Assembly: GCA_029210585.1 (NCBI GenBank)
Contig: JARGFP010000016.1
Span: 1-64,000, forward strand
Origin: Bacteroidales bacterium
GTDB taxonomy: Bacteria > Bacteroidota > Bacteroidia > Bacteroidales > GCA-2748055
Direction: 5' to 3'
Length of the DNA stretch: 64,000 nt
In this document: positions 1-64,000 of the stretch, one piece after another
How the letters are laid out: each line of letters opens with the position of its first letter
Position numbering within the stretch: the first letter of the stretch is position 1
The notes under the pieces: generated by a model
What the model was told of the DNA's origin: nothing
The model's database searches: none
Seen by the model: the letters and a program-made list of their open reading frames with translations, nothing else
Program-made: the position numbers and the translations under genes

Positions 1-1670
1 GTGATCACCGAAGTCTCCCCGTCACAGATCGTATCTTCAACTACTGTCACCTCCACCCTCGGGATCGGGTTCACATAGATCACTGCCGTATCAGTCGTTC
101 CTTCGCATTGTAAAGTTCCAGGCCCAAAAGGAACAACAACATATACTACCGAATCAAAAACATCGCCAGGATTAAACAACGTATCCCGGATAATATTGCC
201 TGGAAGAATATTTGGTCTAACTCCTGAAATCGAGTTTGTAATGGTTTCGAAAGAGTATCCTGTGCCAGGAAGATTACTGGAAAAATCAATTTCAATAAAA
301 TCACCGCTACAGATGGTATCTCTTGCAGGCACAACAGAAGCAATTGGTCTTGGTTGAACTACCAGCAAGACGGTGTCGCTGATTTTCTGACTCCCTAACC
401 GGTCGGTTACCAGCACCCGGTATTGGTTCCCATTCATTCCGGGATAACTTGCCGGAGATATGAAAAGTGAATCATCTTCAGTGCCTGAATAAACACCTCC
501 ATCATTGATGTCATCCCAACCCGTTCCATTGAAAAGCTGCCATTGATATGTGATGGGTTTGGGACCAACAGCCCGGACACCAAATAATGCATCATCACCA
601 TCACACACCGTATCATTTTCCGGTTGGACCAGTATACGGGGCCTTCCCGTACCAAGGCCAAAATGATTGCCAGTTGAAGCAATGCCGCCGATCAAATTAT
701 TCCGGAAAGCAAGAATACCTAAAGATCTTTGATGTTGACCATCCACATACCAATCTCCTGCAGGCGCATCTCGTTTTAAAACATATACAATGTCCTCTAT
801 TGATATTGGAAAACCCTCTCCCCTGAGCGTAAGGCTAAAATCAGCAATATCCAGCGACGCATCAGCAACCAGATGCCAGTAACCGTCTGCATAGACATCA
901 AAGATCTCGACACTGTCATCCTGCACCGGAAGTACGGCATCTCCCGGATCTTCAGAAATAAATTCTGCCAGGACTGATCCCTGCGTAATTGAGCCGGGAG
1001 CGATCACATTTGGATCAACATTGACAGCATTGTAGGTTACATCTGTACCAATGGGAAACAAATAATTATCACCAGTCCCAATTTGTCTTTTAAACCTTCC
1101 AATAATGCGTCCGCTTGTATAGATCAACGTTGATGAAACTGGGTTGGATAGGTAAAGCGAATTCGTTCCTGTACCGACGAACCCCTGTACGAATTCTATA
1201 CTGTTAGTAATTTCGACATCATTCAGCAGATTGATCCTTTCGGCAGGAAATGGAGATGAATTATTTACCTCCAGGTTGTAAAAACTACCAGTTCCTGAAT
1301 TGGTGATGGTTTGATTACTGGATCCGATTAAAGATACAGTGCCTAGCCCCGGATTGAATAGACCTGTATTGATCCAGTCACCGTGAATGGTATAGCTTCC
1401 ATCACCTTCTGCAGTGCCATTATTCAAAAATGAAGCATCAAGAAATACCTGACCATCATTTTGTATTATGCCAGAGGAATTATTTAGAGTATCACTAATA
1501 ATTACTGCATCAGATCCAATGTATAAATTTACACTTCCTGTAATACTGATAACCTGAGAAAACGAATTAATAGGTGATAGATAAAGAAATAAGAGAACAA
1601 TACTTTTTACAATAGATAAATATTTTATCCAATTGAAAGGTATCCTTAATATGCCTTGTATTATTCTCAC
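1..1670 (-). CDS. Large secreted surface protein, N-terminal part (runs off the window)
   Basis: An open frame of 556 codons reads from about 1670 down to the left edge without a stop, so the C-terminus lies outside. The N-terminus carries a signal-peptide-like segment (KSIVLLFLYLSPINSFSQ). A region rich in N, G, S and T follows, with phrases such as SGTGSFYNLEVNNSS and GDNYLFPIGTDVTYN that are typical of T9SS-exported proteins. From about residue 335 there are Ig/PKD-like repeats, each opening with a D-T-[IV]-C-[DS]-G motif. The start is uncertain: there is no in-frame ATG. GTG at 1670 is the nearest usual start, while an ATA codon just before the signal peptide would give a more normal length. 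It lies 23 bases after the tail-fibre-like gene on the same strand, so the two are probably co-transcribed. The role is inferred to be adhesin-like. The protein family is not identified more closely. Confidence 0.75.
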   Translation of the reverse strand, partial: MRIIQGILRIPFNWIKYLSIVKSIVLLFLYLSPINSFSQVISITGSVNLYIGSDAVIISDTLNNSSGIIQNDGQVFLDASFLNNGTAEGDGSYTIHGDWINTGLFNPGLGTVSLIGSSNQTITNSGTGSFYNLEVNNSSPFPAERINLLNDVEITNSIEFVQGFVGTGTNSLYLSNPVSSTLIYTSGRIIGRFKRQIGTGDNYLFPIGTDVTYNAVNVDPNVIAPGSITQGSVLAEFISEDPGDAVLPVQDDSVEIFDVYADGYWHLVADASLDIADFSLTLRGEGFPISIEDIVYVLKRDAPAGDWYVDGQHQRSLGILAFRNNLIGGIASTGNHFGLGTGRPRILVQPENDTVCDGDDALFGVRAVGPKPITYQWQLFNGTGWDDINDGGVYSGTEDDSLFISPASYPGMNGNQYRVLVTDRLGSQKISDTVLLVVQPRPIASVVPARDTICSGDFIEIDFSSNLPGTGYSFETITNSISGVRPNILPGNIIRDTLFNPGDVFDSVVYVVVPFGPGTLQCEGTTDTAVIYVNPIPRVEVTVVEDTICDGETSVI

Positions 1671-1693
1671 TAAAATAACAATGAAATTATTCT

Positions 1694-4258
1694 TTACTGA
1701 ATTCTCCTGGCTGTCATGTAGGAATACATATATAAATTTGTGGAACTACCGCTTACTACTCTTACGTTTACCGTTCCATCAGAAGTGGCCGTAAGCGACC
1801 CTGATATTTCGGTCCAGCAAACTGGTTGGCCTGCTTGATTATTTCCGAAATTAGTTGTAGTAAATTGATTAGATATGGTTAATGATTCATAAGCCATGTT
1901 ATCGCTTGGTTGAGTACCTTGGGGCACTCCTTTAACCATTGCTCGGAAATTGCCTGGTATTTCTAAGGCCCAGTTTAAATAACCATTTGTGAGCATTGCA
2001 GCATGTTGAAAATGATATTCAAAACTCCATATTTCACCTGCTTTTACTGTGAAACTCAGATCGACAATTGGCGTAGAAAAAGTGGTTATATTCTGAGTTT
2101 CTTCTATATGTTTATTTACTCCAACCATAAAACTGGATACCGGTTCTAATGTTGGATCTCCAATTGCATCAGTTATATATACCTTATTTGCATCAATGGC
2201 TCCTGATGTGCCCAATTTGGCTGGTGTTACTGCACCATCAGCAATATCTACAGCAGTTATCTGACTGGTTGTTAATAATCCCGTCGTATCTGTATGTACA
2301 ACACCAACTGTATTTAATCCGGATAAAGTCATACCCAAAAAAACAGGAATTGCACCAGTATGTATATCCTGTGGCGTTGATAAAGTGATCGTACCATCTC
2401 CATTGGATATTAATACCTGGTTAACGGTCGGCGTTAAGGTAGCCCTTGTCAACCCTCCCAATGTGTTACCGATCAACAACTGACCTCCTGTATAGGTACC
2501 ATAGCCCGTCCCTCCATTGGCAAAGCCCAATATCGATTGCCAGCTCGGAACGCCCCCGGCTGTTGTTGTCTGTAAAAACTGCCCAGCTCCTGTGGAAGCT
2601 CCTATGGATGATAGAACATCCGCCGAACTGGTATACAACAATGTATTTACCCCTCCAAAGGTCGTTAATCCTGTACCTCCATTTATAACAGGCAAGGTAC
2701 CTGTGACCTTACTGGTCAAATCAATGGTCCCATCTGCAATGTCTGCATTGACGATTTGACTATATGTTGGAGCTCCTGTTGCATTACCATGTAATACCGT
2801 ATTGACAGTTCCTTGTTGACCCTGAACTATACTTGTGCCATCTGAGATCATCAGTGATGATCCTGACAACGCAGCCCCGGAATTTGTACCTCCATTTGCG
2901 ATCGGCAATACATTCACTACCTTACTGGTCAAATCAATGGTCCCATCTGCAATGTCTGCATTGACAATCTGGCCTGTTGACAATACACCCCCTGCATCAT
3001 TATGAACAACCCCCGCCGTGGTAAAAGCAGGTAATACAATATCATTCGACGCATTCCCAATGGTGACATCTCCAGTAGAAGTTCCTGTATTAATATTTGT
3101 TGCATTGTTCGACCCACTGTTCAGGTTCACAATGCCTCCAGATATGGTAGCACCCAAATTACCCGTCAATAAACCTGCAGATGTAACCGCGCCTCCTCCA
3201 CTGGTGGTGATATCTCCACTGGTAGTGATATCATCTCCAACATTTGACGGACTCAATATCCCCAATACATCATCCCGTTGCCAATAACCTATCGTACCAC
3301 TTAACGGAGGAGTAGTTGTCAGGGTGCTGTTAACATCTGTATATACTCCTGAATTGGCGCCTAATCCATCCAGGGTCATACCCAAAAAAACAGGAATTGC
3401 ACCAGTATGTATATCCTGTGGCGTTGATAAAGTGATCGTACCATCTCCATTGGATATTAATACCTGGTTAACGGTCGGCGTTAAGGTAGCCCTTGTCAAC
3501 CCTCCCAATGTGTTACCGATCAACAACTGACCTCCTGTATAGGTACCATAGCCCGTCCCTCCATTGGCAAAGCCCAATATCGATTGCCAGCTCGGAACGC
3601 CCCCGGCTGTTGTTGTCTGTAAAAACTGCCCAGCTCCTGTGGAAGCTCCTATGGATGATAGAACATCCGCCGAACTGGTATACAACAATGTATTTACCCC
3701 TCCAAAGGTCGTTAATCCTGTACCACCGTACTTCACTTCAATTACACCTGCCCTCCAGGTGCCGGCTCCTATCGTTCCCAACGTCGTAATCGATCCCTGG
3801 CCGATATAGGTATTTGCGATATCTATGACCGGGTTGGCAGGGTCCGTTTTAATAATGGTTATGCGGTTCGGCATTCCGTCGATATTGTTAATACCGATAC
3901 TCCCGGAAAACAATATCCTCCAATTACCGTCCGCATAGATATTTAACTTGTTCGTACTGGTATTGTATATGATCAGACCATCTGTCGGACTGCCGATCGC
4001 CCCTCTTTGCGTAGTATCCATCCGCGGTACCAACAATCCCCGATCAACCGACCGAAGCTCCAGTATCGCTGATGCATGTGGTGTGATCGTCGTCTCACTG
4101 ATCCCCACCCCCTGGCCGGAGGCCTGCCTGGCTCCTGTGAACAGTATCAGAAGCATCATTGCATGCAAGAGTCCTGCCTTCGCGGAATTTCCGAATTTTC
4201 CCTTTTGCACACGGGAAAACAAGGGCAGGCGTGAAATTGATTTCTGATGTGTATCCAT
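1694..4258 (-). CDS. Tail-fibre-like repetitive surface protein
   Basis: The protein has 854 residues. A long N-region and a hydrophobic stretch (AMMLLILFTGARQASGQ, about 33-49) make a probable signal peptide; the inner Met at 34 is an alternative start. Residues about 60-110 hold the module common in Bacteroidota tail-fibre-like proteins (ILELRSVDRGLLVPRM, then GLIIYNTSTNKL and a G-W motif). The middle is Gly/Thr/Ser-rich with recurring ADIADGTIDLTSKV and GGTG phrases. Residues about 179-295 and 528-644 are identical at both protein and DNA level. The last 130 residues look like a compact beta-rich head (SGSLTATSDGTVNVRVVSG), possibly C1q- or tail-tip-like. No T9SS sorting domain is visible. 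No phage genes are nearby, so a cell-surface or secreted fibre is more likely than a prophage tail. Its partner downstream is the large protein that runs off the left edge. Confidence 0.75.
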   Translation of the reverse strand: MDTHQKSISRLPLFSRVQKGKFGNSAKAGLLHAMMLLILFTGARQASGQGVGISETTITPHASAILELRSVDRGLLVPRMDTTQRGAIGSPTDGLIIYNTSTNKLNIYADGNWRILFSGSIGINNIDGMPNRITIIKTDPANPVIDIANTYIGQGSITTLGTIGAGTWRAGVIEVKYGGTGLTTFGGVNTLLYTSSADVLSSIGASTGAGQFLQTTTAGGVPSWQSILGFANGGTGYGTYTGGQLLIGNTLGGLTRATLTPTVNQVLISNGDGTITLSTPQDIHTGAIPVFLGMTLDGLGANSGVYTDVNSTLTTTPPLSGTIGYWQRDDVLGILSPSNVGDDITTSGDITTSGGGAVTSAGLLTGNLGATISGGIVNLNSGSNNATNINTGTSTGDVTIGNASNDIVLPAFTTAGVVHNDAGGVLSTGQIVNADIADGTIDLTSKVVNVLPIANGGTNSGAALSGSSLMISDGTSIVQGQQGTVNTVLHGNATGAPTYSQIVNADIADGTIDLTSKVTGTLPVINGGTGLTTFGGVNTLLYTSSADVLSSIGASTGAGQFLQTTTAGGVPSWQSILGFANGGTGYGTYTGGQLLIGNTLGGLTRATLTPTVNQVLISNGDGTITLSTPQDIHTGAIPVFLGMTLSGLNTVGVVHTDTTGLLTTSQITAVDIADGAVTPAKLGTSGAIDANKVYITDAIGDPTLEPVSSFMVGVNKHIEETQNITTFSTPIVDLSFTVKAGEIWSFEYHFQHAAMLTNGYLNWALEIPGNFRAMVKGVPQGTQPSDNMAYESLTISNQFTTTNFGNNQAGQPVCWTEISGSLTATSDGTVNVRVVSGSSTNLYMYSYMTARRIQ
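2328..2677 (-). repeat. 350-bp direct repeat, copy A
   Basis: Identical base for base, by reading, to 3375-3724, at an offset of 1047 bp (349 codons), so both copies stay in the same frame of the fibre-like gene. Identity at silent positions shows that the duplication is recent or kept uniform by gene conversion. Confidence 0.9.
2706..2752 (-). repeat. 47-bp direct repeat inside the fibre gene
   Basis: Identical to 2919-2965, an offset of 213 bp (71 codons). It encodes the VNADIADGTIDLTSKV motif. It is a second, shorter in-frame duplication of the same gene. Confidence 0.85.
3375..3724 (-). repeat. 350-bp direct repeat, copy B
   Basis: Partner of 2328-2677. The sequences diverge immediately outside these limits (tcc versus acc at the left-hand end of the encoded motif), which marks the edge of the duplicated block. 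Confidence 0.9.
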
Positions 4259-4585
4259 GATATAATTTTTTACTTTTCTGTACTTCGGTCTTCAGCAGAC
4301 CAATCCAATGCCAATTTTAGCCAATTGATCCATAAATGAAAAATCTTCAGGGAATACGATGCATCCGGTTTGCATCCCGATTGAACAACCTGGAGTAGTT
4401 GACCCGGAAATAGCAGCTGTTTTTTCAAATTGTTGGTATTTTTTGTACGGGTTCAATTCAGTCAGTTAAAGTCATTGCTTATATTTCCGAGGGAACAACC
4501 TGTTCTCATCAGAATGTATACGGCAAATTTCTCTCAATGGTTGCTTCTAAAATAGTAAAAAAGAGCTTACTAAAATCCGGATTTA
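4259..4585. other. Intergenic region, 327 bp
   Basis: Lies between the recO stop and the start of the fibre-like gene, both on the minus strand. It is AT-rich. I see no open frame of useful length, no clear terminator hairpin after recO and no good TAnnTTTG box, although a promoter for the fibre gene should lie here. Confidence 0.5.
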
Positions 4586-5311
4586 TCAACTAAAAACAGT
4601 CCGCAGTACGTCCAGTGATTTCAGTTCGCGCATGGAATGGTGATGGAGCCGGTAAAACTGCAACAGGGAATCCAGGAAGCGGTTCCGCTGTTCATGATTG
4701 CTAAACACCTGGGAACCTGAATCATAATCGCTTTGAAAACACGCCTTCCATTGCAAGCCAAGCAGTGTTTCCTGTTGCATATCCAGGGTATCCGGATTGG
4801 ATGAAAAAGAGCCTGATGCAACATTAAAGAACCTGTTGTCTTCGGAAAAATTATTCCTGGGGTAAAAACCCAGGTAGCGTGATAACCTGAAAAGAAAGAA
4901 AAGATGAAATGAAGGCAATCCTGAACCGGCAGAAAATAACCAGACCGATGTCTGCTCCAGGAAATCGAACAGGGCAGGGTTTCGTTCTTCCTCCCTGATC
5001 GTCTTCATCAGAACTTCACTGATAAAGATCGCCTGTGTGGATTTCACAATATCCAGTTCATGTGCCATTGCTGCAACGGAAAAGGAAGCATCCCTGATCC
5101 AGTGCATTTCCCTGTTCTCCCTGTAATACACATCCAGGTCGAGCACGTACAAGGGCTGGAACATGGAAGAACGCTGATTCCTCCTGGATTTCCTGGCGCC
5201 CTTCAGCAAAAAGGCACTGCGTCCCCAGGCTTCGGTGAAGGCATGCACCACCAGGCTGCTGTCGCCATAACGGAATGCATGTAATATGATCGCCCTGGTC
5301 TTTTGCAGCAT
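4586..5311 (-). CDS. recO: DNA repair protein RecO
   Basis: RecO helps RecR load RecA onto SSB-coated single-stranded DNA during recombinational repair. The 241-residue length is normal for the family. The N-terminal OB-fold begins in the usual way (MLQKTRAIILHAFRYGDSSLVVHAFTE) and continues with LLKGARKSRR. A helical C-terminal part follows (LFFLFRLSRYLGFYP). The zinc-binding cysteines found in many RecO proteins are absent, as is common in Bacteroidota. The gene is 94 bases downstream of porZ on the same strand. Confidence 0.92.
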   Translation of the reverse strand: MLQKTRAIILHAFRYGDSSLVVHAFTEAWGRSAFLLKGARKSRRNQRSSMFQPLYVLDLDVYYRENREMHWIRDASFSVAAMAHELDIVKSTQAIFISEVLMKTIREEERNPALFDFLEQTSVWLFSAGSGLPSFHLFFLFRLSRYLGFYPRNNFSEDNRFFNVASGSFSSNPDTLDMQQETLLGLQWKACFQSDYDSGSQVFSNHEQRNRFLDSLLQFYRLHHHSMRELKSLDVLRTVFS

Positions 5312-5405
5312 CGTAACTCGAAAATATTTTTATTCAGGAAAAGATAGCTCGCAACTCATAAAAATTCTTACAAAGGAAGCATTCACACTGCAATCTCACC
5401 AACCC

Positions 5406-7709
5406 TTAATGTATAAACAGTATCTTGGCCACGTGTGCCCTTGTTGCCTCCCTGTCGGCCCTGTTGGCAAGAAAGAGCAGGTAGGTGCCGGTGGCCACCC
5501 TGTTGCCGTTGAAATCGGTGCCATCCCAGATCGCCTGACCGCCGAATGAATTCAGCTCATTTACCAGGTTGCCACTGATGTCCGTGATCTTCACCGTGGT
5601 TTCTGCGATCAGTCCACTGATGGCAATCGGGCCATTGTATGTTTCCCGGACAGGGTTTGGATATACTTTCACATCAGCATAGCTGGCAGCGCCTTCCGTG
5701 GCTGTTCCCTTAAAGGAGATCATCCCTTTATCAGTGCCGAAAAACACTTCGCCGGTCGTTCCTTCCACGCAGATATCTGTAATGCTGTTGGAGAGAATCG
5801 GACTGGTGCCCGTGTTGAAATTATAAATCTGCTCAAATCCATTCTCCGATACCAGGAATGCCCCGCCATCAGCCGTTCCGATCCATTTCCGGTTCGATCC
5901 GTCCACCTCAATGGAAGTTATTTTCTCGGTCTGCAGCAACGGATCCCCGTATATGGTGCCATCATTCCTCGGGACAATGATCTCACGTGCAAACAGTTCC
6001 CCGTCGGTAAACAACCTTCCCGGACTGTAAAACACCAGGATGCCCTGGTTGGTACCCAGCCAGATATTGCCATTCAGGTCCTCAGCAAATGAAAACACTT
6101 CGTTGGTGATCACACTGCCATTTTCATCTTTTACACTTACCAGTTGATACGTGTCATCCTCTTCGTCATCGATCGTCCCGTTGAAATCAATCGCAAACAA
6201 GCCTCCTCCCTTGGGTATGATCCCCCACAAATGTCCCTCCCCGGTGATCAGGATCTCTCCCAGGGCATTGAAATCACTTAATTTCCCCTCTGCCCTGAAA
6301 CTCTTCCATGTACCGTCATTTTTCAACACGGAAATCGGTTCTGAAACGGCGGTGTTGGTCATCCATAAATTCTTATCCTTATCATAGGCGAGCCCCCCGA
6401 TACGCACCACATCTCCTCCCGGTATCGCGTTCTGAAGCGAACTGTTGTTTTCCCTGTAAATGACCTCAGGTACACCCTCAAAATACTCCACAAGTCCGTA
6501 CCCCCAGGAAGCAGCAAAGACATGCGTATGATCAGAAGGATCTACCACCACCGAAATCAGATCCTGAAAATCGTACCGGATATTCGAGCGCCAGGCTTCA
6601 TCCGTGAACCGCTGCAGAATACCCGACCTGAACACATTGTTGTAGGTAGCGGTAACTCCTCCCGACACAGCATACAGGATCCCTTCCGCGGAAGCCATTC
6701 TGTATGCAATCCCTGAAAAAGGACCATTGGGCCTGATCAACTGCTCTTCATTGTTTTCGTACCGCACCAGCCCCCGGCCATAATCAGCAATCCAAATCAC
6801 CCCGTTTTCGTCCCATATGGCAGAACGGGGCCGGCCTTCATTATAAGTGTCCAGGACCAGGAAATCCTTACCCATCACCCGTACACCTTCTTCCCCGGTA
6901 AAAACCAGGTACCCGCCCGATCTCCGGATCTCCGAATATTCCTGCTGCAATGTTTCCGGACCTTCCTTCCAGGTGCCGTCGTAATAGTAGACCCGGTCTT
7001 CGTCTTCCCCTGGAATGTTGTATACCACGTAGATCCTTCCGTTCAGGTGTGCAATGCCGGAATATTTCCCGTATGGGTCCGGCAATGTTGCTACAAGCTC
7101 CCACGAATTGAAATCGATCATGAAAGGATTGGACAATCCAGCCCTGCGGACCCCCTCATCCGTTGCTGCATACAGCCAGGTTCCGTCTGATGTTACCTGG
7201 TTAACCCCTAATTGGTCACCGTTATCGCCAATGTAAAACGTTTCGGTGATTTCAAATTTCTCTACATCCAGCACCACAATCCCGAATCCACACGACAGGT
7301 ATGCCTTTTCATTGATAAAATAAATATCGTGCACCGATTTATTACCCGGAATCTGCTTCTTCATGATATCCGGAATATTGATGATCTGGTTGTCCCTGAT
7401 GATATCAAGATTCGCATTACTGTATGCAAGCACTGCAAGCTGCCTGTCATTGTTCCACTCCATCGCCTCAACACCATTGTCAGAAAGCCCGTCGGTCTTG
7501 GACAATGTTTCAACAGTGTTATCCCTGAGATCATAATAGAAGAGCCCGCCGGTGGATGCACAGAATACCCTGTCATCTGCCACCATTACCCTGGTCGTGT
7601 TCTGGTAGGGAAGATGTGTTCTCCATTCACCAATTCCCACCTGTCCCTCCAGGGGAAGCGAAAAGAGAACCGTGAACGCAAGAAAAGCGAACAAAATTTT
7701 ACGTTGCAT
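5406..7709 (-). CDS. porZ: PorZ-like type IX secretion protein
   Basis: PorZ is a surface component of the T9SS attachment complex that works with the sortase PorU when A-LPS is attached to cargo. The chosen start (Met at 7709) gives a clean signal peptide (MQRKILFAFLAFTVLFSLPLEG); an upstream in-frame Met at 7739 would add ten residues. After it comes VGIGEWRTHLPYQNTTRV, a typical PorZ opening, then propeller-type repeats (GLFYYDLRDN, LWMTNTAVSE, IWLGTNQGILVF, KWIGTADGGAFLVS). The last 90 residues form a T9SS type A sorting-like domain (VKVYPNPVRE, WDGTDFNGNRVATGTYLLF). Total length, about 767 residues, suits PorZ. A general two-component-type propeller protein is the alternative, but the N-terminal phrase and the domain order favour PorZ. 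Confidence 0.82.
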   Translation of the reverse strand: MQRKILFAFLAFTVLFSLPLEGQVGIGEWRTHLPYQNTTRVMVADDRVFCASTGGLFYYDLRDNTVETLSKTDGLSDNGVEAMEWNNDRQLAVLAYSNANLDIIRDNQIINIPDIMKKQIPGNKSVHDIYFINEKAYLSCGFGIVVLDVEKFEITETFYIGDNGDQLGVNQVTSDGTWLYAATDEGVRRAGLSNPFMIDFNSWELVATLPDPYGKYSGIAHLNGRIYVVYNIPGEDEDRVYYYDGTWKEGPETLQQEYSEIRRSGGYLVFTGEEGVRVMGKDFLVLDTYNEGRPRSAIWDENGVIWIADYGRGLVRYENNEEQLIRPNGPFSGIAYRMASAEGILYAVSGGVTATYNNVFRSGILQRFTDEAWRSNIRYDFQDLISVVVDPSDHTHVFAASWGYGLVEYFEGVPEVIYRENNSSLQNAIPGGDVVRIGGLAYDKDKNLWMTNTAVSEPISVLKNDGTWKSFRAEGKLSDFNALGEILITGEGHLWGIIPKGGGLFAIDFNGTIDDEEDDTYQLVSVKDENGSVITNEVFSFAEDLNGNIWLGTNQGILVFYSPGRLFTDGELFAREIIVPRNDGTIYGDPLLQTEKITSIEVDGSNRKWIGTADGGAFLVSENGFEQIYNFNTGTSPILSNSITDICVEGTTGEVFFGTDKGMISFKGTATEGAASYADVKVYPNPVRETYNGPIAISGLIAETTVKITDISGNLVNELNSFGGQAIWDGTDFNGNRVATGTYLLFLANRADREATRAHVAKILFIH

Positions 7710-7750
7710 GCTGATAAATATGATATTAATAGTACGCAAAAAAGTGTGAG

Positions 7751-8374
7751 TTATTTCACCTGGAGCGATGAATCATCCAGTGCATTGAGAAAATCGGTCA
7801 GTTTCCGGATGGCCCGGGCCCGGTGGCTGATCCTGTTCTTTTCTGCCAGGTCCATCTCTGCAAATGTTTTCAACCCTCCTTCCGGAATAAATATGGGATC
7901 ATACCCAAACCCTTCTTCTCCTCTGACATCCAATGATATAACTCCTTCAACAACCCCCTCAAAAGCATGGCGGCTGCCCTCCAAAATCAATGCAATCACG
8001 GTTCTGAACCTGGCATTGCGGGTTTCCGCACCCTCCAGCTTTTCCAACACTTTGCGTATATTTCCTTTCGACACCTCCATATCGGGATATGTAGGAGTAC
8101 CTATGCGCGAATACCTTGCTGAAAAAACGCCGGGCTCCCCGTTCAGGGCATCGATTTCCAGTCCGGTATCATCGGAAAAACAGGAAATACCGTATTTTTC
8201 ATACACATATGCTGCCTTTTGAAATGCGTTTTCCTCAAGCGTAAAATGATCTTCCGGAATCTCCTCCCGGATACCCTTTTCCTTCAGACCGGCAACCCTG
8301 AAACGGGTGTCAACCGCCTGCTTTATTTCCAATAACTTGTGATCGTTATTGGTTGCAAAAATTAATTCTCTCAT
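7751..8374 (-). CDS. rdgB: XTP/dITP diphosphatase (RdgB/HAM1)
   Basis: Hydrolyses non-canonical purine nucleoside triphosphates (dITP, XTP) to monophosphates plus pyrophosphate, keeping them out of DNA and RNA. The start was set at the Met giving MRELIFATNNDHKLLEI, the normal family N-terminus with the substrate-loop T-N-N-x-x-K. The longer frame up to 8458 would overlap the stress-protein gene and run through its terminator. Other family motifs are SDDTGLEIDALNGEPGVFSARYS and GFGYDPIFIPEGG, with SHRARAIRKL near the end. The resulting length is about 207 residues, as expected. Confidence 0.93.
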   Translation of the reverse strand: MRELIFATNNDHKLLEIKQAVDTRFRVAGLKEKGIREEIPEDHFTLEENAFQKAAYVYEKYGISCFSDDTGLEIDALNGEPGVFSARYSRIGTPTYPDMEVSKGNIRKVLEKLEGAETRNARFRTVIALILEGSRHAFEGVVEGVISLDVRGEEGFGYDPIFIPEGGLKTFAEMDLAEKNRISHRARAIRKLTDFLNALDDSSLQVK

Positions 8375-8380
8375 AAAAAA

Positions 8381-8408
8381 AGGCCGCTCCATGAACGGCC
8401 TCTGTTTT
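8381..8408 (-). terminator. Hairpin terminator after the stress-protein gene
   Basis: Six-base stem (AGGCCG at 8381-8386, CGGCCT at 8396-8401) with a 9-base loop. On the minus strand it is followed by seven T residues that run up to the rdgB start codon. A- and T-runs flank both sides. It lies 16 bases after the stress-protein stop and 7 bases before rdgB. Confidence 0.75.
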
Positions 8409-8423
8409 TTCTGTTTCATTATT

Positions 8424-9263
8424 CTATGCGCCCCCGGTTGCCCTGAATCCACCGGCAATCTTCATCGGCCTGGGATTGATACACATCACGGGAAGGTTGT
8501 ACTCATTTGCAATGATGTATTGCTCCGGAGCTCCGAATATATAGTCCACGAACTTGATATCACGCGTGGCCATGATCAGGATCATATCAAAATTATGTTC
8601 ATGGGCATATTCAACCACCTCCTGTTTAAAGCTTTTTTTACCGGTGCTTGAAACAATGTCATATCGAATATCACGGGTCTTTAAGTAGCTTTCAATATAC
8701 TTCATATTGGAAAGCAATTTGCGTTTGAAACCCCGGTCCCTGGGATGGGACTTGAAAATGGTGACCCGCAATTCAAACCTTGTGGAAAGGTGAAAAATCC
8801 AGTTCGCCTTTTCCTTGTTCTCCTTCTTAAAATCGATAGGCAGCAAAATGGTTTCCAGCTTGTCCTTAACAGGTTTATCCTGAACGATCAGGAAGGGAAT
8901 ACGCGATGAAACAACCACCTTTACCGCCCTGCTGCCAAAGAGCTTCTGTGCGCCTTTGATCCCATGCGTCCCCATGATGATCATCTCCGCATTGTACTGC
9001 TTGGAAACTTCACCGATGGTGTGAAAAATATTGCCCTCCTTTACAATGCAATGTGGTCGCTTCCCGAATTCCTTGTCCAGTTTTACAGCCGACTCTTCCA
9101 TTGCTTTTTCCTTCTCCGCGATGTCCTTGTCATCACTCACAATATGCAACAAGGCAATACTGCAATTAAGCGTCCTTGAAAAATTCAATGCATGTAAAAA
9201 TGCATTCTGCGCTACATGTGTAAAATCCCAGGGGACAATAATCGGTTTATCAGTTTTTTCCAT
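8424..9263 (-). CDS. Tandem universal stress protein (UspA family)
   Basis: The 279-residue protein has two Usp domains. The first (about 1-145) is complete, with the N-terminal strand IIVPWDFTHVAQNAFLHAL and the nucleotide-loop signature GTHGIKGAQKLFGSRAVKVV, which matches G-x2-G-x9-G-S. The second (about 150-279) starts with ETILLPIDFKKENKEKANW. It ends IMATRDIKFVDYIFGAPEQYI and lacks a clear glycine loop, so only the first half probably binds ATP. Cytoplasmic and inferred to act under stress. It ends at a hairpin terminator just before rdgB and is transcribed divergently from the sensor cyclase. Confidence 0.9.
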   Translation of the reverse strand: MEKTDKPIIVPWDFTHVAQNAFLHALNFSRTLNCSIALLHIVSDDKDIAEKEKAMEESAVKLDKEFGKRPHCIVKEGNIFHTIGEVSKQYNAEMIIMGTHGIKGAQKLFGSRAVKVVVSSRIPFLIVQDKPVKDKLETILLPIDFKKENKEKANWIFHLSTRFELRVTIFKSHPRDRGFKRKLLSNMKYIESYLKTRDIRYDIVSSTGKKSFKQEVVEYAHEHNFDMILIMATRDIKFVDYIFGAPEQYIIANEYNLPVMCINPRPMKIAGGFRATGGA

Positions 9264-9303
9264 GGATAATATAGATTTAGTTTACATTTAAGGGGTAATC
9301 CAT

Positions 9304-9337
9304 ATATTTACGTATATCAAATATTTACGTATTTTTG
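9304..9337 (+). promoter_or_regulatory. Tandem 12-bp repeats and -7 box before the cyclase gene
   Basis: ATATTTACGTAT occurs at 9304-9315 and again at 9321-9332, a period of 17 bp. A perfect TAnnTTTG box (TATTTTTG, 9330-9337) overlaps the second copy. No TTG lies at the -33 distance, which suggests that an activator bound to the repeats could be needed. The motif contains the palindrome TACGTA. Confidence 0.5.
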
Positions 9338-9381
9338 GCTACACAACAGCTGTTTACAGGCACCTATCAGGTTTACAAGTT

Positions 9382-12300
9382 ATGAATTTATTTTTCAAGT
9401 CATACAAGTTTTATTTATTTTTTTTCCTGACAGGCCTCCTGAAATACGCTGTATTACTGGGACAGGACAATGAATCGTCTTTTCAGCCTGTCCCCGAAAC
9501 CATTGAGTTCGAAATCCCGTCAAAATATAACAAGACCCCGAATACTTCTTTTTGCAGCAACGACCAGGGCGTTTATTTTATCGGAAAGGAAGACGGATTC
9601 CTCACTATTGATGCGGGAAAAGCAATCTTCACACCATTAAATGGTTCCGTATACCTGGCACGAACTGCCAACAATGAAATCCTTTATCTTACCAACAATG
9701 ATTTTGGCTACATCAGGTATACCCTCTCCGGGGGTCCCGGAATGATTTCCCGCCAGGACATGCTGGTCACACATTTCCCGGATTACTATCCCACCGGGAT
9801 ACATGTAAAAGATACCCTTGCCTTTCTGGCCACCACGGAAGGAATCTTCGTTGTTTCTGCTAACAGCGCCAACCATTTTTTCTTTAACAGGCAACCGGTG
9901 AAATTACATACATCCGGTAACCATGTATTCCTGCAGGCAGGCAACCTGGGTCTGTTCCAATGGAGTGGAGCGGAATTTGTCAGCATTGTACCTGCGGAAA
10001 CACTGAATAACAAACTCCTGGCAGGAATTATTGACGTGGATACAGCCCTGCTGCTGCTGCGCAGGGAAGCGCCTCCACTGCGCCTGGTAAAAGCAACCGG
10101 TCAAACCAGTCCAACGGAAATCGAGGGAATTAACGACCGGGAATATGAATCAGTACATTACCTGTTCGACCACCTTTACCTGGGGAAGAAAATGACAAAC
10201 GAACTTGTCATTCTGTCCACCCTGAATACACCAGCAGGTCATCTCACTGAAGAATGCAATTTACCGGGATCATCCCTGGCATCGGTATTTACAGATAACT
10301 TTAATGATGTCTGGATCATTTCTGATTTCACGATCGCAAAAATGGAATTTCCACCCAGGTCTGTCATCCTCGATATTTATGCGCAGATGGGAAAATATGT
10401 GATATCTGCAACGTTTAACAAGGAGGGGATTTACCTTGCAACCACAAATGGAATATATCTCCTTGAATCCGGTGAAAACGGAAGCTGGACAACAGTTCCC
10501 ATACCAGGGTCAAAGCAAAGTCACTTCCATACAATACAGGCACATAATAACCTGGTTTTAGCAACAGGATTACACGGGACCTGCCGCGTAGGCAAAGACA
10601 CCATGGAACTGATTTTCAATGAACATTCCGATTTTATACATATTCTTGATGAACACGCTTTTATTGCATTCAGTAAAAACAAACTATTCAAAAGCTCCCT
10701 TCAGGATGGAAAGTGGACTTCCGAAATTATCGATTCCACATTGCACCAGATCATTTCACATGCTGAATGCAAACAGGATTCCTACATTCTTACGGGGAAC
10801 AATGAAATTTTCAGGATAAATTCAGACCGGTTACAACCGGCAAACCTGATCATGCCTCCAGGTGATTCGCTGAATAGTCTGCTGGCATACCGGGGAGGCT
10901 TGCTTTTGCAGGGGGGGGAAAACTTCTATTCCTGGGACCTCGTTTCAGAATACTGTACTCCTTTGCGGATGTCAGAATTACAAAAAATACTTCTGTCTTC
11001 GGATATTATATACTCCGGCAGTGATCATCTCTGGATCGTTTCCGGGGATGCAACCGGGGGGGCGACGGTCTGGAAGCATGAGAACGAATTTATCAACACG
11101 CCCTACTACGAAATCCTGGCAAAACAATCCTTCGGACAGGTCATGGATATTCAGGCGAAAGATGGTTACCTCTGGATTACCAGCAACAAAATGCTTCTCA
11201 GGCTCGATATTGAACCGGAAGAAAACCAGCTGAAAGACCTGCTTCGTATACAATCCGTCGCCCTGGCCAGAGAAGGAGCGTATTCAGAACCCCGGCGGAT
11301 CCGTCCCTCTGAGCCGATCAGGTACCGGAAACAAAGCATCATCATCGGGTTAACAAACCTGCGCTTTCAGAAGGGGCCCTATCCCTACTATCGTTACAAA
11401 CTCAACCACTACCAGGAGGAATGGTCCGAATGGAACAGAAACAGCCACATCGTCATCGACAATCCATGGGAAAGAAAGTATACTTTTGAAGCCCAATCCG
11501 TTTCATCCTTTGGAGAACTGTCAGATCCGGTAACATTTGGGTTTACTGTGACTCCGCCTTTTTACAGGACCTGGATCGCATACTTTTTATATATCCTGCT
11601 GCTGTTTACCATCGCTTTTTTACTCTACAAGTGGCGCCTGCTGAGCCTGAAAAGGGTAGAATACCGGCTGGAAGAGAAAATCAGGGAACGCATGAAAGCC
11701 GTTCTGAGTGAGAAGGAAAAATCTGACAAGCTGGTGGCCGACCTTTTCCCAAAAGGAACAGCTGAAGAACTCAAAAGCAGGGGCCGTGCAAAATCAAAGA
11801 AATTCGAATTGGTTACCGTCTTATTTAGTGACATCCAGGGATTTACACGAATAGCCGAAGAAATGAATCCCGAAGTGCTGATCGATGAGCTGGATAAATT
11901 TTTCTTCCATTTCGACTCGGTGGTGGACAAATACAATATTGAAAAAATAAAAACCATTGGTGATGCTTACATGGCTGCCGGTGGCATTCCTGTAAAAAAC
12001 AGCTCCAATCCCGTGGAAGTAGTGCTGGCAGGCCTCGAAATGCAGTACTACATGAAAAACCTGAAAAGACAGAAGGCCGACATCTGGGACCTTCGGATCG
12101 GGATTCATACCGGTCCGGTCATTTCAGGGGTAGTGGGTCATAAAAAACTATCCTATGATATCTGGGGCGACACGGTAAACACTGCCTCCCGAATGGAATC
12201 TTCCGGCGAGGGTGGCAAAGTGAACATATCGGGCATCACCTACTCCCTGGTCAAAGAGTTTTTCATCTGCGAATACAGGGGAAAGCTCCCGGTGAAATAC

Positions 12301-12978
12301 AAGGGAAATATCGATATGTATTTTGTCACCGGCCTGCGTCCGGAATTGTCGGTCGACCTGCACGGTATTCCCAACAGGAGATTCTTTATCAAATTGCAGA
12401 TGCTCAAAATCAAGGACCTGGAAGAAAGAGTGCTCGACCTGATTGCATCCAACATGGCACTGAACCTGCACTTCCATAAAAACGAGTATATACGGAAGGT
12501 GTGCAATCAGACCGAATTGCTGGGGCGGTCCGAAAATGTCTCAGACGATGAATTGCTGCTGTCACAAACTGCTGCGCTGATGATGTTCTCAGGCCTTTCC
12601 GAAACCTATGACAATTTTGAAAACACTTCCGTAAAAATCACCAGGGAAATCCTCCCCGAATATGGTTATGATGAGAAACAGATCGACCGGATCTGTAACC
12701 TTATCCTGGCTACCAAAGAACCATTCTTGCCGCGGAATATCCTGGAATCCATCCTGGTTGATGCAAAAATGGAATACCTTGGACGAAGTGATTACATCAC
12801 CCAGGTGAAACTGCTGTACCTGGAAAAGAAAAATGCATATCGCGATCTCCCGAAGGAAAAATTCCTGAAACAACAAGCCGACCTGGTCAGCAATTTTAAT
12901 TTTTTTACCCTGGCTGCACAGCGCCTGCGGGAAATCACACCTGAAAATCAACTGGTCAACCTCCGGGGCTGGAAATAA
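9382..12978 (+). CDS. Transmembrane sensor class III adenylate cyclase
   Basis: The 1198-residue protein starts with a signal peptide (FYLFFFLTGLLKYAVLLGQ). A propeller-like periplasmic sensor region follows (about 30-640), then a Y_Y_Y-type beta domain (YPYYRYKLNHYQEEWSEW, about 665-730) and one membrane helix (about 732-753). A coiled segment and a class III cyclase domain (about 805-1000) come next. The cyclase has the metal-site FSDIQGF and GDAY. It also has Lys in KIKTIGD and Asp in YDIWGD, the pair that specifies ATP rather than GTP, and the N-x3-R of NTASRME. So it should make cAMP. The last 190 residues resemble an HD phosphohydrolase domain (EILPEYGYDEKQIDRIC, LILATK), but the metal ligands are gone: the HD pair reads MF and DAD reads DAK. 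Extracytoplasmic signals are probably sensed by the propeller; the ligand is unknown. Confidence 0.88.
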   Translation: MNLFFKSYKFYLFFFLTGLLKYAVLLGQDNESSFQPVPETIEFEIPSKYNKTPNTSFCSNDQGVYFIGKEDGFLTIDAGKAIFTPLNGSVYLARTANNEILYLTNNDFGYIRYTLSGGPGMISRQDMLVTHFPDYYPTGIHVKDTLAFLATTEGIFVVSANSANHFFFNRQPVKLHTSGNHVFLQAGNLGLFQWSGAEFVSIVPAETLNNKLLAGIIDVDTALLLLRREAPPLRLVKATGQTSPTEIEGINDREYESVHYLFDHLYLGKKMTNELVILSTLNTPAGHLTEECNLPGSSLASVFTDNFNDVWIISDFTIAKMEFPPRSVILDIYAQMGKYVISATFNKEGIYLATTNGIYLLESGENGSWTTVPIPGSKQSHFHTIQAHNNLVLATGLHGTCRVGKDTMELIFNEHSDFIHILDEHAFIAFSKNKLFKSSLQDGKWTSEIIDSTLHQIISHAECKQDSYILTGNNEIFRINSDRLQPANLIMPPGDSLNSLLAYRGGLLLQGGENFYSWDLVSEYCTPLRMSELQKILLSSDIIYSGSDHLWIVSGDATGGATVWKHENEFINTPYYEILAKQSFGQVMDIQAKDGYLWITSNKMLLRLDIEPEENQLKDLLRIQSVALAREGAYSEPRRIRPSEPIRYRKQSIIIGLTNLRFQKGPYPYYRYKLNHYQEEWSEWNRNSHIVIDNPWERKYTFEAQSVSSFGELSDPVTFGFTVTPPFYRTWIAYFLYILLLFTIAFLLYKWRLLSLKRVEYRLEEKIRERMKAVLSEKEKSDKLVADLFPKGTAEELKSRGRAKSKKFELVTVLFSDIQGFTRIAEEMNPEVLIDELDKFFFHFDSVVDKYNIEKIKTIGDAYMAAGGIPVKNSSNPVEVVLAGLEMQYYMKNLKRQKADIWDLRIGIHTGPVISGVVGHKKLSYDIWGDTVNTASRMESSGEGGKVNISGITYSLVKEFFICEYRGKLPVKYKGNIDMYFVTGLRPELSVDLHGIPNRRFFIKLQMLKIKDLEERVLDLIASNMALNLHFHKNEYIRKVCNQTELLGRSENVSDDELLLSQTAALMMFSGLSETYDNFENTSVKITREILPEYGYDEKQIDRICNLILATKEPFLPRNILESILVDAKMEYLGRSDYITQVKLLYLEKKNAYRDLPKEKFLKQQADLVSNFNFFTLAAQRLREITPENQLVNLRGWK

Positions 12979-13013
12979 GATCTAAAACATCACTGTAAAA
13001 CATCTTTCCCGGA

Positions 13014-13044
13014 TTGTAGAACCGTTCCTGAATCATTACATTTG
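13014..13044 (+). promoter_or_regulatory. Promoter of ilvE
   Basis: TTG at 13014-13016, 20 bases, then TACATTTG at 13037-13044, a perfect TAnnTTTG box of the Bacteroidota sigma-ABfr type. Its place also favours the second ATG of ilvE. Confidence 0.65.
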
Positions 13045-13070
13045 ATTGCTCAAAATAAATGTATATACAT

Positions 13071-14087
13071 ATGAATATTGACTGGAAAAACCTGGGGTTC
13101 GGGATCAGCGAAACAGATTATAACGTACGTTGCTATTACAGGAATGGCAGCTGGGGTGAACTGGAAATATCCTCATCCCCTCAAATTTCCATGCACATGG
13201 GGGCCACCTGCCTGCATTACGGACAGGAATCATTTGAAGGATTAAAAGCCTACAGGGGCAAAGACGGAAGAATCCGGCTCTTCAGGTATGACGAAAATGC
13301 AAAAAGAATGCGCACCTCTGCAGAAGGCATCATGCTGGCGGAAGTTCCACAGTCCCTTTTCCAGGAGGCTGTTGAAAAAGTGGTGAAACTCAATGAACGG
13401 TTTGTTCCTCCCCATGGAACGGGTGCTTCTTTGTATATCAGGCCGTTGCTGATTGGTACAGGTCCCCAGGTGGGTGTCAGGCCTGCCGATGTATTTCTTT
13501 TCATGGTGTTTGTAATGCCGGTAGGCCCCTATTTCAAGGAAGGATTCAAGCCCGTTGATATCATGATCACCCGCGACCATGACAGGGCCGCCCCGTTGGG
13601 TACAGGCCACCTGAAAGTCGGCGGAAACTATGCTGCAAGTATGACCTCGGTTGCCGAGGCACATGATGCCGGCTTTGCAACAGCGCTTTACCTGGACGCA
13701 CGGGAAAAAAAGTACATCGATGAAGCCGGACCGGCAAACTTCTTTGCCATCAGGGACAATACCTATATTACACCCGATTCAAGTTCCATTCTGCCTTCAA
13801 TTACCAACAAAAGCCTGCAGCAAATTGCTTCCGATATGGGCATGAAAATTGAAAAAAGACATATCGAAGTCGGTGAACTGGAAACTTTTGAGGAAACCGG
13901 TGCCTGCGGAACAGCTGCGGTGATCACTCCGATCAGGAAAATTGTGGACAAAGATACCGGCAAAACCTATACTTACGGAGATGGATCCAATCCCGGACCG
14001 GTGACTGCGAAACTATATGAAAGATTAACTGGGATTCAGTACGGGGATGTGGAAGATCCATACGGGTGGATTACGATACTGGACTGA
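13071..14087 (+). CDS. ilvE: Branched-chain amino acid aminotransferase
   Basis: PLP-dependent class IV aminotransferase that moves the amino group between glutamate and the 2-oxo acids of leucine, isoleucine and valine. The length of about 338 residues fits the longer branch of the family. Motifs: LHYGQESFEGLKAYRG, RPLLIGTGPQVGV, GTGHLKVGGNYAAS with the PLP lysine at about residue 182, YLDAREKKYIDEAG, and the C-terminal GTAAVITPIRKI. The start was placed at MNIDWKNLGF. An ATG at 13059 would leave almost no leader after the predicted promoter. A strong terminator follows, so it is a single-gene unit. Confidence 0.93.
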   Translation: MNIDWKNLGFGISETDYNVRCYYRNGSWGELEISSSPQISMHMGATCLHYGQESFEGLKAYRGKDGRIRLFRYDENAKRMRTSAEGIMLAEVPQSLFQEAVEKVVKLNERFVPPHGTGASLYIRPLLIGTGPQVGVRPADVFLFMVFVMPVGPYFKEGFKPVDIMITRDHDRAAPLGTGHLKVGGNYAASMTSVAEAHDAGFATALYLDAREKKYIDEAGPANFFAIRDNTYITPDSSSILPSITNKSLQQIASDMGMKIEKRHIEVGELETFEETGACGTAAVITPIRKIVDKDTGKTYTYGDGSNPGPVTAKLYERLTGIQYGDVEDPYGWITILD

Positions 14088-14110
14088 ACGAAATTGCATT
14101 GACCACAAAG

Positions 14111-14136
14111 CGCCGGAATTCCCGGCGTTTTTTTTT
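14111..14136 (+). terminator. Intrinsic terminator after ilvE
   Basis: Perfect six-base stem CGCCGG (14111-14116) / CCGGCG (14122-14127), a 5-base loop, then nine T residues. Confidence 0.9.
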
Positions 14137-14143
14137 ATCTTTG
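14136..14143 (+). promoter_or_regulatory. -7 box before ftsX
   Basis: TATCTTTG, a perfect TAnnTTTG match, begins at the last T of the ilvE terminator and lies 21 bases before the ftsX ATG. No TTG is visible at -33, because that position falls in the terminator stem. Confidence 0.5.
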
Positions 14144-14164
14144 GGCAAATCTGATCATGTTGCC

Positions 14165-15043
14165 ATGGCAAAAAATGAAAAAAGAATCAGCAGGCGAAGG
14201 CTCCGGAGCTCCCACTTCACTTCTGTGATCAGCATTTCCCTGGTATTGTTCCTGATCGGTTTTCTGGGACTGCTGATCATCAACGGACGCAACATCAATA
14301 AAACAGTTAGGGAGAGCATCGGCTTCAATGTCATCCTGAAGGAAAACGTAAAAGATGCCGACATCCTGCAGCTTCAGAAAATCCTGGATGCGAAACCCTA
14401 TACGCTCTCCACTGAATACATCACCAAGGAACAGGCTGCACTTGAAACCGAGCAATTGGTTGGAGGCGATTTTGTTGAATTCCTCGGATTCAATCCGCTC
14501 CCTCCATCTATCAGGTTAAGGTTGCAGGCTGCCTATACCCGGCCCGATTCCGTGGTATTCATTGAGCAGGAGATTCTTAATTATGACCAGGTGAACGAAG
14601 TGGTGTACAAAAAAACCCTGCTCTATGCCATCAATGAAAATATAAGGAAAATAAGTATCGTCATCCTGGGATTCAGTGCCCTGCTTACACTTGTGGCCAT
14701 TACACTTATCAACAACACCATCAGGCTGTCGATTTATTCCAAACGCTTTATCATCAACACCATGCAGCTGGTTGGAGCAAACCGGAGTTTTATACGCAAA
14801 CCCTTCATGCTGCGAAGCATCATCAATGCAGTGGTCGGGACAGTCATTGCCATGTCCCTGATCGCAGGTATCGTAAACCTTGCTGCTGAAGAGCTTGAAA
14901 ATATCATCTCCTTTACCGATGGTAACCTCATGTTGCTGCTTGGAGCATCTATCCTGGTAATTAGCATTGTAATTAACTGGATTTCTACTTTCTTTGCAGT
15001 AAATAAATATCTGAACATTAAAACAGATAAACTTTATTATTAA
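14165..15043 (+). CDS. ftsX: Cell division permease-like protein FtsX
   Basis: FtsX pairs with the ATPase FtsE at the septum and couples ATP use to activation of peptidoglycan hydrolases. The start MAKNEKRISRRRLRSSHFTSV was preferred to a frame beginning inside ilvE, because it follows the promoter box and gives a normal basic N-terminus. Four membrane helices are visible: about 22-42, then after a periplasmic loop (NVILKENVKDADILQLQKIL) about 177-199, 229-251 and 265-287. The loop and the motif MQLVGANRSFIRKPF before the third helix are FtsX features. ftsE is not in this window, as is common in Bacteroidota. Confidence 0.92.
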   Translation: MAKNEKRISRRRLRSSHFTSVISISLVLFLIGFLGLLIINGRNINKTVRESIGFNVILKENVKDADILQLQKILDAKPYTLSTEYITKEQAALETEQLVGGDFVEFLGFNPLPPSIRLRLQAAYTRPDSVVFIEQEILNYDQVNEVVYKKTLLYAINENIRKISIVILGFSALLTLVAITLINNTIRLSIYSKRFIINTMQLVGANRSFIRKPFMLRSIINAVVGTVIAMSLIAGIVNLAAEELENIISFTDGNLMLLLGASILVISIVINWISTFFAVNKYLNIKTDKLYY

Positions 15044-15053
15044 CCTGTCAACC

Positions 15054-15314
15054 ATGGCTAAAAAAAATAAAGAGAAGGAAAACTTCGCACTCGCACCCGA
15101 AAATTATAAGTTACTGATCATCGGTTTCGTAATTATCGTTATCGGGTTCTTACTGATGCTGGGTGGTGAAACAGATGACCCTGCAGTATTCAAACCGGAT
15201 GAAATTTTCAGTTTTCGGCGGATCACCCTCGCACCGATCGTTGTTATGTTTGGTTTTGTGTTCGAAATCTGGGCCATTATGAAAAAACCATCATCCCCTT
15301 CCCACGAAGAATAA
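15054..15314 (+). CDS. DUF3098 membrane protein
   Basis: Small 86-residue protein with two membrane helices (LLIIGFVIIVIGFLLMLG and LAPIVVMFGFVFEIWAIM) and the conserved link DDPAVFKPDEIFSFRRI. This matches DUF3098, a family of unknown function found mostly in Bacteroidota. It sits ten bases after ftsX and 18 before uppP, so a role in the division or cell-wall process is inferred from position only. Confidence 0.88.
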   Translation: MAKKNKEKENFALAPENYKLLIIGFVIIVIGFLLMLGGETDDPAVFKPDEIFSFRRITLAPIVVMFGFVFEIWAIMKKPSSPSHEE

Positions 15315-15332
15315 TTATCCTGAACACCTGGC

Positions 15333-16130
15333 ATGAATATTATTGAAGCGATCATCCTTGGCATCATACAGGGACTCACCGAGTTTTTGCCGGTGAGCAG
15401 CAGCGGACACCTGGAAATCGGAAAGGTAATCCTCGGTGTGAACATCGAAGAGGACCTTGGATTCACCGTTCTGGTCCATTTTGCCACAGTACTGAGCACA
15501 ATCACAGTATTCTTTTCTGAAATCAGGCAGCTGCTGGCAGGTTTATTCAAATTCAGGTGGAACGAAGAAACAAAATATATTTCCAAACTGCTCTTTTCAG
15601 CCATACCTGTACTTATCGTGGGTATCCTGCTGGAAGAGAAAGTGGAACTGCTCTTCAGTAAAAGTGACGCCAGCCTTGTCTTTGTAGGAATTGCCCTGCT
15701 CATCACAGCGATATTGCTTGCACTCACCAGCTTCATCAAACCCGGGCAGCCAAAAAAACTTCCCTTTTCTGATGGCTTCATCATAGGTATTGCCCAGGCT
15801 TTTGCAGTCATTCCCGGACTCTCAAGATCAGGAACTACCATTGCCACAGGCCTGCTGCTGAAAAACAACAGGGAAGAAGTTGCCAAATTCTCTTTTTTGA
15901 TGGTCCTGGTCCCTATCATCGGGGCTTCCATGCTGAAGCTGCTGGACTGGTCGGGAACAGGCACATCGAATACCGGCACCCTCTCCCTGGCAGTCGGATT
16001 CGTTGCAGCATATTTCAGCGGGTTCCTGGCCTGTAAATGGATGATCAATATCGTGAAAAAAGGAAAACTCATCTGGTTTGCCATCTACTGCACCTTGATC
16101 GGGCTCATCGCAATCTTTTTTACCGTATAA
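15333..16130 (+). CDS. uppP: Undecaprenyl-diphosphate phosphatase
   Basis: Membrane enzyme (BacA/UppP) that dephosphorylates undecaprenyl pyrophosphate to recycle the lipid carrier for peptidoglycan and O-antigen; it can also give bacitracin resistance. The two catalytic motifs are present: GLTEFLPVSSSGHL near the N-terminus and PGLSRSGTTIATGL near residue 165. About eight hydrophobic helices are visible in 265 residues, the usual size. Only three bases separate it from truB. Confidence 0.95.
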   Translation: MNIIEAIILGIIQGLTEFLPVSSSGHLEIGKVILGVNIEEDLGFTVLVHFATVLSTITVFFSEIRQLLAGLFKFRWNEETKYISKLLFSAIPVLIVGILLEEKVELLFSKSDASLVFVGIALLITAILLALTSFIKPGQPKKLPFSDGFIIGIAQAFAVIPGLSRSGTTIATGLLLKNNREEVAKFSFLMVLVPIIGASMLKLLDWSGTGTSNTGTLSLAVGFVAAYFSGFLACKWMINIVKKGKLIWFAIYCTLIGLIAIFFTV

Positions 16131-16133
16131 TTC

Positions 16134-16835
16134 ATGAATGATACAGCTGCCCAGGCATTTCTCGAAGGTAAAATCATCCTGATTGACAAAGACCTCGACT
16201 GGACCTCATTTGATGTAGTCAACAAACTCCGCATCGAATTACGCAACCAGCTCGGCATTAAAAAGATCAAGGTGGGTCATACCGGGACGCTCGACCCTCT
16301 TGCCACCGGGCTGGTGATCCTGTGCGCAGGCAAGGCCACGAAAAAAATCGAATCCTTCATGGGCCTCGACAAGGAATACATAGCCGAAATTACCATCGGT
16401 GCCACAACCCCTTCTTACGACCTTGAAACAGGTATCGAAGCAACATTACCCTTTGAGCACGTCACCAGGAAACAGCTCGAATCTGTTTTGAATACATTCA
16501 GGGGTGAGATCGAACAAACTCCTCCCAACTATTCCGCCAAACAGGTGGATGGTAAAAGAGCATATGACATGGCCAGGCAGGGAGAGTCATTCAAACTGAA
16601 AAAAAACCTGGTGACCATCCATGAACTTGAACTACTGGAGTTTTCTCCTCCTGAAATCCGCCTGCAGATACGCTGCAGTAAAGGAACCTATATACGCTCC
16701 CTTGCGAACGATATTGGTGAAAAACTGGGCACAGGCGCCTATTTATCAGCACTGCGAAGAACAAAAATTGGTGATTATCATCTAAATGATGCAGAAAAAA
16801 TAGCAGACTTTACAAAAAATTTAAAACCTTTGTAA
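16134..16835 (+). CDS. truB: tRNA pseudouridine(55) synthase
   Basis: Makes pseudouridine-55 in the T-loop of tRNAs. The catalytic Asp lies in VGHTGTLDPLATGLVIL (about residues 44-60). Further motifs are KKIESFMGLDKEYIAEITIG, PPNYSAKQVDGKRAYDMAR and CSKGTYIRSLANDIGE. Length is 233 residues, the short form without a large C-terminal PUA extension. Tightly linked to uppP upstream. Confidence 0.95.
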   Translation: MNDTAAQAFLEGKIILIDKDLDWTSFDVVNKLRIELRNQLGIKKIKVGHTGTLDPLATGLVILCAGKATKKIESFMGLDKEYIAEITIGATTPSYDLETGIEATLPFEHVTRKQLESVLNTFRGEIEQTPPNYSAKQVDGKRAYDMARQGESFKLKKNLVTIHELELLEFSPPEIRLQIRCSKGTYIRSLANDIGEKLGTGAYLSALRRTKIGDYHLNDAEKIADFTKNLKPL

Positions 16836-16927
16836 CCTTTTTGTGTTCCTTACGTATAAGGAGGCTCGTCAACCGGACCCAAAATCAAACGGTCAGCAGC
16901 CGCATTCAATAAAAGTTTTTACAGACA

Positions 16928-17977
16928 ATGAAGTTATCGCAATACAAGTTCAATCTTCCACCAGACCTGATCGCCAAGTACCCGGAACCAAATCGTGATG
17001 AATCGAGGCTCATGGTGTTACATCGTGACCAGGGAAAAATAGTACACAAGCAATTCAAGGATATCATTAACTACTTTGATGACCAGGACATCATGGTTTT
17101 CAATGATACCAAGGTATTTCCTGCCAGGTTATATGGGAACAAAGAAAAAACCGGCGCTGAAATCGAAGTATTCCTGCTCCGGGAACTGAACCGTGAGCAA
17201 CGCCTGTGGGATGTGCTCGTCGATCCTGCCCGGAAAATCCGGATCGGGAACAAACTGTATTTTGGTGAAGATGATGTCCTTGTAGCTGAAGTAATTGACA
17301 ATACCACCTCCAGGGGAAGAACACTCCGGTTTCTGTATGATGGTGATTACGATGATTTCAAGAAAACACTTTTTGATCTTGGAGAAACACCACTGCCCAA
17401 ATTCATCGACCGGCCCGTGGAACCCGAAGACCGCGAAAGGTTCCAGACCATTTTTGCAAAGAATGAAGGGGCAGTTGCAGCACCCACTGCAGGCATGCAT
17501 TTCAGCAGAGAGCTTCTGAAGCGACTGGAAATCAAAGGCGTAGATTTCGCCTATGTTACACTCCATGTGGGCCTGGGAAACTTCAGAACAGTGGATGTTG
17601 AAGACCTTACAAAACACAAAATGGATTCCGAACGGATCATCATTGGCAATGAGGCTGTAAATAAAGTCAATGCCGCCAAGGAAAGCCGGAGAAATGTATG
17701 CGCTGTAGGGACTACCGTAATGCGGACACTCGAAAGCTCGGTTTCCACCACGGGTCACCTGAAACCATTTGATGGCTGGACCAACAAATTTATTTTTCCC
17801 CCTTATGAATTCAGTGTGCCCAACAGGATGATTTCCAATTTTCACCTCCCTTATTCCACTTTGCTGATGATGGTATCGGCTTTTGCCGGGTATGACCAGT
17901 TGATGGATGCCTACAAGGTGGCTATCAAGGAGAAATACCGGTTTGGAACCTATGGCGATGCCATGCTGATCCTTTAA
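16928..17977 (+). CDS. queA: S-adenosylmethionine:tRNA ribosyltransferase-isomerase
   Basis: Transfers and isomerises the ribosyl group of SAM onto 7-aminomethyl-7-deazaguanine in tRNA, giving epoxyqueuosine. The 349 residues start with [21 protein letters not shown]. Family motifs are [55 protein letters not shown] and [17 protein letters not shown]. The 92-base gap before it shows no obvious hairpin or riboswitch. Confidence 0.96.
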
Positions 17978-17989
17978 AAGCACTGGCCC

Positions 17990-19501
17990 ATGCCCCTGAT
18001 CAATTCCATTATCTCCTGGTTGAATGTCAAACGGCTTCACCAGATCGAACTGTTCAAAAAATATCCGGGAAACGTGCAGCGTGAAATGTTCCGGCAATTA
18101 ATCACACAAGCTACCGACACCGAATGGGGAAAAAAATACAAGTACAAAAACATCGAAGCCATCAAGCAGTTCCAGGCCCGCGTTCCGCTGCAGACCTATG
18201 AAGATATCGTACCCTATGTTGACCGGCAAAGAGCCGGGGAGGAAAATATCCTGTGGCCCTCCGAGATCCGTTGGTATGCAAAATCCTCCGGAACAACTGC
18301 AGAAAAAAGCAAGTTCATCCCGGTAAGTCCGGAAGCGCTTGAAGAGTGTCACTTCCGCGGAGGGAAAGATGTGATGGCATTGTATACCAAACAGTTTCCT
18401 GATTCCCTTGTAATGCGGGGAAAAGCCCTTACCCTCGGGGGCAGCCACCAGATCAATAACTACAGCAACCAATCCTATTACGGCGACCTGTCAGCCATCC
18501 TGATAGAGAACCTGCCATTCTGGGCCCATTTCATCAGGACTCCCTCGGCCGAAGTTGCACTCATACCCGATTTCGAGAAGAAGGTGGAAAAGATCACCAG
18601 GATCGCCATCAAGGAAAATGTTACCAATATTGCAGGGGTTCCGTCATGGAACCTGGTACTCCTCAGGCATATTCTGAATGTCACCGGCTATGACAACCTG
18701 CTTGACATATGGCCCAACCTGGAGTTGTTTACCCATGGTGGTGTTAGTTTTGCTCCCTACAGGGAACAATTCCGGAAACTAATCCCTTCTCCTAAAATGA
18801 ATTACCTCGAAACATACAATGCTTCCGAAGGTTTTTTTGGTATCCAGGACGACCTCATTGACAGTTCGATGCTGCTGATGCTCGATTACGGGGTGTTCTA
18901 TGAATTCATTCCCATGGGGAAATTCAACGAGCCCCAGCCACCAGCCTATACCATTGACGAGGTGGAAACAGGGGTGAATTATGCGCTGGTGATCAGCACC
19001 AATGCCGGCCTGTGGAGGTACATAATTGGTGATACAATCGTCTTCACCTCCCTCACACCCCACAAATTCAAGATCACCGGGAGAACCAAGTACTTCATCA
19101 ATGCCTTCGGGGAAGAAGTGATCCTGGAGAATGCCGAAAGTGCGCTCATGACGGCCTGCAACCATACTGGCGCACAAATCAGGGATTATACTGCCGGACC
19201 GATCTATATGACTGATGAAACCAAGGGATCACACGAGTGGATGATTGAATTCGAAGCCGAACCCGAAGACCTGGAAAGGTTCACGGATGTGCTGGACAAA
19301 GCACTCTGCTCTATTAACTCGGACTATGAGGCAAAGCGATATAAGAATACCACCCTGGAAAAACCAACGGTGATCGCTGTGCCGAATGGCACCTTCTACC
19401 AATGGTTCCAGACCAAGGGAAAGGTGGGTGGACAGAATAAAATGCCCCGACTGGCAAATAACAGGAAATACCTTGAGGAGGTAAAGCAACTCATTTCATA
19501 A
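17990..19501 (+). CDS. GH3-family acyl-adenylate enzyme
   Basis: The 503-residue protein matches the GH3 (auxin-responsive) superfamily of adenylate-forming enzymes, which in plants conjugate amino acids to acids such as auxin. The adenylation motif SSGTTAEKSKFIP lies near residue 98. Other family phrases are YNASEGFFGIQDD, YALVISTNAGLWRYIIGDTI and FKITGRTKYFINAFGEEV, with KVGGQNKMPRL near the end. Bacterial members are common in Bacteroidota, but their substrate is not established. It begins twelve bases after queA and is followed by a deoxynucleoside kinase, neither of which points to a substrate. Confidence 0.88.
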   Translation: MPLINSIISWLNVKRLHQIELFKKYPGNVQREMFRQLITQATDTEWGKKYKYKNIEAIKQFQARVPLQTYEDIVPYVDRQRAGEENILWPSEIRWYAKSSGTTAEKSKFIPVSPEALEECHFRGGKDVMALYTKQFPDSLVMRGKALTLGGSHQINNYSNQSYYGDLSAILIENLPFWAHFIRTPSAEVALIPDFEKKVEKITRIAIKENVTNIAGVPSWNLVLLRHILNVTGYDNLLDIWPNLELFTHGGVSFAPYREQFRKLIPSPKMNYLETYNASEGFFGIQDDLIDSSMLLMLDYGVFYEFIPMGKFNEPQPPAYTIDEVETGVNYALVISTNAGLWRYIIGDTIVFTSLTPHKFKITGRTKYFINAFGEEVILENAESALMTACNHTGAQIRDYTAGPIYMTDETKGSHEWMIEFEAEPEDLERFTDVLDKALCSINSDYEAKRYKNTTLEKPTVIAVPNGTFYQWFQTKGKVGGQNKMPRLANNRKYLEEVKQLIS

Positions 19502-19541
19502 AAAGTTCGTATTTTAGTATTCTGTTCTCAAAAAATCAATT

Positions 19542-20156
19542 ATGCATATAGCTGTTGCTGGAAATATTGGATCCGGAAAAACCACCCTGACCGGAATGCT
19601 TGCGAAACATTACGGTTGGGAAGCACAATACGAAGATGTGGACGATAACCCGTACCTCAATGACTTCTATGAAGACATGCAACGCTGGTCGTTTAACCTC
19701 CAGATCTATTTTCTCAACAGCAGGTTCAGCCAGATCGTAAAGATCAGGCAGGGTGATAAAACAATTATCCAGGACAGAACCATCTACGAAGATGCATATA
19801 TCTTTGCCCCGAACCTGCATAGCATGGGACTGATGACTACCAGGGATTTTGAAAATTATTTCGCCCTGTTCAATCTCATGAGCAGTCTTATTGAACCCCC
19901 CGATCTGCTGATCTATCTGCGCGCTTCCATTCCTACACTGGTTAACCAGATACAGAACCGGGGAAGAAAATACGAAGACAACATCCGGCTCGACTACCTG
20001 AAACACCTGAACGAACGCTACGAGGCATGGATTGAAACCTACAGCCTCGGTAAGGTGCTGATCGTCGACGCGGATAACTATAACTTCCCGGCCAAACCGG
20101 AAGATCTCAGCGTGGTGATTGATAAAATCAATGCCAACCTCCACGGACTGTTTTAA
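19542..20156 (+). CDS. Deoxynucleoside kinase
   Basis: Salvage kinase of the dNK/dCK/dGK family that phosphorylates deoxynucleosides. A P-loop (AGNIGSGKTTL) stands at residues 6-16, then DVDDNPYLNDFYEDMQRWSF. The catalytic/sugar-binding DRTIYEDAYIFA lies near residue 83 and the lid-type arginines are in NRGRKYEDNIRLDYLKHL. 204 residues is normal. It ends the plus-strand run; the M16 protease converges on it. Confidence 0.93.
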   Translation: MHIAVAGNIGSGKTTLTGMLAKHYGWEAQYEDVDDNPYLNDFYEDMQRWSFNLQIYFLNSRFSQIVKIRQGDKTIIQDRTIYEDAYIFAPNLHSMGLMTTRDFENYFALFNLMSSLIEPPDLLIYLRASIPTLVNQIQNRGRKYEDNIRLDYLKHLNERYEAWIETYSLGKVLIVDADNYNFPAKPEDLSVVIDKINANLHGLF

Positions 20157-20230
20157 TCAGGGGTGATTACAGTCCGCAGAGGTTGATGATCAAATAGGAA
20201 ATACTATTCCGGTCCATTCCGACCAACCGG

Positions 20231-23080
20231 TTATTCAGCAGCTTCCGCAGAGGCACCTTGATCTTCGACCTGATCAGGGCTGAAAATAAGATCAACTACA
20301 TTCGCCCCCTTGTACAATTGCTTCATTGCCTTTTTCACATCCTTGACGGTCATTGTCTGGAGAATTTCCTCAAAATTTTCCGGATCATTGAAATTGAGAT
20401 CATGACGGTAGTAATTGTACAGGGTATTCATCCAATAGCTGTTGTGTTCCCGGTCCTCTTCCCGCTGCTTCAGCAGGTTGCTTACGGTCTTTGACAGGTC
20501 CTTTTCCGAAGGTCCTTTTTTCATCAGCGTCTCAAGTTCTTCGTAAACCAGTCCCTTCAGGTATTCCGCCTTTGCCGGGTCTGTGTCAAAGGCAATCATC
20601 ATGGTGGCCTTTTCATCCGGGAACTGGCTCAGCGATGTACTTGCACTCACACCATAGGTACCCCCCTCTTCTTCCCGGATGGATTCCACGAACCTGAGGT
20701 CCAGGATGCCTTTGATGACACGAAGCTTCACAAGATTCTCCGGTGAATAGTCCATTTCCTTGTTAAATGCAAGGATTACGGTAGATTTAGGAACCGACAG
20801 CTCCATCGTGATGTTTTTTTCAACACGCCCCTGCGGCTCATTCACTTCCCGGTCGATCCAGTGCTCCTCGCGCTGTGTGGACGGCAACGTGGCAATATAT
20901 TGCTTCACATAAGGCACCAGCTCCTCCTTCTGAATGTTCCCTACAAAGAAGAATGTGAAATCTGATGCATCATTGTACCTGTCGGTATAAACTTCCTGTA
21001 TTTGCTGTAACTTGACCTCCCTGATAAAACCGGTATCCATTACCCTGGTCCTGGGATGGTAATCTGTGAGGATCAGTGAAAGCGAATCGCTTAAGATCTT
21101 CTGTGGATTCTTGTTCATATTCTCCACGAAAGCCAGGTACCTGCCCGTGATGGCAGCATGGGCTTCCTCATCAAAACGCGGTGAGGCAAACCTGAGGTGG
21201 ATCAGCTGCATCAGGGTTTCAAAATCCTTCGGACTGGTACTGCCCTGCATCCCTTCTGTCAGTGCACCCAGTTGCAGGTTCAACTCAACGGTTTTCCCGG
21301 TGAGCATTTTCTGAAGCGTGGTCTGGTCATAATCTCCAACTCCATAGAACGGGACAAGACTTGATAACATCTCCATGGACGGAACATATGCTGCATCGTA
21401 CAGCGAAGAGCCACCTGGACTGAATGCCTGGAAGGAGATATTGTCCTTCTCATAGTCTGCAAACCTGTACACCACTTTTGCACCATTCGACAAAGTCCAT
21501 TCCTCTGCTTCAAGCTCCGGGATCTCCTTCTCAGCAACCACATCACCGGCAGCAAGGGGTGTTTCAATAAGTGAAGCAGCAACTTCCACATCATCATATG
21601 GTGTCACCTCCATGGACCTGGAGGATTCAAGTATCGCGACCGCTTCATTCTCTGACAAATGTTGTACCTCCTCGCTTTCCGGTCCGGAGATCACCATTAC
21701 ATTGTTCTTTGTAGTGAACCATACTGGCATCTTTTGCGCAATATCCTCCGGGGTAATGGAGTTGAACAGGGCCTGCATAATCTGGAATTCCGTTTCAATA
21801 TCCATATACGCATTGTTCCCCAGGTAGTGTGACTGGTATTCACGGGCATACTGGTCATTCGTAATCTTATCCTTCTCTTTCACCCTGTTCTCCATCCTGT
21901 TCAACAGGTGGGATTTTGCCCGTTCCAACTCGCCGGGTGCAACCCCGTAACGCTTCACGCGTTCCACTTCCTCGAGAATCGCGGAAAGCGCAAGCGCCTC
22001 CTCATTGGTCTTTGCGATAACAGCGATCGCTGTCATATCGTAATTGCGGGTAAGCGAGGTTCTGACGATGTTTCCCGCTACAAAAGGAGGCTCCCCTTTC
22101 TGTAGTAATTCTGAAATCCGTTGTGACATGACCCTATTGAACAGCTGCTCAATATACTCCTCCCGCATTTGCTCCACATTCTCCATACCAGGCGTTTCAA
22201 CGAATTCACGGATATAGATGCTGATATTCGACTGATCCGCTTCCTTGTCGGTAACCACGCCAAAGATCAGATCTTCATTGTCCGGCATCATCGTTACAGC
22301 CCGTTCCTTTGGATCATCCACCGCAGGGATCTGTGAAAACAATGCGATGACCTTTTCCTCCATTTCCCCGGCATCGAAATCACCCACAACCGCAATTGCC
22401 TGCAGATCTGTGCGGTACCAGTCATGATAAAAATTCCTGAGAGTATTGTACTCAAAATTCCTGATCACCTCCAGGTCGCCGATTACATCACGCTCTGCAT
22501 ACTTCGAGTTGTTGTAGATAAAGGGCATGGACGCTTTCATCATCCTGAAGCCTGCATTTCGCCTGGTTCGCCATTCTTCCGAAATCACCCCCCGTTCAGC
22601 CTCGATCTCATCCTCAGCCAGTAACAGGTAATTGGACCAGTCGTTTAGTACCAGCAAGCAGGTATCCAGCAATCCCGGTTTGTTGGTCGGCACCTCGCTC
22701 AGATTGTAGACCGTTTCATCCTGCGAGGTGTAGGCATTGATGTTGTATCCGAATTTCACCCCGTGCTTTTCCAGGGTATTCAGGATGCCTTTCCCCGGGA
22801 AATTTTTTGTCCCGTTAAAGGCCATGTGCTCCAGGAAATGTGCGAGACCGTTCTGACTGTCATTCTCCAGGATGGCACCCACATTCTGGATCATGTAAAA
22901 CGAAGCCCGGTTCTGGGGTTCGCTATTGCTGCGAATATAATAGGCCATCCCGTTATCAAGTACCCCGTACTTTACCTCCATGTCGAGCGGGAGTTTCAGG
23001 TCGGCAGCAGACTGCGAAAATAAAGTGCCGGAAAAAAACAGGAGCAGCAAAGCTGCCATGAGACGAATTGCATATTTCAT
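20231..23080 (-). CDS. M16-family zinc protease (two-module, secreted)
   Basis: The 949-residue protein begins with a signal peptide (AALLLLFFSGTLFSQS). The inverted zinc motif H-x-x-E-H appears as HFLEHMAFNGTKNFPG (about residues 81-96), with the third ligand expected in ERGVISEEWRTRRN. A second, inactive M16 module fills the C-terminal half (WTLSNGAKVVYRFADYEKDNISFQAFSPGGSSLY). The layout matches the periplasmic pitrilysin-like proteases of Bacteroidota that degrade peptides. It ends with a short acidic tail. No linked gene suggests a specific substrate. Confidence 0.93.
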   Translation of the reverse strand: MKYAIRLMAALLLLFFSGTLFSQSAADLKLPLDMEVKYGVLDNGMAYYIRSNSEPQNRASFYMIQNVGAILENDSQNGLAHFLEHMAFNGTKNFPGKGILNTLEKHGVKFGYNINAYTSQDETVYNLSEVPTNKPGLLDTCLLVLNDWSNYLLLAEDEIEAERGVISEEWRTRRNAGFRMMKASMPFIYNNSKYAERDVIGDLEVIRNFEYNTLRNFYHDWYRTDLQAIAVVGDFDAGEMEEKVIALFSQIPAVDDPKERAVTMMPDNEDLIFGVVTDKEADQSNISIYIREFVETPGMENVEQMREEYIEQLFNRVMSQRISELLQKGEPPFVAGNIVRTSLTRNYDMTAIAVIAKTNEEALALSAILEEVERVKRYGVAPGELERAKSHLLNRMENRVKEKDKITNDQYAREYQSHYLGNNAYMDIETEFQIMQALFNSITPEDIAQKMPVWFTTKNNVMVISGPESEEVQHLSENEAVAILESSRSMEVTPYDDVEVAASLIETPLAAGDVVAEKEIPELEAEEWTLSNGAKVVYRFADYEKDNISFQAFSPGGSSLYDAAYVPSMEMLSSLVPFYGVGDYDQTTLQKMLTGKTVELNLQLGALTEGMQGSTSPKDFETLMQLIHLRFASPRFDEEAHAAITGRYLAFVENMNKNPQKILSDSLSLILTDYHPRTRVMDTGFIREVKLQQIQEVYTDRYNDASDFTFFFVGNIQKEELVPYVKQYIATLPSTQREEHWIDREVNEPQGRVEKNITMELSVPKSTVILAFNKEMDYSPENLVKLRVIKGILDLRFVESIREEEGGTYGVSASTSLSQFPDEKATMMIAFDTDPAKAEYLKGLVYEELETLMKKGPSEKDLSKTVSNLLKQREEDREHNSYWMNTLYNYYRHDLNFNDPENFEEILQTMTVKDVKKAMKQLYKGANVVDLIFSPDQVEDQGASAEAAE

Positions 23081-23317
23081 TGTAGTAAAATTTAATTTAA
23101 GTACTTATTTTCAAAGTGAAGATAATAATAGTTGAATGCAATTTGCAGGGAATTGTTGAATAACACTCTATAAAAACGCCTGGCAACACAGCCCTGTCTT
23201 CGAACAGGGGAACGATCCCATAGCAAAATTGAGGGTTGGAGGTATGATTCCATGATCACCTAGCTAACCTTGGGTTAATGCGTTGAACGTTCCGGATATC
23301 GGCAGGGAAATAAAAAA
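23081..23317. other. Intergenic region upstream of the M16 gene
   Basis: 237 bases between the M16 start and the tRNA terminator. No open frame of useful length was seen. A minus-strand promoter for the protease should lie here, but no perfect TAnnTTTG box is visible. Confidence 0.4.
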
Positions 23318-23336
23318 GCCGGGAAAATTTCCCGGC
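23310..23336 (-). terminator. Terminator of tRNA-Asn
   Basis: Inverted repeat GCCGGGAAA (23318-23326) / TTTCCCGGC (23328-23336). On the minus strand it starts three bases beyond the tRNA CCA end and is followed by a T-run. Confidence 0.85.
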
Positions 23337-23338
23337 CC

Positions 23339-23415
23339 TGGCTCCTCAGGTAGGACTTGAACCTACGACCTACGGATTAACAGTCCGCCGCTCTAACCAA
23401 CTGAGCTACTGAGGA
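23339..23415 (-). tRNA. tRNA-Asn (GTT)
   Basis: Complete cloverleaf on the minus strand: acceptor arms TCCTCAG/CTGAGGA, D-arm AGCTCAGTTGGTTAGAGC, anticodon loop with GTT, T-arm GTAGGTTCAAGTCCTAC, discriminator G. The CCA end is encoded. It reads asparagine codons AAC and AAT. Confidence 0.97.
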
Positions 23416-23544
23416 AAATATTTTCTAACTAAACTCTGTTTTCAAACAGCGTGGCAAAAATAGATTGTTTTGGTTAATTAAACAATTAATTAGGGAAAAA
23501 AATGAATCTTTCCCTCCCTTTACCTTTAAAATCCTATTAGTTTC

Positions 23545-23552
23545 TATATTTG
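23545..23552 (+). promoter_or_regulatory. -7 box before the short ORF and kinase
   Basis: TATATTTG, a perfect TAnnTTTG match, 15 bases before the ATG of the short upstream ORF and 140 bases before the kinase. No TTG is seen at -33. Confidence 0.45.
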
Positions 23553-23566
23553 TTCAAATTTGAATT

Positions 23567-23695
23567 ATGAACCGAGCCATGATAGCAATATCGACGCACG
23601 CTAAATTATTATTTTATTATGCGCGTTGGAAATCATCACTAAACAGTCATGGCGAGCTCCATCTGACCTATAAAAAAAATATAAATAACAGATGA
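23567..23695 (+). CDS. Possible 42-residue leader ORF
   Basis: ATG at 23567 opens a frame of 42 codons whose TGA (23693-23695) overlaps the kinase ATG (23692) as ATGA, the classic arrangement for translational coupling. The peptide is basic (begins MNRAMIAISTHAKLLFYYAR) and I recognise no family. It could be a true leader peptide that couples translation to the kinase, or chance in an AT-rich leader. The promoter-like box just upstream supports transcription through it. Confidence 0.35.
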   Translation: MNRAMIAISTHAKLLFYYARWKSSLNSHGELHLTYKKNINNR

Positions 23696-24678
23696 AAATA
23701 CTGGGAATGGGCAATGCCCTGGTCGATATCATTACCACGCTTGAAGATGATACATTACTGGAAACGTTTGGACTGCCAAAAGGCAGCATGACATTGGTGG
23801 ATCATGAGACTTCGAACTTTATCAACATACAAACAGCCGGACTGAAAAAGCAGAAAGCCTCAGGCGGATCTGCTGCAAACACCATTCACGGCCTGGCCCA
23901 TATGGGTGTCAAAACAGGTTTTGTAGGCATGGTCGGGGGCGACGACCTGGGGAAATTTTTCTTCAAAGACATGAAGAGCAAGAAAATCAGCCCCATGCTG
24001 TTCAAAAGCATCCGGGAAACCGGAAGGGCCGTTGCGCTGATCAGTCCCGATTCGGAACGTACATTTGCCACGTACCTTGGTGCTGCGGTGGAGCTTTCCA
24101 CGGAAGACCTGGATTCAAATATTTTCGCTGGCTACGATTACCTCTACCTTGAGGGATATCTTGTACAGGATCATGATCTGATCGAAAAAGCGGTCAGGCT
24201 GGCCAAAATGAACGGGATGAAAGTATGCATTGACCTGGCCAGCTACAATATCGTGGAAGAACACAGGTCTTTTTTTCTTGAACTTATCAGGAACCAGGTG
24301 GACATTGTCTTTGCCAACAACCAGGAGGCTGAAGCTCTTACCGGGGCGCAACCGGAACAAGCTGTGGAAATACTTGGCGGCTACGCAGATATCGCCATCG
24401 TTAAAACCGGTGCCGAAGGCTCACTGATCTTCGCCGATGGAACGTTGCATAAAATCGGGATCAGGCCCTCCAAATCCATTGATACTACAGGTGCCGGTGA
24501 CATGTATGCGTCGGGATTCCTGTATGGACTGGTCAATGGACTTTCGCTCGAAACCTGCGGAAACATCGGTGCCATCCTTTCCGGCAGGGTAATCGAGGTC
24601 CTGGGTGCAAAAATGGATGAATCGACCTGGGAAAACATCCGCAGACAGGTCAGGGCAATCATGGAAAATGAACAGTAA
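23692..24678 (+). CDS. PfkB-family carbohydrate/nucleoside kinase
   Basis: The 328-residue ribokinase-fold kinase starts MKILGMGNALVDI, the form seen in adenosine-kinase-like members. The first signature is GGSAANTIHGLAHMGVKTGFVGMVGGDDLG. The second, SIDTTGAGDMYASGFLYGL, holds the catalytic Asp at about residue 270. In Bacteroidota such proteins are usually annotated as adenosine kinase or sugar kinase; the substrate cannot be settled from sequence. It converges on the DUF2797 gene with only two bases between stop codons. Confidence 0.88.
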   Translation: MKILGMGNALVDIITTLEDDTLLETFGLPKGSMTLVDHETSNFINIQTAGLKKQKASGGSAANTIHGLAHMGVKTGFVGMVGGDDLGKFFFKDMKSKKISPMLFKSIRETGRAVALISPDSERTFATYLGAAVELSTEDLDSNIFAGYDYLYLEGYLVQDHDLIEKAVRLAKMNGMKVCIDLASYNIVEEHRSFFLELIRNQVDIVFANNQEAEALTGAQPEQAVEILGGYADIAIVKTGAEGSLIFADGTLHKIGIRPSKSIDTTGAGDMYASGFLYGLVNGLSLETCGNIGAILSGRVIEVLGAKMDESTWENIRRQVRAIMENEQ

Positions 24679-24680
24679 AA

Positions 24681-25478
24681 TCAGTATTCCAGCCTGACCC
24701 TGTATCCGCCGAACTTCCTGATATTGATAACTTTTCCATCGCTGAACAGCAGGTACTGACCTTTGATTCCAAGCAATACGCCCCGTATCAGCGGATCCTT
24801 GTCAAGATTCAGACTTCCGGCTTTCAGGGGATAGTTCTCCACCGGGTAGCTGATCGTTGTCACCGCATCATTATGAGATCCGAATTCAGCCAATTCATCA
24901 GGAAGAAGAAGCAACGCCTCACGTTTCCTGTCCAGGAGATCACCATCAACCAGGAGTACATTTTTCAACATGTTCCGCCAGTTGGTTTTATCATCCAGAT
25001 GGTCCTTCAGGAACACCTCGATCAGGCCGGCGGTATACCTGTTGGGTGTCCTGGCAATCTCAATGGCACCCACTGCACCCTGGTCAATCCAACGGTGAGG
25101 GACCTGTGATATCCGGGTGACACCCACTTTCAACCCACTGGTATAACTGATGTATACCACCTGGTCGGCCAGGCAATGCTTTGCTGCATACACCATATCC
25201 CTGGCGATGCCTTCATGGGCCCTGCACAATTCCGGATGCAGCACACACTCCTCCGTTTCCGGTGCAGTTCTGAAACATGGAAAACAGTATCCCTGGGCAA
25301 AGGATTTGCTGGTCTTTCTTCCGCAGCGGATACAATGGATCTCTCCCAGGAATTCCATCCGCACTTCGTTGCCGATCAATTCATTCACAAAGATCTCTTC
25401 TCCCCACAAGGGCAAAAAATAGCGAACCGGATCAGCCAGCTCCGTGCGCATTTTGCGAATATTCCCTGAAATTTCCAT
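24681..25478 (-). CDS. DUF2797 protein
   Basis: The 265-residue protein has two zinc-finger-like Cys pairs (CIRCGRK and CFPCF, about 49-70), then CVLHPELCRAHEG. A GIY-YIG-like core follows (YISYTSGLKVGVTRISQVPHRWIDQGA). This order is typical of DUF2797. The function is unknown; the GIY-YIG resemblance suggests nucleic acid contact, but catalytic activity is not shown. A perfect minus-strand -7 box (TACATTTG as read on the minus strand, 25560-25567) lies about 80 bases upstream. Confidence 0.85.
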   Translation of the reverse strand: MEISGNIRKMRTELADPVRYFLPLWGEEIFVNELIGNEVRMEFLGEIHCIRCGRKTSKSFAQGYCFPCFRTAPETEECVLHPELCRAHEGIARDMVYAAKHCLADQVVYISYTSGLKVGVTRISQVPHRWIDQGAVGAIEIARTPNRYTAGLIEVFLKDHLDDKTNWRNMLKNVLLVDGDLLDRKREALLLLPDELAEFGSHNDAVTTISYPVENYPLKAGSLNLDKDPLIRGVLLGIKGQYLLFSDGKVINIRKFGGYRVRLEY

Positions 25479-25559
25479 GCCTCTATGTTGTCTTTTCCCG
25501 ATGATACAAGTTTGAACGGATTATAAAGATAACCAAATGCAGAAAAATCCGATCGTTTC

Positions 25560-25567
25560 CAAATGTA
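25560..25567 (-). promoter_or_regulatory. -7 box for the DUF2797 gene
   Basis: CAAATGTA on the plus strand reads TACATTTG on the minus strand, a perfect TAnnTTTG match. No -33 TTG was found at the usual distance. Confidence 0.4.
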
Positions 25568-25690
25568 TGACCCGTCATAGAAAAAAATATTTTGCCTCCC
25601 AGAATATCTTATTTAATTGTATAACTGCATGTTACGAATTTTTTTGAACGACATAATTATCAACGGTCATAAATATTTTAGTACTTTGTA

Positions 25691-25722
25691 TTGCATGGTA
25701 CCAAATTTTTTACATATCTTTG
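25691..25722 (+). promoter_or_regulatory. Promoter of the padR-pspC pair
   Basis: TTG at 25691-25693, 21 bases, then TATCTTTG at 25715-25722, leaving a leader of roughly 55 bases before padR. The palindromes ATGGTACCA-like (25695 on) and ATATGCAT (about 25734) lie around it and could be a PadR self-operator. The rest of 25479-25785 is AT-rich without genes. Confidence 0.6.
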
Positions 25723-25785
25723 CATTGTCATGTTATATGCATAAGAACGTACTCTGACTTTATAACTATTTAAAGAGGCAAGATA

Positions 25786-26109
25786 ATGAACATAGAAAAC
25801 GCAACGGCACAGATGAGAAAGGGCGCGCTGGAGTTTTGCATACTGGCGATCGTCAGCAAAAAAGACTGCTACGCTTCCGACATCATCAATACCATGAAGG
25901 AGAAGAATCTCATCGTGGTTGAAGGAACGCTCTATCCCCTTCTGACCAGGCAAAAAAATGCCGGTCTGCTCCAATACCGCTGGGAAGAATCCAAACAGGG
26001 ACCCCCGCGAAAGTATTATGCACTTACAGAAAAGGGCAAAGATTACCTGTCTGAACTCAAGGGATCCTGGAAAGAACTGGTAGATTCCGTAAATTCCATC
26101 ATTGAATAA
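25786..26109 (+). CDS. PadR-family transcriptional regulator
   Basis: The 107-residue winged-helix regulator has a typical PadR core: MRKGALEFCILAIVSKKDCYASDIINTM, VVEGTLYPLLTRQKNAGLLQYRW and GPPRKYYALTEKGKDYL. It lacks the long C-terminal dimerisation domain, so it is of the short PadR-s2 type. It sits 18 bases before the PspC-domain gene. In Bacteroidota this PadR-PspC pairing is common, so it probably controls its partner and itself. Confidence 0.93.
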   Translation: MNIENATAQMRKGALEFCILAIVSKKDCYASDIINTMKEKNLIVVEGTLYPLLTRQKNAGLLQYRWEESKQGPPRKYYALTEKGKDYLSELKGSWKELVDSVNSIIE

Positions 26110-26127
26110 CAGAAACCTGATTACATC

Positions 26128-27702
26128 ATGAAGAAAGCAATAAAAATCAACCTCAACGGCAGCATCTTTCATATCGATGAAGATGCTTATGAAATGCTGA
26201 AAAAATACCTCGACGCCATCAGCCGTCACTTTTCCAACAAGGAGGAAGGTGAAGAAATCCTGCGCGACATTGAATCCAGGATCGCGGAACTTTTCCAGGA
26301 AAAGAAAAAGAAAGAAGATGAGATCATCTCCATTTCCCTGGTAAAGGAGGTCATAGAAATCATGGGAGATCCTGAAGAGATTGTCGACCCGGTAGAAGAC
26401 GGAACCCGTGGTTCCGGAGGTACACAGTCCACATATACCGGTCGGTCACGCAGACTCTACCGTGATCCGGAGAACTCCGTATTGGGCGGTGTATCCGGCG
26501 GATTGGGCGCATATTTCAGCATTGATCCGCTGATCTTCAGGATCCTTTTCCTGGTATTCTTCTTTTTCGGAGGAGCCTCCATCCTGGTTTACCTGATTCT
26601 CTGGATCGTACTGCCAAAGGCAGAAACTGCTGCACAAAAACTGGAAATGCACGGAGAACCGGTAAATGTATCCAATATCGAAAAAAAAGTGCGCGAGGAG
26701 TATGAAGCCACCAAAGAAAACGTGAAAAAAGCAGCCAATTCCGAAACAGCAAAAAAGACGAAAAAAGCAGCAGGCAATGTTTTTTCGGAAATCGGGAAGA
26801 TCCTGATCCTGTTCGTTAAAGTGATGCTCATCCTGATAGGCACGGCATTCGTCATCTCAGGAATCGGTATCATCGTCGGACTGATCTCTGGAACATTCAT
26901 CGGGCTCCATGTCTTCCCGTTCTCAGATTACAGCTTTTCACTGGGCGACCTCCTGGTGCCGTTCTCTGACCCTGTAAGTATCACCTTGCTGATGATCGCG
27001 CTCACACTGCTATTCCTCATACCTGTTATCGCGATGATTTACGGACTGGTTAAACTGATCTTCGGGATCAGAACAAGGAACCGCGGACTCATGATCGGGT
27101 CGACCATGTTATGGTTCGTCGCACTGATCATGACCGTCGGGATACTGGCCATTGAAACCGGGAACTACTCCGACAACGGGACCAGCAGGACGAAGACAGA
27201 ACTATCGCTATCTTCCGATACACTGTTTGTCTCCCTTAACGAATTGCAGAAGCGGGAATTCGAGGATGACCTGGCATTTGATTTTGATATGGACAACCAG
27301 TGGTACCTCACCGAAGACCTGGACAGGATTTACGGACAGGTGGACCTGGACATTGAACCATCCGGCAACAGGGAAGCATGGGTTGAAATTGAAAAACGCT
27401 CCAAAGGAAAGAACAGGGAGGAAGCGGAGCGCAATACTGCGGATGTCACTTATAATTACAGGCTCCGGGGCAACAATCTTGAACTGAATCCCTATTTCTT
27501 TATTGATGGGGGCATCAAATGGAGGTTCCCCCGGGTGGAGATCACCCTGGAGATACCGGAAGGCAAATACGTGTACCTAGATACCGAAATCCGTGAAATC
27601 CTCGACGATGTGGACAATGTGGACCACATATCCGAATGGCGGATGGGCGGAAAACTATGGCTGATGACCGGTGATGGCCTGAAGCTGGTGGAAGAGGACT
27701 AG
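26128..27702 (+). CDS. PspC-domain membrane protein
   Basis: The 524-residue protein has a soluble N-terminus (MKKAIKINLNGSIFHIDEDAYEMLKKYLDAI, with a predicted helical stretch of about 100 residues). A PspC domain follows (RDPENSVLGGVSGGLGAYFSIDPLIFRILFLVFFFFGGASILVYLILWIVLP, about 111-163), then a Lys/Ala-rich link and three more hydrophobic segments (about 226-252, 285-312, 324-341). The C-terminal part is probably extracytoplasmic and beta-rich (LEITLEIPEGKYVYLD-like), resembling the toast-rack fold. PspC proteins respond to envelope stress; here PadR likely replaces PspB/PspA control. A strong hairpin ends the operon. Confidence 0.9.
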   Translation: MKKAIKINLNGSIFHIDEDAYEMLKKYLDAISRHFSNKEEGEEILRDIESRIAELFQEKKKKEDEIISISLVKEVIEIMGDPEEIVDPVEDGTRGSGGTQSTYTGRSRRLYRDPENSVLGGVSGGLGAYFSIDPLIFRILFLVFFFFGGASILVYLILWIVLPKAETAAQKLEMHGEPVNVSNIEKKVREEYEATKENVKKAANSETAKKTKKAAGNVFSEIGKILILFVKVMLILIGTAFVISGIGIIVGLISGTFIGLHVFPFSDYSFSLGDLLVPFSDPVSITLLMIALTLLFLIPVIAMIYGLVKLIFGIRTRNRGLMIGSTMLWFVALIMTVGILAIETGNYSDNGTSRTKTELSLSSDTLFVSLNELQKREFEDDLAFDFDMDNQWYLTEDLDRIYGQVDLDIEPSGNREAWVEIEKRSKGKNREEAERNTADVTYNYRLRGNNLELNPYFFIDGGIKWRFPRVEITLEIPEGKYVYLDTEIREILDDVDNVDHISEWRMGGKLWLMTGDGLKLVEED

Positions 27703-27730
27703 CTGAATCAAATCTGACTGAACATGCAAA

Positions 27731-27763
27731 AGACCTTCTCATTTGTTTGAGAAGGTCTTTTTT
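27731..27763. terminator. Bidirectional terminator between pspC and tRNA-Gln
   Basis: Perfect 11-base stem (27731-27741 with 27748-27758), a 6-base loop and a T-run on the plus strand; the A-run before it serves the minus strand. It ends the padR-pspC transcript and also the tRNA-Gln transcript coming from the other side. Confidence 0.92.
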
Positions 27764-27766
27764 GTG

Positions 27767-27839
27767 TTGACCCGCCAGGGCTCGAACCTGGACTCTTCTG
27801 AACCAAAATCAGACGTGTTGCCAATTACACCACGGGTCA
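27767..27839 (-). tRNA. tRNA-Gln (TTG)
   Basis: Cloverleaf on the minus strand: acceptor TGACCCG/CGGGTCA, D-arm with TAATTGGCA, anticodon stem TCTGA/TCAGA with loop TTTTGGT (anticodon TTG), T-arm CCAGGTTCGAGCCCTGG, discriminator A. CCA is not encoded. It reads glutamine CAA and CAG. Confidence 0.96.
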
Positions 27840-28048
27840 GTACCAATTTCCGATCTGCCTGATCTGCAGTTGTTCCTGCAGTTTTTACGGCGAATCGGGA
27901 TGCAAAGTTAAAACTTTTTCCTTTTTCTGGATATATTCAGTGTAGATTTCCAAGATTTTTTTCATTATGATCCTCACCTTTCTCCTGTTTCATGATTGCT
28001 TAATACCAGTTTAAGGTCTGCTCATTGCTGTTTCAATAATTTGCAGCT
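27840..28048. other. Intergenic region between tRNA-Gln and the YgjP-like gene
   Basis: About 210 AT-rich bases that should contain the tRNA-Gln promoter on the minus strand. No gene and no repeat was seen. Confidence 0.4.
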
Positions 28049-28768
28049 TCACGCAATGATCGTACTGTTCCTCAATTCCTTCCTATATGCCAGTGCCCCG
28101 GGCAGGATGGTCTCCAGGGCATCCCAGAAAGCCTTGCTGTGGTCCTTGTGGAGCGTATGTGCCAATTCATGCAGCATCACATATTCGATCAGGTGATCCG
28201 GCAGAAAGATCAACCCGCTGTTCAGACTGATATTGTTCCCTGAGGAGCAACTGCCCCAGCGTGTGCGCATTCTTCTTACCGTCAGCCGTGTATAGGGCAG
28301 GGAGTGTTTTTCTGAAAGTGACGCCAGGATCCCCGGCAGCAGCCGCTTCGCCTCCTTCAGCCCCAACTGTGCCACCAGGTCTTTCATAGCAGCCTGATGC
28401 TCCGGTTGTGCGGGATCATACCCCCTGGGAAGGGAAATCTCATAACCGGTTTCTGTCTCATTCACAACAAATTCCACATCATCTCCCTGTAAAACAACCA
28501 TGTCCCTGTTCCGCACAGGAATTACATCTCCCGCATCCCACACAAGATTTTTCTCTTTCAGACGTTTGATCTTCAAAGTCTTTTGACGGATCCAGTTGTT
28601 TTTTTCCATGACAAAACGTTCCGCACGATGAAAACTGCACCGGCCAGGCACGGTCACCCGGACCATTCCATCCGAACTGATCCTGATGGAAATATTCTTT
28701 GCCCTGCTGTTCCTGTGATACCGAACATCACCGATTTCATTATAATTGATCGTTTTTCCGTTTTTCAT
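28049..28768 (-). CDS. YgjP-like (DUF45) metallopeptidase
   Basis: The 239-residue cytoplasmic protein has the zincin motif H-E-x-x-H in VMLHELAHTLHKDHSKAFW (about residue 197), with the downstream His of KDHS as a likely third ligand. The family signature RMRTRWGSCSSGNNISLNSGLIFLP stands before it. Such M48-like YgjP proteins are widespread but their physiological substrate is not settled. Confidence 0.92.
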   Translation of the reverse strand: MKNGKTINYNEIGDVRYHRNSRAKNISIRISSDGMVRVTVPGRCSFHRAERFVMEKNNWIRQKTLKIKRLKEKNLVWDAGDVIPVRNRDMVVLQGDDVEFVVNETETGYEISLPRGYDPAQPEHQAAMKDLVAQLGLKEAKRLLPGILASLSEKHSLPYTRLTVRRMRTRWGSCSSGNNISLNSGLIFLPDHLIEYVMLHELAHTLHKDHSKAFWDALETILPGALAYRKELRNSTIIA

Positions 28769-28793
28769 TTCACAATTATCCCTTCATTATCTT

Positions 28794-28801
28794 TATCTTT
28801 G
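28794..28801 (+). promoter_or_regulatory. -7 box before the TolC gene
   Basis: TATCTTTG, a perfect TAnnTTTG match, 27 bases before the TolC-family ATG. No TTG is seen at -33. Confidence 0.5.
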
Positions 28802-28828
28802 AATTCGCATCTCCAAAAGTAATACATC

Positions 28829-30181
28829 ATGTATAAAAATATTGCTGCTGTCCTTATTTTCCTCCTGACAATTTCTGTTACCACCCCGGCCCAGGATAAC
28901 ATCTGGAGCCTGGAGGATTGTATCGGTTATGCCATGGAAAACAATATCACGATCAAACAGACGGAACTAAACACGCAATACAACCAGAATGTCCTGGACC
29001 AGTCAAAAATATCCAGGCTGCCAAATCTGAACGCCGGGGCCGATTACCGCTTTGGCTTCGGACGGGTCCTCGATCAGACTTCCTACCAATTTGAAAACAG
29101 CCAGCAAAATTATGTCGGGGTGAATCTCAGCTCTTCCGTGAATCTTTTTAACGGCTTTCAAAAGAAAAATACCATCGAGCAAAACCAATTGAATCTGCTT
29201 GCCAGCTACGAGGATGTTCAAAAGATAAAAAATGACATTTCCCTGAATATTGCAGCTGCCTACCTTCAAATACTATTCAGCGAAGAACTACTTTCCGTTG
29301 CGCAGAGCCAGGCTGATGTTACAAAACAACAGGTAGAAAGGACTCAGAAAATGGTGGATGCCGGGAAACTGGCCCGTGGAAATGCCCTGGAAATCCAGGC
29401 ACAGTATGCCGCAGAAGAACTCAACGTGGTGAATGCCGAAAACCAGCTGCAACTGGCCTACCTCAACCTGCAACAAATACTTGATCTTCCCTACGACCCT
29501 GCATTTGTTGTGGAAATGCCCGACCTTCCGGTACCCGGCGACAGCCTCCTCGAAATAAATGTGAAAGAAGTTTACGATATCGCCGCAACCATCATGCCCC
29601 AGGTCATGGGCTCGGAACTCAATCTTGAATCAGCACAAAAAGACCTTGATATTGCAATCGGAATGCGCTACCCGACACTTACCCTTTCAGGCAATACAAG
29701 GACCGATTACTCAGACCTTGCTCGCTATCCCGATCCGCTGGAAGTTGGCAGGAAATATACCTTTGCCGAACAAATGTCTGACAATATCAGCGTTGGCATC
29801 GGTCTTTCCCTGAACATCCCGATTTTCAATGGCGGACAGGTCAATACGGCTGTGTCAAATGCCCGGATCGGGATTGAAAATGCAAGACTGGAGGTCCAGA
29901 ACATGAAAAACAACCTGTACCGGGATATCCAGCAGGCCTATGCTGATGCCCTGGCAGCCCTGAAGAAATTTGAATCCACCGAAAAAGCACTCATCTCGAT
30001 GGAAGAGTCCTTCAGCTATACAGAAAAGAAATTTGAAGTGGGACTGGTCAATACCGTCGACTATAACACATCGAAAAACCAGCTCACCATGACCCAATCC
30101 GACCTGCTTCAGGCAAAATATGACTTTATATTTAAAACCAAAATTCTCAATTTCTATCAAGGAGATCCCATAACTTTATAA
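28829..30181 (+). CDS. TolC-family outer membrane efflux protein
   Basis: The 450-residue outer membrane channel starts with a signal peptide (AAVLIFLLTISVTTPAQD). The barrel/helix repeat appears twice (WSLEDCIGYAMENNITIKQTEL and DIAATIMPQVMGSELNLESAQKDLDIA), with the typical LSLNIPIFNGGQVNTAV and YRDIQQAYADALAALKKFEST. It forms the exit duct of a tripartite efflux or secretion system. It precedes the periplasmic adaptor by 24 bases; no inner-membrane pump follows. Confidence 0.93.
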   Translation: MYKNIAAVLIFLLTISVTTPAQDNIWSLEDCIGYAMENNITIKQTELNTQYNQNVLDQSKISRLPNLNAGADYRFGFGRVLDQTSYQFENSQQNYVGVNLSSSVNLFNGFQKKNTIEQNQLNLLASYEDVQKIKNDISLNIAAAYLQILFSEELLSVAQSQADVTKQQVERTQKMVDAGKLARGNALEIQAQYAAEELNVVNAENQLQLAYLNLQQILDLPYDPAFVVEMPDLPVPGDSLLEINVKEVYDIAATIMPQVMGSELNLESAQKDLDIAIGMRYPTLTLSGNTRTDYSDLARYPDPLEVGRKYTFAEQMSDNISVGIGLSLNIPIFNGGQVNTAVSNARIGIENARLEVQNMKNNLYRDIQQAYADALAALKKFESTEKALISMEESFSYTEKKFEVGLVNTVDYNTSKNQLTMTQSDLLQAKYDFIFKTKILNFYQGDPITL

Positions 30182-30205
30182 TACCCCAACATCACACCAA
30201 GCATC

Positions 30206-31552
30206 ATGAAATCAAAAAAGATCCTCATCATACTATCTGTTGTCCTCGTCGTTTTACTGATCATCCTGGGAATAGGTAAAAAACTGGGGTGGTTTGGCGG
30301 TGAAGCCTACATTAAGGTAGCCGTTGAAACCGGTGAGCAACGCGATATCACCGAGATCATTACAGCCAACGGAAAAATACAGCCCGAAACCGAAGTGAAA
30401 ATATCACCGGACGTCTCCGGGGAAATCGTTGAGCTGGCAGTCAAAGAGGGTGATAAAGTTGAAAAAGGACAATTTTTGCTCAAAATCAAACCCGACAACT
30501 ACATCATGATCCGCAACAGGTCGGAAGCCGCTCTCAATAACGCAAAGGCAAGACTGAAACAGGCCGAAGCACAGCTTCATATGAGCAAACTGGATTTCGA
30601 GCGGAACAGGCAATTGTATGAGCAAAATGCAATTTCCGATGCTGAATATGAACAGTCCGAAACGACTTATTATACCGCCAGGGCAGAAAAGGAAGCTGCC
30701 GAATTCTCCGTGCAAAGTGCACAGGCTGCACTCGAAGAGGCAGCAGAAAACCTGCAAAAAACATCCATCTATGCACCCATGAGCGGCACCATTTCAGCAT
30801 TGAATGTGGAACTGGGCGAACGCGTGGTTGGTACAGAACTGATGTCTGGTACGGAGATCCTCCGGCTTGCAGACCTCAGCATGATGGAGGTCGAGGTAGA
30901 AGTAAACGAAAACGACATCGTCAGGGTCGCCTATATGGATACTGCCCTGATTGAAGTAGACGCGTATCTCGATACAAAATTCAAGGGTGTTGTTACAGAA
31001 ATTCCTGTTTCTGCAAATGTCACCGGGATCACCACCGACCAGGTGACCAATTTTAATGTGAAGATCAGGCTGCTGCCCGAATCATACAAAGACAAAGTTT
31101 CAAAAACAAATCCCTATCCGCTCCGACCCGGAATGTCGGCCACAACCGATATCCAGACCGAAGTACGGAAAGAAACTTACTCCATCCCCATCCAGGCAGT
31201 AACAACAAGGCTTCCCGGACAGGAAAAGGAAGAAAAAGAGGATGAGAAAATTAACGATGAACAGACCGAAGCTTCTATCAGCTCCACCGGTGAAATGTCC
31301 GTAACCAGTAAAAAAACCATGGCAGCTGCGGAACAGGAAAAAATTACCGTGGTATTCGCGGAGGAAGAGGGTAAAGCCGTTATGAAACCCGTTAAAACAG
31401 GGATACAGGACAATAACTATATCGAGATCCTCGAAGGACTTGCCCCCGGAGACCGTGTGATCATTGCGCCTTACTCAGCTGTGTCAAAGGAACTGGGTGA
31501 CGGCACGAATGTGGAAGTGGTACCTGAAGACCGTTTATTCTCCGAAGATTAG
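30206..31552 (+). CDS. Periplasmic adaptor subunit (HlyD/MacA type)
   Basis: The 448-residue membrane-fusion protein has one N-terminal membrane helix (ILIILSVVLVVLLIILGIG). The biotinyl-like hairpin is present (GKIQPETEVKISPDVSGEIVELAVKEGDKVEKGQFLLKI), then a long coiled coil (about 105-185) and YAPMSGTISALNVELGERV. The C-terminus carries a low-complexity acidic insert (about 332-375, many E, K, T, S) before GLAPGDRVIIAPYSAVSKEL. It links the TolC channel to an inner-membrane transporter, which should be a MacB-like ABC or RND protein, but none is encoded nearby. Translation runs on to tsaB after 20 bases. Confidence 0.92.
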   Translation: MKSKKILIILSVVLVVLLIILGIGKKLGWFGGEAYIKVAVETGEQRDITEIITANGKIQPETEVKISPDVSGEIVELAVKEGDKVEKGQFLLKIKPDNYIMIRNRSEAALNNAKARLKQAEAQLHMSKLDFERNRQLYEQNAISDAEYEQSETTYYTARAEKEAAEFSVQSAQAALEEAAENLQKTSIYAPMSGTISALNVELGERVVGTELMSGTEILRLADLSMMEVEVEVNENDIVRVAYMDTALIEVDAYLDTKFKGVVTEIPVSANVTGITTDQVTNFNVKIRLLPESYKDKVSKTNPYPLRPGMSATTDIQTEVRKETYSIPIQAVTTRLPGQEKEEKEDEKINDEQTEASISSTGEMSVTSKKTMAAAEQEKITVVFAEEEGKAVMKPVKTGIQDNNYIEILEGLAPGDRVIIAPYSAVSKELGDGTNVEVVPEDRLFSED

Positions 31553-31572
31553 TAACCATAAAACCTTTCCAT

Positions 31573-32292
31573 ATGCCTGCTGAACCATTGATCCTTCACC
31601 TCGAAACTGCAACCAATGTTTGCTCGGTAGCGATCAGTCAGGGAGAGAACATGCTGGCCACCAGGGAAAGCGTGGAAGACCGTTCCCACGGAACCCTGCT
31701 GACAGTATTCGTGAAAGAAGTATTGAAGGAAACCGGGAAGAATGCGGATCAACTGGATGCTGTTGCCATCAGCAAGGGCCCGGGATCCTATACCGGGCTG
31801 AGAATAGGTGTTTCTGTGGCAAAAGGAATCGCCTATGCGCAGAATATTCCTGTAATCGGCATCCTCACGCTCCAATCCATGACGCTCACCGCGCTGGAAA
31901 ACCATGAGGTGCGGCAACTGCAGCAGGAACACCCCGGCCTCCTGTTCAGCCCGATGATCGATGCGCGGCGCATGGAGGTGTTCTCCGCCATTTATAATGC
32001 CCGGATGAAGGAAACAACACCGGTTTCGGCGGTCATCGTTGAAGAAAACAGCTTTGAAAAGATACTTGATCAACACCATATTGTGTTTTTCGGGAACGGT
32101 GCAGACAAGATCCGGGACACCATCCGGCATGAAAATGCACATTTCATCAAAGGGATCGAACCCACCTCAAAACAAATGATACCGTTGGCATTAGCAGCAT
32201 TTCACAAACAACAATTTGAGGATACGGCATATTTCGAACCTTTCTACCTGAAGGACTTTATTGCCACCATCCCCAGGAAGAAGGTGTTCTGA
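31573..32292 (+). CDS. tsaB: tRNA threonylcarbamoyladenosine biosynthesis protein TsaB
   Basis: TsaB scaffolds the TsaD/TsaE complex that makes N6-threonylcarbamoyladenosine at position 37 of ANN-decoding tRNAs. The 239 residues open with PLILHLETATNVCSVAIS. They include the family motif AISKGPGSYTGLRIGVSVAKGIAY and then SPMIDARRMEVFSAIYN. The ATPase residues of its paralogue TsaD are not expected here. Position after an efflux adaptor is fortuitous as far as I can tell. Confidence 0.93.
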   Translation: MPAEPLILHLETATNVCSVAISQGENMLATRESVEDRSHGTLLTVFVKEVLKETGKNADQLDAVAISKGPGSYTGLRIGVSVAKGIAYAQNIPVIGILTLQSMTLTALENHEVRQLQQEHPGLLFSPMIDARRMEVFSAIYNARMKETTPVSAVIVEENSFEKILDQHHIVFFGNGADKIRDTIRHENAHFIKGIEPTSKQMIPLALAAFHKQQFEDTAYFEPFYLKDFIATIPRKKVF

Positions 32293-32305
32293 CATGCATT
32301 CAGTA

Positions 32306-32336
32306 TTGTCTTAAAACAATTAATTTCCTTATTTTG
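32306..32336 (+). promoter_or_regulatory. Promoter of efp
   Basis: TTG at 32306-32308, 20 bases, then TTATTTTG (32329-32336), one mismatch to TAnnTTTG. The spacing is the same as before ilvE. Confidence 0.5.
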
Positions 32337-32365
32337 CAACCGCTAATCAATGTAAAAACACAATA

Positions 32366-32935
32366 ATGGCATCAACCTCAGATTTCAGAAACGGGCTGGT
32401 ACTCGAATACAATGATGATCTTTACGTGATCGTACAGTTTCAGCACGTAAAGCCCGGCAAAGGCCCTGCTTTTGTAAGAACAAAACTAAAGAGCCTGACC
32501 ACTGGAAAAGTAGTGGACAATACCTTTTCAGCCGGAGTTAAAGTAAATACCGCACGCGTTGAAAGACGTCCATACCAGTTCCTGTACAAAGATGACCTCG
32601 GGTATAATTTTATGCACCAGGAAACCTTTGAACAGATCGTTATCGAAGAGAAACTGGTGGAAAATCCCGACCTCATGAAGGAGGGACAGCTGGTGGAAAT
32701 CGTCGTTCATGCCGACAATGAAACACCTCTTTCCTGCGAGCTCCCCCCGTTCGTTGAACTGGAAATCACCTATTCTGAACCCGGTGTAAGGGGAGATACA
32801 TCATCATCCACGGCCCTCAAGCCAGCCACCCTGGAAACCGGGGCCACAGTGATGGTCCCCATTTTCATTGAACAGGGCGAGACCATCAAAGTAGATACAC
32901 GCGACCGCTCCTACTCGGAACGCGTAAAAAAATAG
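32366..32935 (+). CDS. efp: Elongation factor P
   Basis: EF-P binds next to the P-site tRNA and rescues ribosomes stalled at polyproline. The 189 residues have the three-domain layout: KOW-like N-terminus with the loop KPGKGPAF (Lys32 at the tip, the residue modified in many bacteria), a middle OB domain ([19 protein letters not shown]) and a C-terminal OB domain ending [11 protein letters not shown]. No lysyl-modifying enzyme (EpmA/B) is in the window, so the modification state is unknown. Confidence 0.97.
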
Positions 32936-32957
32936 AAACCAATTCAGCTGACATCCC

Positions 32958-34187
32958 ATGCCCAGGTTCCTGAACAGATTGCAGATCTCAACTTTCAAGC
33001 TCAATGCGCTGCTGGATATCACCCTGGCCATCAATGATAATGTATCGATCGATGAACTGGTAAGAAGGTTCGAGAAACTGCTCACTGACGACCTGTCCAT
33101 TGGCAAGGTGATGGTGATCAAACTGGGAGAAAAATGGGAATGCCTGCTCAATTCCGGCTTCAGCAGCAACTTTTTCAGCCAACTCGACATTGCTGCCGAC
33201 CTGCTGAAGTACGATGAAATAATGCATGTCACCTCGGAACCCGGACTATTCCCCGAGCCAATTGATCTTGTGATCCCGGTCACCCACAAAGATGAACCCA
33301 TCGCCTATGTGCTGATCGGGGATATCGAAGAGGAGGGAGAAGGCATGAGTCCGATCCTGAAACACCAGCGATTCATCCAGACACTTTCCAACGTCATTAT
33401 CGTGGCAGTCGAAAACAAGCGACTCTTCAGGGAATCCCTCAGGCAGGAGGCCCTGAAAAGGGAAATGGAACTGGCAAGCAAGATGCAATCCATGCTCATT
33501 CCCAGGAAAGAACAGCTGCCCGACAACCAACACATCAGGATGCATGCATTTTACCACCCCCATTATGAGGTGGGCGGGGATTATTATGACGTGATTAAAC
33601 TCAATGAGAAGGAAATCGGTTTCTGCATTGCCGATGTGTCCGGGAAGGGAATTTCTGCAGCCATCCTCATGTCGAATTTCCAGGCCAACCTGCAGGCCCT
33701 GTTCAGTGAAGAAATCTCACTTGAACTATTGCTGACCAGGCTGAACCGCCGGGTAATGAGAAGTGCCAAGGGAGAAAAATTCATCACACTGTTCATCGGA
33801 AAATACAACTTCGATACCCGCGAGCTGAAATATGTAAATGCAGGGCACAATCCCCCTATACTCTATAAAACCGTCTCAAAAGAGTTCATCCAGCTCACCA
33901 ACGGATCGGTCGGGATGGGAATGCTCGACGAACTCCCCTTTGTGGAGGTTCAAACCGTCCAGATGGACGAACGCTCCAAGTTATTGTGCTTTACCGACGG
34001 ACTGGTGGAAGTACTTAATGATTCCGGGATCGAATTTGGTACGGAAAAACTGGAGGTGGAAATGCGCAACGATGATCCTATCGATGTCAATATAGCATCG
34101 ATCATAAAAAAACAAGGGATCCTTGAAGGAAGTGCATCCATCTTCGATGATATCTCAATTCTCAGCGCCGAGTTTCCCGGTACCTGA
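32958..34187 (+). CDS. SpoIIE-type PP2C serine phosphatase
   Basis: The 409-residue protein joins an N-terminal GAF-like sensory region (about 1-150) to a coiled link (LFRESLRQEALKREMELASKMQSMLIP). A PP2C/SpoIIE catalytic domain follows. The metal-binding motifs are visible: GGDYYDVIKLNEKEIGFCIADVSGKGISAAILMS, YVNAGHNPPILY and CFTDGLVEVLND. Such RsbU-like enzymes usually dephosphorylate STAS anti-anti-sigma factors, but no STAS or HATPase gene is adjacent. Its last 33 bases overlap the oppositely oriented O-antigen ligase gene. Confidence 0.93.
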   Translation: MPRFLNRLQISTFKLNALLDITLAINDNVSIDELVRRFEKLLTDDLSIGKVMVIKLGEKWECLLNSGFSSNFFSQLDIAADLLKYDEIMHVTSEPGLFPEPIDLVIPVTHKDEPIAYVLIGDIEEEGEGMSPILKHQRFIQTLSNVIIVAVENKRLFRESLRQEALKREMELASKMQSMLIPRKEQLPDNQHIRMHAFYHPHYEVGGDYYDVIKLNEKEIGFCIADVSGKGISAAILMSNFQANLQALFSEEISLELLLTRLNRRVMRSAKGEKFITLFIGKYNFDTRELKYVNAGHNPPILYKTVSKEFIQLTNGSVGMGMLDELPFVEVQTVQMDERSKLLCFTDGLVEVLNDSGIEFGTEKLEVEMRNDDPIDVNIASIIKKQGILEGSASIFDDISILSAEFPGT

Positions 34188-35657
34188 TTCCTCCTCCGGC
34201 CGGTCCTCACGCTCCCCTTCCTCCATGTGGAACAACTCCATGGCCACCAGCATGGCTGTGAATCCCCAGAACAAGGCCGACGCCTTGTCGGTATCCAGGA
34301 AATTATTGAGGATACCATGAATATAGTAGGTCACCAACCCGGTCAGGATCCCGAGGGAAAATACCCTGATGAACCGCGACTTTGCCCGCAGGTGTACCCT
34401 GATACCGGTGGCAATGGTGGTTCCAATGATCAACAGGATGGAGAGCATGCCAAATACCCCTGACTCTGACAGGGGCCCCAGGTATTCGCTGTGTGCGGTT
34501 CCCCTGGTTCCGAAATTGGTACTGATCTCCGTCCGCTCAAAGGAGCGCTGAAAACGCGCATACTCAAATTGATAGGTCCCGGGACCAAAACCAAGGATCG
34601 GTCTTTCTTTCCACATCCTGATGGCACAGCTCCACCGGTTGATCCGTTCCAGGTTCGACTGGTCATTGCTGATATTGTAAATGGACTGAACATGTTCTGC
34701 CAGGTCCCCGGAGGATTTTGTCCTGTTGTCCTCCATCCGCATGATGATCATGGGTTGAAATACAAAGAACAATGCCACAAGCACCCCACCAGCCAGTGCG
34801 ACAAACTCCAGCCTGATCCGCAGCTTAATGACTGCCCATACTCCTGCAGCCCCGATCAGGCTTACCCAGGCAGCCCGGGTATAGGAAAAAAGGATGGCAA
34901 AAGCGAAATAGAGGGTCAGCAGCACAATAAGGAACCGCGAGTTCAAATCCCTTTTCCGGGTTACAGCCAGGAATGTGATCAGCACCGGGAAAAGAAATGC
35001 AAGCGTTGCCCCGTAAGAGGTATGGTCCTTGTAAAATGGCTGCATCATGCTGTGCGCCATCATCTGGTTGTCAAGTCCGTGTTCAGAGTGTCTTATGAGC
35101 GTATAGATAATTACCAGGGAAAAAGTCATGACATACATCCAGACATATCGCTTCATCAGGATACGCTTGCGGAATACCTCAATCGCGATAAAATAAAAAC
35201 CGGCAATGAACCACAACCGGGAGACAAAAAACTTGACAGACACCAGGGGGTCGCTGCTGGAAATGATCGTTATGGCCATCCATGCCAGGTGCAAATAAAT
35301 GGCCAGCGTTACAGGATGCCGCAGGATTTTCAGGTCGGTCCGCATGCCTCCCAGGTAACGCAGGATATACAATACCAGCAGCATGACCAGCAAAGGCTCT
35401 GTCGGAAGGTAGAGATCAACACCTAGCTTTTCAACAAAATAACTGAGCTGCAGGGAAAGCGGGGCAAAAAAAACAATGGAAAGCAACAGGATATCCAGGC
35501 GGGTAAAGCCCACCAGTACGAATAACAGCACCACAGGCAACAGCGGCAGGTAATACACCTCGAAGGCAATAAAAACCGCATTCACCAACACAAAGGCAAG
35601 GGCTGTAACCCAAAGCCACCATGGCGTTTTTATATGCATGCTGAATGCCTGCATCAA
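34155..35657 (-). CDS. O-antigen ligase-like (Wzy/WaaL) membrane protein
   Basis: The 500-residue integral membrane protein has about a dozen hydrophobic helices. One large loop (about 330-395) contains the Wzy_C-type motif ILGFGPGTYQFEYARF. It could join O-antigen chains to lipid A-core, or polymerise repeat units; sequence cannot separate the two. It shares four bases (ATGA) with the length-control gene upstream, so the two are translationally coupled. The tail is cytoplasmic and acidic. Confidence 0.85.
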   Translation of the reverse strand: MMQAFSMHIKTPWWLWVTALAFVLVNAVFIAFEVYYLPLLPVVLLFVLVGFTRLDILLLSIVFFAPLSLQLSYFVEKLGVDLYLPTEPLLVMLLVLYILRYLGGMRTDLKILRHPVTLAIYLHLAWMAITIISSSDPLVSVKFFVSRLWFIAGFYFIAIEVFRKRILMKRYVWMYVMTFSLVIIYTLIRHSEHGLDNQMMAHSMMQPFYKDHTSYGATLAFLFPVLITFLAVTRKRDLNSRFLIVLLTLYFAFAILFSYTRAAWVSLIGAAGVWAVIKLRIRLEFVALAGGVLVALFFVFQPMIIMRMEDNRTKSSGDLAEHVQSIYNISNDQSNLERINRWSCAIRMWKERPILGFGPGTYQFEYARFQRSFERTEISTNFGTRGTAHSEYLGPLSESGVFGMLSILLIIGTTIATGIRVHLRAKSRFIRVFSLGILTGLVTYYIHGILNNFLDTDKASALFWGFTAMLVAMELFHMEEGEREDRPEEESGTGKLGAEN

Positions 35658-36628
35658 TCTTCCCGGGTCATTACAGTCCGCTCTTTCAGGCTGTCAACGA
35701 TCACAAGTAAAATAAGTGTGAACAGAAACGCTGCAGCCGCAGATACCATCACGATCACCGACCGTTTCGGATAAGCCTTTTTCTCAGAAGCATAGGCCCT
35801 GTCGACAATAAACTTGTGCGGCAATTCCTGTTCTGCTTCCACCCTGGCCTCCTGGTAACGCTGACGCAGATCGGCCAGTCGCTCCGTCTCATGGTCGAGG
35901 TGATTGGTCAGGGTAATGAAGGTGCCACCGTGGGTGGCAAGGGCGCGTGCAAGAAAGGCCAGTGAGGTGCCACCGGCCATGCGAAGGGAAGCAGACATGT
36001 CTTCTCCAACGGTCTCAAGTGAATCACGCAGAATGCGCACATCCAGCTGTGCCTCTATGTATTCTTTTTTCACCAGTTCAAATGCAGCCAGCGCCCGTGC
36101 CTGTTTCATTTCGTTATACACCGTATCGATCAAATCAGAGATGTCATTGGCAATATCAGCGGCAACCTGTGGGTCGGTATCCATCACGCTGATCTCCACC
36201 GACATCAGTTCCGTTCTCCGGAAACTGATATTGTCTGTATACTGATTAGCCAGCTTTGTATAGGGATATTTCGATTCCGGATCTATCCCGTAATGCTCCA
36301 TCAGGTTGTACTTCTCGATGATCCTTCCCCGTATCTGCTCAGAGTTCAGTACCTGCAACAGCTGCTCCGCCTGCTCTTCCTCACCAAAACCGTAAACACT
36401 CTGCCTCCCCTGGTAATTGGCTGAAAGCAGAGATTTGGAAATGGATGCTCCCGTTGTGGGAAACATGACTACGGTGGATTCATATTTCTCCGTTATCTGC
36501 AGCGAGACGATGATCGATGTCACCCCTGCCAGGAAAGTGACGATGATCAGGATCCACCTCTTTTTCCACATATAGATCAGCAGATCCACGGAACTGAAAT
36601 TAACTCCCTTTTGTGCGTTGTTATTCAT
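35654..36628 (-). CDS. Wzz-like chain-length determinant
   Basis: The 324-residue protein has a membrane helix at each end (WILIIVTFLAGVTSIIVSLQI near 31-51 and SVIVMVSAAAAFLFTLILLVIV near 288-310). The middle is periplasmic and rich in coiled coil (ELVKKEYIEAQLDVRILRDSLETV). This is the Wzz/PCP layout that sets polysaccharide length. No C-terminal tyrosine kinase (BY-kinase) domain is present, so it is an O-antigen type rather than a capsule type co-polymerase. Only ten bases separate it from tyrS. Confidence 0.88.
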   Translation of the reverse strand: MNNNAQKGVNFSSVDLLIYMWKKRWILIIVTFLAGVTSIIVSLQITEKYESTVVMFPTTGASISKSLLSANYQGRQSVYGFGEEEQAEQLLQVLNSEQIRGRIIEKYNLMEHYGIDPESKYPYTKLANQYTDNISFRRTELMSVEISVMDTDPQVAADIANDISDLIDTVYNEMKQARALAAFELVKKEYIEAQLDVRILRDSLETVGEDMSASLRMAGGTSLAFLARALATHGGTFITLTNHLDHETERLADLRQRYQEARVEAEQELPHKFIVDRAYASEKKAYPKRSVIVMVSAAAAFLFTLILLVIVDSLKERTVMTRED

Positions 36629-36638
36629 TGTATTCAGA

Positions 36639-37931
36639 TTAATTGCTATTCACTGTGATCAGAAAATAATTGCGCTTGCCTTTTTGTACAAGCAGATACC
36701 TGCCATTGATATAGTCACCGGATACCACCTGGTGATCGGGATCGGCGACTTTCTGTTTGTTGATACTCAGCCCGCCTCCCTGCACGAGTCTTCTAAGTTC
36801 GCCCCTGGATGGGAACACCGGAGCCTCTTCGGTTAATAACGTCATGATATCCGCATTTTTCTTCTCAGCCGGGATGCTGAAATGCGGCACTCCCTCAAAC
36901 ACGGACAGAAACATTTCCTCCGGGATCCTGCTGAGGGTCTCCTCGGTGGCATTTCCGAAGAGGATCTGCGAGGCCTCAATCGCCATGTCCAGGTCCTCCC
37001 CTGAATGCACCATGGCGGTAACCTCCTCTGCCAGTCGCTTTTGCAACACCCTCTGGTGCGGTGCTTCCCTGTGCTCACTTACCAGGACCTCCACCTCTTC
37101 CCTGGTCAGCATCGTAAATATTTTAATGTATTTCTCTGCATCCTCATCGGAAACATTCAGCCAGAACTGGTAAAATTTATAGGGGGAAGTACGTGCCGGG
37201 TCCAGCCACACATTGCCTTCTTCTGTTTTTCCGAATTTCCCACCATCAGACTTGGTAATAAGCGGACAGGTAAGCGCAAAAGCTTCACCTCCCTCCTTGC
37301 GCCGGATCAGCTCGGTGCCCGTAGTGATGTTCCCCCACTGGTCGGACCCCCCCATTTGCAGCTTGCAGTTGTACTCTCGATAGAGGTGCAGGAAATCGAA
37401 TCCCTGGACCAGCTGGTATGTGAACTCGGTGAATGACATCCCGGTGGCAGATTCTGATGTGACCCGTTTTTTTACGGAATCTTTTGCCATCATGTAATTC
37501 ACCGTGATGTGTTTCCCGATATCCCTGATAAATCCAAGGAAGGAATATTCCTTCATCCAGTCATAATTATTCACCATCAGCGCACGGTTCGGAACATCTG
37601 TCTCAAAGTCAAGAAATTTTCCGATCTGCGCTTTCAGGCAATCCTGGTTATGGCGCAGCGTCTCCTCATCCAACAGGTTGCGCTCCTGGGACTTTCCGCT
37701 CGGATCGCCGATCATTCCTGTGGCTCCTCCCACCAGGGCGATGGGACGGTGTCCTGCGTGCTGCAGGTGTTTCAGCATCATCACACCCACCAGATGACCA
37801 ATATGCAGGGAATCAGCCGTTGGATCGATCCCTACATAGGCCGAAACCAATTCCCTGTCCATGCAATCTTCCGTCCCCGGCATTATATCGTGGATCATTC
37901 CCCTCCAGGTAAGCTCTTCAACAAAATTCAT
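36639..37931 (-). CDS. tyrS: Tyrosine--tRNA ligase
   Basis: Class I synthetase that loads tyrosine on tRNA-Tyr. The start was put at [16 protein letters not shown], because the longer frame to 38003 would overlap the CvpA gene. The length of about 430 residues is then normal. HIGH is present as [10 protein letters not shown] and the KMSKS motif as KFGKT. The tyrosine-binding [12 protein letters not shown] and the C-terminal S4 domain ([23 protein letters not shown]) are also seen. It shares the strand with cvpA upstream and wzz downstream. Confidence 0.96.
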
Positions 37932-37938
37932 CGCGTTT

Positions 37939-38529
37939 TTATATCTGTAAATTTGTGTAATTCTTTGTATTTCCAATGCATGCAACCTTTTCCCCGGCGA
38001 CATTCACATCATCCCCATCATTTTCCCGCGGAAAATATTTCCCGAATTCCTCCCGCTTCAGGTAGGGAAATACCGTGGGGGCAAAATTTGTGAGCGGACG
38101 GTACAGCAACGATCCTTCTATGGTATCGGGATTGATGAATTGTTTGTTCCTGTTGGCAGCATCGACCGGCATAAGGATAATACTGATCACGAAAGCCGTA
38201 ACCACCAGTCCAAACACCATACCCGCCGCACGATTGACCAGGCTAAGGGCCACCGCTTTAATTAGCTTGTCTGCCAGGAATGCCGCCAGGTGCACCACCA
38301 ATACAATACCGATGAACGTGACCGCAAATGCGACCAGGTTCAGGTGTTCGGGATTGATATCAAACCAGTTGTTCAACAGTTGTGCCATGGCTGCATGAAA
38401 ACGCATTGCCCCCAGTATTCCCAGCACCAGTGCGGCAAGCGAGGCGACCATATAAATCAAACCCTTGCGAAAGCCCCTGTAAAGCGCCCACAGCAAGGGA
38501 ATCGCCAATATGATGTCTAAAATGTTCAT
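37939..38529 (-). CDS. CvpA-family membrane protein
   Basis: The 196-residue protein has four hydrophobic helices (about 1-22, 27-45, 66-92, 104-122) and starts [25 protein letters not shown], as CvpA proteins do. CvpA is linked to purine synthesis and colicin V export in enterobacteria; its role in Bacteroidota is unclear. The C-terminus after residue 130 is soluble and acidic ([11 protein letters not shown]). Confidence 0.9.
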
Positions 38530-38620
38530 TTTCTGAAATGAGACAACAAAATAAACAAATCATTTTCAATAACGCGGTATTTTTAAACGGTATTGTTATT
38601 GTTTCAATAGAATGATCCGT

Positions 38621-38649
38621 TTGATTTATGATATTTTCTTTCTATTTTG
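38621..38649 (+). promoter_or_regulatory. Possible promoter of the unknown 221-residue gene
   Basis: TTG at 38621-38623, 18 bases, CTATTTTG at 38642-38649 (near match to TAnnTTTG), 21 bases before the ATG. Confidence 0.4.
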
Positions 38650-38669
38650 TACAGTAAAACGAAATTGTC

Positions 38670-39335
38670 ATGGAAATCAGGAAATTCAGATCCAGCTACG
38701 GACTCGAACTTATTACTGCTTCACATGCCGGAATCACCCTCGGCGACCTCGTCTGGGATTCCCTCAGCGGAAAAGTGGAATTTTCCCACCCGGGGATGCC
38801 CAACACGATTTATTCGGCATTCCTCGATGCAGGGCTGATCGATAAAAAGGAATTCGCCATATTCCAGGAAGAATGTTCGGAATCTGAACTCACCGACGCG
38901 TTACTTGCCGAAAGGAACGTGGATGTTAGATCGGAACTGATCGCCGAACTGAAGCATCCCAGCCTGGGAAAGATCGAAGGAAATTTCAGGCTCGACAGCA
39001 TCAGTAAGTTCACATTCGGAAACCTTCAGGTAAAACTGATGGACGATCTTTTACGGGTAAATATCGACAGGTACCTGGAAGAAATGAAAGCAAATAAGTG
39101 GAAGGAATACGACGGGCGCATCCGGCGGGTGAACATGATCACGGAACTCTATTACGGATCCATCAGGCTTGTCGTGGAAAAGTCACTCAGCAGCAACCTG
39201 GATGCGGCAATGGAGAAAGGTGGCATCACGGCGCTGACCCGCACCGAGGGAAGCAGGTCCGTGGAGTACGCCTTCGCCCACGAAAATGTGCCGTTTGCCA
39301 TGCGTATCGAGAAGGTGCGGAGATTCAACGGGTAA
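38670..39335 (+). CDS. Unrecognised 221-residue protein
   Basis: I do not recognise this protein. It has no signal peptide and no membrane helix, so it is probably cytoplasmic. It starts MEIRKFRSSYGLELITAS and shows mixed alpha/beta character; charged and hydrophobic residues alternate in FGNLQVKLMDDLLRVNIDRYLEEMKANKW (split here only for reference: FGNLQ... and ...KANKW). Cysteine is rare. The codon pattern is like that of its neighbours and it has its own promoter-like box, so it is a real gene. It stands alone between divergent cvpA and a convergent small outer-membrane gene, which says nothing about its job. Confidence 0.75.
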   Translation: MEIRKFRSSYGLELITASHAGITLGDLVWDSLSGKVEFSHPGMPNTIYSAFLDAGLIDKKEFAIFQEECSESELTDALLAERNVDVRSELIAELKHPSLGKIEGNFRLDSISKFTFGNLQVKLMDDLLRVNIDRYLEEMKANKWKEYDGRIRRVNMITELYYGSIRLVVEKSLSSNLDAAMEKGGITALTRTEGSRSVEYAFAHENVPFAMRIEKVRRFNG

Positions 39336-39385
39336 GTATCCCGGCCAAATTCCGCCAACATTCCGGGAGGCTTCGCCCCATCAGT

Positions 39386-39832
39386 CTATCGCCTTCCAAA
39401 CATCCACCTCGCCGACAAAGCCAGGTTGAAGGTAAGGTCATTCCCGGGTGCATTGAAGAAATTCCATTCCGGGCGCCAGTCGAGACCCGTTTGCAATCTT
39501 CCCAGCATGATATAGGATCCCAGGTTCAGCGCAAAGGTTCCATACAACTCGTCAAAATAGTCGTAATAACCAAGTCCGATACCCCCTCCGCCATACACAC
39601 CAAAATTCCGCTGGTCCACGAATGCAAAATGCTTCAGTCCTGTCGCCTTCCAGGAATCATTCAGCAGACCAAGGTCGAGTTCGTACTGACCGGGATTCTG
39701 AATGGAAAACTCAAGTCCGCCGTAAGCATTGCCGTCGACACCCAAAATGCCCCTTGCACCGATTCCCACCTGTGCCTCAACAGAGTAGATGAAAAACAGG
39801 GCAAATATTGAAGAAATAAATAAACCTTTCAT
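39386..39832 (-). CDS. Small outer-membrane beta-barrel protein
   Basis: The start was put at MKGLFISSIFALFFIYSVEAQ, a clear signal peptide; an upstream Met at 39847 adds five residues. The mature part (about 128 residues) alternates polar and aromatic residues (GARGILGVDGNAYGGLEFSI, GGGGIGLGYYDYFDELYGTFALNLGSY) and ends in LALSARWMFGRR. This is the pattern of a small membrane barrel. It runs divergently from the His-rich protein gene, 49 bases away, so they probably share a control region. Confidence 0.75.
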   Translation of the reverse strand: MKGLFISSIFALFFIYSVEAQVGIGARGILGVDGNAYGGLEFSIQNPGQYELDLGLLNDSWKATGLKHFAFVDQRNFGVYGGGGIGLGYYDYFDELYGTFALNLGSYIMLGRLQTGLDWRPEWNFFNAPGNDLTFNLALSARWMFGRR

Positions 39833-39881
39833 TGTTAAAAATGTCAAATAGATTATAAATAACGATCAATTTACAAGAATA

Positions 39882-40403
39882 ATGCCACACCTCAACAGAT
39901 TTTCAAAAAGACCTTATTTTGTATTCATTCTAATTGTCCTCGCTGGTTTTTCCATGCTGAACGCGCAGGATCATTCCCACCAGGGCGAACATAACGACAT
40001 TCACGATCACAAGTCGCCACACAATGAGATCGCAGCGGGAATGGGAATTGCCTACTCCTCGGAATACCAAAGCTTTGATCCTGCCCTGCATGTGCATGCG
40101 AGCAGGGGGATCACCCCCTTCCTTGGACTGGGAGCAGGTTACGAGATGATTCTTGCAGAACATCTGCACCAGTCGGTTTCTGCCGTTGTAAGCCTGTATC
40201 CCCTGCCCTTGCTGGATATCAGCTTTGGTGCCGGAACTGTCTTACCCTCACACGAGGAGTCGTGGAGTTTTACAGCACATACCGAAGCTTCCGTCACCTG
40301 GCCAATCGGTGAAGCACTGCATGCAGGACCTGTGATCGATTTTGGCTGGTCACCGCACGGATACCACATCATTACAGGGCTGCACGTGGGATTTGACCTG
40401 TAA
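39882..40403 (+). CDS. Histidine-rich small outer-membrane protein
   Basis: The 173-residue protein has a signal peptide (FVFILIVLAGFSMLNAQ). A His-rich stretch of about 20 residues follows (HSHQGEHNDIHDHK, then SPHNE, about 31-50), which could bind Zn, Cu or Ni. The rest looks like a short beta-barrel (AAGMGIAYSSEYQSFDP, LGLGAGYEMI, ending IITGLHVGFDL). The ending in Phe-Asp-Leu is close to the C-terminal pattern of outer-membrane barrels. A metal-sensing or metal-uptake role is inferred only from the His content. Confidence 0.72.
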   Translation: MPHLNRFSKRPYFVFILIVLAGFSMLNAQDHSHQGEHNDIHDHKSPHNEIAAGMGIAYSSEYQSFDPALHVHASRGITPFLGLGAGYEMILAEHLHQSVSAVVSLYPLPLLDISFGAGTVLPSHEESWSFTAHTEASVTWPIGEALHAGPVIDFGWSPHGYHIITGLHVGFDL

Positions 40404-40525
40404 CGTCCGATCCGGAAGATACGGCCTTTAACATCCGGCCCTTAATGTCTGGCACATTCTATTCGATCTGCATAAAATACCCTGGAAATGTCAGGAAAAC
40501 GAACACCAGCAACTTGCCAACCGGA

Positions 40526-41032
40526 TCAAAGTGTTTTGGTCATGAACAGCGTACAGCCATAATAGCCGGTGTTCCCCATTCGTGACGGGATATAGGAAAA
40601 CCCTGCAGCTTCATAGAGTTTCAGGGCATCTTTCAGTTCGGGCAGACTTTCGAGGTAACACAGGCGGAATCCTGCAAGCGCAGCTTCTGACATGCACTTT
40701 TCCAGCAATGCCCTGCCCCATCCTTTCCCGCGGAAATCACTTCGAATGTACATTTTCTGCAGCTCGCAAACAGCTGCATCTCCTCCCTTCAACGGCTGGA
40801 ACCCGGCGCCACCCACTACCTCTTCACCTGCTTCGAGGACAAAATACGCACTTCGCTCATTACTGAATGACAGCGACAACCTGTCAATCACCGGATCAGA
40901 AAACACGGTTCCCTCTTCCGTGGCCCCATAGTCCCTGAAACAGCTGCGTATCACTGCCCCGAGCTGCCGGTCATCCTCTTTCCGGATCGGCCGGATCCTT
41001 ACTTTCATTTTTCCTTTGTCTGCACCCATCAT
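40526..41032 (-). CDS. GNAT-family N-acetyltransferase
   Basis: The 168-residue protein has the acetyl-CoA loop in MYIRSDFRGKGWGRALLEKCM (Q/R-x-x-G-x-G/A type) and the typical end LYEAAGFSYIPSRMGNTGYYGC. A start at the Met of MKVRIRPIRKED (41008) would be nine residues shorter and is the more normal GNAT opening. The substrate is unknown; it could be a small amine or a protein N-terminus. Confidence 0.9.
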   Translation of the reverse strand: MMGADKGKMKVRIRPIRKEDDRQLGAVIRSCFRDYGATEEGTVFSDPVIDRLSLSFSNERSAYFVLEAGEEVVGGAGFQPLKGGDAAVCELQKMYIRSDFRGKGWGRALLEKCMSEAALAGFRLCYLESLPELKDALKLYEAAGFSYIPSRMGNTGYYGCTLFMTKTL

Positions 41033-41174
41033 TCAGGTTGTATTTTTTGCAAACTTCCCGGGATACTTAACAATACGAAAGCTGCGATTCATTGTGTTTC
41101 AGTCATATATTCAGATGTTAACAAGAAAAAGTACCGTGAACAGCAACCCGGAGGACTGGCGTGTACTGTTCAGG

Positions 41175-43802
41175 TTACAGCAGCAGTGCGTTGAACAGCA
41201 ACTTGAAACTACCCTGCGTGGAGGCACGGAACTGCGGATTGAAACCGAAAAGTACCAGTTGTCCTTCTCCTTTTTTCAGCCACAACATGGCGCTCTTGTT
41301 GCCCATCTTCTCCTCTTCGGCAGCATAACCGCTCAATAATATCTCTTTCTCAGGAAAGGAGGCAATCACCCGGCGGTCCATGTCAAACCCCGGGATACTC
41401 GTACTGAATACCGGCCGGCCCCTGGAAAATACGCCTGTTTCAGCTGGCATTCCAAGGGTCAGCGGATGGTCTTTTTTCAATTCAATTTTTACCAAACTTC
41501 CCGGGACGTACAATCCTGCTTTTTGTAATTCCGGGGAGATATCCTTAAAGGGCAGCATAAACGCTTCAGCATCCTCACCTTCACCGATCTTCAATGTACC
41601 CTCAAAGAGTGCGGTGGATTGACCCCAGCTGATGACCTGTCCGCCCTGGTCCAGGAAAGCGATCAACTCCTGCATCCCTTCTTTTCCCATTCCTTTGGCA
41701 ACATCGGGATGGTAATTTCCCTGGTAATAATTCTCTCCCCGCTTGTATTTGCCCTCCATGAGCAAATCCTTGTTCTCATCCGGGAAAATGACCACATCAT
41801 AATTTTTTGAAAGCTTCGCATCCCCGATTTCATGGGGCCGGATTTTTGTAAAGGGAATATGATAGGTATCAAAAACATAACGGGTCCATCCAGCATCCAT
41901 GTCATGGAAATAGGTCTCCACAAGCGCAATGCGTGGCATCTTCAGTGGTATTACAGGCAATTCAATATCTCCCTGTACAGGGATCACAGGTATCCGCAGC
42001 GCTTCCACAAGTTGACGTGCGACGGTGCCGTCTTCTCCTTCAAGGGAGAGCACAAAACTGCCCCCGGGTACCTGTTCCCCGTTGATTTCAACCTTCCCGG
42101 TGAGACGATCAACGTTGATTCCTTTTGACAAAGCAGCAAATGCAGCCTGGAAAGAGGCGTTGGAAGAGGCGGGAAGCACGATCCTGGATGCAGTTCCGGG
42201 GACAGGTGACTGCAATGAAAAGTCCCCGACAATGGAAATCTGTTGTTCCAGCTCCTCAACACGTGTATTTACTTCGAATGACTTCACATTCCGGTGGAGC
42301 GGAAGCGACCAGCTGGTGATGTCATAGGGTTTGATCAGTTCTCCTCCCGGGGTGAAGTGTCGCTCCGGGAACTCCTGTACTTCCATTACCTCCTTGATAA
42401 AGGCCCGGAAAGGTTGTGCAAGCGGGATCACAAAGTCTCCCGGATTGTATGAAATGTCTTCAACAACGAACCCCTTTTCAAGCTGGTAGACATCAATACC
42501 GTGCTCCTGCAGCAGGTCTACTATCCCGACCAGCTCCCCCGGATCATGTTGTTCCCGGGGCAGGATATAATAATACGGCGGCCCGGTCCTGCCCGCTTCC
42601 ACCATCTCACGGCACAGATCATTCCTGAACCGCAGGATATCTTCGCGGTGGTTGGATGCCGTCTTCAGTACCGACATGGTGGAAACAATCTCGTATTCAA
42701 CAATATCTCCCAGCCGCCACCAGCCTCCTTCCCATGGGTGAAGCATATTGATGCCCTTCTTGTATTCCGACAACCCCTTTCCCCCTACGCTTAGTTCAGT
42801 TGGTTCAATATACACCGGGGAAGCGGTCCTGGCACTTGCGGCTTCCGTCAGGAAACCAATTACGTTTTTCCAGATACAGGTTTCGGTCGATCCCGGCCAG
42901 TAATCGTCGAAAAGATAGTGCTGGGCCACGCCCTTCAGCCCCGCACCCCCCATGTCCTTGGCCATGTTCTGCCCAAACAGACCGGACCAGGCAAAAATGC
43001 TGCCCGGGACATTCTCAGCAATAGGATCGTGGTTGGGAGGAACAAAATAACGCACACCCGTGGAACCCATCTGGTGCTTTTCCACCATCACCTGGGGAAA
43101 CCAGGTCTTGTTATAAATTGCCGCGATGGCCTTCGTGTCTTCCTGGCTCAGGATCAAAAAGTCCCGGTTGTTGTCGTGCCCCACATATTTATGGTACACA
43201 TCCGGCAAAGACGACCCTTCGTATTCAGTACCCTTGTACTTGTTGTAATGTTCCACCACCATGTCCATCCCGTCCGGGTTATGACTGGGAACCATCATCA
43301 GCACAACATTGTTGAGCCATTGCAGCTTTTTTGCATCCCGGGTGGTTACAAGGTCATATGCAACCAGCGGGGCAGCCTGTGAAGGGCCCACTTCAGTTGA
43401 ATGCATGGATAGTGTGACAAGAATAAATACCTTCGACTCCTTGAAATACCTTTCTCGCTGTTCGTCCGGAAGTTCCGGCTCCAGGGCAAGCTCCCGGTTG
43501 ATTTTTTTTAATTCAGGAAGCTTTGCAATATTCCCGCTCCCGGAAAAAAAAGCGATATATATATTTTTACCCATGGGCGAAGTTCCGATCTCCTCCAGCC
43601 GGATCCGGTCAGAAGACTTCTCCAGCTCGCGAAGGTAGCCGATCATATCGTCGTAGCCGAACAGGTTTCCATCGGATCCCGGATGAAATCCGAAATAGGA
43701 TTCGGGCGACTTCACTTCAGCAGACTGCCCTTCAACCAACAACCCGGGTATTACCAGCAGGAGTCCGATCATCACTGCCAGTAGATTTTTATTTTGCTTC
43801 AT
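41175..43802 (-). CDS. Secreted M14-family zinc carboxypeptidase
   Basis: The 875-residue protein begins with a signal peptide (LLAVMIGLLLVIPGLLVEGQ). The M14 zinc ligands are H-x-x-E in MHSTEVGPSQ (about 135) and His in VEKHQMGSTGVRYFVPPNHDP. The catalytic Glu is likely in GFLTEAASAR. HNPDGMD stands between them, as in the family. The C-terminal third (about 600-875) resembles the glutamine-amidotransferase-like domain found in the long Bacteroidota members (IPLKMPRIALVETYFHDMDAGW). Its place in the periplasm or outside suggests peptide nutrition. Confidence 0.92.
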   Translation of the reverse strand: MKQNKNLLAVMIGLLLVIPGLLVEGQSAEVKSPESYFGFHPGSDGNLFGYDDMIGYLRELEKSSDRIRLEEIGTSPMGKNIYIAFFSGSGNIAKLPELKKINRELALEPELPDEQRERYFKESKVFILVTLSMHSTEVGPSQAAPLVAYDLVTTRDAKKLQWLNNVVLMMVPSHNPDGMDMVVEHYNKYKGTEYEGSSLPDVYHKYVGHDNNRDFLILSQEDTKAIAAIYNKTWFPQVMVEKHQMGSTGVRYFVPPNHDPIAENVPGSIFAWSGLFGQNMAKDMGGAGLKGVAQHYLFDDYWPGSTETCIWKNVIGFLTEAASARTASPVYIEPTELSVGGKGLSEYKKGINMLHPWEGGWWRLGDIVEYEIVSTMSVLKTASNHREDILRFRNDLCREMVEAGRTGPPYYYILPREQHDPGELVGIVDLLQEHGIDVYQLEKGFVVEDISYNPGDFVIPLAQPFRAFIKEVMEVQEFPERHFTPGGELIKPYDITSWSLPLHRNVKSFEVNTRVEELEQQISIVGDFSLQSPVPGTASRIVLPASSNASFQAAFAALSKGINVDRLTGKVEINGEQVPGGSFVLSLEGEDGTVARQLVEALRIPVIPVQGDIELPVIPLKMPRIALVETYFHDMDAGWTRYVFDTYHIPFTKIRPHEIGDAKLSKNYDVVIFPDENKDLLMEGKYKRGENYYQGNYHPDVAKGMGKEGMQELIAFLDQGGQVISWGQSTALFEGTLKIGEGEDAEAFMLPFKDISPELQKAGLYVPGSLVKIELKKDHPLTLGMPAETGVFSRGRPVFSTSIPGFDMDRRVIASFPEKEILLSGYAAEEEKMGNKSAMLWLKKGEGQLVLFGFNPQFRASTQGSFKLLFNALLL

Positions 43803-44006
43803 CTTGTTATAATTGATAAATGAATCACCTAAATTAAAAATAATTGTCTTGCAACCCTGTACATTAATGTGCTAATTTGCTGCACTTGCTGATCCGGCAG
43901 CGATACATCAATGCATCAATTGTCGGGATAAATGACCTGCCTGCCAACCTGGTGACCTGTTCATAAATTATTTCTGCTATCTTTCACCCCGGTTTCATAG
44001 CTGCCC

Positions 44007-44732
44007 ATGCACCAGTTGAAAAATACCATCTACCCGGTGATCACTGTTCCGGTTTTCGCAGTGCTGTATGCATATACCGCTGTTGTGGTATTATTGCTTC
44101 TGGTGCTGTCCTACATGAAATGGAAATCAGCCATATATACAATCATGGGCATCTGGGCAAGATCGGTATTCCCCATCATGGGCAAGCGGCTGCACATTCA
44201 CGGCAAGAAACTGCTCGACAAGAAAAAGAAATACATCCTGCTGGCCAACCATGCCAGTATGTTCGACATCATCGCCATCATGGCCTTCTTTCCGAAGGTC
44301 AGCTGGTTCGGACATGAACGCCTGCTGAAAGTGCCATTGTTCGGAAAGTTGTTGCGCATGACAGACTATATTCCCATGACCATGGCCAATATCCAGAATA
44401 CCCGGCGGATGGTGGAGCAACTCATCGAAAAATCCAGTACACGGTCCATTGCCATTTTTCCTGAAGGAACGCGGACGCTCAGTGGCAAAATCAATCCTTT
44501 CTACAGGGGATTTATTTATTTACTCAGGGCTTCCGAAACAGATATTCTGCCGGTGACACTGAATGGATTTTTCAGGCTTAAGCCCAAGAATCGAAGGCAT
44601 ATCAATTTCGACGCAAAGCTTGAACTGGTCATACATCAACCCATCGCAGGAAGGGAACTGATCCCCCTGAATGACAAGGAGATCATCGAAAAGGTAATGA
44701 CAGTGATCAAATCAGCATCAACGGAAACATAA
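44007..44732 (+). CDS. 1-acyl-sn-glycerol-3-phosphate acyltransferase (PlsC type)
   Basis: The 241-residue membrane-bound acyltransferase has an N-terminal hydrophobic helix (FAVLYAYTAVVVLLLLVLSYM). The H-x4-D motif is NHASMFD (near residue 81) and the phosphate-binding FPEGTR is near 151. PlsC enzymes make phosphatidic acid from lysophosphatidate. It opens a three-gene set with a lipid kinase (29 bases later) and a HAD phosphatase. Confidence 0.93.
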   Translation: MHQLKNTIYPVITVPVFAVLYAYTAVVVLLLLVLSYMKWKSAIYTIMGIWARSVFPIMGKRLHIHGKKLLDKKKKYILLANHASMFDIIAIMAFFPKVSWFGHERLLKVPLFGKLLRMTDYIPMTMANIQNTRRMVEQLIEKSSTRSIAIFPEGTRTLSGKINPFYRGFIYLLRASETDILPVTLNGFFRLKPKNRRHINFDAKLELVIHQPIAGRELIPLNDKEIIEKVMTVIKSASTET

Positions 44733-44760
44733 CCTCCATGATATAATTAATCCCACATCT

Positions 44761-45690
44761 ATGCAAGCTACTGCAAAACAAAAATGGATGTTTATCGTCA
44801 ATCCGATAGCAGGAAATGGTCACGGGAAAAAGATTATTCCTGAACTTGAAAGCAAGATCAGCCAGTACGACATCCCCGGGGAGATTGTAGCTACAGAAAG
44901 GCCCGGACATGCCATTGAACTTTCTGCCAGGTGCGCTGCCGCGGGGTATACCCACATCATTGCTGTCGGCGGCGATGGTACCATGAATGAAGTAGCGAAG
45001 TCGTTGCTTGACACCAAAGGGATCATCACCGGCATCATTCCGGCTGGCACGGGGAATGATTTTGTGCAGATCCTGGGATATCCCGACCGTTTTGAGGCGA
45101 GTCACTGGGATATTTTTTTCCGCCAGCACCTCGTAATGATGGATTATGGGACCTGCAATACCATTCCTTTTTTAAACGGAATGGGACTGGGATTTGACGC
45201 GGAGGTAGCAGCCAAAAATTACATTGCCCCGGGGGAGACAAAGATGGGAGGAAAAGGCAAGTACCTGAAAGCAATCCTGGGAACATTGTTCTTTTTCAAG
45301 GAATACAGGGTGATGGTAAAGCGCGATGGCAACGTGGAGGAGACAGATTGTTTTATCAATACCATTTCAAATGGCCGGCGGTATGGGGGTGGCTTTTATC
45401 TCACCCCACATGCCATTGCCAACGACGGACTCCTGGACGTCTGCATGGTTAAAAAGCTTGGATTACTGAAACGACTTGATATACTGTTGAAGGCAACCAA
45501 GGGAGCCCATACCAAGGACAGGAAAGTACATTACTATACCACAGATCACCTGGAAGTTGATTTCGGGAAAGAGGTGCCATTCCATGTGGATGGCGAAGTA
45601 TTCTATGCATCGAAATTTGATGTGAGGATTTATCATGCCAAAATTCCTATTATATTTAATCCTGAAGGCAATCATTTTTTCAGACTTTGA
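44761..45690 (+). CDS. Diacylglycerol/sphingolipid-type lipid kinase (YegS/LCB5 family)
   Basis: The 309-residue kinase has the nucleotide-binding opening MFIVNPIAGNGHGKKIIPEL and the catalytic signature GGDGTMNEVAKSLL (about 70-83), followed by IPAGTGNDFVQIL. The C-terminal beta-sandwich includes MGLGFDAEVA and DGLLDVCMVKK. The family phosphorylates diacylglycerol, or long-chain bases such as ceramide. Because many Bacteroidota make sphingolipids, a sphingolipid substrate is possible but not proven. Confidence 0.92.
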   Translation: MQATAKQKWMFIVNPIAGNGHGKKIIPELESKISQYDIPGEIVATERPGHAIELSARCAAAGYTHIIAVGGDGTMNEVAKSLLDTKGIITGIIPAGTGNDFVQILGYPDRFEASHWDIFFRQHLVMMDYGTCNTIPFLNGMGLGFDAEVAAKNYIAPGETKMGGKGKYLKAILGTLFFFKEYRVMVKRDGNVEETDCFINTISNGRRYGGGFYLTPHAIANDGLLDVCMVKKLGLLKRLDILLKATKGAHTKDRKVHYYTTDHLEVDFGKEVPFHVDGEVFYASKFDVRIYHAKIPIIFNPEGNHFFRL

Positions 45691-45700
45691 TATAAATCAG

Positions 45701-46357
45701 GTGACAGGCACAGCATCATATATCGCAGCATTCGATCTTGACAACACCATTCTTTCTGTCAACAGCAGCAGGATTGTCGTGAAAAAATCCAGGGAAATGG
45801 GGTTCATGACCAACCGGGAATTCAGGCAGGCAATCTATTACTCTCTCGTGTACAAATTCGATCTTAAAAATGCGAATGAAATAGTACTTTCCATGATGCA
45901 TTGGTTGAAGGGTTTAAAAGAAGAGGATGTGAATACGCTCGCAAGCGAAAAAGTGGTCCCTGCCCTGTTGAAAACAATCCGGCCGGAGATCCTGGATGAG
46001 ATCGCAATGCACAGGAAAAACAATGGCCGGGTGGTCCTGCTTTCCTCTGCTTTGCCCTATCTCTGCATGCCGGTAGCAGATCACCTTCAGATGGATGATG
46101 TGGTGTGTTCACTTCTTGAAATCAACGAGGGACAATTTACCGGGAAAGCCAGTCGCAAACTGGTGTTTGGAATGGAAAAGGCCGTTCGGATGAAAGAGTA
46201 TTGCGCATTAAACGGGTTCCCGCTGGAGACGGCCTGGTATTATGGTGATGCATATACAGACCGGTTCGTGATGCAATCAGTCGGAAATCCGGTTGCCGTT
46301 AAGCCGGAGCTTAAACTCCTGTGGATGGCGAAACGCAGGGGGTGGAAAATCCTCTAA
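45701..46357 (+). CDS. HAD-superfamily (IB) phosphatase
   Basis: The 218-residue hydrolase opens with the nucleophile motif AAFDLDNTILSV (D-x-D). Motif II is LLSSALP, and motif IV lies in WYYGDAYTDRFVMQSVG. The GTG start at 45701 leaves a ten-base gap after the lipid kinase. An ATG at 45635 would instead overlap it by 56 bases and add an unusual hydrophobic N-terminus. IB members include phosphoserine and lipid-phosphate phosphatases, so removal of phosphate from a lipid made by the previous two enzymes is plausible but inferred. Confidence 0.88.
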   Translation: MTGTASYIAAFDLDNTILSVNSSRIVVKKSREMGFMTNREFRQAIYYSLVYKFDLKNANEIVLSMMHWLKGLKEEDVNTLASEKVVPALLKTIRPEILDEIAMHRKNNGRVVLLSSALPYLCMPVADHLQMDDVVCSLLEINEGQFTGKASRKLVFGMEKAVRMKEYCALNGFPLETAWYYGDAYTDRFVMQSVGNPVAVKPELKLLWMAKRRGWKIL

Positions 46358-46402
46358 AAACCTTCTTAAATTCTCTCCTTGACCAGGAGAAGCAGCATCG
46401 GA

Positions 46403-46429
46403 ATAATATTCCTTAAGGGAGGGAATATT
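46403..46429. other. Stem-loop after the HAD gene
   Basis: AATATTCC (46405-46412) pairs with GGAATATT (46422-46429) around a nine-base loop. No T-run follows, so it is a weak candidate for a terminator or RNA-stability hairpin between the HAD gene and the convergent phosphoesterase gene. Confidence 0.35.
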
Positions 46430-46507
46430 ACTGTGCGGGATCATTCGAAATTACTTCAATCAATAAGTGATTTAAAAAATTGTAATATTCTATAAATTAA
46501 AGCATTG

Positions 46508-47446
46508 TCACTTAATGTTTTTTACATTCCCGATGGAAAACCGGTCCACAGGATCAAGCATATTGCTCAGGGCATAGAAGGCAATGGTAAGTTCCGTTCC
46601 GTCCCAGGTACCCTTGATTGCTCCGAAGTCATCATCATAACATGTCACGGCAAATTCCTGTTCATCCAACGGATTCACACCGCATTCATAAAGTGATTTT
46701 CCACTGGCACCATTGATGACATAATAGGGTCCTTCCTCGTCCGTCCTTTCAATCCGGGAATAGAGATGGTCATGACCGGTAAAGACCACATCCACATCCA
46801 TCGCATAATAATCCAGCTGCATTTTTTGCTCGTTACCGTGCCTCCCGGTTGAATAGGGTGAATGGTGAAAATATACAATATTAAATGTCTTCCCGGTATT
46901 TGCAAGCTGCTCCTTCAGCCAGGGTTCCTGTTCACCCATAAATGATGCTGTTGAATTCATTGAAAAAAAAGCAATGTCGCCCCATGTAAATGTATAATAT
47001 GCTTCATTCCCGGGCAGGGTGAAGAAGTTCAGATAGGGTTTCATTCCACTGATCCCATAGGTATCATGGTTCCCCGGGCTGGGGAAAAAACGGTTGAGCT
47101 GTTCATCAAATGCCTTCCCATTGCACTGGTATTGCTCCTCTGCATCGTAATTGTAAATATAGTCCCCGTAATGTTTGGTAATATTGTCTTCTATGGTTGA
47201 CATCTCACCCTGATCATAGTTATTGTCCCCGGTAGTGATAATAAAATCGGGATCCCAGCTTTTTACCAGGTCCGCCACTGCTGCCTCATTTTCACTGTCA
47301 AGCCCATAGTCACCAATCACTGCGAACACCAGGGAATCAGCTGGGATATTTACCTCAATACCAGGGGGATCTGTAAGCGAAATTTTGTCGCAGCCCCATG
47401 CAACGAAAAAGAAAAATCCAATGAAAAGCAATAGTTTTTTACGCAT
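46508..47446 (-). CDS. Metallophosphoesterase lipoprotein
   Basis: The start was put at MRKKLLLFIGFFFFVAWGC, which gives a lipoprotein signal (lipobox ending in WGC, Cys at 19). The calcineurin-like metal ligands follow in order: FAVIGDYG, TTGDNNYDQG, GNHDTYG, YFHHSPYSTG and GHDHLYSR. The sequence resembles purple-acid-phosphatase-like members such as PhoD-unrelated secreted phosphodiesterases. It is anchored to the outer or inner membrane facing out of the cytoplasm. It is divergent from cydA. The upstream frame to 47512 has no signal features. Confidence 0.92.
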   Translation of the reverse strand: MRKKLLLFIGFFFFVAWGCDKISLTDPPGIEVNIPADSLVFAVIGDYGLDSENEAAVADLVKSWDPDFIITTGDNNYDQGEMSTIEDNITKHYGDYIYNYDAEEQYQCNGKAFDEQLNRFFPSPGNHDTYGISGMKPYLNFFTLPGNEAYYTFTWGDIAFFSMNSTASFMGEQEPWLKEQLANTGKTFNIVYFHHSPYSTGRHGNEQKMQLDYYAMDVDVVFTGHDHLYSRIERTDEEGPYYVINGASGKSLYECGVNPLDEQEFAVTCYDDDFGAIKGTWDGTELTIAFYALSNMLDPVDRFSIGNVKNIK

Positions 47447-47617
47447 GACTTCAGCTTTATAACCAGGTTGTAAAAGTAAAATATATCCCGATAACGGCCG
47501 TATGTTACACAATTAGTTTTTGCTATTTAGATTTTTTTGCCGATAAATGATACATAAATGCAATATTTTTCAGAAATTAGTCAGTGTATAAGCATTTTGA
47601 ACTTAAACCCCGGCATT

Positions 47618-48997
47618 ATGGATGTAGAAATACTTTCCCGACTCCAGTTTGCGTTCACCATTGCCTTTCACTATATCTATCCTCCCATAACCATCGGTTT
47701 GGGGCTGATCATGGTGACCATGGAAGGCATCTACCTGCGAACCGGAAACAAGATCTATGAAAACATGGTGAAATTCTGGACCAGGATCTTTGCCCTCACC
47801 TTCGGCATTGGCGTTGCCACGGGTATCGTGATGGAATTTGAGTTTGGCACCAACTGGGCAGCATATTCCAGGTATGTGGGTGATGTTTTCGGCAGTGCAC
47901 TTGCTGCAGAGGGGATTTTCGCCTTCGCACTTGAAAGCGGGTTTCTCGGGGTACTTCTCTTTGGCTGGAACAAGATCAGCTCCCGGGTGCATTTCATTGC
48001 CACGATCGGCGTTTTCCTCGGATCCATGTTCTCTGCAGTATGGATTGTTGTTGCCAACAGCTGGCAGCAAACCCCTGCAGGCTATCATATTGTCGGGGAG
48101 GGACTGAATGCACGTGCCGAGATCACGGATTTCTGGGCCATGGTGTTCAATCCTTCATCCGTCGACAGGCTGCTGCATGTCTGGTTCGGTGCGTTCCTGG
48201 CTGGTGCCTTCCTTGTGATCAGTGTGCATGCGTATTATCTTCTTAAAGACCGATACGTGGAACTTTCGCAGAAAGCGCTGAAGATCGCACTGATAGTAGC
48301 CACAATTGCTGCATTCGCCCAGCTGATTATCGGCCACCAGTCGGCCGACGGCGTTGCAGTAAACCAGCCTGCCAAGCTTGCCGCATTTGAAGGTCATTAC
48401 CCGGAAGATGCCCCAGGCGACCTCTACCTTATCGGCTGGGTCAACGAAGAAAAACAGGAGGTCAGGGGAATCAAGCTTCCCGGCGGACTCAGTTTCCTGG
48501 TTGACTGGAATTTCACTACACCAATCAAGGGATTGAATGCATTTCCCGAAGATGCACGTCCGGGAGCAGTCAATGCCATCTTCCAGTTCTACCACCTCAT
48601 GGTCGCCATCGGGCTGCTGCTGATTGCAATCACACTCTACGGAACGGTGCAATGGTGGCGTGGAAAAATATTCAGCCAGCGTTGGTTCCTCTGGCTGCTG
48701 GTCCCTGCAGTACTGCTGCCACAGATTTCCAACCAGGTAGGATGGTTTGCCGCAGAAATGGGACGGCAGCCCTGGGTGGTATACGGGCACCTGAGAACTG
48801 CCGACGCCCTTTCAGAATCTGTAACCGCCAGTAACGTTTTGTTTTCCCTTATCTTTTTTACACTTATTTATGCCCTCCTCCTGTTGCTGTACCTCTACCT
48901 GATGGATAAAAAAATAAAGATGGGTCCGTACGATGAAAGTGAGATCCGGGACCGGCTCAGGCTAAAAGACATCGCAGCGCAATTTGAAAACAAATAA
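47618..48997 (+). CDS. cydA: Cytochrome bd ubiquinol oxidase subunit I
   Basis: Subunit I holds hemes b558, b595 and d. The start was set at [23 protein letters not shown]; the ATG at 47558 gives an unusual N-terminus. Heme ligands are visible: His in [12 protein letters not shown], His in [11 protein letters not shown] and Met in [11 protein letters not shown]. The Glu pair [16 protein letters not shown] forms the proton path. The Q-loop is short, as in most non-enterobacterial forms. It is co-transcribed with cydB after 12 bases and allows respiration at low oxygen. Confidence 0.96.
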
Positions 48998-49009
48998 ACC
49001 CCAAATATT

Positions 49010-50047
49010 ATGCAGACTTTTCTCGGTATAGATTATCCAACATGGTGGTTTTTGGTGGTCGGTGCATTGTTCTCAGGCTATGCGATCCTGGATGGTTTCG
49101 ACCTGGGAGCAGGTGCGTGGCACCTTTTCTTCAGGGATGACAAGAGCCGACGCATCGCGCTAAATGCTGTGGGTCCTGTCTGGGACGGCAATGAAGTCTG
49201 GCTGGTCATCGGCGGCGGAGCTCTTTTTGCCGGATTTCCAGAGGCATATGCCACGCTGTTTTCTGCCATGTACATTCCATTTATATTGTTTCTCGGATTC
49301 CTGATCTTCAGGGCTGTATCCATTGAATTCCGTGGCAAGGAGCCCATGAAATGGTGGCGGAACCTCTGGGATGTAAGTTACAGCATATCAAGCGCTATGC
49401 TGGCGCTACTGCTCGGGGTCGTCCTGGGCAATGTCCTGATCGGAATGAGCATGGATGAAAATTTTGTATATACGGGTCACTGGCTTGAATTCCTGAACCC
49501 ATATGCCCTTGCGGTTGGACTGATGAGCCTTGCACTTTTCATGGTCCATGGAGCCATATACCTGACCATGAAAACAGAAGGAGTCCTTTTCAAGAAAGTG
49601 TACCGGCTGCTCTGGCGGGCCATCCTGGTTTTTGTGGGCATGTTCATCATCGTAACCATCATTTCGATCATCTCCTTTCCCCATCTTACCGACAGGTTCA
49701 AAGAAAACCCGGTACTCCTGGTCATTCCCCTGCTTGCTTTCCTGAGCATCGCAAATGTTCCCAGGCTGGCCAGCAAGGGAAAATTCACACGTTCATTTAT
49801 CTTCTCTGCCATGTCCATCAGCTTCCTCCTGATCCTTGTTGCCGTTGAGCTTTACCCCGTGATTCTTCTTGACCGTGGTGCAGATCCGGGGAACGATCTT
49901 GACATCTTTCTTGCAGCTTCATCCGATAAGGCTCTGGGTATTATGCTTACCATTACTGCCATTGGCTTACCACTGGTGATTGCATATACCGTTTTTGTAT
50001 ACAGGACCTTCTGGGGCAAGGTGAAGCTGGATGAGTCCAGTTATTAA
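49010..50047 (+). CDS. cydB: Cytochrome bd ubiquinol oxidase subunit II
   Basis: The 345-residue partner of CydA has eight membrane helices. The start MQTFLGIDYPTWWFLVVGALFSGYAILDGFDLGAG carries the conserved GYAILDGFDLG, and AVGPVWDGNEVWLVIGGGALFAGFP follows. No small third subunit (CydX type) is seen after it; the next frame begins 34 bases downstream and is unrelated. Confidence 0.96.
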   Translation: MQTFLGIDYPTWWFLVVGALFSGYAILDGFDLGAGAWHLFFRDDKSRRIALNAVGPVWDGNEVWLVIGGGALFAGFPEAYATLFSAMYIPFILFLGFLIFRAVSIEFRGKEPMKWWRNLWDVSYSISSAMLALLLGVVLGNVLIGMSMDENFVYTGHWLEFLNPYALAVGLMSLALFMVHGAIYLTMKTEGVLFKKVYRLLWRAILVFVGMFIIVTIISIISFPHLTDRFKENPVLLVIPLLAFLSIANVPRLASKGKFTRSFIFSAMSISFLLILVAVELYPVILLDRGADPGNDLDIFLAASSDKALGIMLTITAIGLPLVIAYTVFVYRTFWGKVKLDESSY

Positions 50048-50081
50048 ACCATTCTCCAGCTTCACTAATCTGTATTGACAA

Positions 50082-51905
50082 GTGGATGCGCAGAAGGCAA
50101 AAAGTGCCGCTGGCAATTTTGCCATCCAGGCCGAGAAGGACGAAACAGGTGGTGAAGCACTTTTCGAGGTAAAAAGATCTGACGGTTCTGTCGCTTTCGC
50201 TGTGTATGAAGACATGGTGTGGGTATATGCAAAGGAGGATACCAAGGGATTGAAAGGAGGGTTTGCCGTGGGTGGATACAATTCAACCAAAGCAGGCCAG
50301 GATGAATACATGCGGATCACTCCCGATAGTGTGCGGGTGTACATCAACGAAGAGAATGTAAAAGGCAAAAAAGGCGGATTTGCTGTTGGCGGATACAAAT
50401 CTGCTACAAAAGGAATTGGAGAACAGTACCTGCATGTATCGGGCAATGATCCGGCAACTGATGACTATTCGATCGCCCTGGGTGTCAAGGCAGATGCTTC
50501 AGGACCCTACTCCACAGCCATTGGGTACAACTCCCTGGCAAATGGTTATTCCTCTTTTGCAGCTGGATTGAACAGCCAGGCTACCAGTAGCAACTCAATC
50601 GCCATAGGCAATAGCACTATTTCAGCGGGCAATAATGCAACATCGATGGGGTACCAGTCGGAAACCAATGGAGAAAGATCCATCGCCATCGGCTCCTATT
50701 ACAGCCACTCATTTTCATTACTTCCTTACTTCGATTACGGCAAGAAAGATGATTCCAAAAACGATTTCATTATCTGGCAACCCATCATCAATCCTATTTT
50801 CAGAACCATATACTTTAACAGGGCTAACGTTGCAGAAGGGAAGTATTCCGTATCCCTCGGGAACGGGAACTGGTCAAAAGATGGCGGACTGGCCCTGGGA
50901 TCCAACAATGATGCACACGGCTTCGGATCAGTCGCCCTGGGCGTTTCCAATAAAGCGATCAATACCAGTGCCCTTGCAGCGGGATACAGCAGTGATGCCT
51001 CCGGCTATTACGCTGCTGCCATCGGCAACAATTCCTCAGCCAAGGCATACGGTTCCTTTGTCATCGGACAATATAACCTTGTAACCGGGGATTCAACTAA
51101 ATGGGTGAGTACGGATCCTTTATTTATTGTTGGCAACGGTCTGAATGATGCCAACAGGAACAATGCACTTACGATCTATAAGAACGGGCGTAGTGTATTT
51201 ATGGGTGCAGATGCGAACCTGACACTCAATGACAGACGCACCAGGTTTTTCTATGATTTTACCAGTGGGGCCTTCTCTACGGCACTTGAAGTCTATGGCA
51301 TAAGATCGTATGTGAACCGGATCGATCCTGCAGTAGATAATTATTATTCAGGATTCTTCTTCGATACGGGAACAGAGGGTGAATATCTTGGTTTTTTTGC
51401 AGATTTACGTTCAGGAGATGGTGGAGATGTTGCTGAATATATAATTGATACAGAAGGCAATACAACTCCAGGAGATGTATTGATCGCGGATCCCAATAAT
51501 AATGAAAGTGTATTGATATCAAAAGATGCTTACCAGCCCTCGGTGATCGGGGTGGTGTCAACAGATCCACACCTTGTAATGAATATGCAGATCATCATAG
51601 ATGAAGAAACAGGCAGTTCATTAGAAGGAGTTCAGGCCACCCGCCTGGCCCTGACCGGTCGTGTACCCTGCAAGGTTACCGACGAGAACGGGCCTATACA
51701 GCCTGGTGATCTGCTGACCACCTCCTCAACCCCCGGACATGCCATGAAGTGGACACCCGTGGATGTAACCCAGGCACAGGATTTTGAAACGTTGAAAAGC
51801 ATGCTTGCCATAAATGAGACAAGAAGACATGCAATAATAGGAAAAGCTCTGGAAGCACACAACGGTGGCACTGGCAAGATCATGGTGCTGATCTCGCTCC
51901 AGTAA
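50082..51905 (+). CDS. Head-repeat surface protein without a signal peptide (possibly 5'-truncated)
   Basis: The 607-residue frame starts at GTG 50082, six bases after an in-frame TGA, and carries no signal peptide. The N-terminus (VDAQKAKSAAGNFAIQAEKD) leads into two KGGFAVGGY repeats with the link RITPDSVRVYI, a pattern I know from Bacteroidota fibre-like proteins. After it comes a run of YadA/Hep-Hag-like head repeats (SIALGVKADASGPYSTAIGYN, SVALGVSNKAINTSALAAGYS). The C-terminal part (GDVAEYIIDTEGNTTPGDVLIAD, HAIIGKALEAHNGGTGKIMVLISLQ) is of the usual type. Homologous proteins are normally secreted, so loss of the 5' end next to cydB is likely. Alternatively it is a cytoplasmic or phage-derived fibre. 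Confidence 0.7.
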   Translation: MDAQKAKSAAGNFAIQAEKDETGGEALFEVKRSDGSVAFAVYEDMVWVYAKEDTKGLKGGFAVGGYNSTKAGQDEYMRITPDSVRVYINEENVKGKKGGFAVGGYKSATKGIGEQYLHVSGNDPATDDYSIALGVKADASGPYSTAIGYNSLANGYSSFAAGLNSQATSSNSIAIGNSTISAGNNATSMGYQSETNGERSIAIGSYYSHSFSLLPYFDYGKKDDSKNDFIIWQPIINPIFRTIYFNRANVAEGKYSVSLGNGNWSKDGGLALGSNNDAHGFGSVALGVSNKAINTSALAAGYSSDASGYYAAAIGNNSSAKAYGSFVIGQYNLVTGDSTKWVSTDPLFIVGNGLNDANRNNALTIYKNGRSVFMGADANLTLNDRRTRFFYDFTSGAFSTALEVYGIRSYVNRIDPAVDNYYSGFFFDTGTEGEYLGFFADLRSGDGGDVAEYIIDTEGNTTPGDVLIADPNNNESVLISKDAYQPSVIGVVSTDPHLVMNMQIIIDEETGSSLEGVQATRLALTGRVPCKVTDENGPIQPGDLLTTSSTPGHAMKWTPVDVTQAQDFETLKSMLAINETRRHAIIGKALEAHNGGTGKIMVLISLQ

Positions 51906-52235
51906 CACACACTTATTACAAATTGGATGTTTAAAATGCCCTGAGCCTGCGTTTCTGACTTTTACTGAAAAGCCCTTCCGGTTTTATTTAAAGAGGGTGA
52001 CCCCTATGTTCGGGTCTCCCTTTTTTCAAACCTCCTTCCCCCTGCTGTTTATCCCCAAAATCCTCCACGTGCTCGATCCGGGTTCGAAAATGCAAAAGTA
52101 CATGCCAAAAACATAATTTACTGTAAATGTGATTGTTATTGATAAAACTAACCTGCAAAAAAGAAAATTTGTATTTCGCAGCATAAACAGAGGTTATAAA
52201 GCGTCAGTATCACTAACTTGTGTTGAATTACAGCA
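51906..52235. other. Intergenic region, 330 bp
   Basis: Holds the terminator of the preceding gene and the leader of the acyltransferase gene. No gene was seen. A clear TAnnTTTG box is lacking. Confidence 0.5.
51995..52026 (+). terminator. Terminator after the head-repeat gene
   Basis: Stem GGGTGACCC (51995-52003) / GGGTCTCCC (52012-52020) with one mismatch and an eight-base loop, then six T residues. Confidence 0.85.
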
Positions 52236-53171
52236 TTGGAACAGATGGACACTACCACAAACAGACCAGGAATCCCGAAAGACAGAAAAGTGATCGAAAC
52301 TACCGACTTTGCGTTAGCATCCCCGGTATTCAGGGGAAAAAGAGGTCGGCAGCTGGCTGAATGGATCATGCGCCAATTTTCTATTGACCAGGTCAACAGG
52401 GTTCACAAACAATATGGCAATTTCAAAGGAGCGGCATTCACCTCCAGGCTCCTTGACGATATTGGTGTCCATTACCTGGTTGGAAATGCTGAACGCCTGG
52501 AAAATTTACCGGATGAAGCTTTCATCACGGTTTCCAACCACCCCTACGGAGGTCTCGACGGGATCATGACCATTGATCTGATTGCACAATTGCGTCCTGA
52601 TTACAAATTCATGGTCAACCAGCAATTGGCCAGGATCAAGGCCCTGGAGGATAGCTTTATCCCGGTCACCCCCACCGGGAACAAAAGAAGTGAGATTACT
52701 GCTGCCAGTATCAGGGGAATCCGCGAAACCATCGAACACCTGAAGAACGGACATCCTTTGGGGTTGTTTCCTTCTGGTGCAGTCTCCGATTTCAGCTTAA
52801 CAGAGCTTAAGGTAAGGGACCGCAGGTGGCAGAAAAGCATTTTGCACCTTCTGCATTCATTGAAGGTGCCCATCCTGCCCATCCGCTTTTTTGATCAGAA
52901 TTCCGCCTTTTTCTATTTTCTCGGCCTGCTTAACTGGAGGATCAGGTTACTCAGGCTGCCCACCGAAGTCTTCAACAAAAAAGGCAAACAGCCCCGGATC
53001 GCTATCGGGAACATCATCTCCCCGAAGGAGCAAAAACAATTCTCCAGTCCCGAAGCACTCGGGAGATTTCTTCGAAAATCGGTGTATGAAATGCCATTGC
53101 CGCAAACATTCACTGTGGGGAGCAGGACGAACCCTACACTGCTTAATCACCCACCTGTCGCCACCAACTAA
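52236..53171 (+). CDS. PlsC-superfamily acyltransferase
   Basis: The 311-residue protein has the acyltransferase motif NHPYGGLDGIM (N-H-x4-D-like, about 96-106). Later blocks are NQQLARIKALEDSFIPV, LGLFPSGAVSD (like the FPEG block) and LKVPILPIRFFDQNS. It resembles the hemolysin-like acyltransferases that act on amino-acid lipids (for example GlsA/OlsA types) as well as on lysophospholipids. The gene is followed after eleven bases by a CDP-alcohol phosphatidyltransferase, so a joint lipid pathway is likely. Confidence 0.85.
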   Translation: MEQMDTTTNRPGIPKDRKVIETTDFALASPVFRGKRGRQLAEWIMRQFSIDQVNRVHKQYGNFKGAAFTSRLLDDIGVHYLVGNAERLENLPDEAFITVSNHPYGGLDGIMTIDLIAQLRPDYKFMVNQQLARIKALEDSFIPVTPTGNKRSEITAASIRGIRETIEHLKNGHPLGLFPSGAVSDFSLTELKVRDRRWQKSILHLLHSLKVPILPIRFFDQNSAFFYFLGLLNWRIRLLRLPTEVFNKKGKQPRIAIGNIISPKEQKQFSSPEALGRFLRKSVYEMPLPQTFTVGSRTNPTLLNHPPVATN

Positions 53172-53182
53172 AACTACCTACA

Positions 53183-53863
53183 ATGAGATCCCACCACAAC
53201 AATGACATTATCAAAGCCATTTTCAGGGACCGCCCTAGATCAAACCTGCTTAAAAAACATGAACAAAAGGCGATCTCCGGGTTGGTCAGACGAATTCCGG
53301 GTTGGATCAATTCCGATATACTCACCGGAATCGGACTCTCGGGAAATATCATCGTTGCTATTGCCTTTATACTTGCCTCCATCTACAGCACCCCTTTGTT
53401 GCTGCTCGGACTGGTCGGATTCTTCATCAGCTGGTTCGGTGACTCCCTGGATGGCAGGCTCGCCTATTACAGGAATATACCCCGCAAACACTACGGTTTT
53501 ACCCTCGATATCACCATCGACTGGATCAGTATCATCATTGTCGGTTTTGGATACATCATCTACGCAGAAGGTTCCTGGGAACTCCTCGGGTATGGATTTG
53601 TGGTGATGTACGGCTGGGAAATGATCCTGGCACTGACCAGGTACAGGCTCACGGATCAGTATGTAATCGACTCAGGGAAAATGGGACCTACGGAGGTGAG
53701 ACTCATCATCTGCACACTGTTGATCACAGAGGTACTGCTTCCCGGATCCCTTTATTACCTGGCAGCAGTAGTGGTTGCAGTTCTCTTCCTTGTGAATATC
53801 ATTGATACCGTTAAATTGCTGAAACTCGCCGATGAGTTCGACCGTCAGGAAAAGGCACATTGA
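53183..53863 (+). CDS. CDP-alcohol phosphatidyltransferase
   Basis: Integral membrane enzyme that moves a phosphatidyl or similar group from a CDP-activated donor to an alcohol. The 226 residues have about six helices. The family motif D-x2-D-G-x2-A ... G-x3-D-x3-D reads DSLDGRLAYYRN and GFTLDITID (about 90-116). The Arg that usually follows the Ala is replaced by Tyr. The four acidic metal ligands are kept. The acceptor is unknown: glycerol-phosphate, serine, inositol or another alcohol. Confidence 0.9.
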   Translation: MRSHHNNDIIKAIFRDRPRSNLLKKHEQKAISGLVRRIPGWINSDILTGIGLSGNIIVAIAFILASIYSTPLLLLGLVGFFISWFGDSLDGRLAYYRNIPRKHYGFTLDITIDWISIIIVGFGYIIYAEGSWELLGYGFVVMYGWEMILALTRYRLTDQYVIDSGKMGPTEVRLIICTLLITEVLLPGSLYYLAAVVVAVLFLVNIIDTVKLLKLADEFDRQEKAH

Positions 53864-53962
53864 GCCCCCTTCGCCATCAACAATTACAACTCCAAACGGA
53901 TGACCAGCAATTGAGATTTCCTGACTGATGGTAAAGGTAAGGCGCTCTGAATGAATTAAAAA

Positions 53963-55003
53963 CTACCAGCTTGCGGGAAGACCGCAATCCACGATCAGCA
54001 TCGCCTGCACGATCTTCGCATGGTTGACCAGGTCAGTAACGGAACTGACTTCGTTGCGATAATTGATTCCTGTGGGCCAGTAGTGAATAGGGTTTGCGTT
54101 GTTATCGCCCCTGAGTATGCTCCCTGTAAGCTGCTGACACAACGCCTGTGCAGTGGCTCCCTGCCACACCCCTCCCTGCATCAGGCTCTGCCACTTTGCG
54201 GTGGTACCTGATCCGAAATAGTGTGCCATTTCATGCATGACAGTTCCCACCCACATATAACTGGTGTTGGGACCAAAACCGATACTTCCATGGTAATTGG
54301 CCTGCGCGGTGGGTATACCGGCATTATAGTACACGTAAATATTGGCATCAAACGTGGCATAGGCATTGTAGAAATAACAGGCACTGTCGAGCGCCGCCGT
54401 AAGCAGTTGATGGTATTCAGGATATTGATCAGGGTCAACCGCAAGTGTGTAGGTAACATTGCCCGAAAGGGTTTTTACCTCGATGGCTTCACTGTAGACA
54501 GTTCCCATGCAATTACTGGCATAGGCCCTGATGTAATATTTCCTGCCGTTCGGCAGTGCGGATGTCGACCCGTAATAGGAACCGAAGGTACCCCCGGTAG
54601 TCTGATGCAGGTTTTCGATGGTGGGATCCGGAGCGGTGGACCAGCAGATTCCCTTTTCATAGATATCGCAACCTCCGTCATCCACAATTTCCAGCACGCA
54701 GGTTGCTTTTTTGGTGTTCCGGTCATAATCCGCCGACAACAAATGCACTTCGGGTAGCGACGCCTCATCCGATGTGTAATTCATACTGTCGATGGTGGTA
54801 ATAGCGATGTTACGCAAGCTGCCATCCACCCTGAATACCCGGAGCATCATTTCAGTGGTATCCACCAGGATGCTATCGACGGTACCCAGTGCAAACCGCT
54901 TTACCTCTCCATTCGTTCTGTAAATATTGAGTGTCTTATCCTGGGCTGAAAGTGCAGCCACCAGGAGCAACCCGGCGATGATCATCAGAAGTATTCTTCT
55001 CAT
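53963..55003 (-). CDS. Secreted zincin-type metalloprotease-like protein
   Basis: The 346-residue protein has a signal peptide (LLMIIAGLLLVAALSAQD). Two short N-terminal strands of the TLNIYRTNGEVKRFAL type follow, then a fibronectin-III-like domain (LLSADYDRNTKKATCVLEI, YYIRAYASNCMGTVYSEAIEV). The C-terminal zinc motif is H-E-x-x-H in VMHEMAHYFGSGTT (about 248-261). The downstream third ligand is not obvious. It overlaps the LamG gene by four bases, so both are made together. No T9SS sorting domain is present at its end, so Sec export alone is expected. Confidence 0.85.
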   Translation of the reverse strand: MRRILLMIIAGLLLVAALSAQDKTLNIYRTNGEVKRFALGTVDSILVDTTEMMLRVFRVDGSLRNIAITTIDSMNYTSDEASLPEVHLLSADYDRNTKKATCVLEIVDDGGCDIYEKGICWSTAPDPTIENLHQTTGGTFGSYYGSTSALPNGRKYYIRAYASNCMGTVYSEAIEVKTLSGNVTYTLAVDPDQYPEYHQLLTAALDSACYFYNAYATFDANIYVYYNAGIPTAQANYHGSIGFGPNTSYMWVGTVMHEMAHYFGSGTTAKWQSLMQGGVWQGATAQALCQQLTGSILRGDNNANPIHYWPTGINYRNEVSSVTDLVNHAKIVQAMLIVDCGLPASW

Positions 55004-57234
55004 TGCTTCAGGAGTTTTAAAGAATGAATACCTCTTATAATTATATACAAACCCGGGGGAAGGTCGCTGATGTCTATTTCAATTTGCGGGACTTTCATTT
55101 CAACAGTACGTACCACTGTTCCTGACAGGGAGATGATCCGGATATTTTCCTCTCCGTCGTCAGCTGAGCGGATAAACACCCGGTCAGCGGACGGGTTGGG
55201 ATAAAGCTCCATGTTCCGGGTGCCCGTTCTGTCATGGGTACCTGTTTTCCGCGGACCGAAAACGATGTGCAGGATATTGTCGGTGGCAAAGCTTCGGGAG
55301 CCTCCGCTGGTAATCCCGATGTTTGTATCCTCCCCCGAAAAGGTTATTTTCTGAACATTTCCCAGATCGATCCTTGATGAAAAATGCTGTTGATTGGTGA
55401 TCTCCATGTAGGTGGGTGCCGGGTGTTGTTTCAATTCAGGCGGTGCTGTTTCCGCTGACCTGGAGTCACCAAGGTAAGCTTCTGTGGCACGTTCGAGCAG
55501 AGGAAGTGTTTGCATTACATCAAGTACCCTGTCAGATATCTCAATAGCTGACAAGCCCCTGCTGTAGAGACGCAGGTCCCAGATCAGCGCGTTCTCAAGA
55601 TAGGGCATGCCATATATGGGAGATCTGCCGATCCAGTTGAAGTTGGTACCCAGGCTGCCATCCGTAACCAATGATGAAAACGGTGTATGTGTAACCTCCC
55701 CGGATGCCATAGCCGCTCCGTCAATGTATATCGTACCCACATTCCCCCGCTGGGTATAGGCGAAATGATGCCATCGACCTGTAAAGGCGGGTCTTCCGAA
55801 AGCCACAGTCTGAAGTCCCGAAGCTGTGGTATTGTATCCCGGTGTAATGCTGATCCCCAAGGTGCCCAGTCCGGAGCTGAAATATCCGTCCCTGCCTGAA
55901 AAGGCATTCTCACTGTTTGAAAAAGTCCAGAGACTGTTCCCATTGGGTTCGGGATCCCCATTTCCCGGATCGATCCTGAAATAGGCGCTGATGGTGAAAT
56001 TTTCGAGCCTGCCCAGTACAATTCCTGCCAGCGGACCCATGTCAAAATACCCGTTATCGGCTCCTGTATGGAGTACATTGTAGGTTCCCGTACCTGTAGT
56101 TCCTATGGTAACGATCTTTGCCGAATTCTTCAGCGATCCGGAAAATTGTTTTTCCGCCACATCCCTGATTACATCGCCTTCCAGGTTGGAGAAATCATAG
56201 CGCAGCAACAGGTCTCCGGTATACGCAGTACCTTCTTTCGCCAGCACTGTTGACTGGAAAATTTTCTCCATGTTGAATTTCCCCATTTGCAAGGTGGCTG
56301 TCAGTGTCACGGGATAATCAAAAAAATCGGGCCGGTGCACCGCTCCGGTTTCATCAATAAGAAGATGCTGCGAAGAGAACCAGATGATCTGCACCCCGGG
56401 GTGTAAAGTTCCCTGTTGCACCAGGTCGAGGTCGTTGGTAACCGACAGCAAATCACCCGGATCCAGGAGCGCATATTCCTCGTAAATAGCATTTAATCCG
56501 CTGACTGCAACAACTTCTTCCGCACTTAACGCCCTGTTGTATATCCTGATGTCGTCGAAAGTACCATTGAATCCATAGGTGTCCTGGGTCCATCGGGAAC
56601 GTCCGAAAAAATTATCGGTACTGGTGCCCAAAAAGGTATCGGGATCGTAAGGGATATCTGATTTAGTACCTGTCGCTTTCCCGTTCAGATAAATGGTCGC
56701 AGATCCGGAACTACCGTTCCATGCATAGGTAACCGCCACGTGGGCCCATTCCCCTACAGTGCACCTGGTATCCGAAAACACGTCGTATGCGCTACCTGAA
56801 ACCGGGCGGAAACGCAGGTTCATATAGCCATTGTCTCCATCATAACTCGGAACAAAAGCAATGAAATTGCCGGTATCGTCCGCACCGCTGCCCCAATCAA
56901 AAAACCGGGTACCGTTCTTTAACGCATTGATTTTTACCCAGGAGGAGAAAGTAAAAGAGCTGAGTCCGGCATTCAAATGGTCGGGTGCCGCAATATAATC
57001 TGCCTTGATCAGACACTGTACCCCCTGTCCCCCGAACCCCTCAACTACGGCAGCATTTCCCTGCAGGAAACCATGGTTTGCCTTGCCTGAGAGATCAGTA
57101 ACTACCTTCCCAGAGATGTTCTCGAAGGAATAGTGCAGCAACAGTCCGCCGGTAGTGTCCTGGGCACTGACCATTTGAGGGAAAATGACAACAGCCGGTG
57201 ACAGGACCAGGATCCATTTTATGAAATTTTTCAG
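55000..57234 (-). CDS. Two-LamG-domain T9SS cargo protein
   Basis: Two laminin-G/concanavalin-like domains are visible: LLLHYSFENISGKVVTDLSG to DDIRIYNRALSAEEV (first), and LLLRYDFSNLEGDVIRD to DLRLYSRGLSAIEI (second). A TITFS-like strand and a T9SS type A sorting domain (NMELYPNPSADRVFIRS, LPPGLYIIIRG) follow. The only ATG (57174) cuts into the signal peptide. Reading upstream in frame gives KNFIKWILVLSPAVVIFPQM, a clear signal sequence. The start is therefore probably CTG at 57234 or ATA at 57222. The protein is expected to bind sugars or act as a scaffold at the cell surface, together with the zincin that overlaps its end. Confidence 0.85.
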   Translation of the reverse strand: MKNFIKWILVLSPAVVIFPQMVSAQDTTGGLLLHYSFENISGKVVTDLSGKANHGFLQGNAAVVEGFGGQGVQCLIKADYIAAPDHLNAGLSSFTFSSWVKINALKNGTRFFDWGSGADDTGNFIAFVPSYDGDNGYMNLRFRPVSGSAYDVFSDTRCTVGEWAHVAVTYAWNGSSGSATIYLNGKATGTKSDIPYDPDTFLGTSTDNFFGRSRWTQDTYGFNGTFDDIRIYNRALSAEEVVAVSGLNAIYEEYALLDPGDLLSVTNDLDLVQQGTLHPGVQIIWFSSQHLLIDETGAVHRPDFFDYPVTLTATLQMGKFNMEKIFQSTVLAKEGTAYTGDLLLRYDFSNLEGDVIRDVAEKQFSGSLKNSAKIVTIGTTGTGTYNVLHTGADNGYFDMGPLAGIVLGRLENFTISAYFRIDPGNGDPEPNGNSLWTFSNSENAFSGRDGYFSSGLGTLGISITPGYNTTASGLQTVAFGRPAFTGRWHHFAYTQRGNVGTIYIDGAAMASGEVTHTPFSSLVTDGSLGTNFNWIGRSPIYGMPYLENALIWDLRLYSRGLSAIEISDRVLDVMQTLPLLERATEAYLGDSRSAETAPPELKQHPAPTYMEITNQQHFSSRIDLGNVQKITFSGEDTNIGITSGGSRSFATDNILHIVFGPRKTGTHDRTGTRNMELYPNPSADRVFIRSADDGEENIRIISLSGTVVRTVEMKVPQIEIDISDLPPGLYIIIRGIHSLKLLKQ

Positions 57235-57465
57235 GAGATAGATAAAAAAAAATGTATGCTCCTCATGGCTCAGATTCCGGTATAAACATGCAGATAAAAA
57301 TAGTGTATTCTTTGCCGGCGCACTTGAAAAGATTCAATAAATACTGTAACTATTCTGAAAGAGACTACTTTGGCTCCTTATCCCATATGTTTTGTGCCAA
57401 ATCCTGATGTAAGCATTGCAGCATTTACATTTTATTCCGGCAAGTTATATACAGGATCCGACTAT

Positions 57466-60279
57466 TTACCTGAAATCGAACCACAGTTTGATCGGGTACA
57501 CCTGGTCGCCAAGGTGTCCGCCGTACACACCTTTCTGACTTGCCGGACCCAATTTTGATGCTTGTTTAAATTTTGTTCCAATCGCCGGGATTTCGTACAG
57601 AAAGGAAAGATCGCCTTCCGGGAAGGGCGGATAGGTATCTCCTTGAACATGTGCAGGTTTTCCCGGGGTAAACAACCTGAAATACAGGTTGGATGTTTCG
57701 GATACAATCGTGAAATCAGCCTCGTTCGTTTCCAGCGTTGCCCAGTAAAGGTTTCCATGGTAGCCTTTGAATTCGGGATATACGAGGTCGTTAAAACTTT
57801 CACCTGTGATGGTGTTGTTGTATTCTTTTTCCCAAACGCCGAAATTGCTGCCTTTTAACCGGTTTTTCCAAACACGATAGGGACCGCGCCCCATCCATTT
57901 CACACCTTCGCACTTGTCCTCGGGATAATTGAATGAAATTCCAATGAAATCCACATCCTGCATTCTTCTGTTCAACGGTGATGCCTCCATGCCCAACAAA
58001 CCGTTCTTCATGAATTTCCAGGTTATTTTCTCCGGGTACCTGCTGGTTGTAATGGTCATCATAAAGTTACCGTTGCTGTCCTTTTCCCACATGGTGCCAG
58101 TAATTTCTGTATCAACACCTACCGGAACCGGACCCCCGTTTAATGAAACCGTTTTCCCGGCAGCAATAACAGATTGCAGGGTACCGTCGTTTTTGCTGAA
58201 GACAACTTCAATTCCGCTGGCAGAGACGATAACCGAATTTCCAGTCTCATTCACTTTTACTTCGCCTGCGATTTTATCTTCATCGCCGCCTTCCTTCTTT
58301 TCAGCCAGTTCCTTCGCTTTTTCATCGGGCTGAACCACCGGCCAGCTCCAGGTATACAATTCCTGTCCATGATGGTCGACAGCTTTGAATTGAAAAATAT
58401 CAGCCTCCTGCAATGCATCGGCACAATCGATGTGGATTGCCGCGGTTTCACCGGGTGCAGCATCCGGACTGGCAACAACTCCTGCGCTCACAACATTTTC
58501 TTCTGAACTGCCAATTTCTGACCGAATGGTGCTCCAGCTGAAGCTGCAATCTTCCAGGTTGGTATATATAAATTTGTTTTCAAGAAACAGTTTACCTCCC
58601 CATTCCCGGTTGATAACCATCGGCCTGACCTGCACCGGGGACCAGATTTCCTTGATGGTATAAAAACTTCCTTCTTTTTCACGGTGCGGACCAACAATAC
58701 CATCGGGGGCATGGTTGCCGTCGCTGTCGTATAAGGTACCGGGTTTGTCGGTGCGCAGAAGCGCTTCGTCGGCAAGCACCCACAAAAATCCGCCGGCCAG
58801 CAGCGGGGAGGATTCATAATTCCGCCAGTACGCCTCAAGTCCGGCACCATGACCTCCATCGTACAGCCCGTGGAGCAATTCGGTAGGCATAAACGGGTCG
58901 TTCCCATAGGTAAACCGGGCAATGCCGTAATCAAATTCTATGTAGTGACGGGTATCAGCACCATTTCGGAATAACCAGGGGTATAACACCGGCCGGGACT
59001 GGATATCGTACACATGAAAATTCTTTTCGTTGTGGAAATTCCAGCCACCTTCGTTACCATGGTTCCAGATCACCACGCTCGGGTGGTTTTCGTCTTTCAG
59101 AATAGTTTCCTTTACCAGTTTGGGGCCGACGATGGTATCGTAGCCATCCTGCCAGCCGGTAACTTCATTCAGCACAAACAGGCCGATTGAATCACATAAT
59201 TCAAGAAATCGCTTATCCGGCACGTAGTGTGATGAACGTATTGCATTCATGTTCATCTCTTTCATCAGCCGGATGTCTGCCAGGTGGTTTTCTTCACTCA
59301 GGCACCGCCCGGTTTCCGGCCAGAATGAATGACGGTTGACACCTTTGAATATTACTTTCTCCCCGTTAATATAAAAACCATCATGCTCCCGAAATTCCAC
59401 CGTTCTGAAACCGATGCGTTCGGTAACTTCATGTAATGTTTTTGCATCTTTGTTCAGAGAAATTTTTACATCATATAGATGGGGCCATTCCGGGTTCCAT
59501 GCTTTGATATTTGTAAAATTGCCGGAGACCCATACTTCTGTAACCCCTTTCTCTATAGAGTATTCGATGTTCCCTGAAATCTTTTTCCCATCCAACTCAA
59601 ATAACTCAACCGTTACATCATAATCACTTTTTGATTCATTCAGCACTATAAATGAAGTAAAGGATCCGTCGGCCTTCGCGTCGATCGCAGTGCGCTGCAT
59701 GTGAATCCCGGGGAGTACTTCAAGAAACACAGGTCGGAAAATTCCCCCAAAAATCCAGAAATCAGCCTGCCGTTCGGCTTTATTTACCGATTCGTTGGAT
59801 GAATGTTTGGCCACATCCATTTCAAGCAGGTTGGTGTTGCCATATTTCAGCAACGCACTGATGTTGTACCGGAACCGGTAAAACCCACCCTGGTGGATGT
59901 CTCCTGCCGGTTTCCCGTTGATTTTCACTTCGGTATCGGTCATCGACCCGTCGAACACAATGTATACCGTTTTGCCTTTCCATTCGCGCGGAACATCAAA
60001 CGCATGTTTGTACAAACCGTGTTCTTTCCCCAGTTGAATATCTTCATTCTTCCAGTCGTGGCCGTAGTTGTAGGTGCCAAATCCCTCCATCTCCCAGTTT
60101 GAAGGAACATCAATGTGGGTCCAACTGCCACTGTTGCGCCCGTCGGTACAGAAAAAATCCCATGCCACCGTATTAGCTGCATCCGTTCCGGACAGAAATT
60201 TGATTTCCGTCTGCTGGGCAGATAATAAAGCAGTAAAAAAGGTGAACAGGAAGGAAAGAGGTAAGGCTTTAATATTCAT
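57466..60279 (-). CDS. GH2-family glycosidase (beta-galactosidase-like), secreted
   Basis: The 937-residue enzyme has a signal peptide (LPLSFLFTFFTALLSAQ). The GH2 domains follow: jelly-roll (WTHIDVPSNWEMEGFGTYNYG, GLYKHAFDVPREWKG), Ig-like, and a TIM barrel with FKGVNRHSFWPETGR. The acid/base is Glu410 in NHGNEGGWN and the nucleophile is probably Glu467 in PTELLHGLYDGGHGAGL. A short Lys/Glu-rich link (about 650-670) separates it from the C-terminal beta domain (GIEVVFSKNDGTLQSVIA, then YRVWKNRLKGSNFGVW). It belongs to the large LacZ-like group of GH2 enzymes; substrate not assigned. It lies 246 bases after the Gfo/Idh gene in the same orientation. Confidence 0.92.
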   Translation of the reverse strand: MNIKALPLSFLFTFFTALLSAQQTEIKFLSGTDAANTVAWDFFCTDGRNSGSWTHIDVPSNWEMEGFGTYNYGHDWKNEDIQLGKEHGLYKHAFDVPREWKGKTVYIVFDGSMTDTEVKINGKPAGDIHQGGFYRFRYNISALLKYGNTNLLEMDVAKHSSNESVNKAERQADFWIFGGIFRPVFLEVLPGIHMQRTAIDAKADGSFTSFIVLNESKSDYDVTVELFELDGKKISGNIEYSIEKGVTEVWVSGNFTNIKAWNPEWPHLYDVKISLNKDAKTLHEVTERIGFRTVEFREHDGFYINGEKVIFKGVNRHSFWPETGRCLSEENHLADIRLMKEMNMNAIRSSHYVPDKRFLELCDSIGLFVLNEVTGWQDGYDTIVGPKLVKETILKDENHPSVVIWNHGNEGGWNFHNEKNFHVYDIQSRPVLYPWLFRNGADTRHYIEFDYGIARFTYGNDPFMPTELLHGLYDGGHGAGLEAYWRNYESSPLLAGGFLWVLADEALLRTDKPGTLYDSDGNHAPDGIVGPHREKEGSFYTIKEIWSPVQVRPMVINREWGGKLFLENKFIYTNLEDCSFSWSTIRSEIGSSEENVVSAGVVASPDAAPGETAAIHIDCADALQEADIFQFKAVDHHGQELYTWSWPVVQPDEKAKELAEKKEGGDEDKIAGEVKVNETGNSVIVSASGIEVVFSKNDGTLQSVIAAGKTVSLNGGPVPVGVDTEITGTMWEKDSNGNFMMTITTSRYPEKITWKFMKNGLLGMEASPLNRRMQDVDFIGISFNYPEDKCEGVKWMGRGPYRVWKNRLKGSNFGVWEKEYNNTITGESFNDLVYPEFKGYHGNLYWATLETNEADFTIVSETSNLYFRLFTPGKPAHVQGDTYPPFPEGDLSFLYEIPAIGTKFKQASKLGPASQKGVYGGHLGDQVYPIKLWFDFR

Positions 60280-60429
60280 ATCTCCAGGTTTTAGCAGCTA
60301 TCCGGACAACAACCACAGTTCATTTCTGCTAATATATGGAAATGGACCAGGTGTTCCAATTTCTCATCGAAAATCGGCAGAAATAAGTCCCGGATCCCAT
60401 ACAGGGGCACACACTGTATCCAGGTAGAG

Positions 60430-60450
60430 ACGAGCACAGGTTGTGCTCGT
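60430..60450 (-). promoter_or_regulatory. Perfect hairpin upstream of the GH2 gene
   Basis: ACGAGCACA (60430-60438) pairs with TGTGCTCGT (60442-60450) around three bases. The T-run needed for a terminator is missing, so an operator for the GH2 gene (ATG about 150 bases on) is the better guess. Confidence 0.4.
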
Positions 60451-60497
60451 TACATTAAATTTGTAACTAATAGAATGCCCACATGATAACCAGCCAA

Positions 60498-60527
60498 AGA
60501 GAACTTCCCGGTCAAAGAGAGTTCTCT
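60498..60527 (-). terminator. Stem-loop at the end of the Gfo/Idh gene
   Basis: AGAGAACT (60498-60505) pairs with AGTTCTCT (60520-60527) around a 14-base loop. It overlaps the stop codon of the Gfo/Idh gene. The following T-run is short, so termination may be partial. Confidence 0.45.
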
Positions 60528-61857
60528 AAAGCTTTACCTCCCACCCGGGTTCATATTCCCGGCTCCAGAGCTTCATTGCTTCCCTGTCGAGCATGATGCC
60601 GTTATCCCCCACTTCGAAGGAGCTGTTGATCCGGTATGCAACATTGGTATAGTGTACCATTGCATGACTGATGGCGATTTCATCTATGGGTGCATTCAGT
60701 TTTTCCTTCCCGCGAATTGCTTCGAAGAAATTCTGGACATGGCGTGTCGACATGGAACCTCCGCCTCCAAGGGCTGTTCCAGCCTCATCAGAATCCGAAT
60801 CCAGTGCCTGGACCACCTCTCCCCTGCGGTCATAAATAACGGATTTTCCGCGGTCCAGGAAAGCACTTCCTTCGCTGCCATAAACGATGACCCCTCTTCC
60901 GTCGCCATAAGTATCATACCCGTTCCTGCTCCGTCCGTCCCATTTAATGGTTTTTCCTCCGCCAAACCGGAAAGTCGCCTCCATATGGTCATACATTTCC
61001 CATCCGTCACCAGGAAACTGGCCCTTATGTCCCTCGGCGAATACAAATTCCGGATAGTCAACCTGCAGGGCCCAGCGCGCCACATCCATTTCATGGGTAC
61101 CATTGTTCCCTGATTCTGCTGTTCCATAGTCCCATCCATACCAGTGCCAGTTGTAATCCCAGGTTTCCTCGGTATATTCCCTGCGGGGTGCCGGTCCCTG
61201 GAAAAGGTCCCAGTCAAGTCCGCCCGGAACAGGTGCAGGTTTCTGAAGAGGAACCTGTCCCCTCCTGTTGGTATAAAAGGCAACTGCCTTGTATGCATTA
61301 CCGATTGCCCCTTCGTGAATCATCCGGATGGCGCTGATGGTATGCCCTGAAGATCTTTGTTGCGTACCTGCCTGTACCACACGGTTGTATTTTTTTGCTG
61401 CTTTCACCAGCAAACGGTTCTCTTCCATATTGTGGCTCACCGGTTTTTCAACGTACACGTCTTTTCCTGCCTGCATCGCCATAATGGACCCGGGAGCGTG
61501 CCAATGATCCGGGGTGGCATTGATCACGGCATCAAGCTTTTTATCCTCCAGCACCTTCCGGATATCTTTCTCCATCTTTGGCTGATAATCGATAAGTGTG
61601 GAGAATTCCTGTGCGGCGCGTTCCAGCTGTGACGGCATCACATCGCACAGGTAGCGCAATTCAACATTGCTCTCTTTGATGGAGATCGGATCTGTAAAGG
61701 CCCCCAGGCGTCTGCCCAATCCGATAATGGCGACCTGCAAACGATCGTTTGCTCCTTTGATGCGATTATAACTTTTTGCAGAAGTGGCCACACCTCCCAT
61801 GGCCAGGCCAGTTGAAACCAGCCCGGTCCGTTTTACGAAATCTCTTCTTGATACCAT
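60526..61857 (-). CDS. Gfo/Idh/MocA-family oxidoreductase with Tat signal
   Basis: The 443-residue NAD(P)-dependent dehydrogenase has a twin-arginine signal (SRRDFVKRTGLVSTGLAMGG). The Rossmann motif is VAIIGLGRRLG and the EKP motif lies in GKDVYVEKPVSHNM. Catalysis is likely to involve HWHAPGS-type His residues. It should be exported folded, probably with its cofactor bound. In Bacteroidota such enzymes oxidise C3 of sugars for DUF1080 partners. The DUF1080 gene ends two bases before it, so they share a transcript. Confidence 0.93.
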   Translation of the reverse strand: MVSRRDFVKRTGLVSTGLAMGGVATSAKSYNRIKGANDRLQVAIIGLGRRLGAFTDPISIKESNVELRYLCDVMPSQLERAAQEFSTLIDYQPKMEKDIRKVLEDKKLDAVINATPDHWHAPGSIMAMQAGKDVYVEKPVSHNMEENRLLVKAAKKYNRVVQAGTQQRSSGHTISAIRMIHEGAIGNAYKAVAFYTNRRGQVPLQKPAPVPGGLDWDLFQGPAPRREYTEETWDYNWHWYGWDYGTAESGNNGTHEMDVARWALQVDYPEFVFAEGHKGQFPGDGWEMYDHMEATFRFGGGKTIKWDGRSRNGYDTYGDGRGVIVYGSEGSAFLDRGKSVIYDRRGEVVQALDSDSDEAGTALGGGGSMSTRHVQNFFEAIRGKEKLNAPIDEIAISHAMVHYTNVAYRINSSFEVGDNGIMLDREAMKLWSREYEPGWEVKL

Positions 61858-61859
61858 AT

Positions 61860-63236
61860 TTACAGTGTTTTCAGTTTAATATTCTTGAAATGTACTTCAT
61901 CTCCGTGGTCCTGGAGCAGGATGTGTCCTTTCCTTGCCTCTCCGAAATTCGGCCACTTTGCATACTTGCTTGCAGCAACAATGTCCTTCCACTGCTGCCC
62001 GCTCCTGTTGTATTTCACCACCAGGATACCATTCAGGTAGTGTTCGACATCGTCACCGTTTACGATGATCCTTGCCCGGTTCCAGTCGTACCCGTTGGAA
62101 CGCTTCTTCCTGAGGTCAGGATTATACCGCCTGGCATCTGCCGGGATCAGGTCGTATAGTGAGGCCAGTGTCCTGTTCTCATCCCTTCCCATTTTCGCAT
62201 CCGGATGGTTCGCATCGTCCAGAATCTGGTATTCGCATCCTATGGCAGAACCGGTTCCCTTGTTCAGCTCCGGATCCACAAAATACTTGATGCCGCTGTT
62301 GGCGCCTTCTGTGATCCGAAAATCTGCCTCGAGAATGAAGTTCTCAAACTCCTCTATCGTTACAATATCTCCTCCATTGCCTGATTCAGCACCATCTGCC
62401 TGCTCAACCTGCAACATACCATTTTCGATGATCCATCCCTTTTCGGGAAACTGATCCAGTTTGGCACCTCTCCATCCGGTCGTGGTCTTCCCGTCCCAAA
62501 GCAATTTCCATCCTTCTTCCTTTTCCCGTTCAGAAAGCTCGTTCGTGAGAAAGCTCACCTGGGTAATTTCTTTGTTCTCCGGCGTCTTATGTATATCAAG
62601 GTTGGTAGTGCAGATTTTGATATTCTTAAAGATCACCTGTTCGCCTTCCATCTCCGCCCCGCGGATGGAATGGACCTGGAGCCCGATAAATCCTTCGGCA
62701 TCCACATCATCAACCAGGTCTGCCATTTGCACACCATTCACCCAGGTCCGGAGGCTGTTGCCAATGGCCTCAATGCGGTATTCGTTCCATTCACCAAGTT
62801 TGAAGGCAGATTTAGCTTCCTGGTTGTATTCCATGGGGTAGAGCCATTTTCTGCGGGCTTCATCGAATATTCCGGCGGTCCAGGCCCTGGGAGAAGGATC
62901 CATTTCCATCTGGTAGCCATGCACGCGACCATCCATATATTCCGGATTGCTTTGTCCGCGAAACATGACACCCGAATTCCCCTTTCCGAATTTCGCTTCA
63001 AAGGTGAGGATGAAATCACCATAGTTCTTTTCCGTGCAAAGAAACGTGTTTGGTGTGCCCTGGACATAGGTACCGACGATCATTTCATCCTGAACTGTAA
63101 ACGGCGCGGTACCATTTTTTACAACCCATCCGTCCAGGTCCTTACCGTTGAATAAATCAACAAAATCCTGTTCCCCGGATCCGCGTGCGTTCAGAAACAG
63201 CGTTAAGACAATCAGTAAGCTTGTGTACATTTTCAT
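61860..63236 (-). CDS. Two-domain DUF1080 (3-keto-glycoside hydrolase-like) protein
   Basis: The start was put at MKMYTSLLIVLTLFLNARG, a signal peptide; the upstream frame to 63299 has no such feature. Two DUF1080 (3-keto-disaccharide hydrolase) domains follow: DLFNGKDLDGWVVKNG to VIFKNIKI (about 25-190), and WKLLWDGKTTTGWRGA to HFKNIKLKTL (about 220-458). The second holds NSGIKYFVDPE and LASLYDLIPADARRYN. DUF1080 enzymes cleave 3-keto sugars produced by Gfo/Idh oxidoreductases, which matches the next gene. Tandem domains may differ in specificity or leave one as a binding module. Confidence 0.92.
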   Translation of the reverse strand: MKMYTSLLIVLTLFLNARGSGEQDFVDLFNGKDLDGWVVKNGTAPFTVQDEMIVGTYVQGTPNTFLCTEKNYGDFILTFEAKFGKGNSGVMFRGQSNPEYMDGRVHGYQMEMDPSPRAWTAGIFDEARRKWLYPMEYNQEAKSAFKLGEWNEYRIEAIGNSLRTWVNGVQMADLVDDVDAEGFIGLQVHSIRGAEMEGEQVIFKNIKICTTNLDIHKTPENKEITQVSFLTNELSEREKEEGWKLLWDGKTTTGWRGAKLDQFPEKGWIIENGMLQVEQADGAESGNGGDIVTIEEFENFILEADFRITEGANSGIKYFVDPELNKGTGSAIGCEYQILDDANHPDAKMGRDENRTLASLYDLIPADARRYNPDLRKKRSNGYDWNRARIIVNGDDVEHYLNGILVVKYNRSGQQWKDIVAASKYAKWPNFGEARKGHILLQDHGDEVHFKNIKLKTL

Positions 63237-63324
63237 ATTTCTTTTTTTGAAAATTATAAATCTAACAATTCTTCTACTTTCAGCGTTTCTCAGACTCACC
63301 CACGATGGGCAAAGTGGTAAGTAG

Positions 63325-63353
63325 AAAAGGTACGGTCTGGACCGTACCTTTTT
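63325..63353. terminator. Perfect hairpin between the DUF1080 gene and the terminal gene
   Basis: GGTACGGTC (63329-63337) pairs with GACCGTACC (63340-63348), flanked by A4 and T5, so it could terminate transcription in either direction. It lies about 90 bases upstream of the DUF1080 start. Confidence 0.6.
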
Positions 63354-63410
63354 AACTACTAACTAAACTACTACCAAACTACTAACTAAACTACTACTAA
63401 ACTATCACTA
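63354..63410. repeat. 23-bp tandem repeat, two and a half copies
   Basis: A 21-base core (63354-63374) recurs exactly at 63377-63397, with a broken third copy at about 63400-63410. It consists of CTA/ACT steps only. It sits upstream of the DUF1080-Gfo operon, next to the hairpin. The rest of 63237-63694 holds no gene. Confidence 0.7.
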
Positions 63411-63642
63411 CTTAATATTCTATAATTCCTTCATTATTTCAAAGCACCATGTGCCCGTTACCTGTTGCACCTGTACAAATCCTGATACAAAAGTAAGGCA
63501 ATATGGGTGCAGGTTATTTTGAAGTTTTCCCAATTTCTTTTGAATCTGTTTCAGAAGTTGATTTTCATTTCGGTTCCCCGGGATTTCCATACACTATCAC
63601 ACAAGCTTATGAAACAAGGAAAGCAGGCCCCTTTTAACAATA

Positions 63643-63669
63643 GAGGCTGCCCTTGTTTGGGGCAGCCTC
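63643..63669 (-). terminator. Terminator after the terminal T9SS cargo gene
   Basis: Ten-base stem (63643-63652 with 63660-63669) with a 7-base loop, 26 bases after the stop codon. It is strong in GC, but the T-tract on the minus strand is interrupted. Confidence 0.7.
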
Positions 63670-63694
63670 CACTTTATATAAAAACCTGAAATGA

Positions 63695-64000
63695 TTACTC
63701 AACAATGAACTGCTGTACAGAGATTGTCTGATCTTTGATCATCCTTACGAAATAGATACCGCTCTTCATCATCGCCGGGGTATCCAGTTCATAGCTCTTC
63801 TGTATGCTCACTTTCTCCTGGTGGATCACGACACCGAGTACGTTATAGATCTCGAATGCCTTGATGCCCGGATCTGAAACTTCGATGAATAATTTTCCAC
63901 TTGTAACAGGATTCGGATACAGCCTGAATCCGGTTGCGTGATCTTCTATACCTACCGTTTCCACAGTTACGTCGCACGTGGCAGTAAATCCACCATCTGT
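63695..64000 (-). CDS. C-terminal end of a T9SS-exported protein (partial)
   Basis: Open to the right edge. The frame reads TDGGFTATCDVTV, the end of a bacterial Ig-like group 2 (Big_2) domain, and then VGIEDHATGFRLYPNPVTSG. The last 75 residues are a T9SS type A sorting domain (YPNPVTSGKLFIEVSD, IYNVLGVVIHQEKV, MKSGIYFVRMI), removed on export. The catalytic or binding part lies outside the window. It is probably another surface or secreted hydrolase. Confidence 0.9.
   Translation of the reverse strand, partial: TDGGFTATCDVTVETVGIEDHATGFRLYPNPVTSGKLFIEVSDPGIKAFEIYNVLGVVIHQEKVSIQKSYELDTPAMMKSGIYFVRMIKDQTISVQQFIVE

Follow-up and report, generated by a model that had tools for sequence, protein, structure and literature searches.

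The gene at positions 1694-4258 on the reverse strand of the window, as the whole 64-kb stretch of Bacteroidales DNA analysed here will be called, encodes a fibre-like repeat protein of 854 amino acids in one uninterrupted open reading frame (ORF), and the repeats it carries make it probable that homologous recombination has lengthened, shortened and homogenised the stalk of this fibre, with the protein working like a periscope protein. Recombination of this kind has probably changed the length of the gene itself, as judged from the sequence of the gene and of its relatives.

At the centre of the evidence is a perfect 350-bp in-frame duplication, silent positions included, which the original prediction had described and which proved exact to the base. 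On the reverse strand, and in gene order, the first copy occupies 3375-3724 (residues 179-295), where it spans two GGTG modules, and the second occupies 2328-2677 (residues 528-644). Exact extension places the two at an offset of 1047 bp, or 349 codons. The 697 bp that separate them (2678-3374, reverse strand) contain most of a segment termed the B block (residues 261-425), and the sequence differs on all four sides of the copies. Between them lies another exact pair of 47 bp, at 2919-2965 and, next in gene order, at 2706-2752, both on the reverse strand and delimited in the same way by exact extension, with an offset of 213 bp, or 71 codons; the predicted 349-codon spacing and the presence of this smaller pair within it were both confirmed. 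No other exact repeat of 25 bp or longer, direct or inverted, was found in the 64-kb window, and a third copy of the 350-bp repeat was not found either, as a DNA search of the genome to which the window belongs gave two matches, both in this gene.

The agreement between the 350-bp copies extends to every silent site, all 116 of 116 codons being the same. When the codons of the gene were shuffled 200 times, the longest exact repeat never exceeded 16 bp, and when synonymous codons were redrawn 200 times with the protein held fixed it reached at most 27 bp, against the 350 bp observed, while codon identity between the copies in such redraws was at most 46%. Since the silent identity lies so far above that of the synonymous redraws, the copies appear to have been made identical recently or to have been kept identical. 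Past the ends of the identity the flanks are still recognisably related, with a GGTG motif on one side and MTLxGL on the other, and have diverged. The overall layout of the repeats is A-R-B-R-C, in which C is weakly like B, and is not a clean tandem array; the B block itself is present in one full and one truncated copy. By simple arithmetic, the removal of one 1047-bp period would leave 505 of the 854 codons, in keeping with the claim that recombination between the copies takes out 349 codons in frame, and the addition of one period would give 1203 codons, again in frame.

The product of the gene is best read as a secreted modular fibre-like protein with a conserved N-terminal domain, a putative stalk of GGTG modules and a variable C-terminal region. 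Its start resembles a signal peptide when the translation is examined by eye (about residues 1-49; 4112-4258, reverse strand), and for the conserved N-terminal domain (residues 31-121; 3896-4168, reverse strand) 100 of 295 genomes searched from the order, its own included, give a match at E 1e-8 or better. GGTG or GGTN motifs recur in the middle of the protein at residues 178, 233, 456, 527 and 582, and this is the region that would serve as the stalk. The C-terminal region (residues 689-854; 1697-2194, reverse strand) is beta-rich in a structure model of low confidence (pLDDT 54.1); it gave no phage match and no pattern match in IMG/VR, and no convincing relative among the fetched ORFs, where the best hit had an E value of 0.38 and the N-terminal piece of G318 is entered under two names. 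An AlphaFold2 model of the B block was likewise of low confidence (pLDDT 56.5, pTM 0.24), and a sequence search of the PDB returned a single match at E 1.7. The protein matches no Pfam family at E 0.001, and its one NCBIfam match at E 1, to LiaF, is below cutoff. Neither a C-terminal sorting domain of the type IX secretion system (T9SS; Por_Secre_tail, CHU_C), sought in Pfam at E 0.001 and in NCBIfam at E 1, nor any surface anchor, sought in the same two collections, was found. The protein does match phrog_31660, a tail fiber protein family (E 4.2e-6), over a best stretch of residues 229-284, and its N-terminal region is about 31-33% identical, at 12-18% query coverage, to the "tail fiber domain-containing protein" of Aureispira and Aureibacter plasmids. 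With regard to the earlier description of the gene as one for a surface fibre, the fibre part stands by the tail-fibre resemblance in PHROG, and the surface part becomes a likely location, suggested by the signal-peptide-like start and by the gene that follows. That gene (1-1691, reverse strand), which is cut by the end of the contig, has a PKD_5 domain and is 44% identical over 525 amino acids to a CHU_C/SprB-repeat protein encoded behind the fibre gene of another genome of the same family (G001).

Further evidence that this stalk has grown and shrunk comes from relatives. A whole-protein search of genome contigs gave 31 pattern matches with no relative among them, and a search with an alignment of B blocks led to 43 loci; among the named relatives, the closest blocks are those of metagenome-assembled genomes (MAGs) titled Bacteroidales or Bacteroidota. 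B-block-like segments were also noted at nine loci, L185, L186, L187, L189, L191, L192, L194, L205 and L213, where they lie in long ORFs of between 1609 and 5362 aa, from MAGs titled Daviesbacteria, Roizmanbacteria, Saccharibacteria, Nomurabacteria or Patescibacteria, with up to 9 B-block matches at E 1e-3 in L187.

Two complete fibre genes from Bacteroidales MAGs, referred to as G138 (contig JAGNKY010000010.1, C11 20239-32853) and L174 (JAGPFZ010000006.1, 8498-18469), share the same place, after QueA and before FKBP and SprB-like genes. They run to 4204 and 3323 codons, compared with 854 in the window, and they contain five and four B blocks, respectively, at E 1e-6 (six in G138 at a looser E 1e-3), so that gene length in this family differs with the number of units, as had been proposed. 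Every exact repeat of 25 bp or longer within them is in frame, 62 of 62 in G138, with a longest of 474 bp, and 70 of 70 in L174, with a longest of 773 bp. At the DNA level, the four B copies that come later in G138 share 88-93% identity with one another and 60-63% with the full copy of the window, and the first is more diverged, at 74-76% identity to the other copies in the same gene; the pattern in G138 is one of concerted evolution, as read from these identities. The first 200 amino acids of the G138 and L174 proteins are 84.5% identical, and their last 250 gave no BLASTP match at E 1, which suggests an exchange of heads like that seen in phage tail fibres. As these are similar genes at the same place, the species differ in both block number and C-terminal end. 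A second type of repeat was seen in L174 between the stalk and the C-terminus, at residues of about 1500-2400, where short units of the NSVTSAKI kind include an exact 273-bp repeat at an offset of 579. Taken together, the silent identity, the in-frame offsets and the block numbers of relatives uphold the view that the 350-bp pair arose by recent in-frame duplication or homogenisation, with whole-codon recombination as the likely cause.

A wider survey took in 66 loci, in which 82 family ORFs of at least 300 aa were set against 197 neighbouring ORFs of the same stretches. The sample is not random: 60 regions were picked by hand from the upper part of the N-terminal-domain matches listed, with some places omitted, among them places of G038, G228 and G312, the six additional loci were chosen for their similarity to the window gene, and several of the loci share one genome. 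Eight of 91 family ORFs were left out as shorter than 300 aa, one family ORF cut by the edge of its region was dropped, and the window gene, G138 and G001 lie outside the 82. An exact internal repeat of at least 20 bp was found in 20 of 82 family ORFs and 3 of 197 neighbours, and one of at least 50 bp in 8 and 1, respectively. In each of the 20 family ORFs the longest repeat was in frame, as it was in two of the three controls. Part of this excess reflects length, because the family ORFs are the longer ones (median 694 aa vs. 459 aa).

The same survey bears on the main alternative, in which the window gene underwent a single recent segmental duplication or gene conversion and has no length variation at present. 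This account falls somewhat short of an even chance. It shares past recombination with the favoured reading of a recombining stalk and differs on ongoing variation, and the odds of the two overlap. It is consistent with a window gene that has two copies only, arranged otherwise than in a clean tandem array, and with the 62 of 82 family ORFs that lack an exact repeat of 20 bp. Stalk amplification is not constant in the family, given these 62 ORFs and the three listed family ORFs of a single-contig genome (G239), whose exact repeats reach 17-19 bp; likewise, the G063 gene, complete at 1224 aa, contains a single B block and lacks exact repeats of 25 bp or longer. Against a single event, however, stands the finding that the same block has been amplified and homogenised in relatives, with offsets that keep the frame throughout both long genes. 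Because relatives amplify this very block in frame, repeat amplification looks to be a habit of the gene and no single accident.

How many blocks each gene really has must be judged with the assemblies in mind. Of the 17 B-block loci in genomes titled Bacteroidota, 13 have a fibre gene cut short by a contig end (two of these loci are the same as G005 and G010), and the gene likewise runs off its contig in all five of the other genomes of the same family that have a match (G001, G003, G005, G008 and G010), G003 sharing the N-terminal part alone with the window gene, at 30% identity. In the survey, a contig end cuts 13 of the 82 family ORFs and 9 of the 197 neighbours. In G369, a 233-bp repeat occurs twice in frame (2752-2984 and 3289-3521 of 3521), and the final base of its second copy is also that of the contig. 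The genome of the window (G000) is a draft in 116 contigs, that of G138 is in about 30, and L172 and L174 are titled MAG; since the repeat-rich genes come from multi-contig assemblies, the copy numbers, that of the window included, are provisional. An assembler could reduce an array of the form A(RB)nR to n=1, and the frequency with which draft genomes break inside these genes suggests that their true lengths may be under-recorded.

The opposite error, a single module entered twice by the assembler, would explain the duplication in a 116-contig draft where the gene lies 1.7 kb from the first base of its contig, yet it is very improbable. The copies are 697 bp apart with four differing flanks, they line up with the borders of the modules and keep the reading frame, and relatives in other assemblies carry several copies of the intervening block. 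Moreover, the assembly error of which a review speaks is collapse, which leaves too few copies (PMC6868369).

Still less credit is due to the idea that this is a tail fibre gene of prophage or phage origin whose repeats reflect the evolution of phage host range, for which the PHROG match, two phage tblastn matches (8-10% coverage) and one IMG/VR contig could be cited, as the gene has housekeeping neighbours and a signal-peptide-like start, is followed by a gene related to CHU_C/SprB-repeat proteins, and lies beside RecO or QueA in several families. The modules and the phage fibres may have a common origin; the gene here is outside phage genes. Upstream of it on the same reverse strand are RecO (4586-5311) and the T9SS component PorZ (5406-7739), and RdgB and the universal stress protein Usp complete a neighbourhood with no phage genes. 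The window has a QueA gene as well (16928-17977). The fibre gene follows RecO in G008 and G063, and it follows QueA in G138, G318, L174, L175, L177, L178, L179, L182 and L190. When the window (4586-17977), L174 and L099 are viewed side by side, the fibre gene appears at either edge of the RecO-PorZ-RdgB ... QueA block, depending on the lineage. A different giant gene follows recO in L075 (1-6522; G009:C1), with an exact 590-bp repeat in frame at an offset of 1908 and a further 65-bp repeat nearby at the same offset, in a stretch of which part reads N.

The 3' end of the gene with the B block is readable in eight loci: the window, G001, G318, G138, L174, L176, G063/L180 and L209. Behind the fibre gene, a relative of the downstream gene of the window is present in seven of the eight, five of which also have an FKBP-type gene. 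Another ORF intervenes between the two in L180, and in L209 neither the relative nor an FKBP-type gene was found (tblastn, 1e-6).

Under the favoured reading of a recombining stalk, RecA-type homologous recombination would act among the gene's own repeats, by unequal crossing over or gene conversion, so that blocks would be added, removed and re-homogenised, and selection would retain the in-frame outcomes. The latest event in the window gene would have made a 350-bp stretch over two GGTG modules identical at both places, while the older flanks of the repeat stayed diverged through it. A simple tandem duplication of R plus B was considered as the sole route and set aside, for the second R precedes sequence that is weakly like B, and gene conversion between older repeats is on that account equally possible. 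The 350-bp copies would be long enough to recombine again, to give a protein of 505 or 1203 residues with a shorter or longer stalk. This recombination route is the one to which the repeats point, and ongoing length variation within a population, from cell to cell as first proposed, is what it predicts; the genome sets contain one genome per species, and the length differences seen are between species. A broader and more tentative proposal, somewhat doubtful as a whole, is that of a Bacteroidales adhesin system in which a recombining tail-fibre-like stalk is combined with an exchanged C-terminal head, such that reach and specificity might change independently, and reach from cell to cell. Its genes would form a set that recurs next to RecO or QueA and consists of the fibre, often an FKBP-type isomerase, and then a giant protein of the CHU_C/SprB type.

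Among known systems, the closest likeness is to the periscope proteins, such as Sgo_0707, SasG and Rib, for which the portions available of two papers propose that intragenic homologous recombination alters the number of repeats and, hence, the length of projection (PMC8201768, PMC9704523). The word "Bacteroidetes" is absent from the main text of the former, and "Bacteroid" from that of the latter. As in the periscope proteins, so far as those portions describe them, the repeats of a probable surface protein have very high DNA identity, over 350 bp here and over 474 and 773 bp in two relatives. Periscope proteins as described there form rods from a single chain, in which identical folded domains follow one another in true tandem arrays, and variants of different length have been observed. 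In contrast, the gene in this genome has an interrupted block of tail-fibre-like modules in two copies, with a fold that is unmodelled above pLDDT 56.5. Tail-fibre-like stalks are often trimeric. Multimeric stalks, for example those of trimeric autotransporters, are excluded by the periscope review in its accessible part (PMC9704523). The gene is therefore likened to periscope proteins by the DNA identity of its repeats, and assignment to the class is withheld, as the length differences are between species and the structure models are too poor to show a rod.

The repeat number of SasG of Staphylococcus aureus varies even within one colony, and the repeats of yrIlm of Yersinia ruckeri are identical even in DNA, according to the available text of a paper that also warns that repeat numbers can be misjudged in assemblies (PMC6868369). 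The present gene shares DNA-identical repeats with yrIlm, as described in that text, and differs from both SasG and yrIlm in its domain types. Phage tail fibre proteins (phrog_31660) resemble the modules in sequence, as noted above for residues 229-284, whereas the gene, unlike those of phage tail fibres, is chromosomal, lies beside RecO and outside any virion gene cluster, and has a signal-peptide-like start. The likeness to the plasmid proteins of Aureispira and Aureibacter is one of the N-terminal region, where alone they were compared. No paper on this fibre family or its repeats was recognised among the literature search results. The gene is a member of a known broad kind, the surface proteins with recombining in-frame repeats, and a known mode of surface-protein variation would thereby be extended to a tail-fibre-like family whose N-terminal domain has matches in 100 of 295 genomes searched from the order. 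In this family, the growth of stalks and the exchange of heads can be measured directly in pairs such as G138 and L174.
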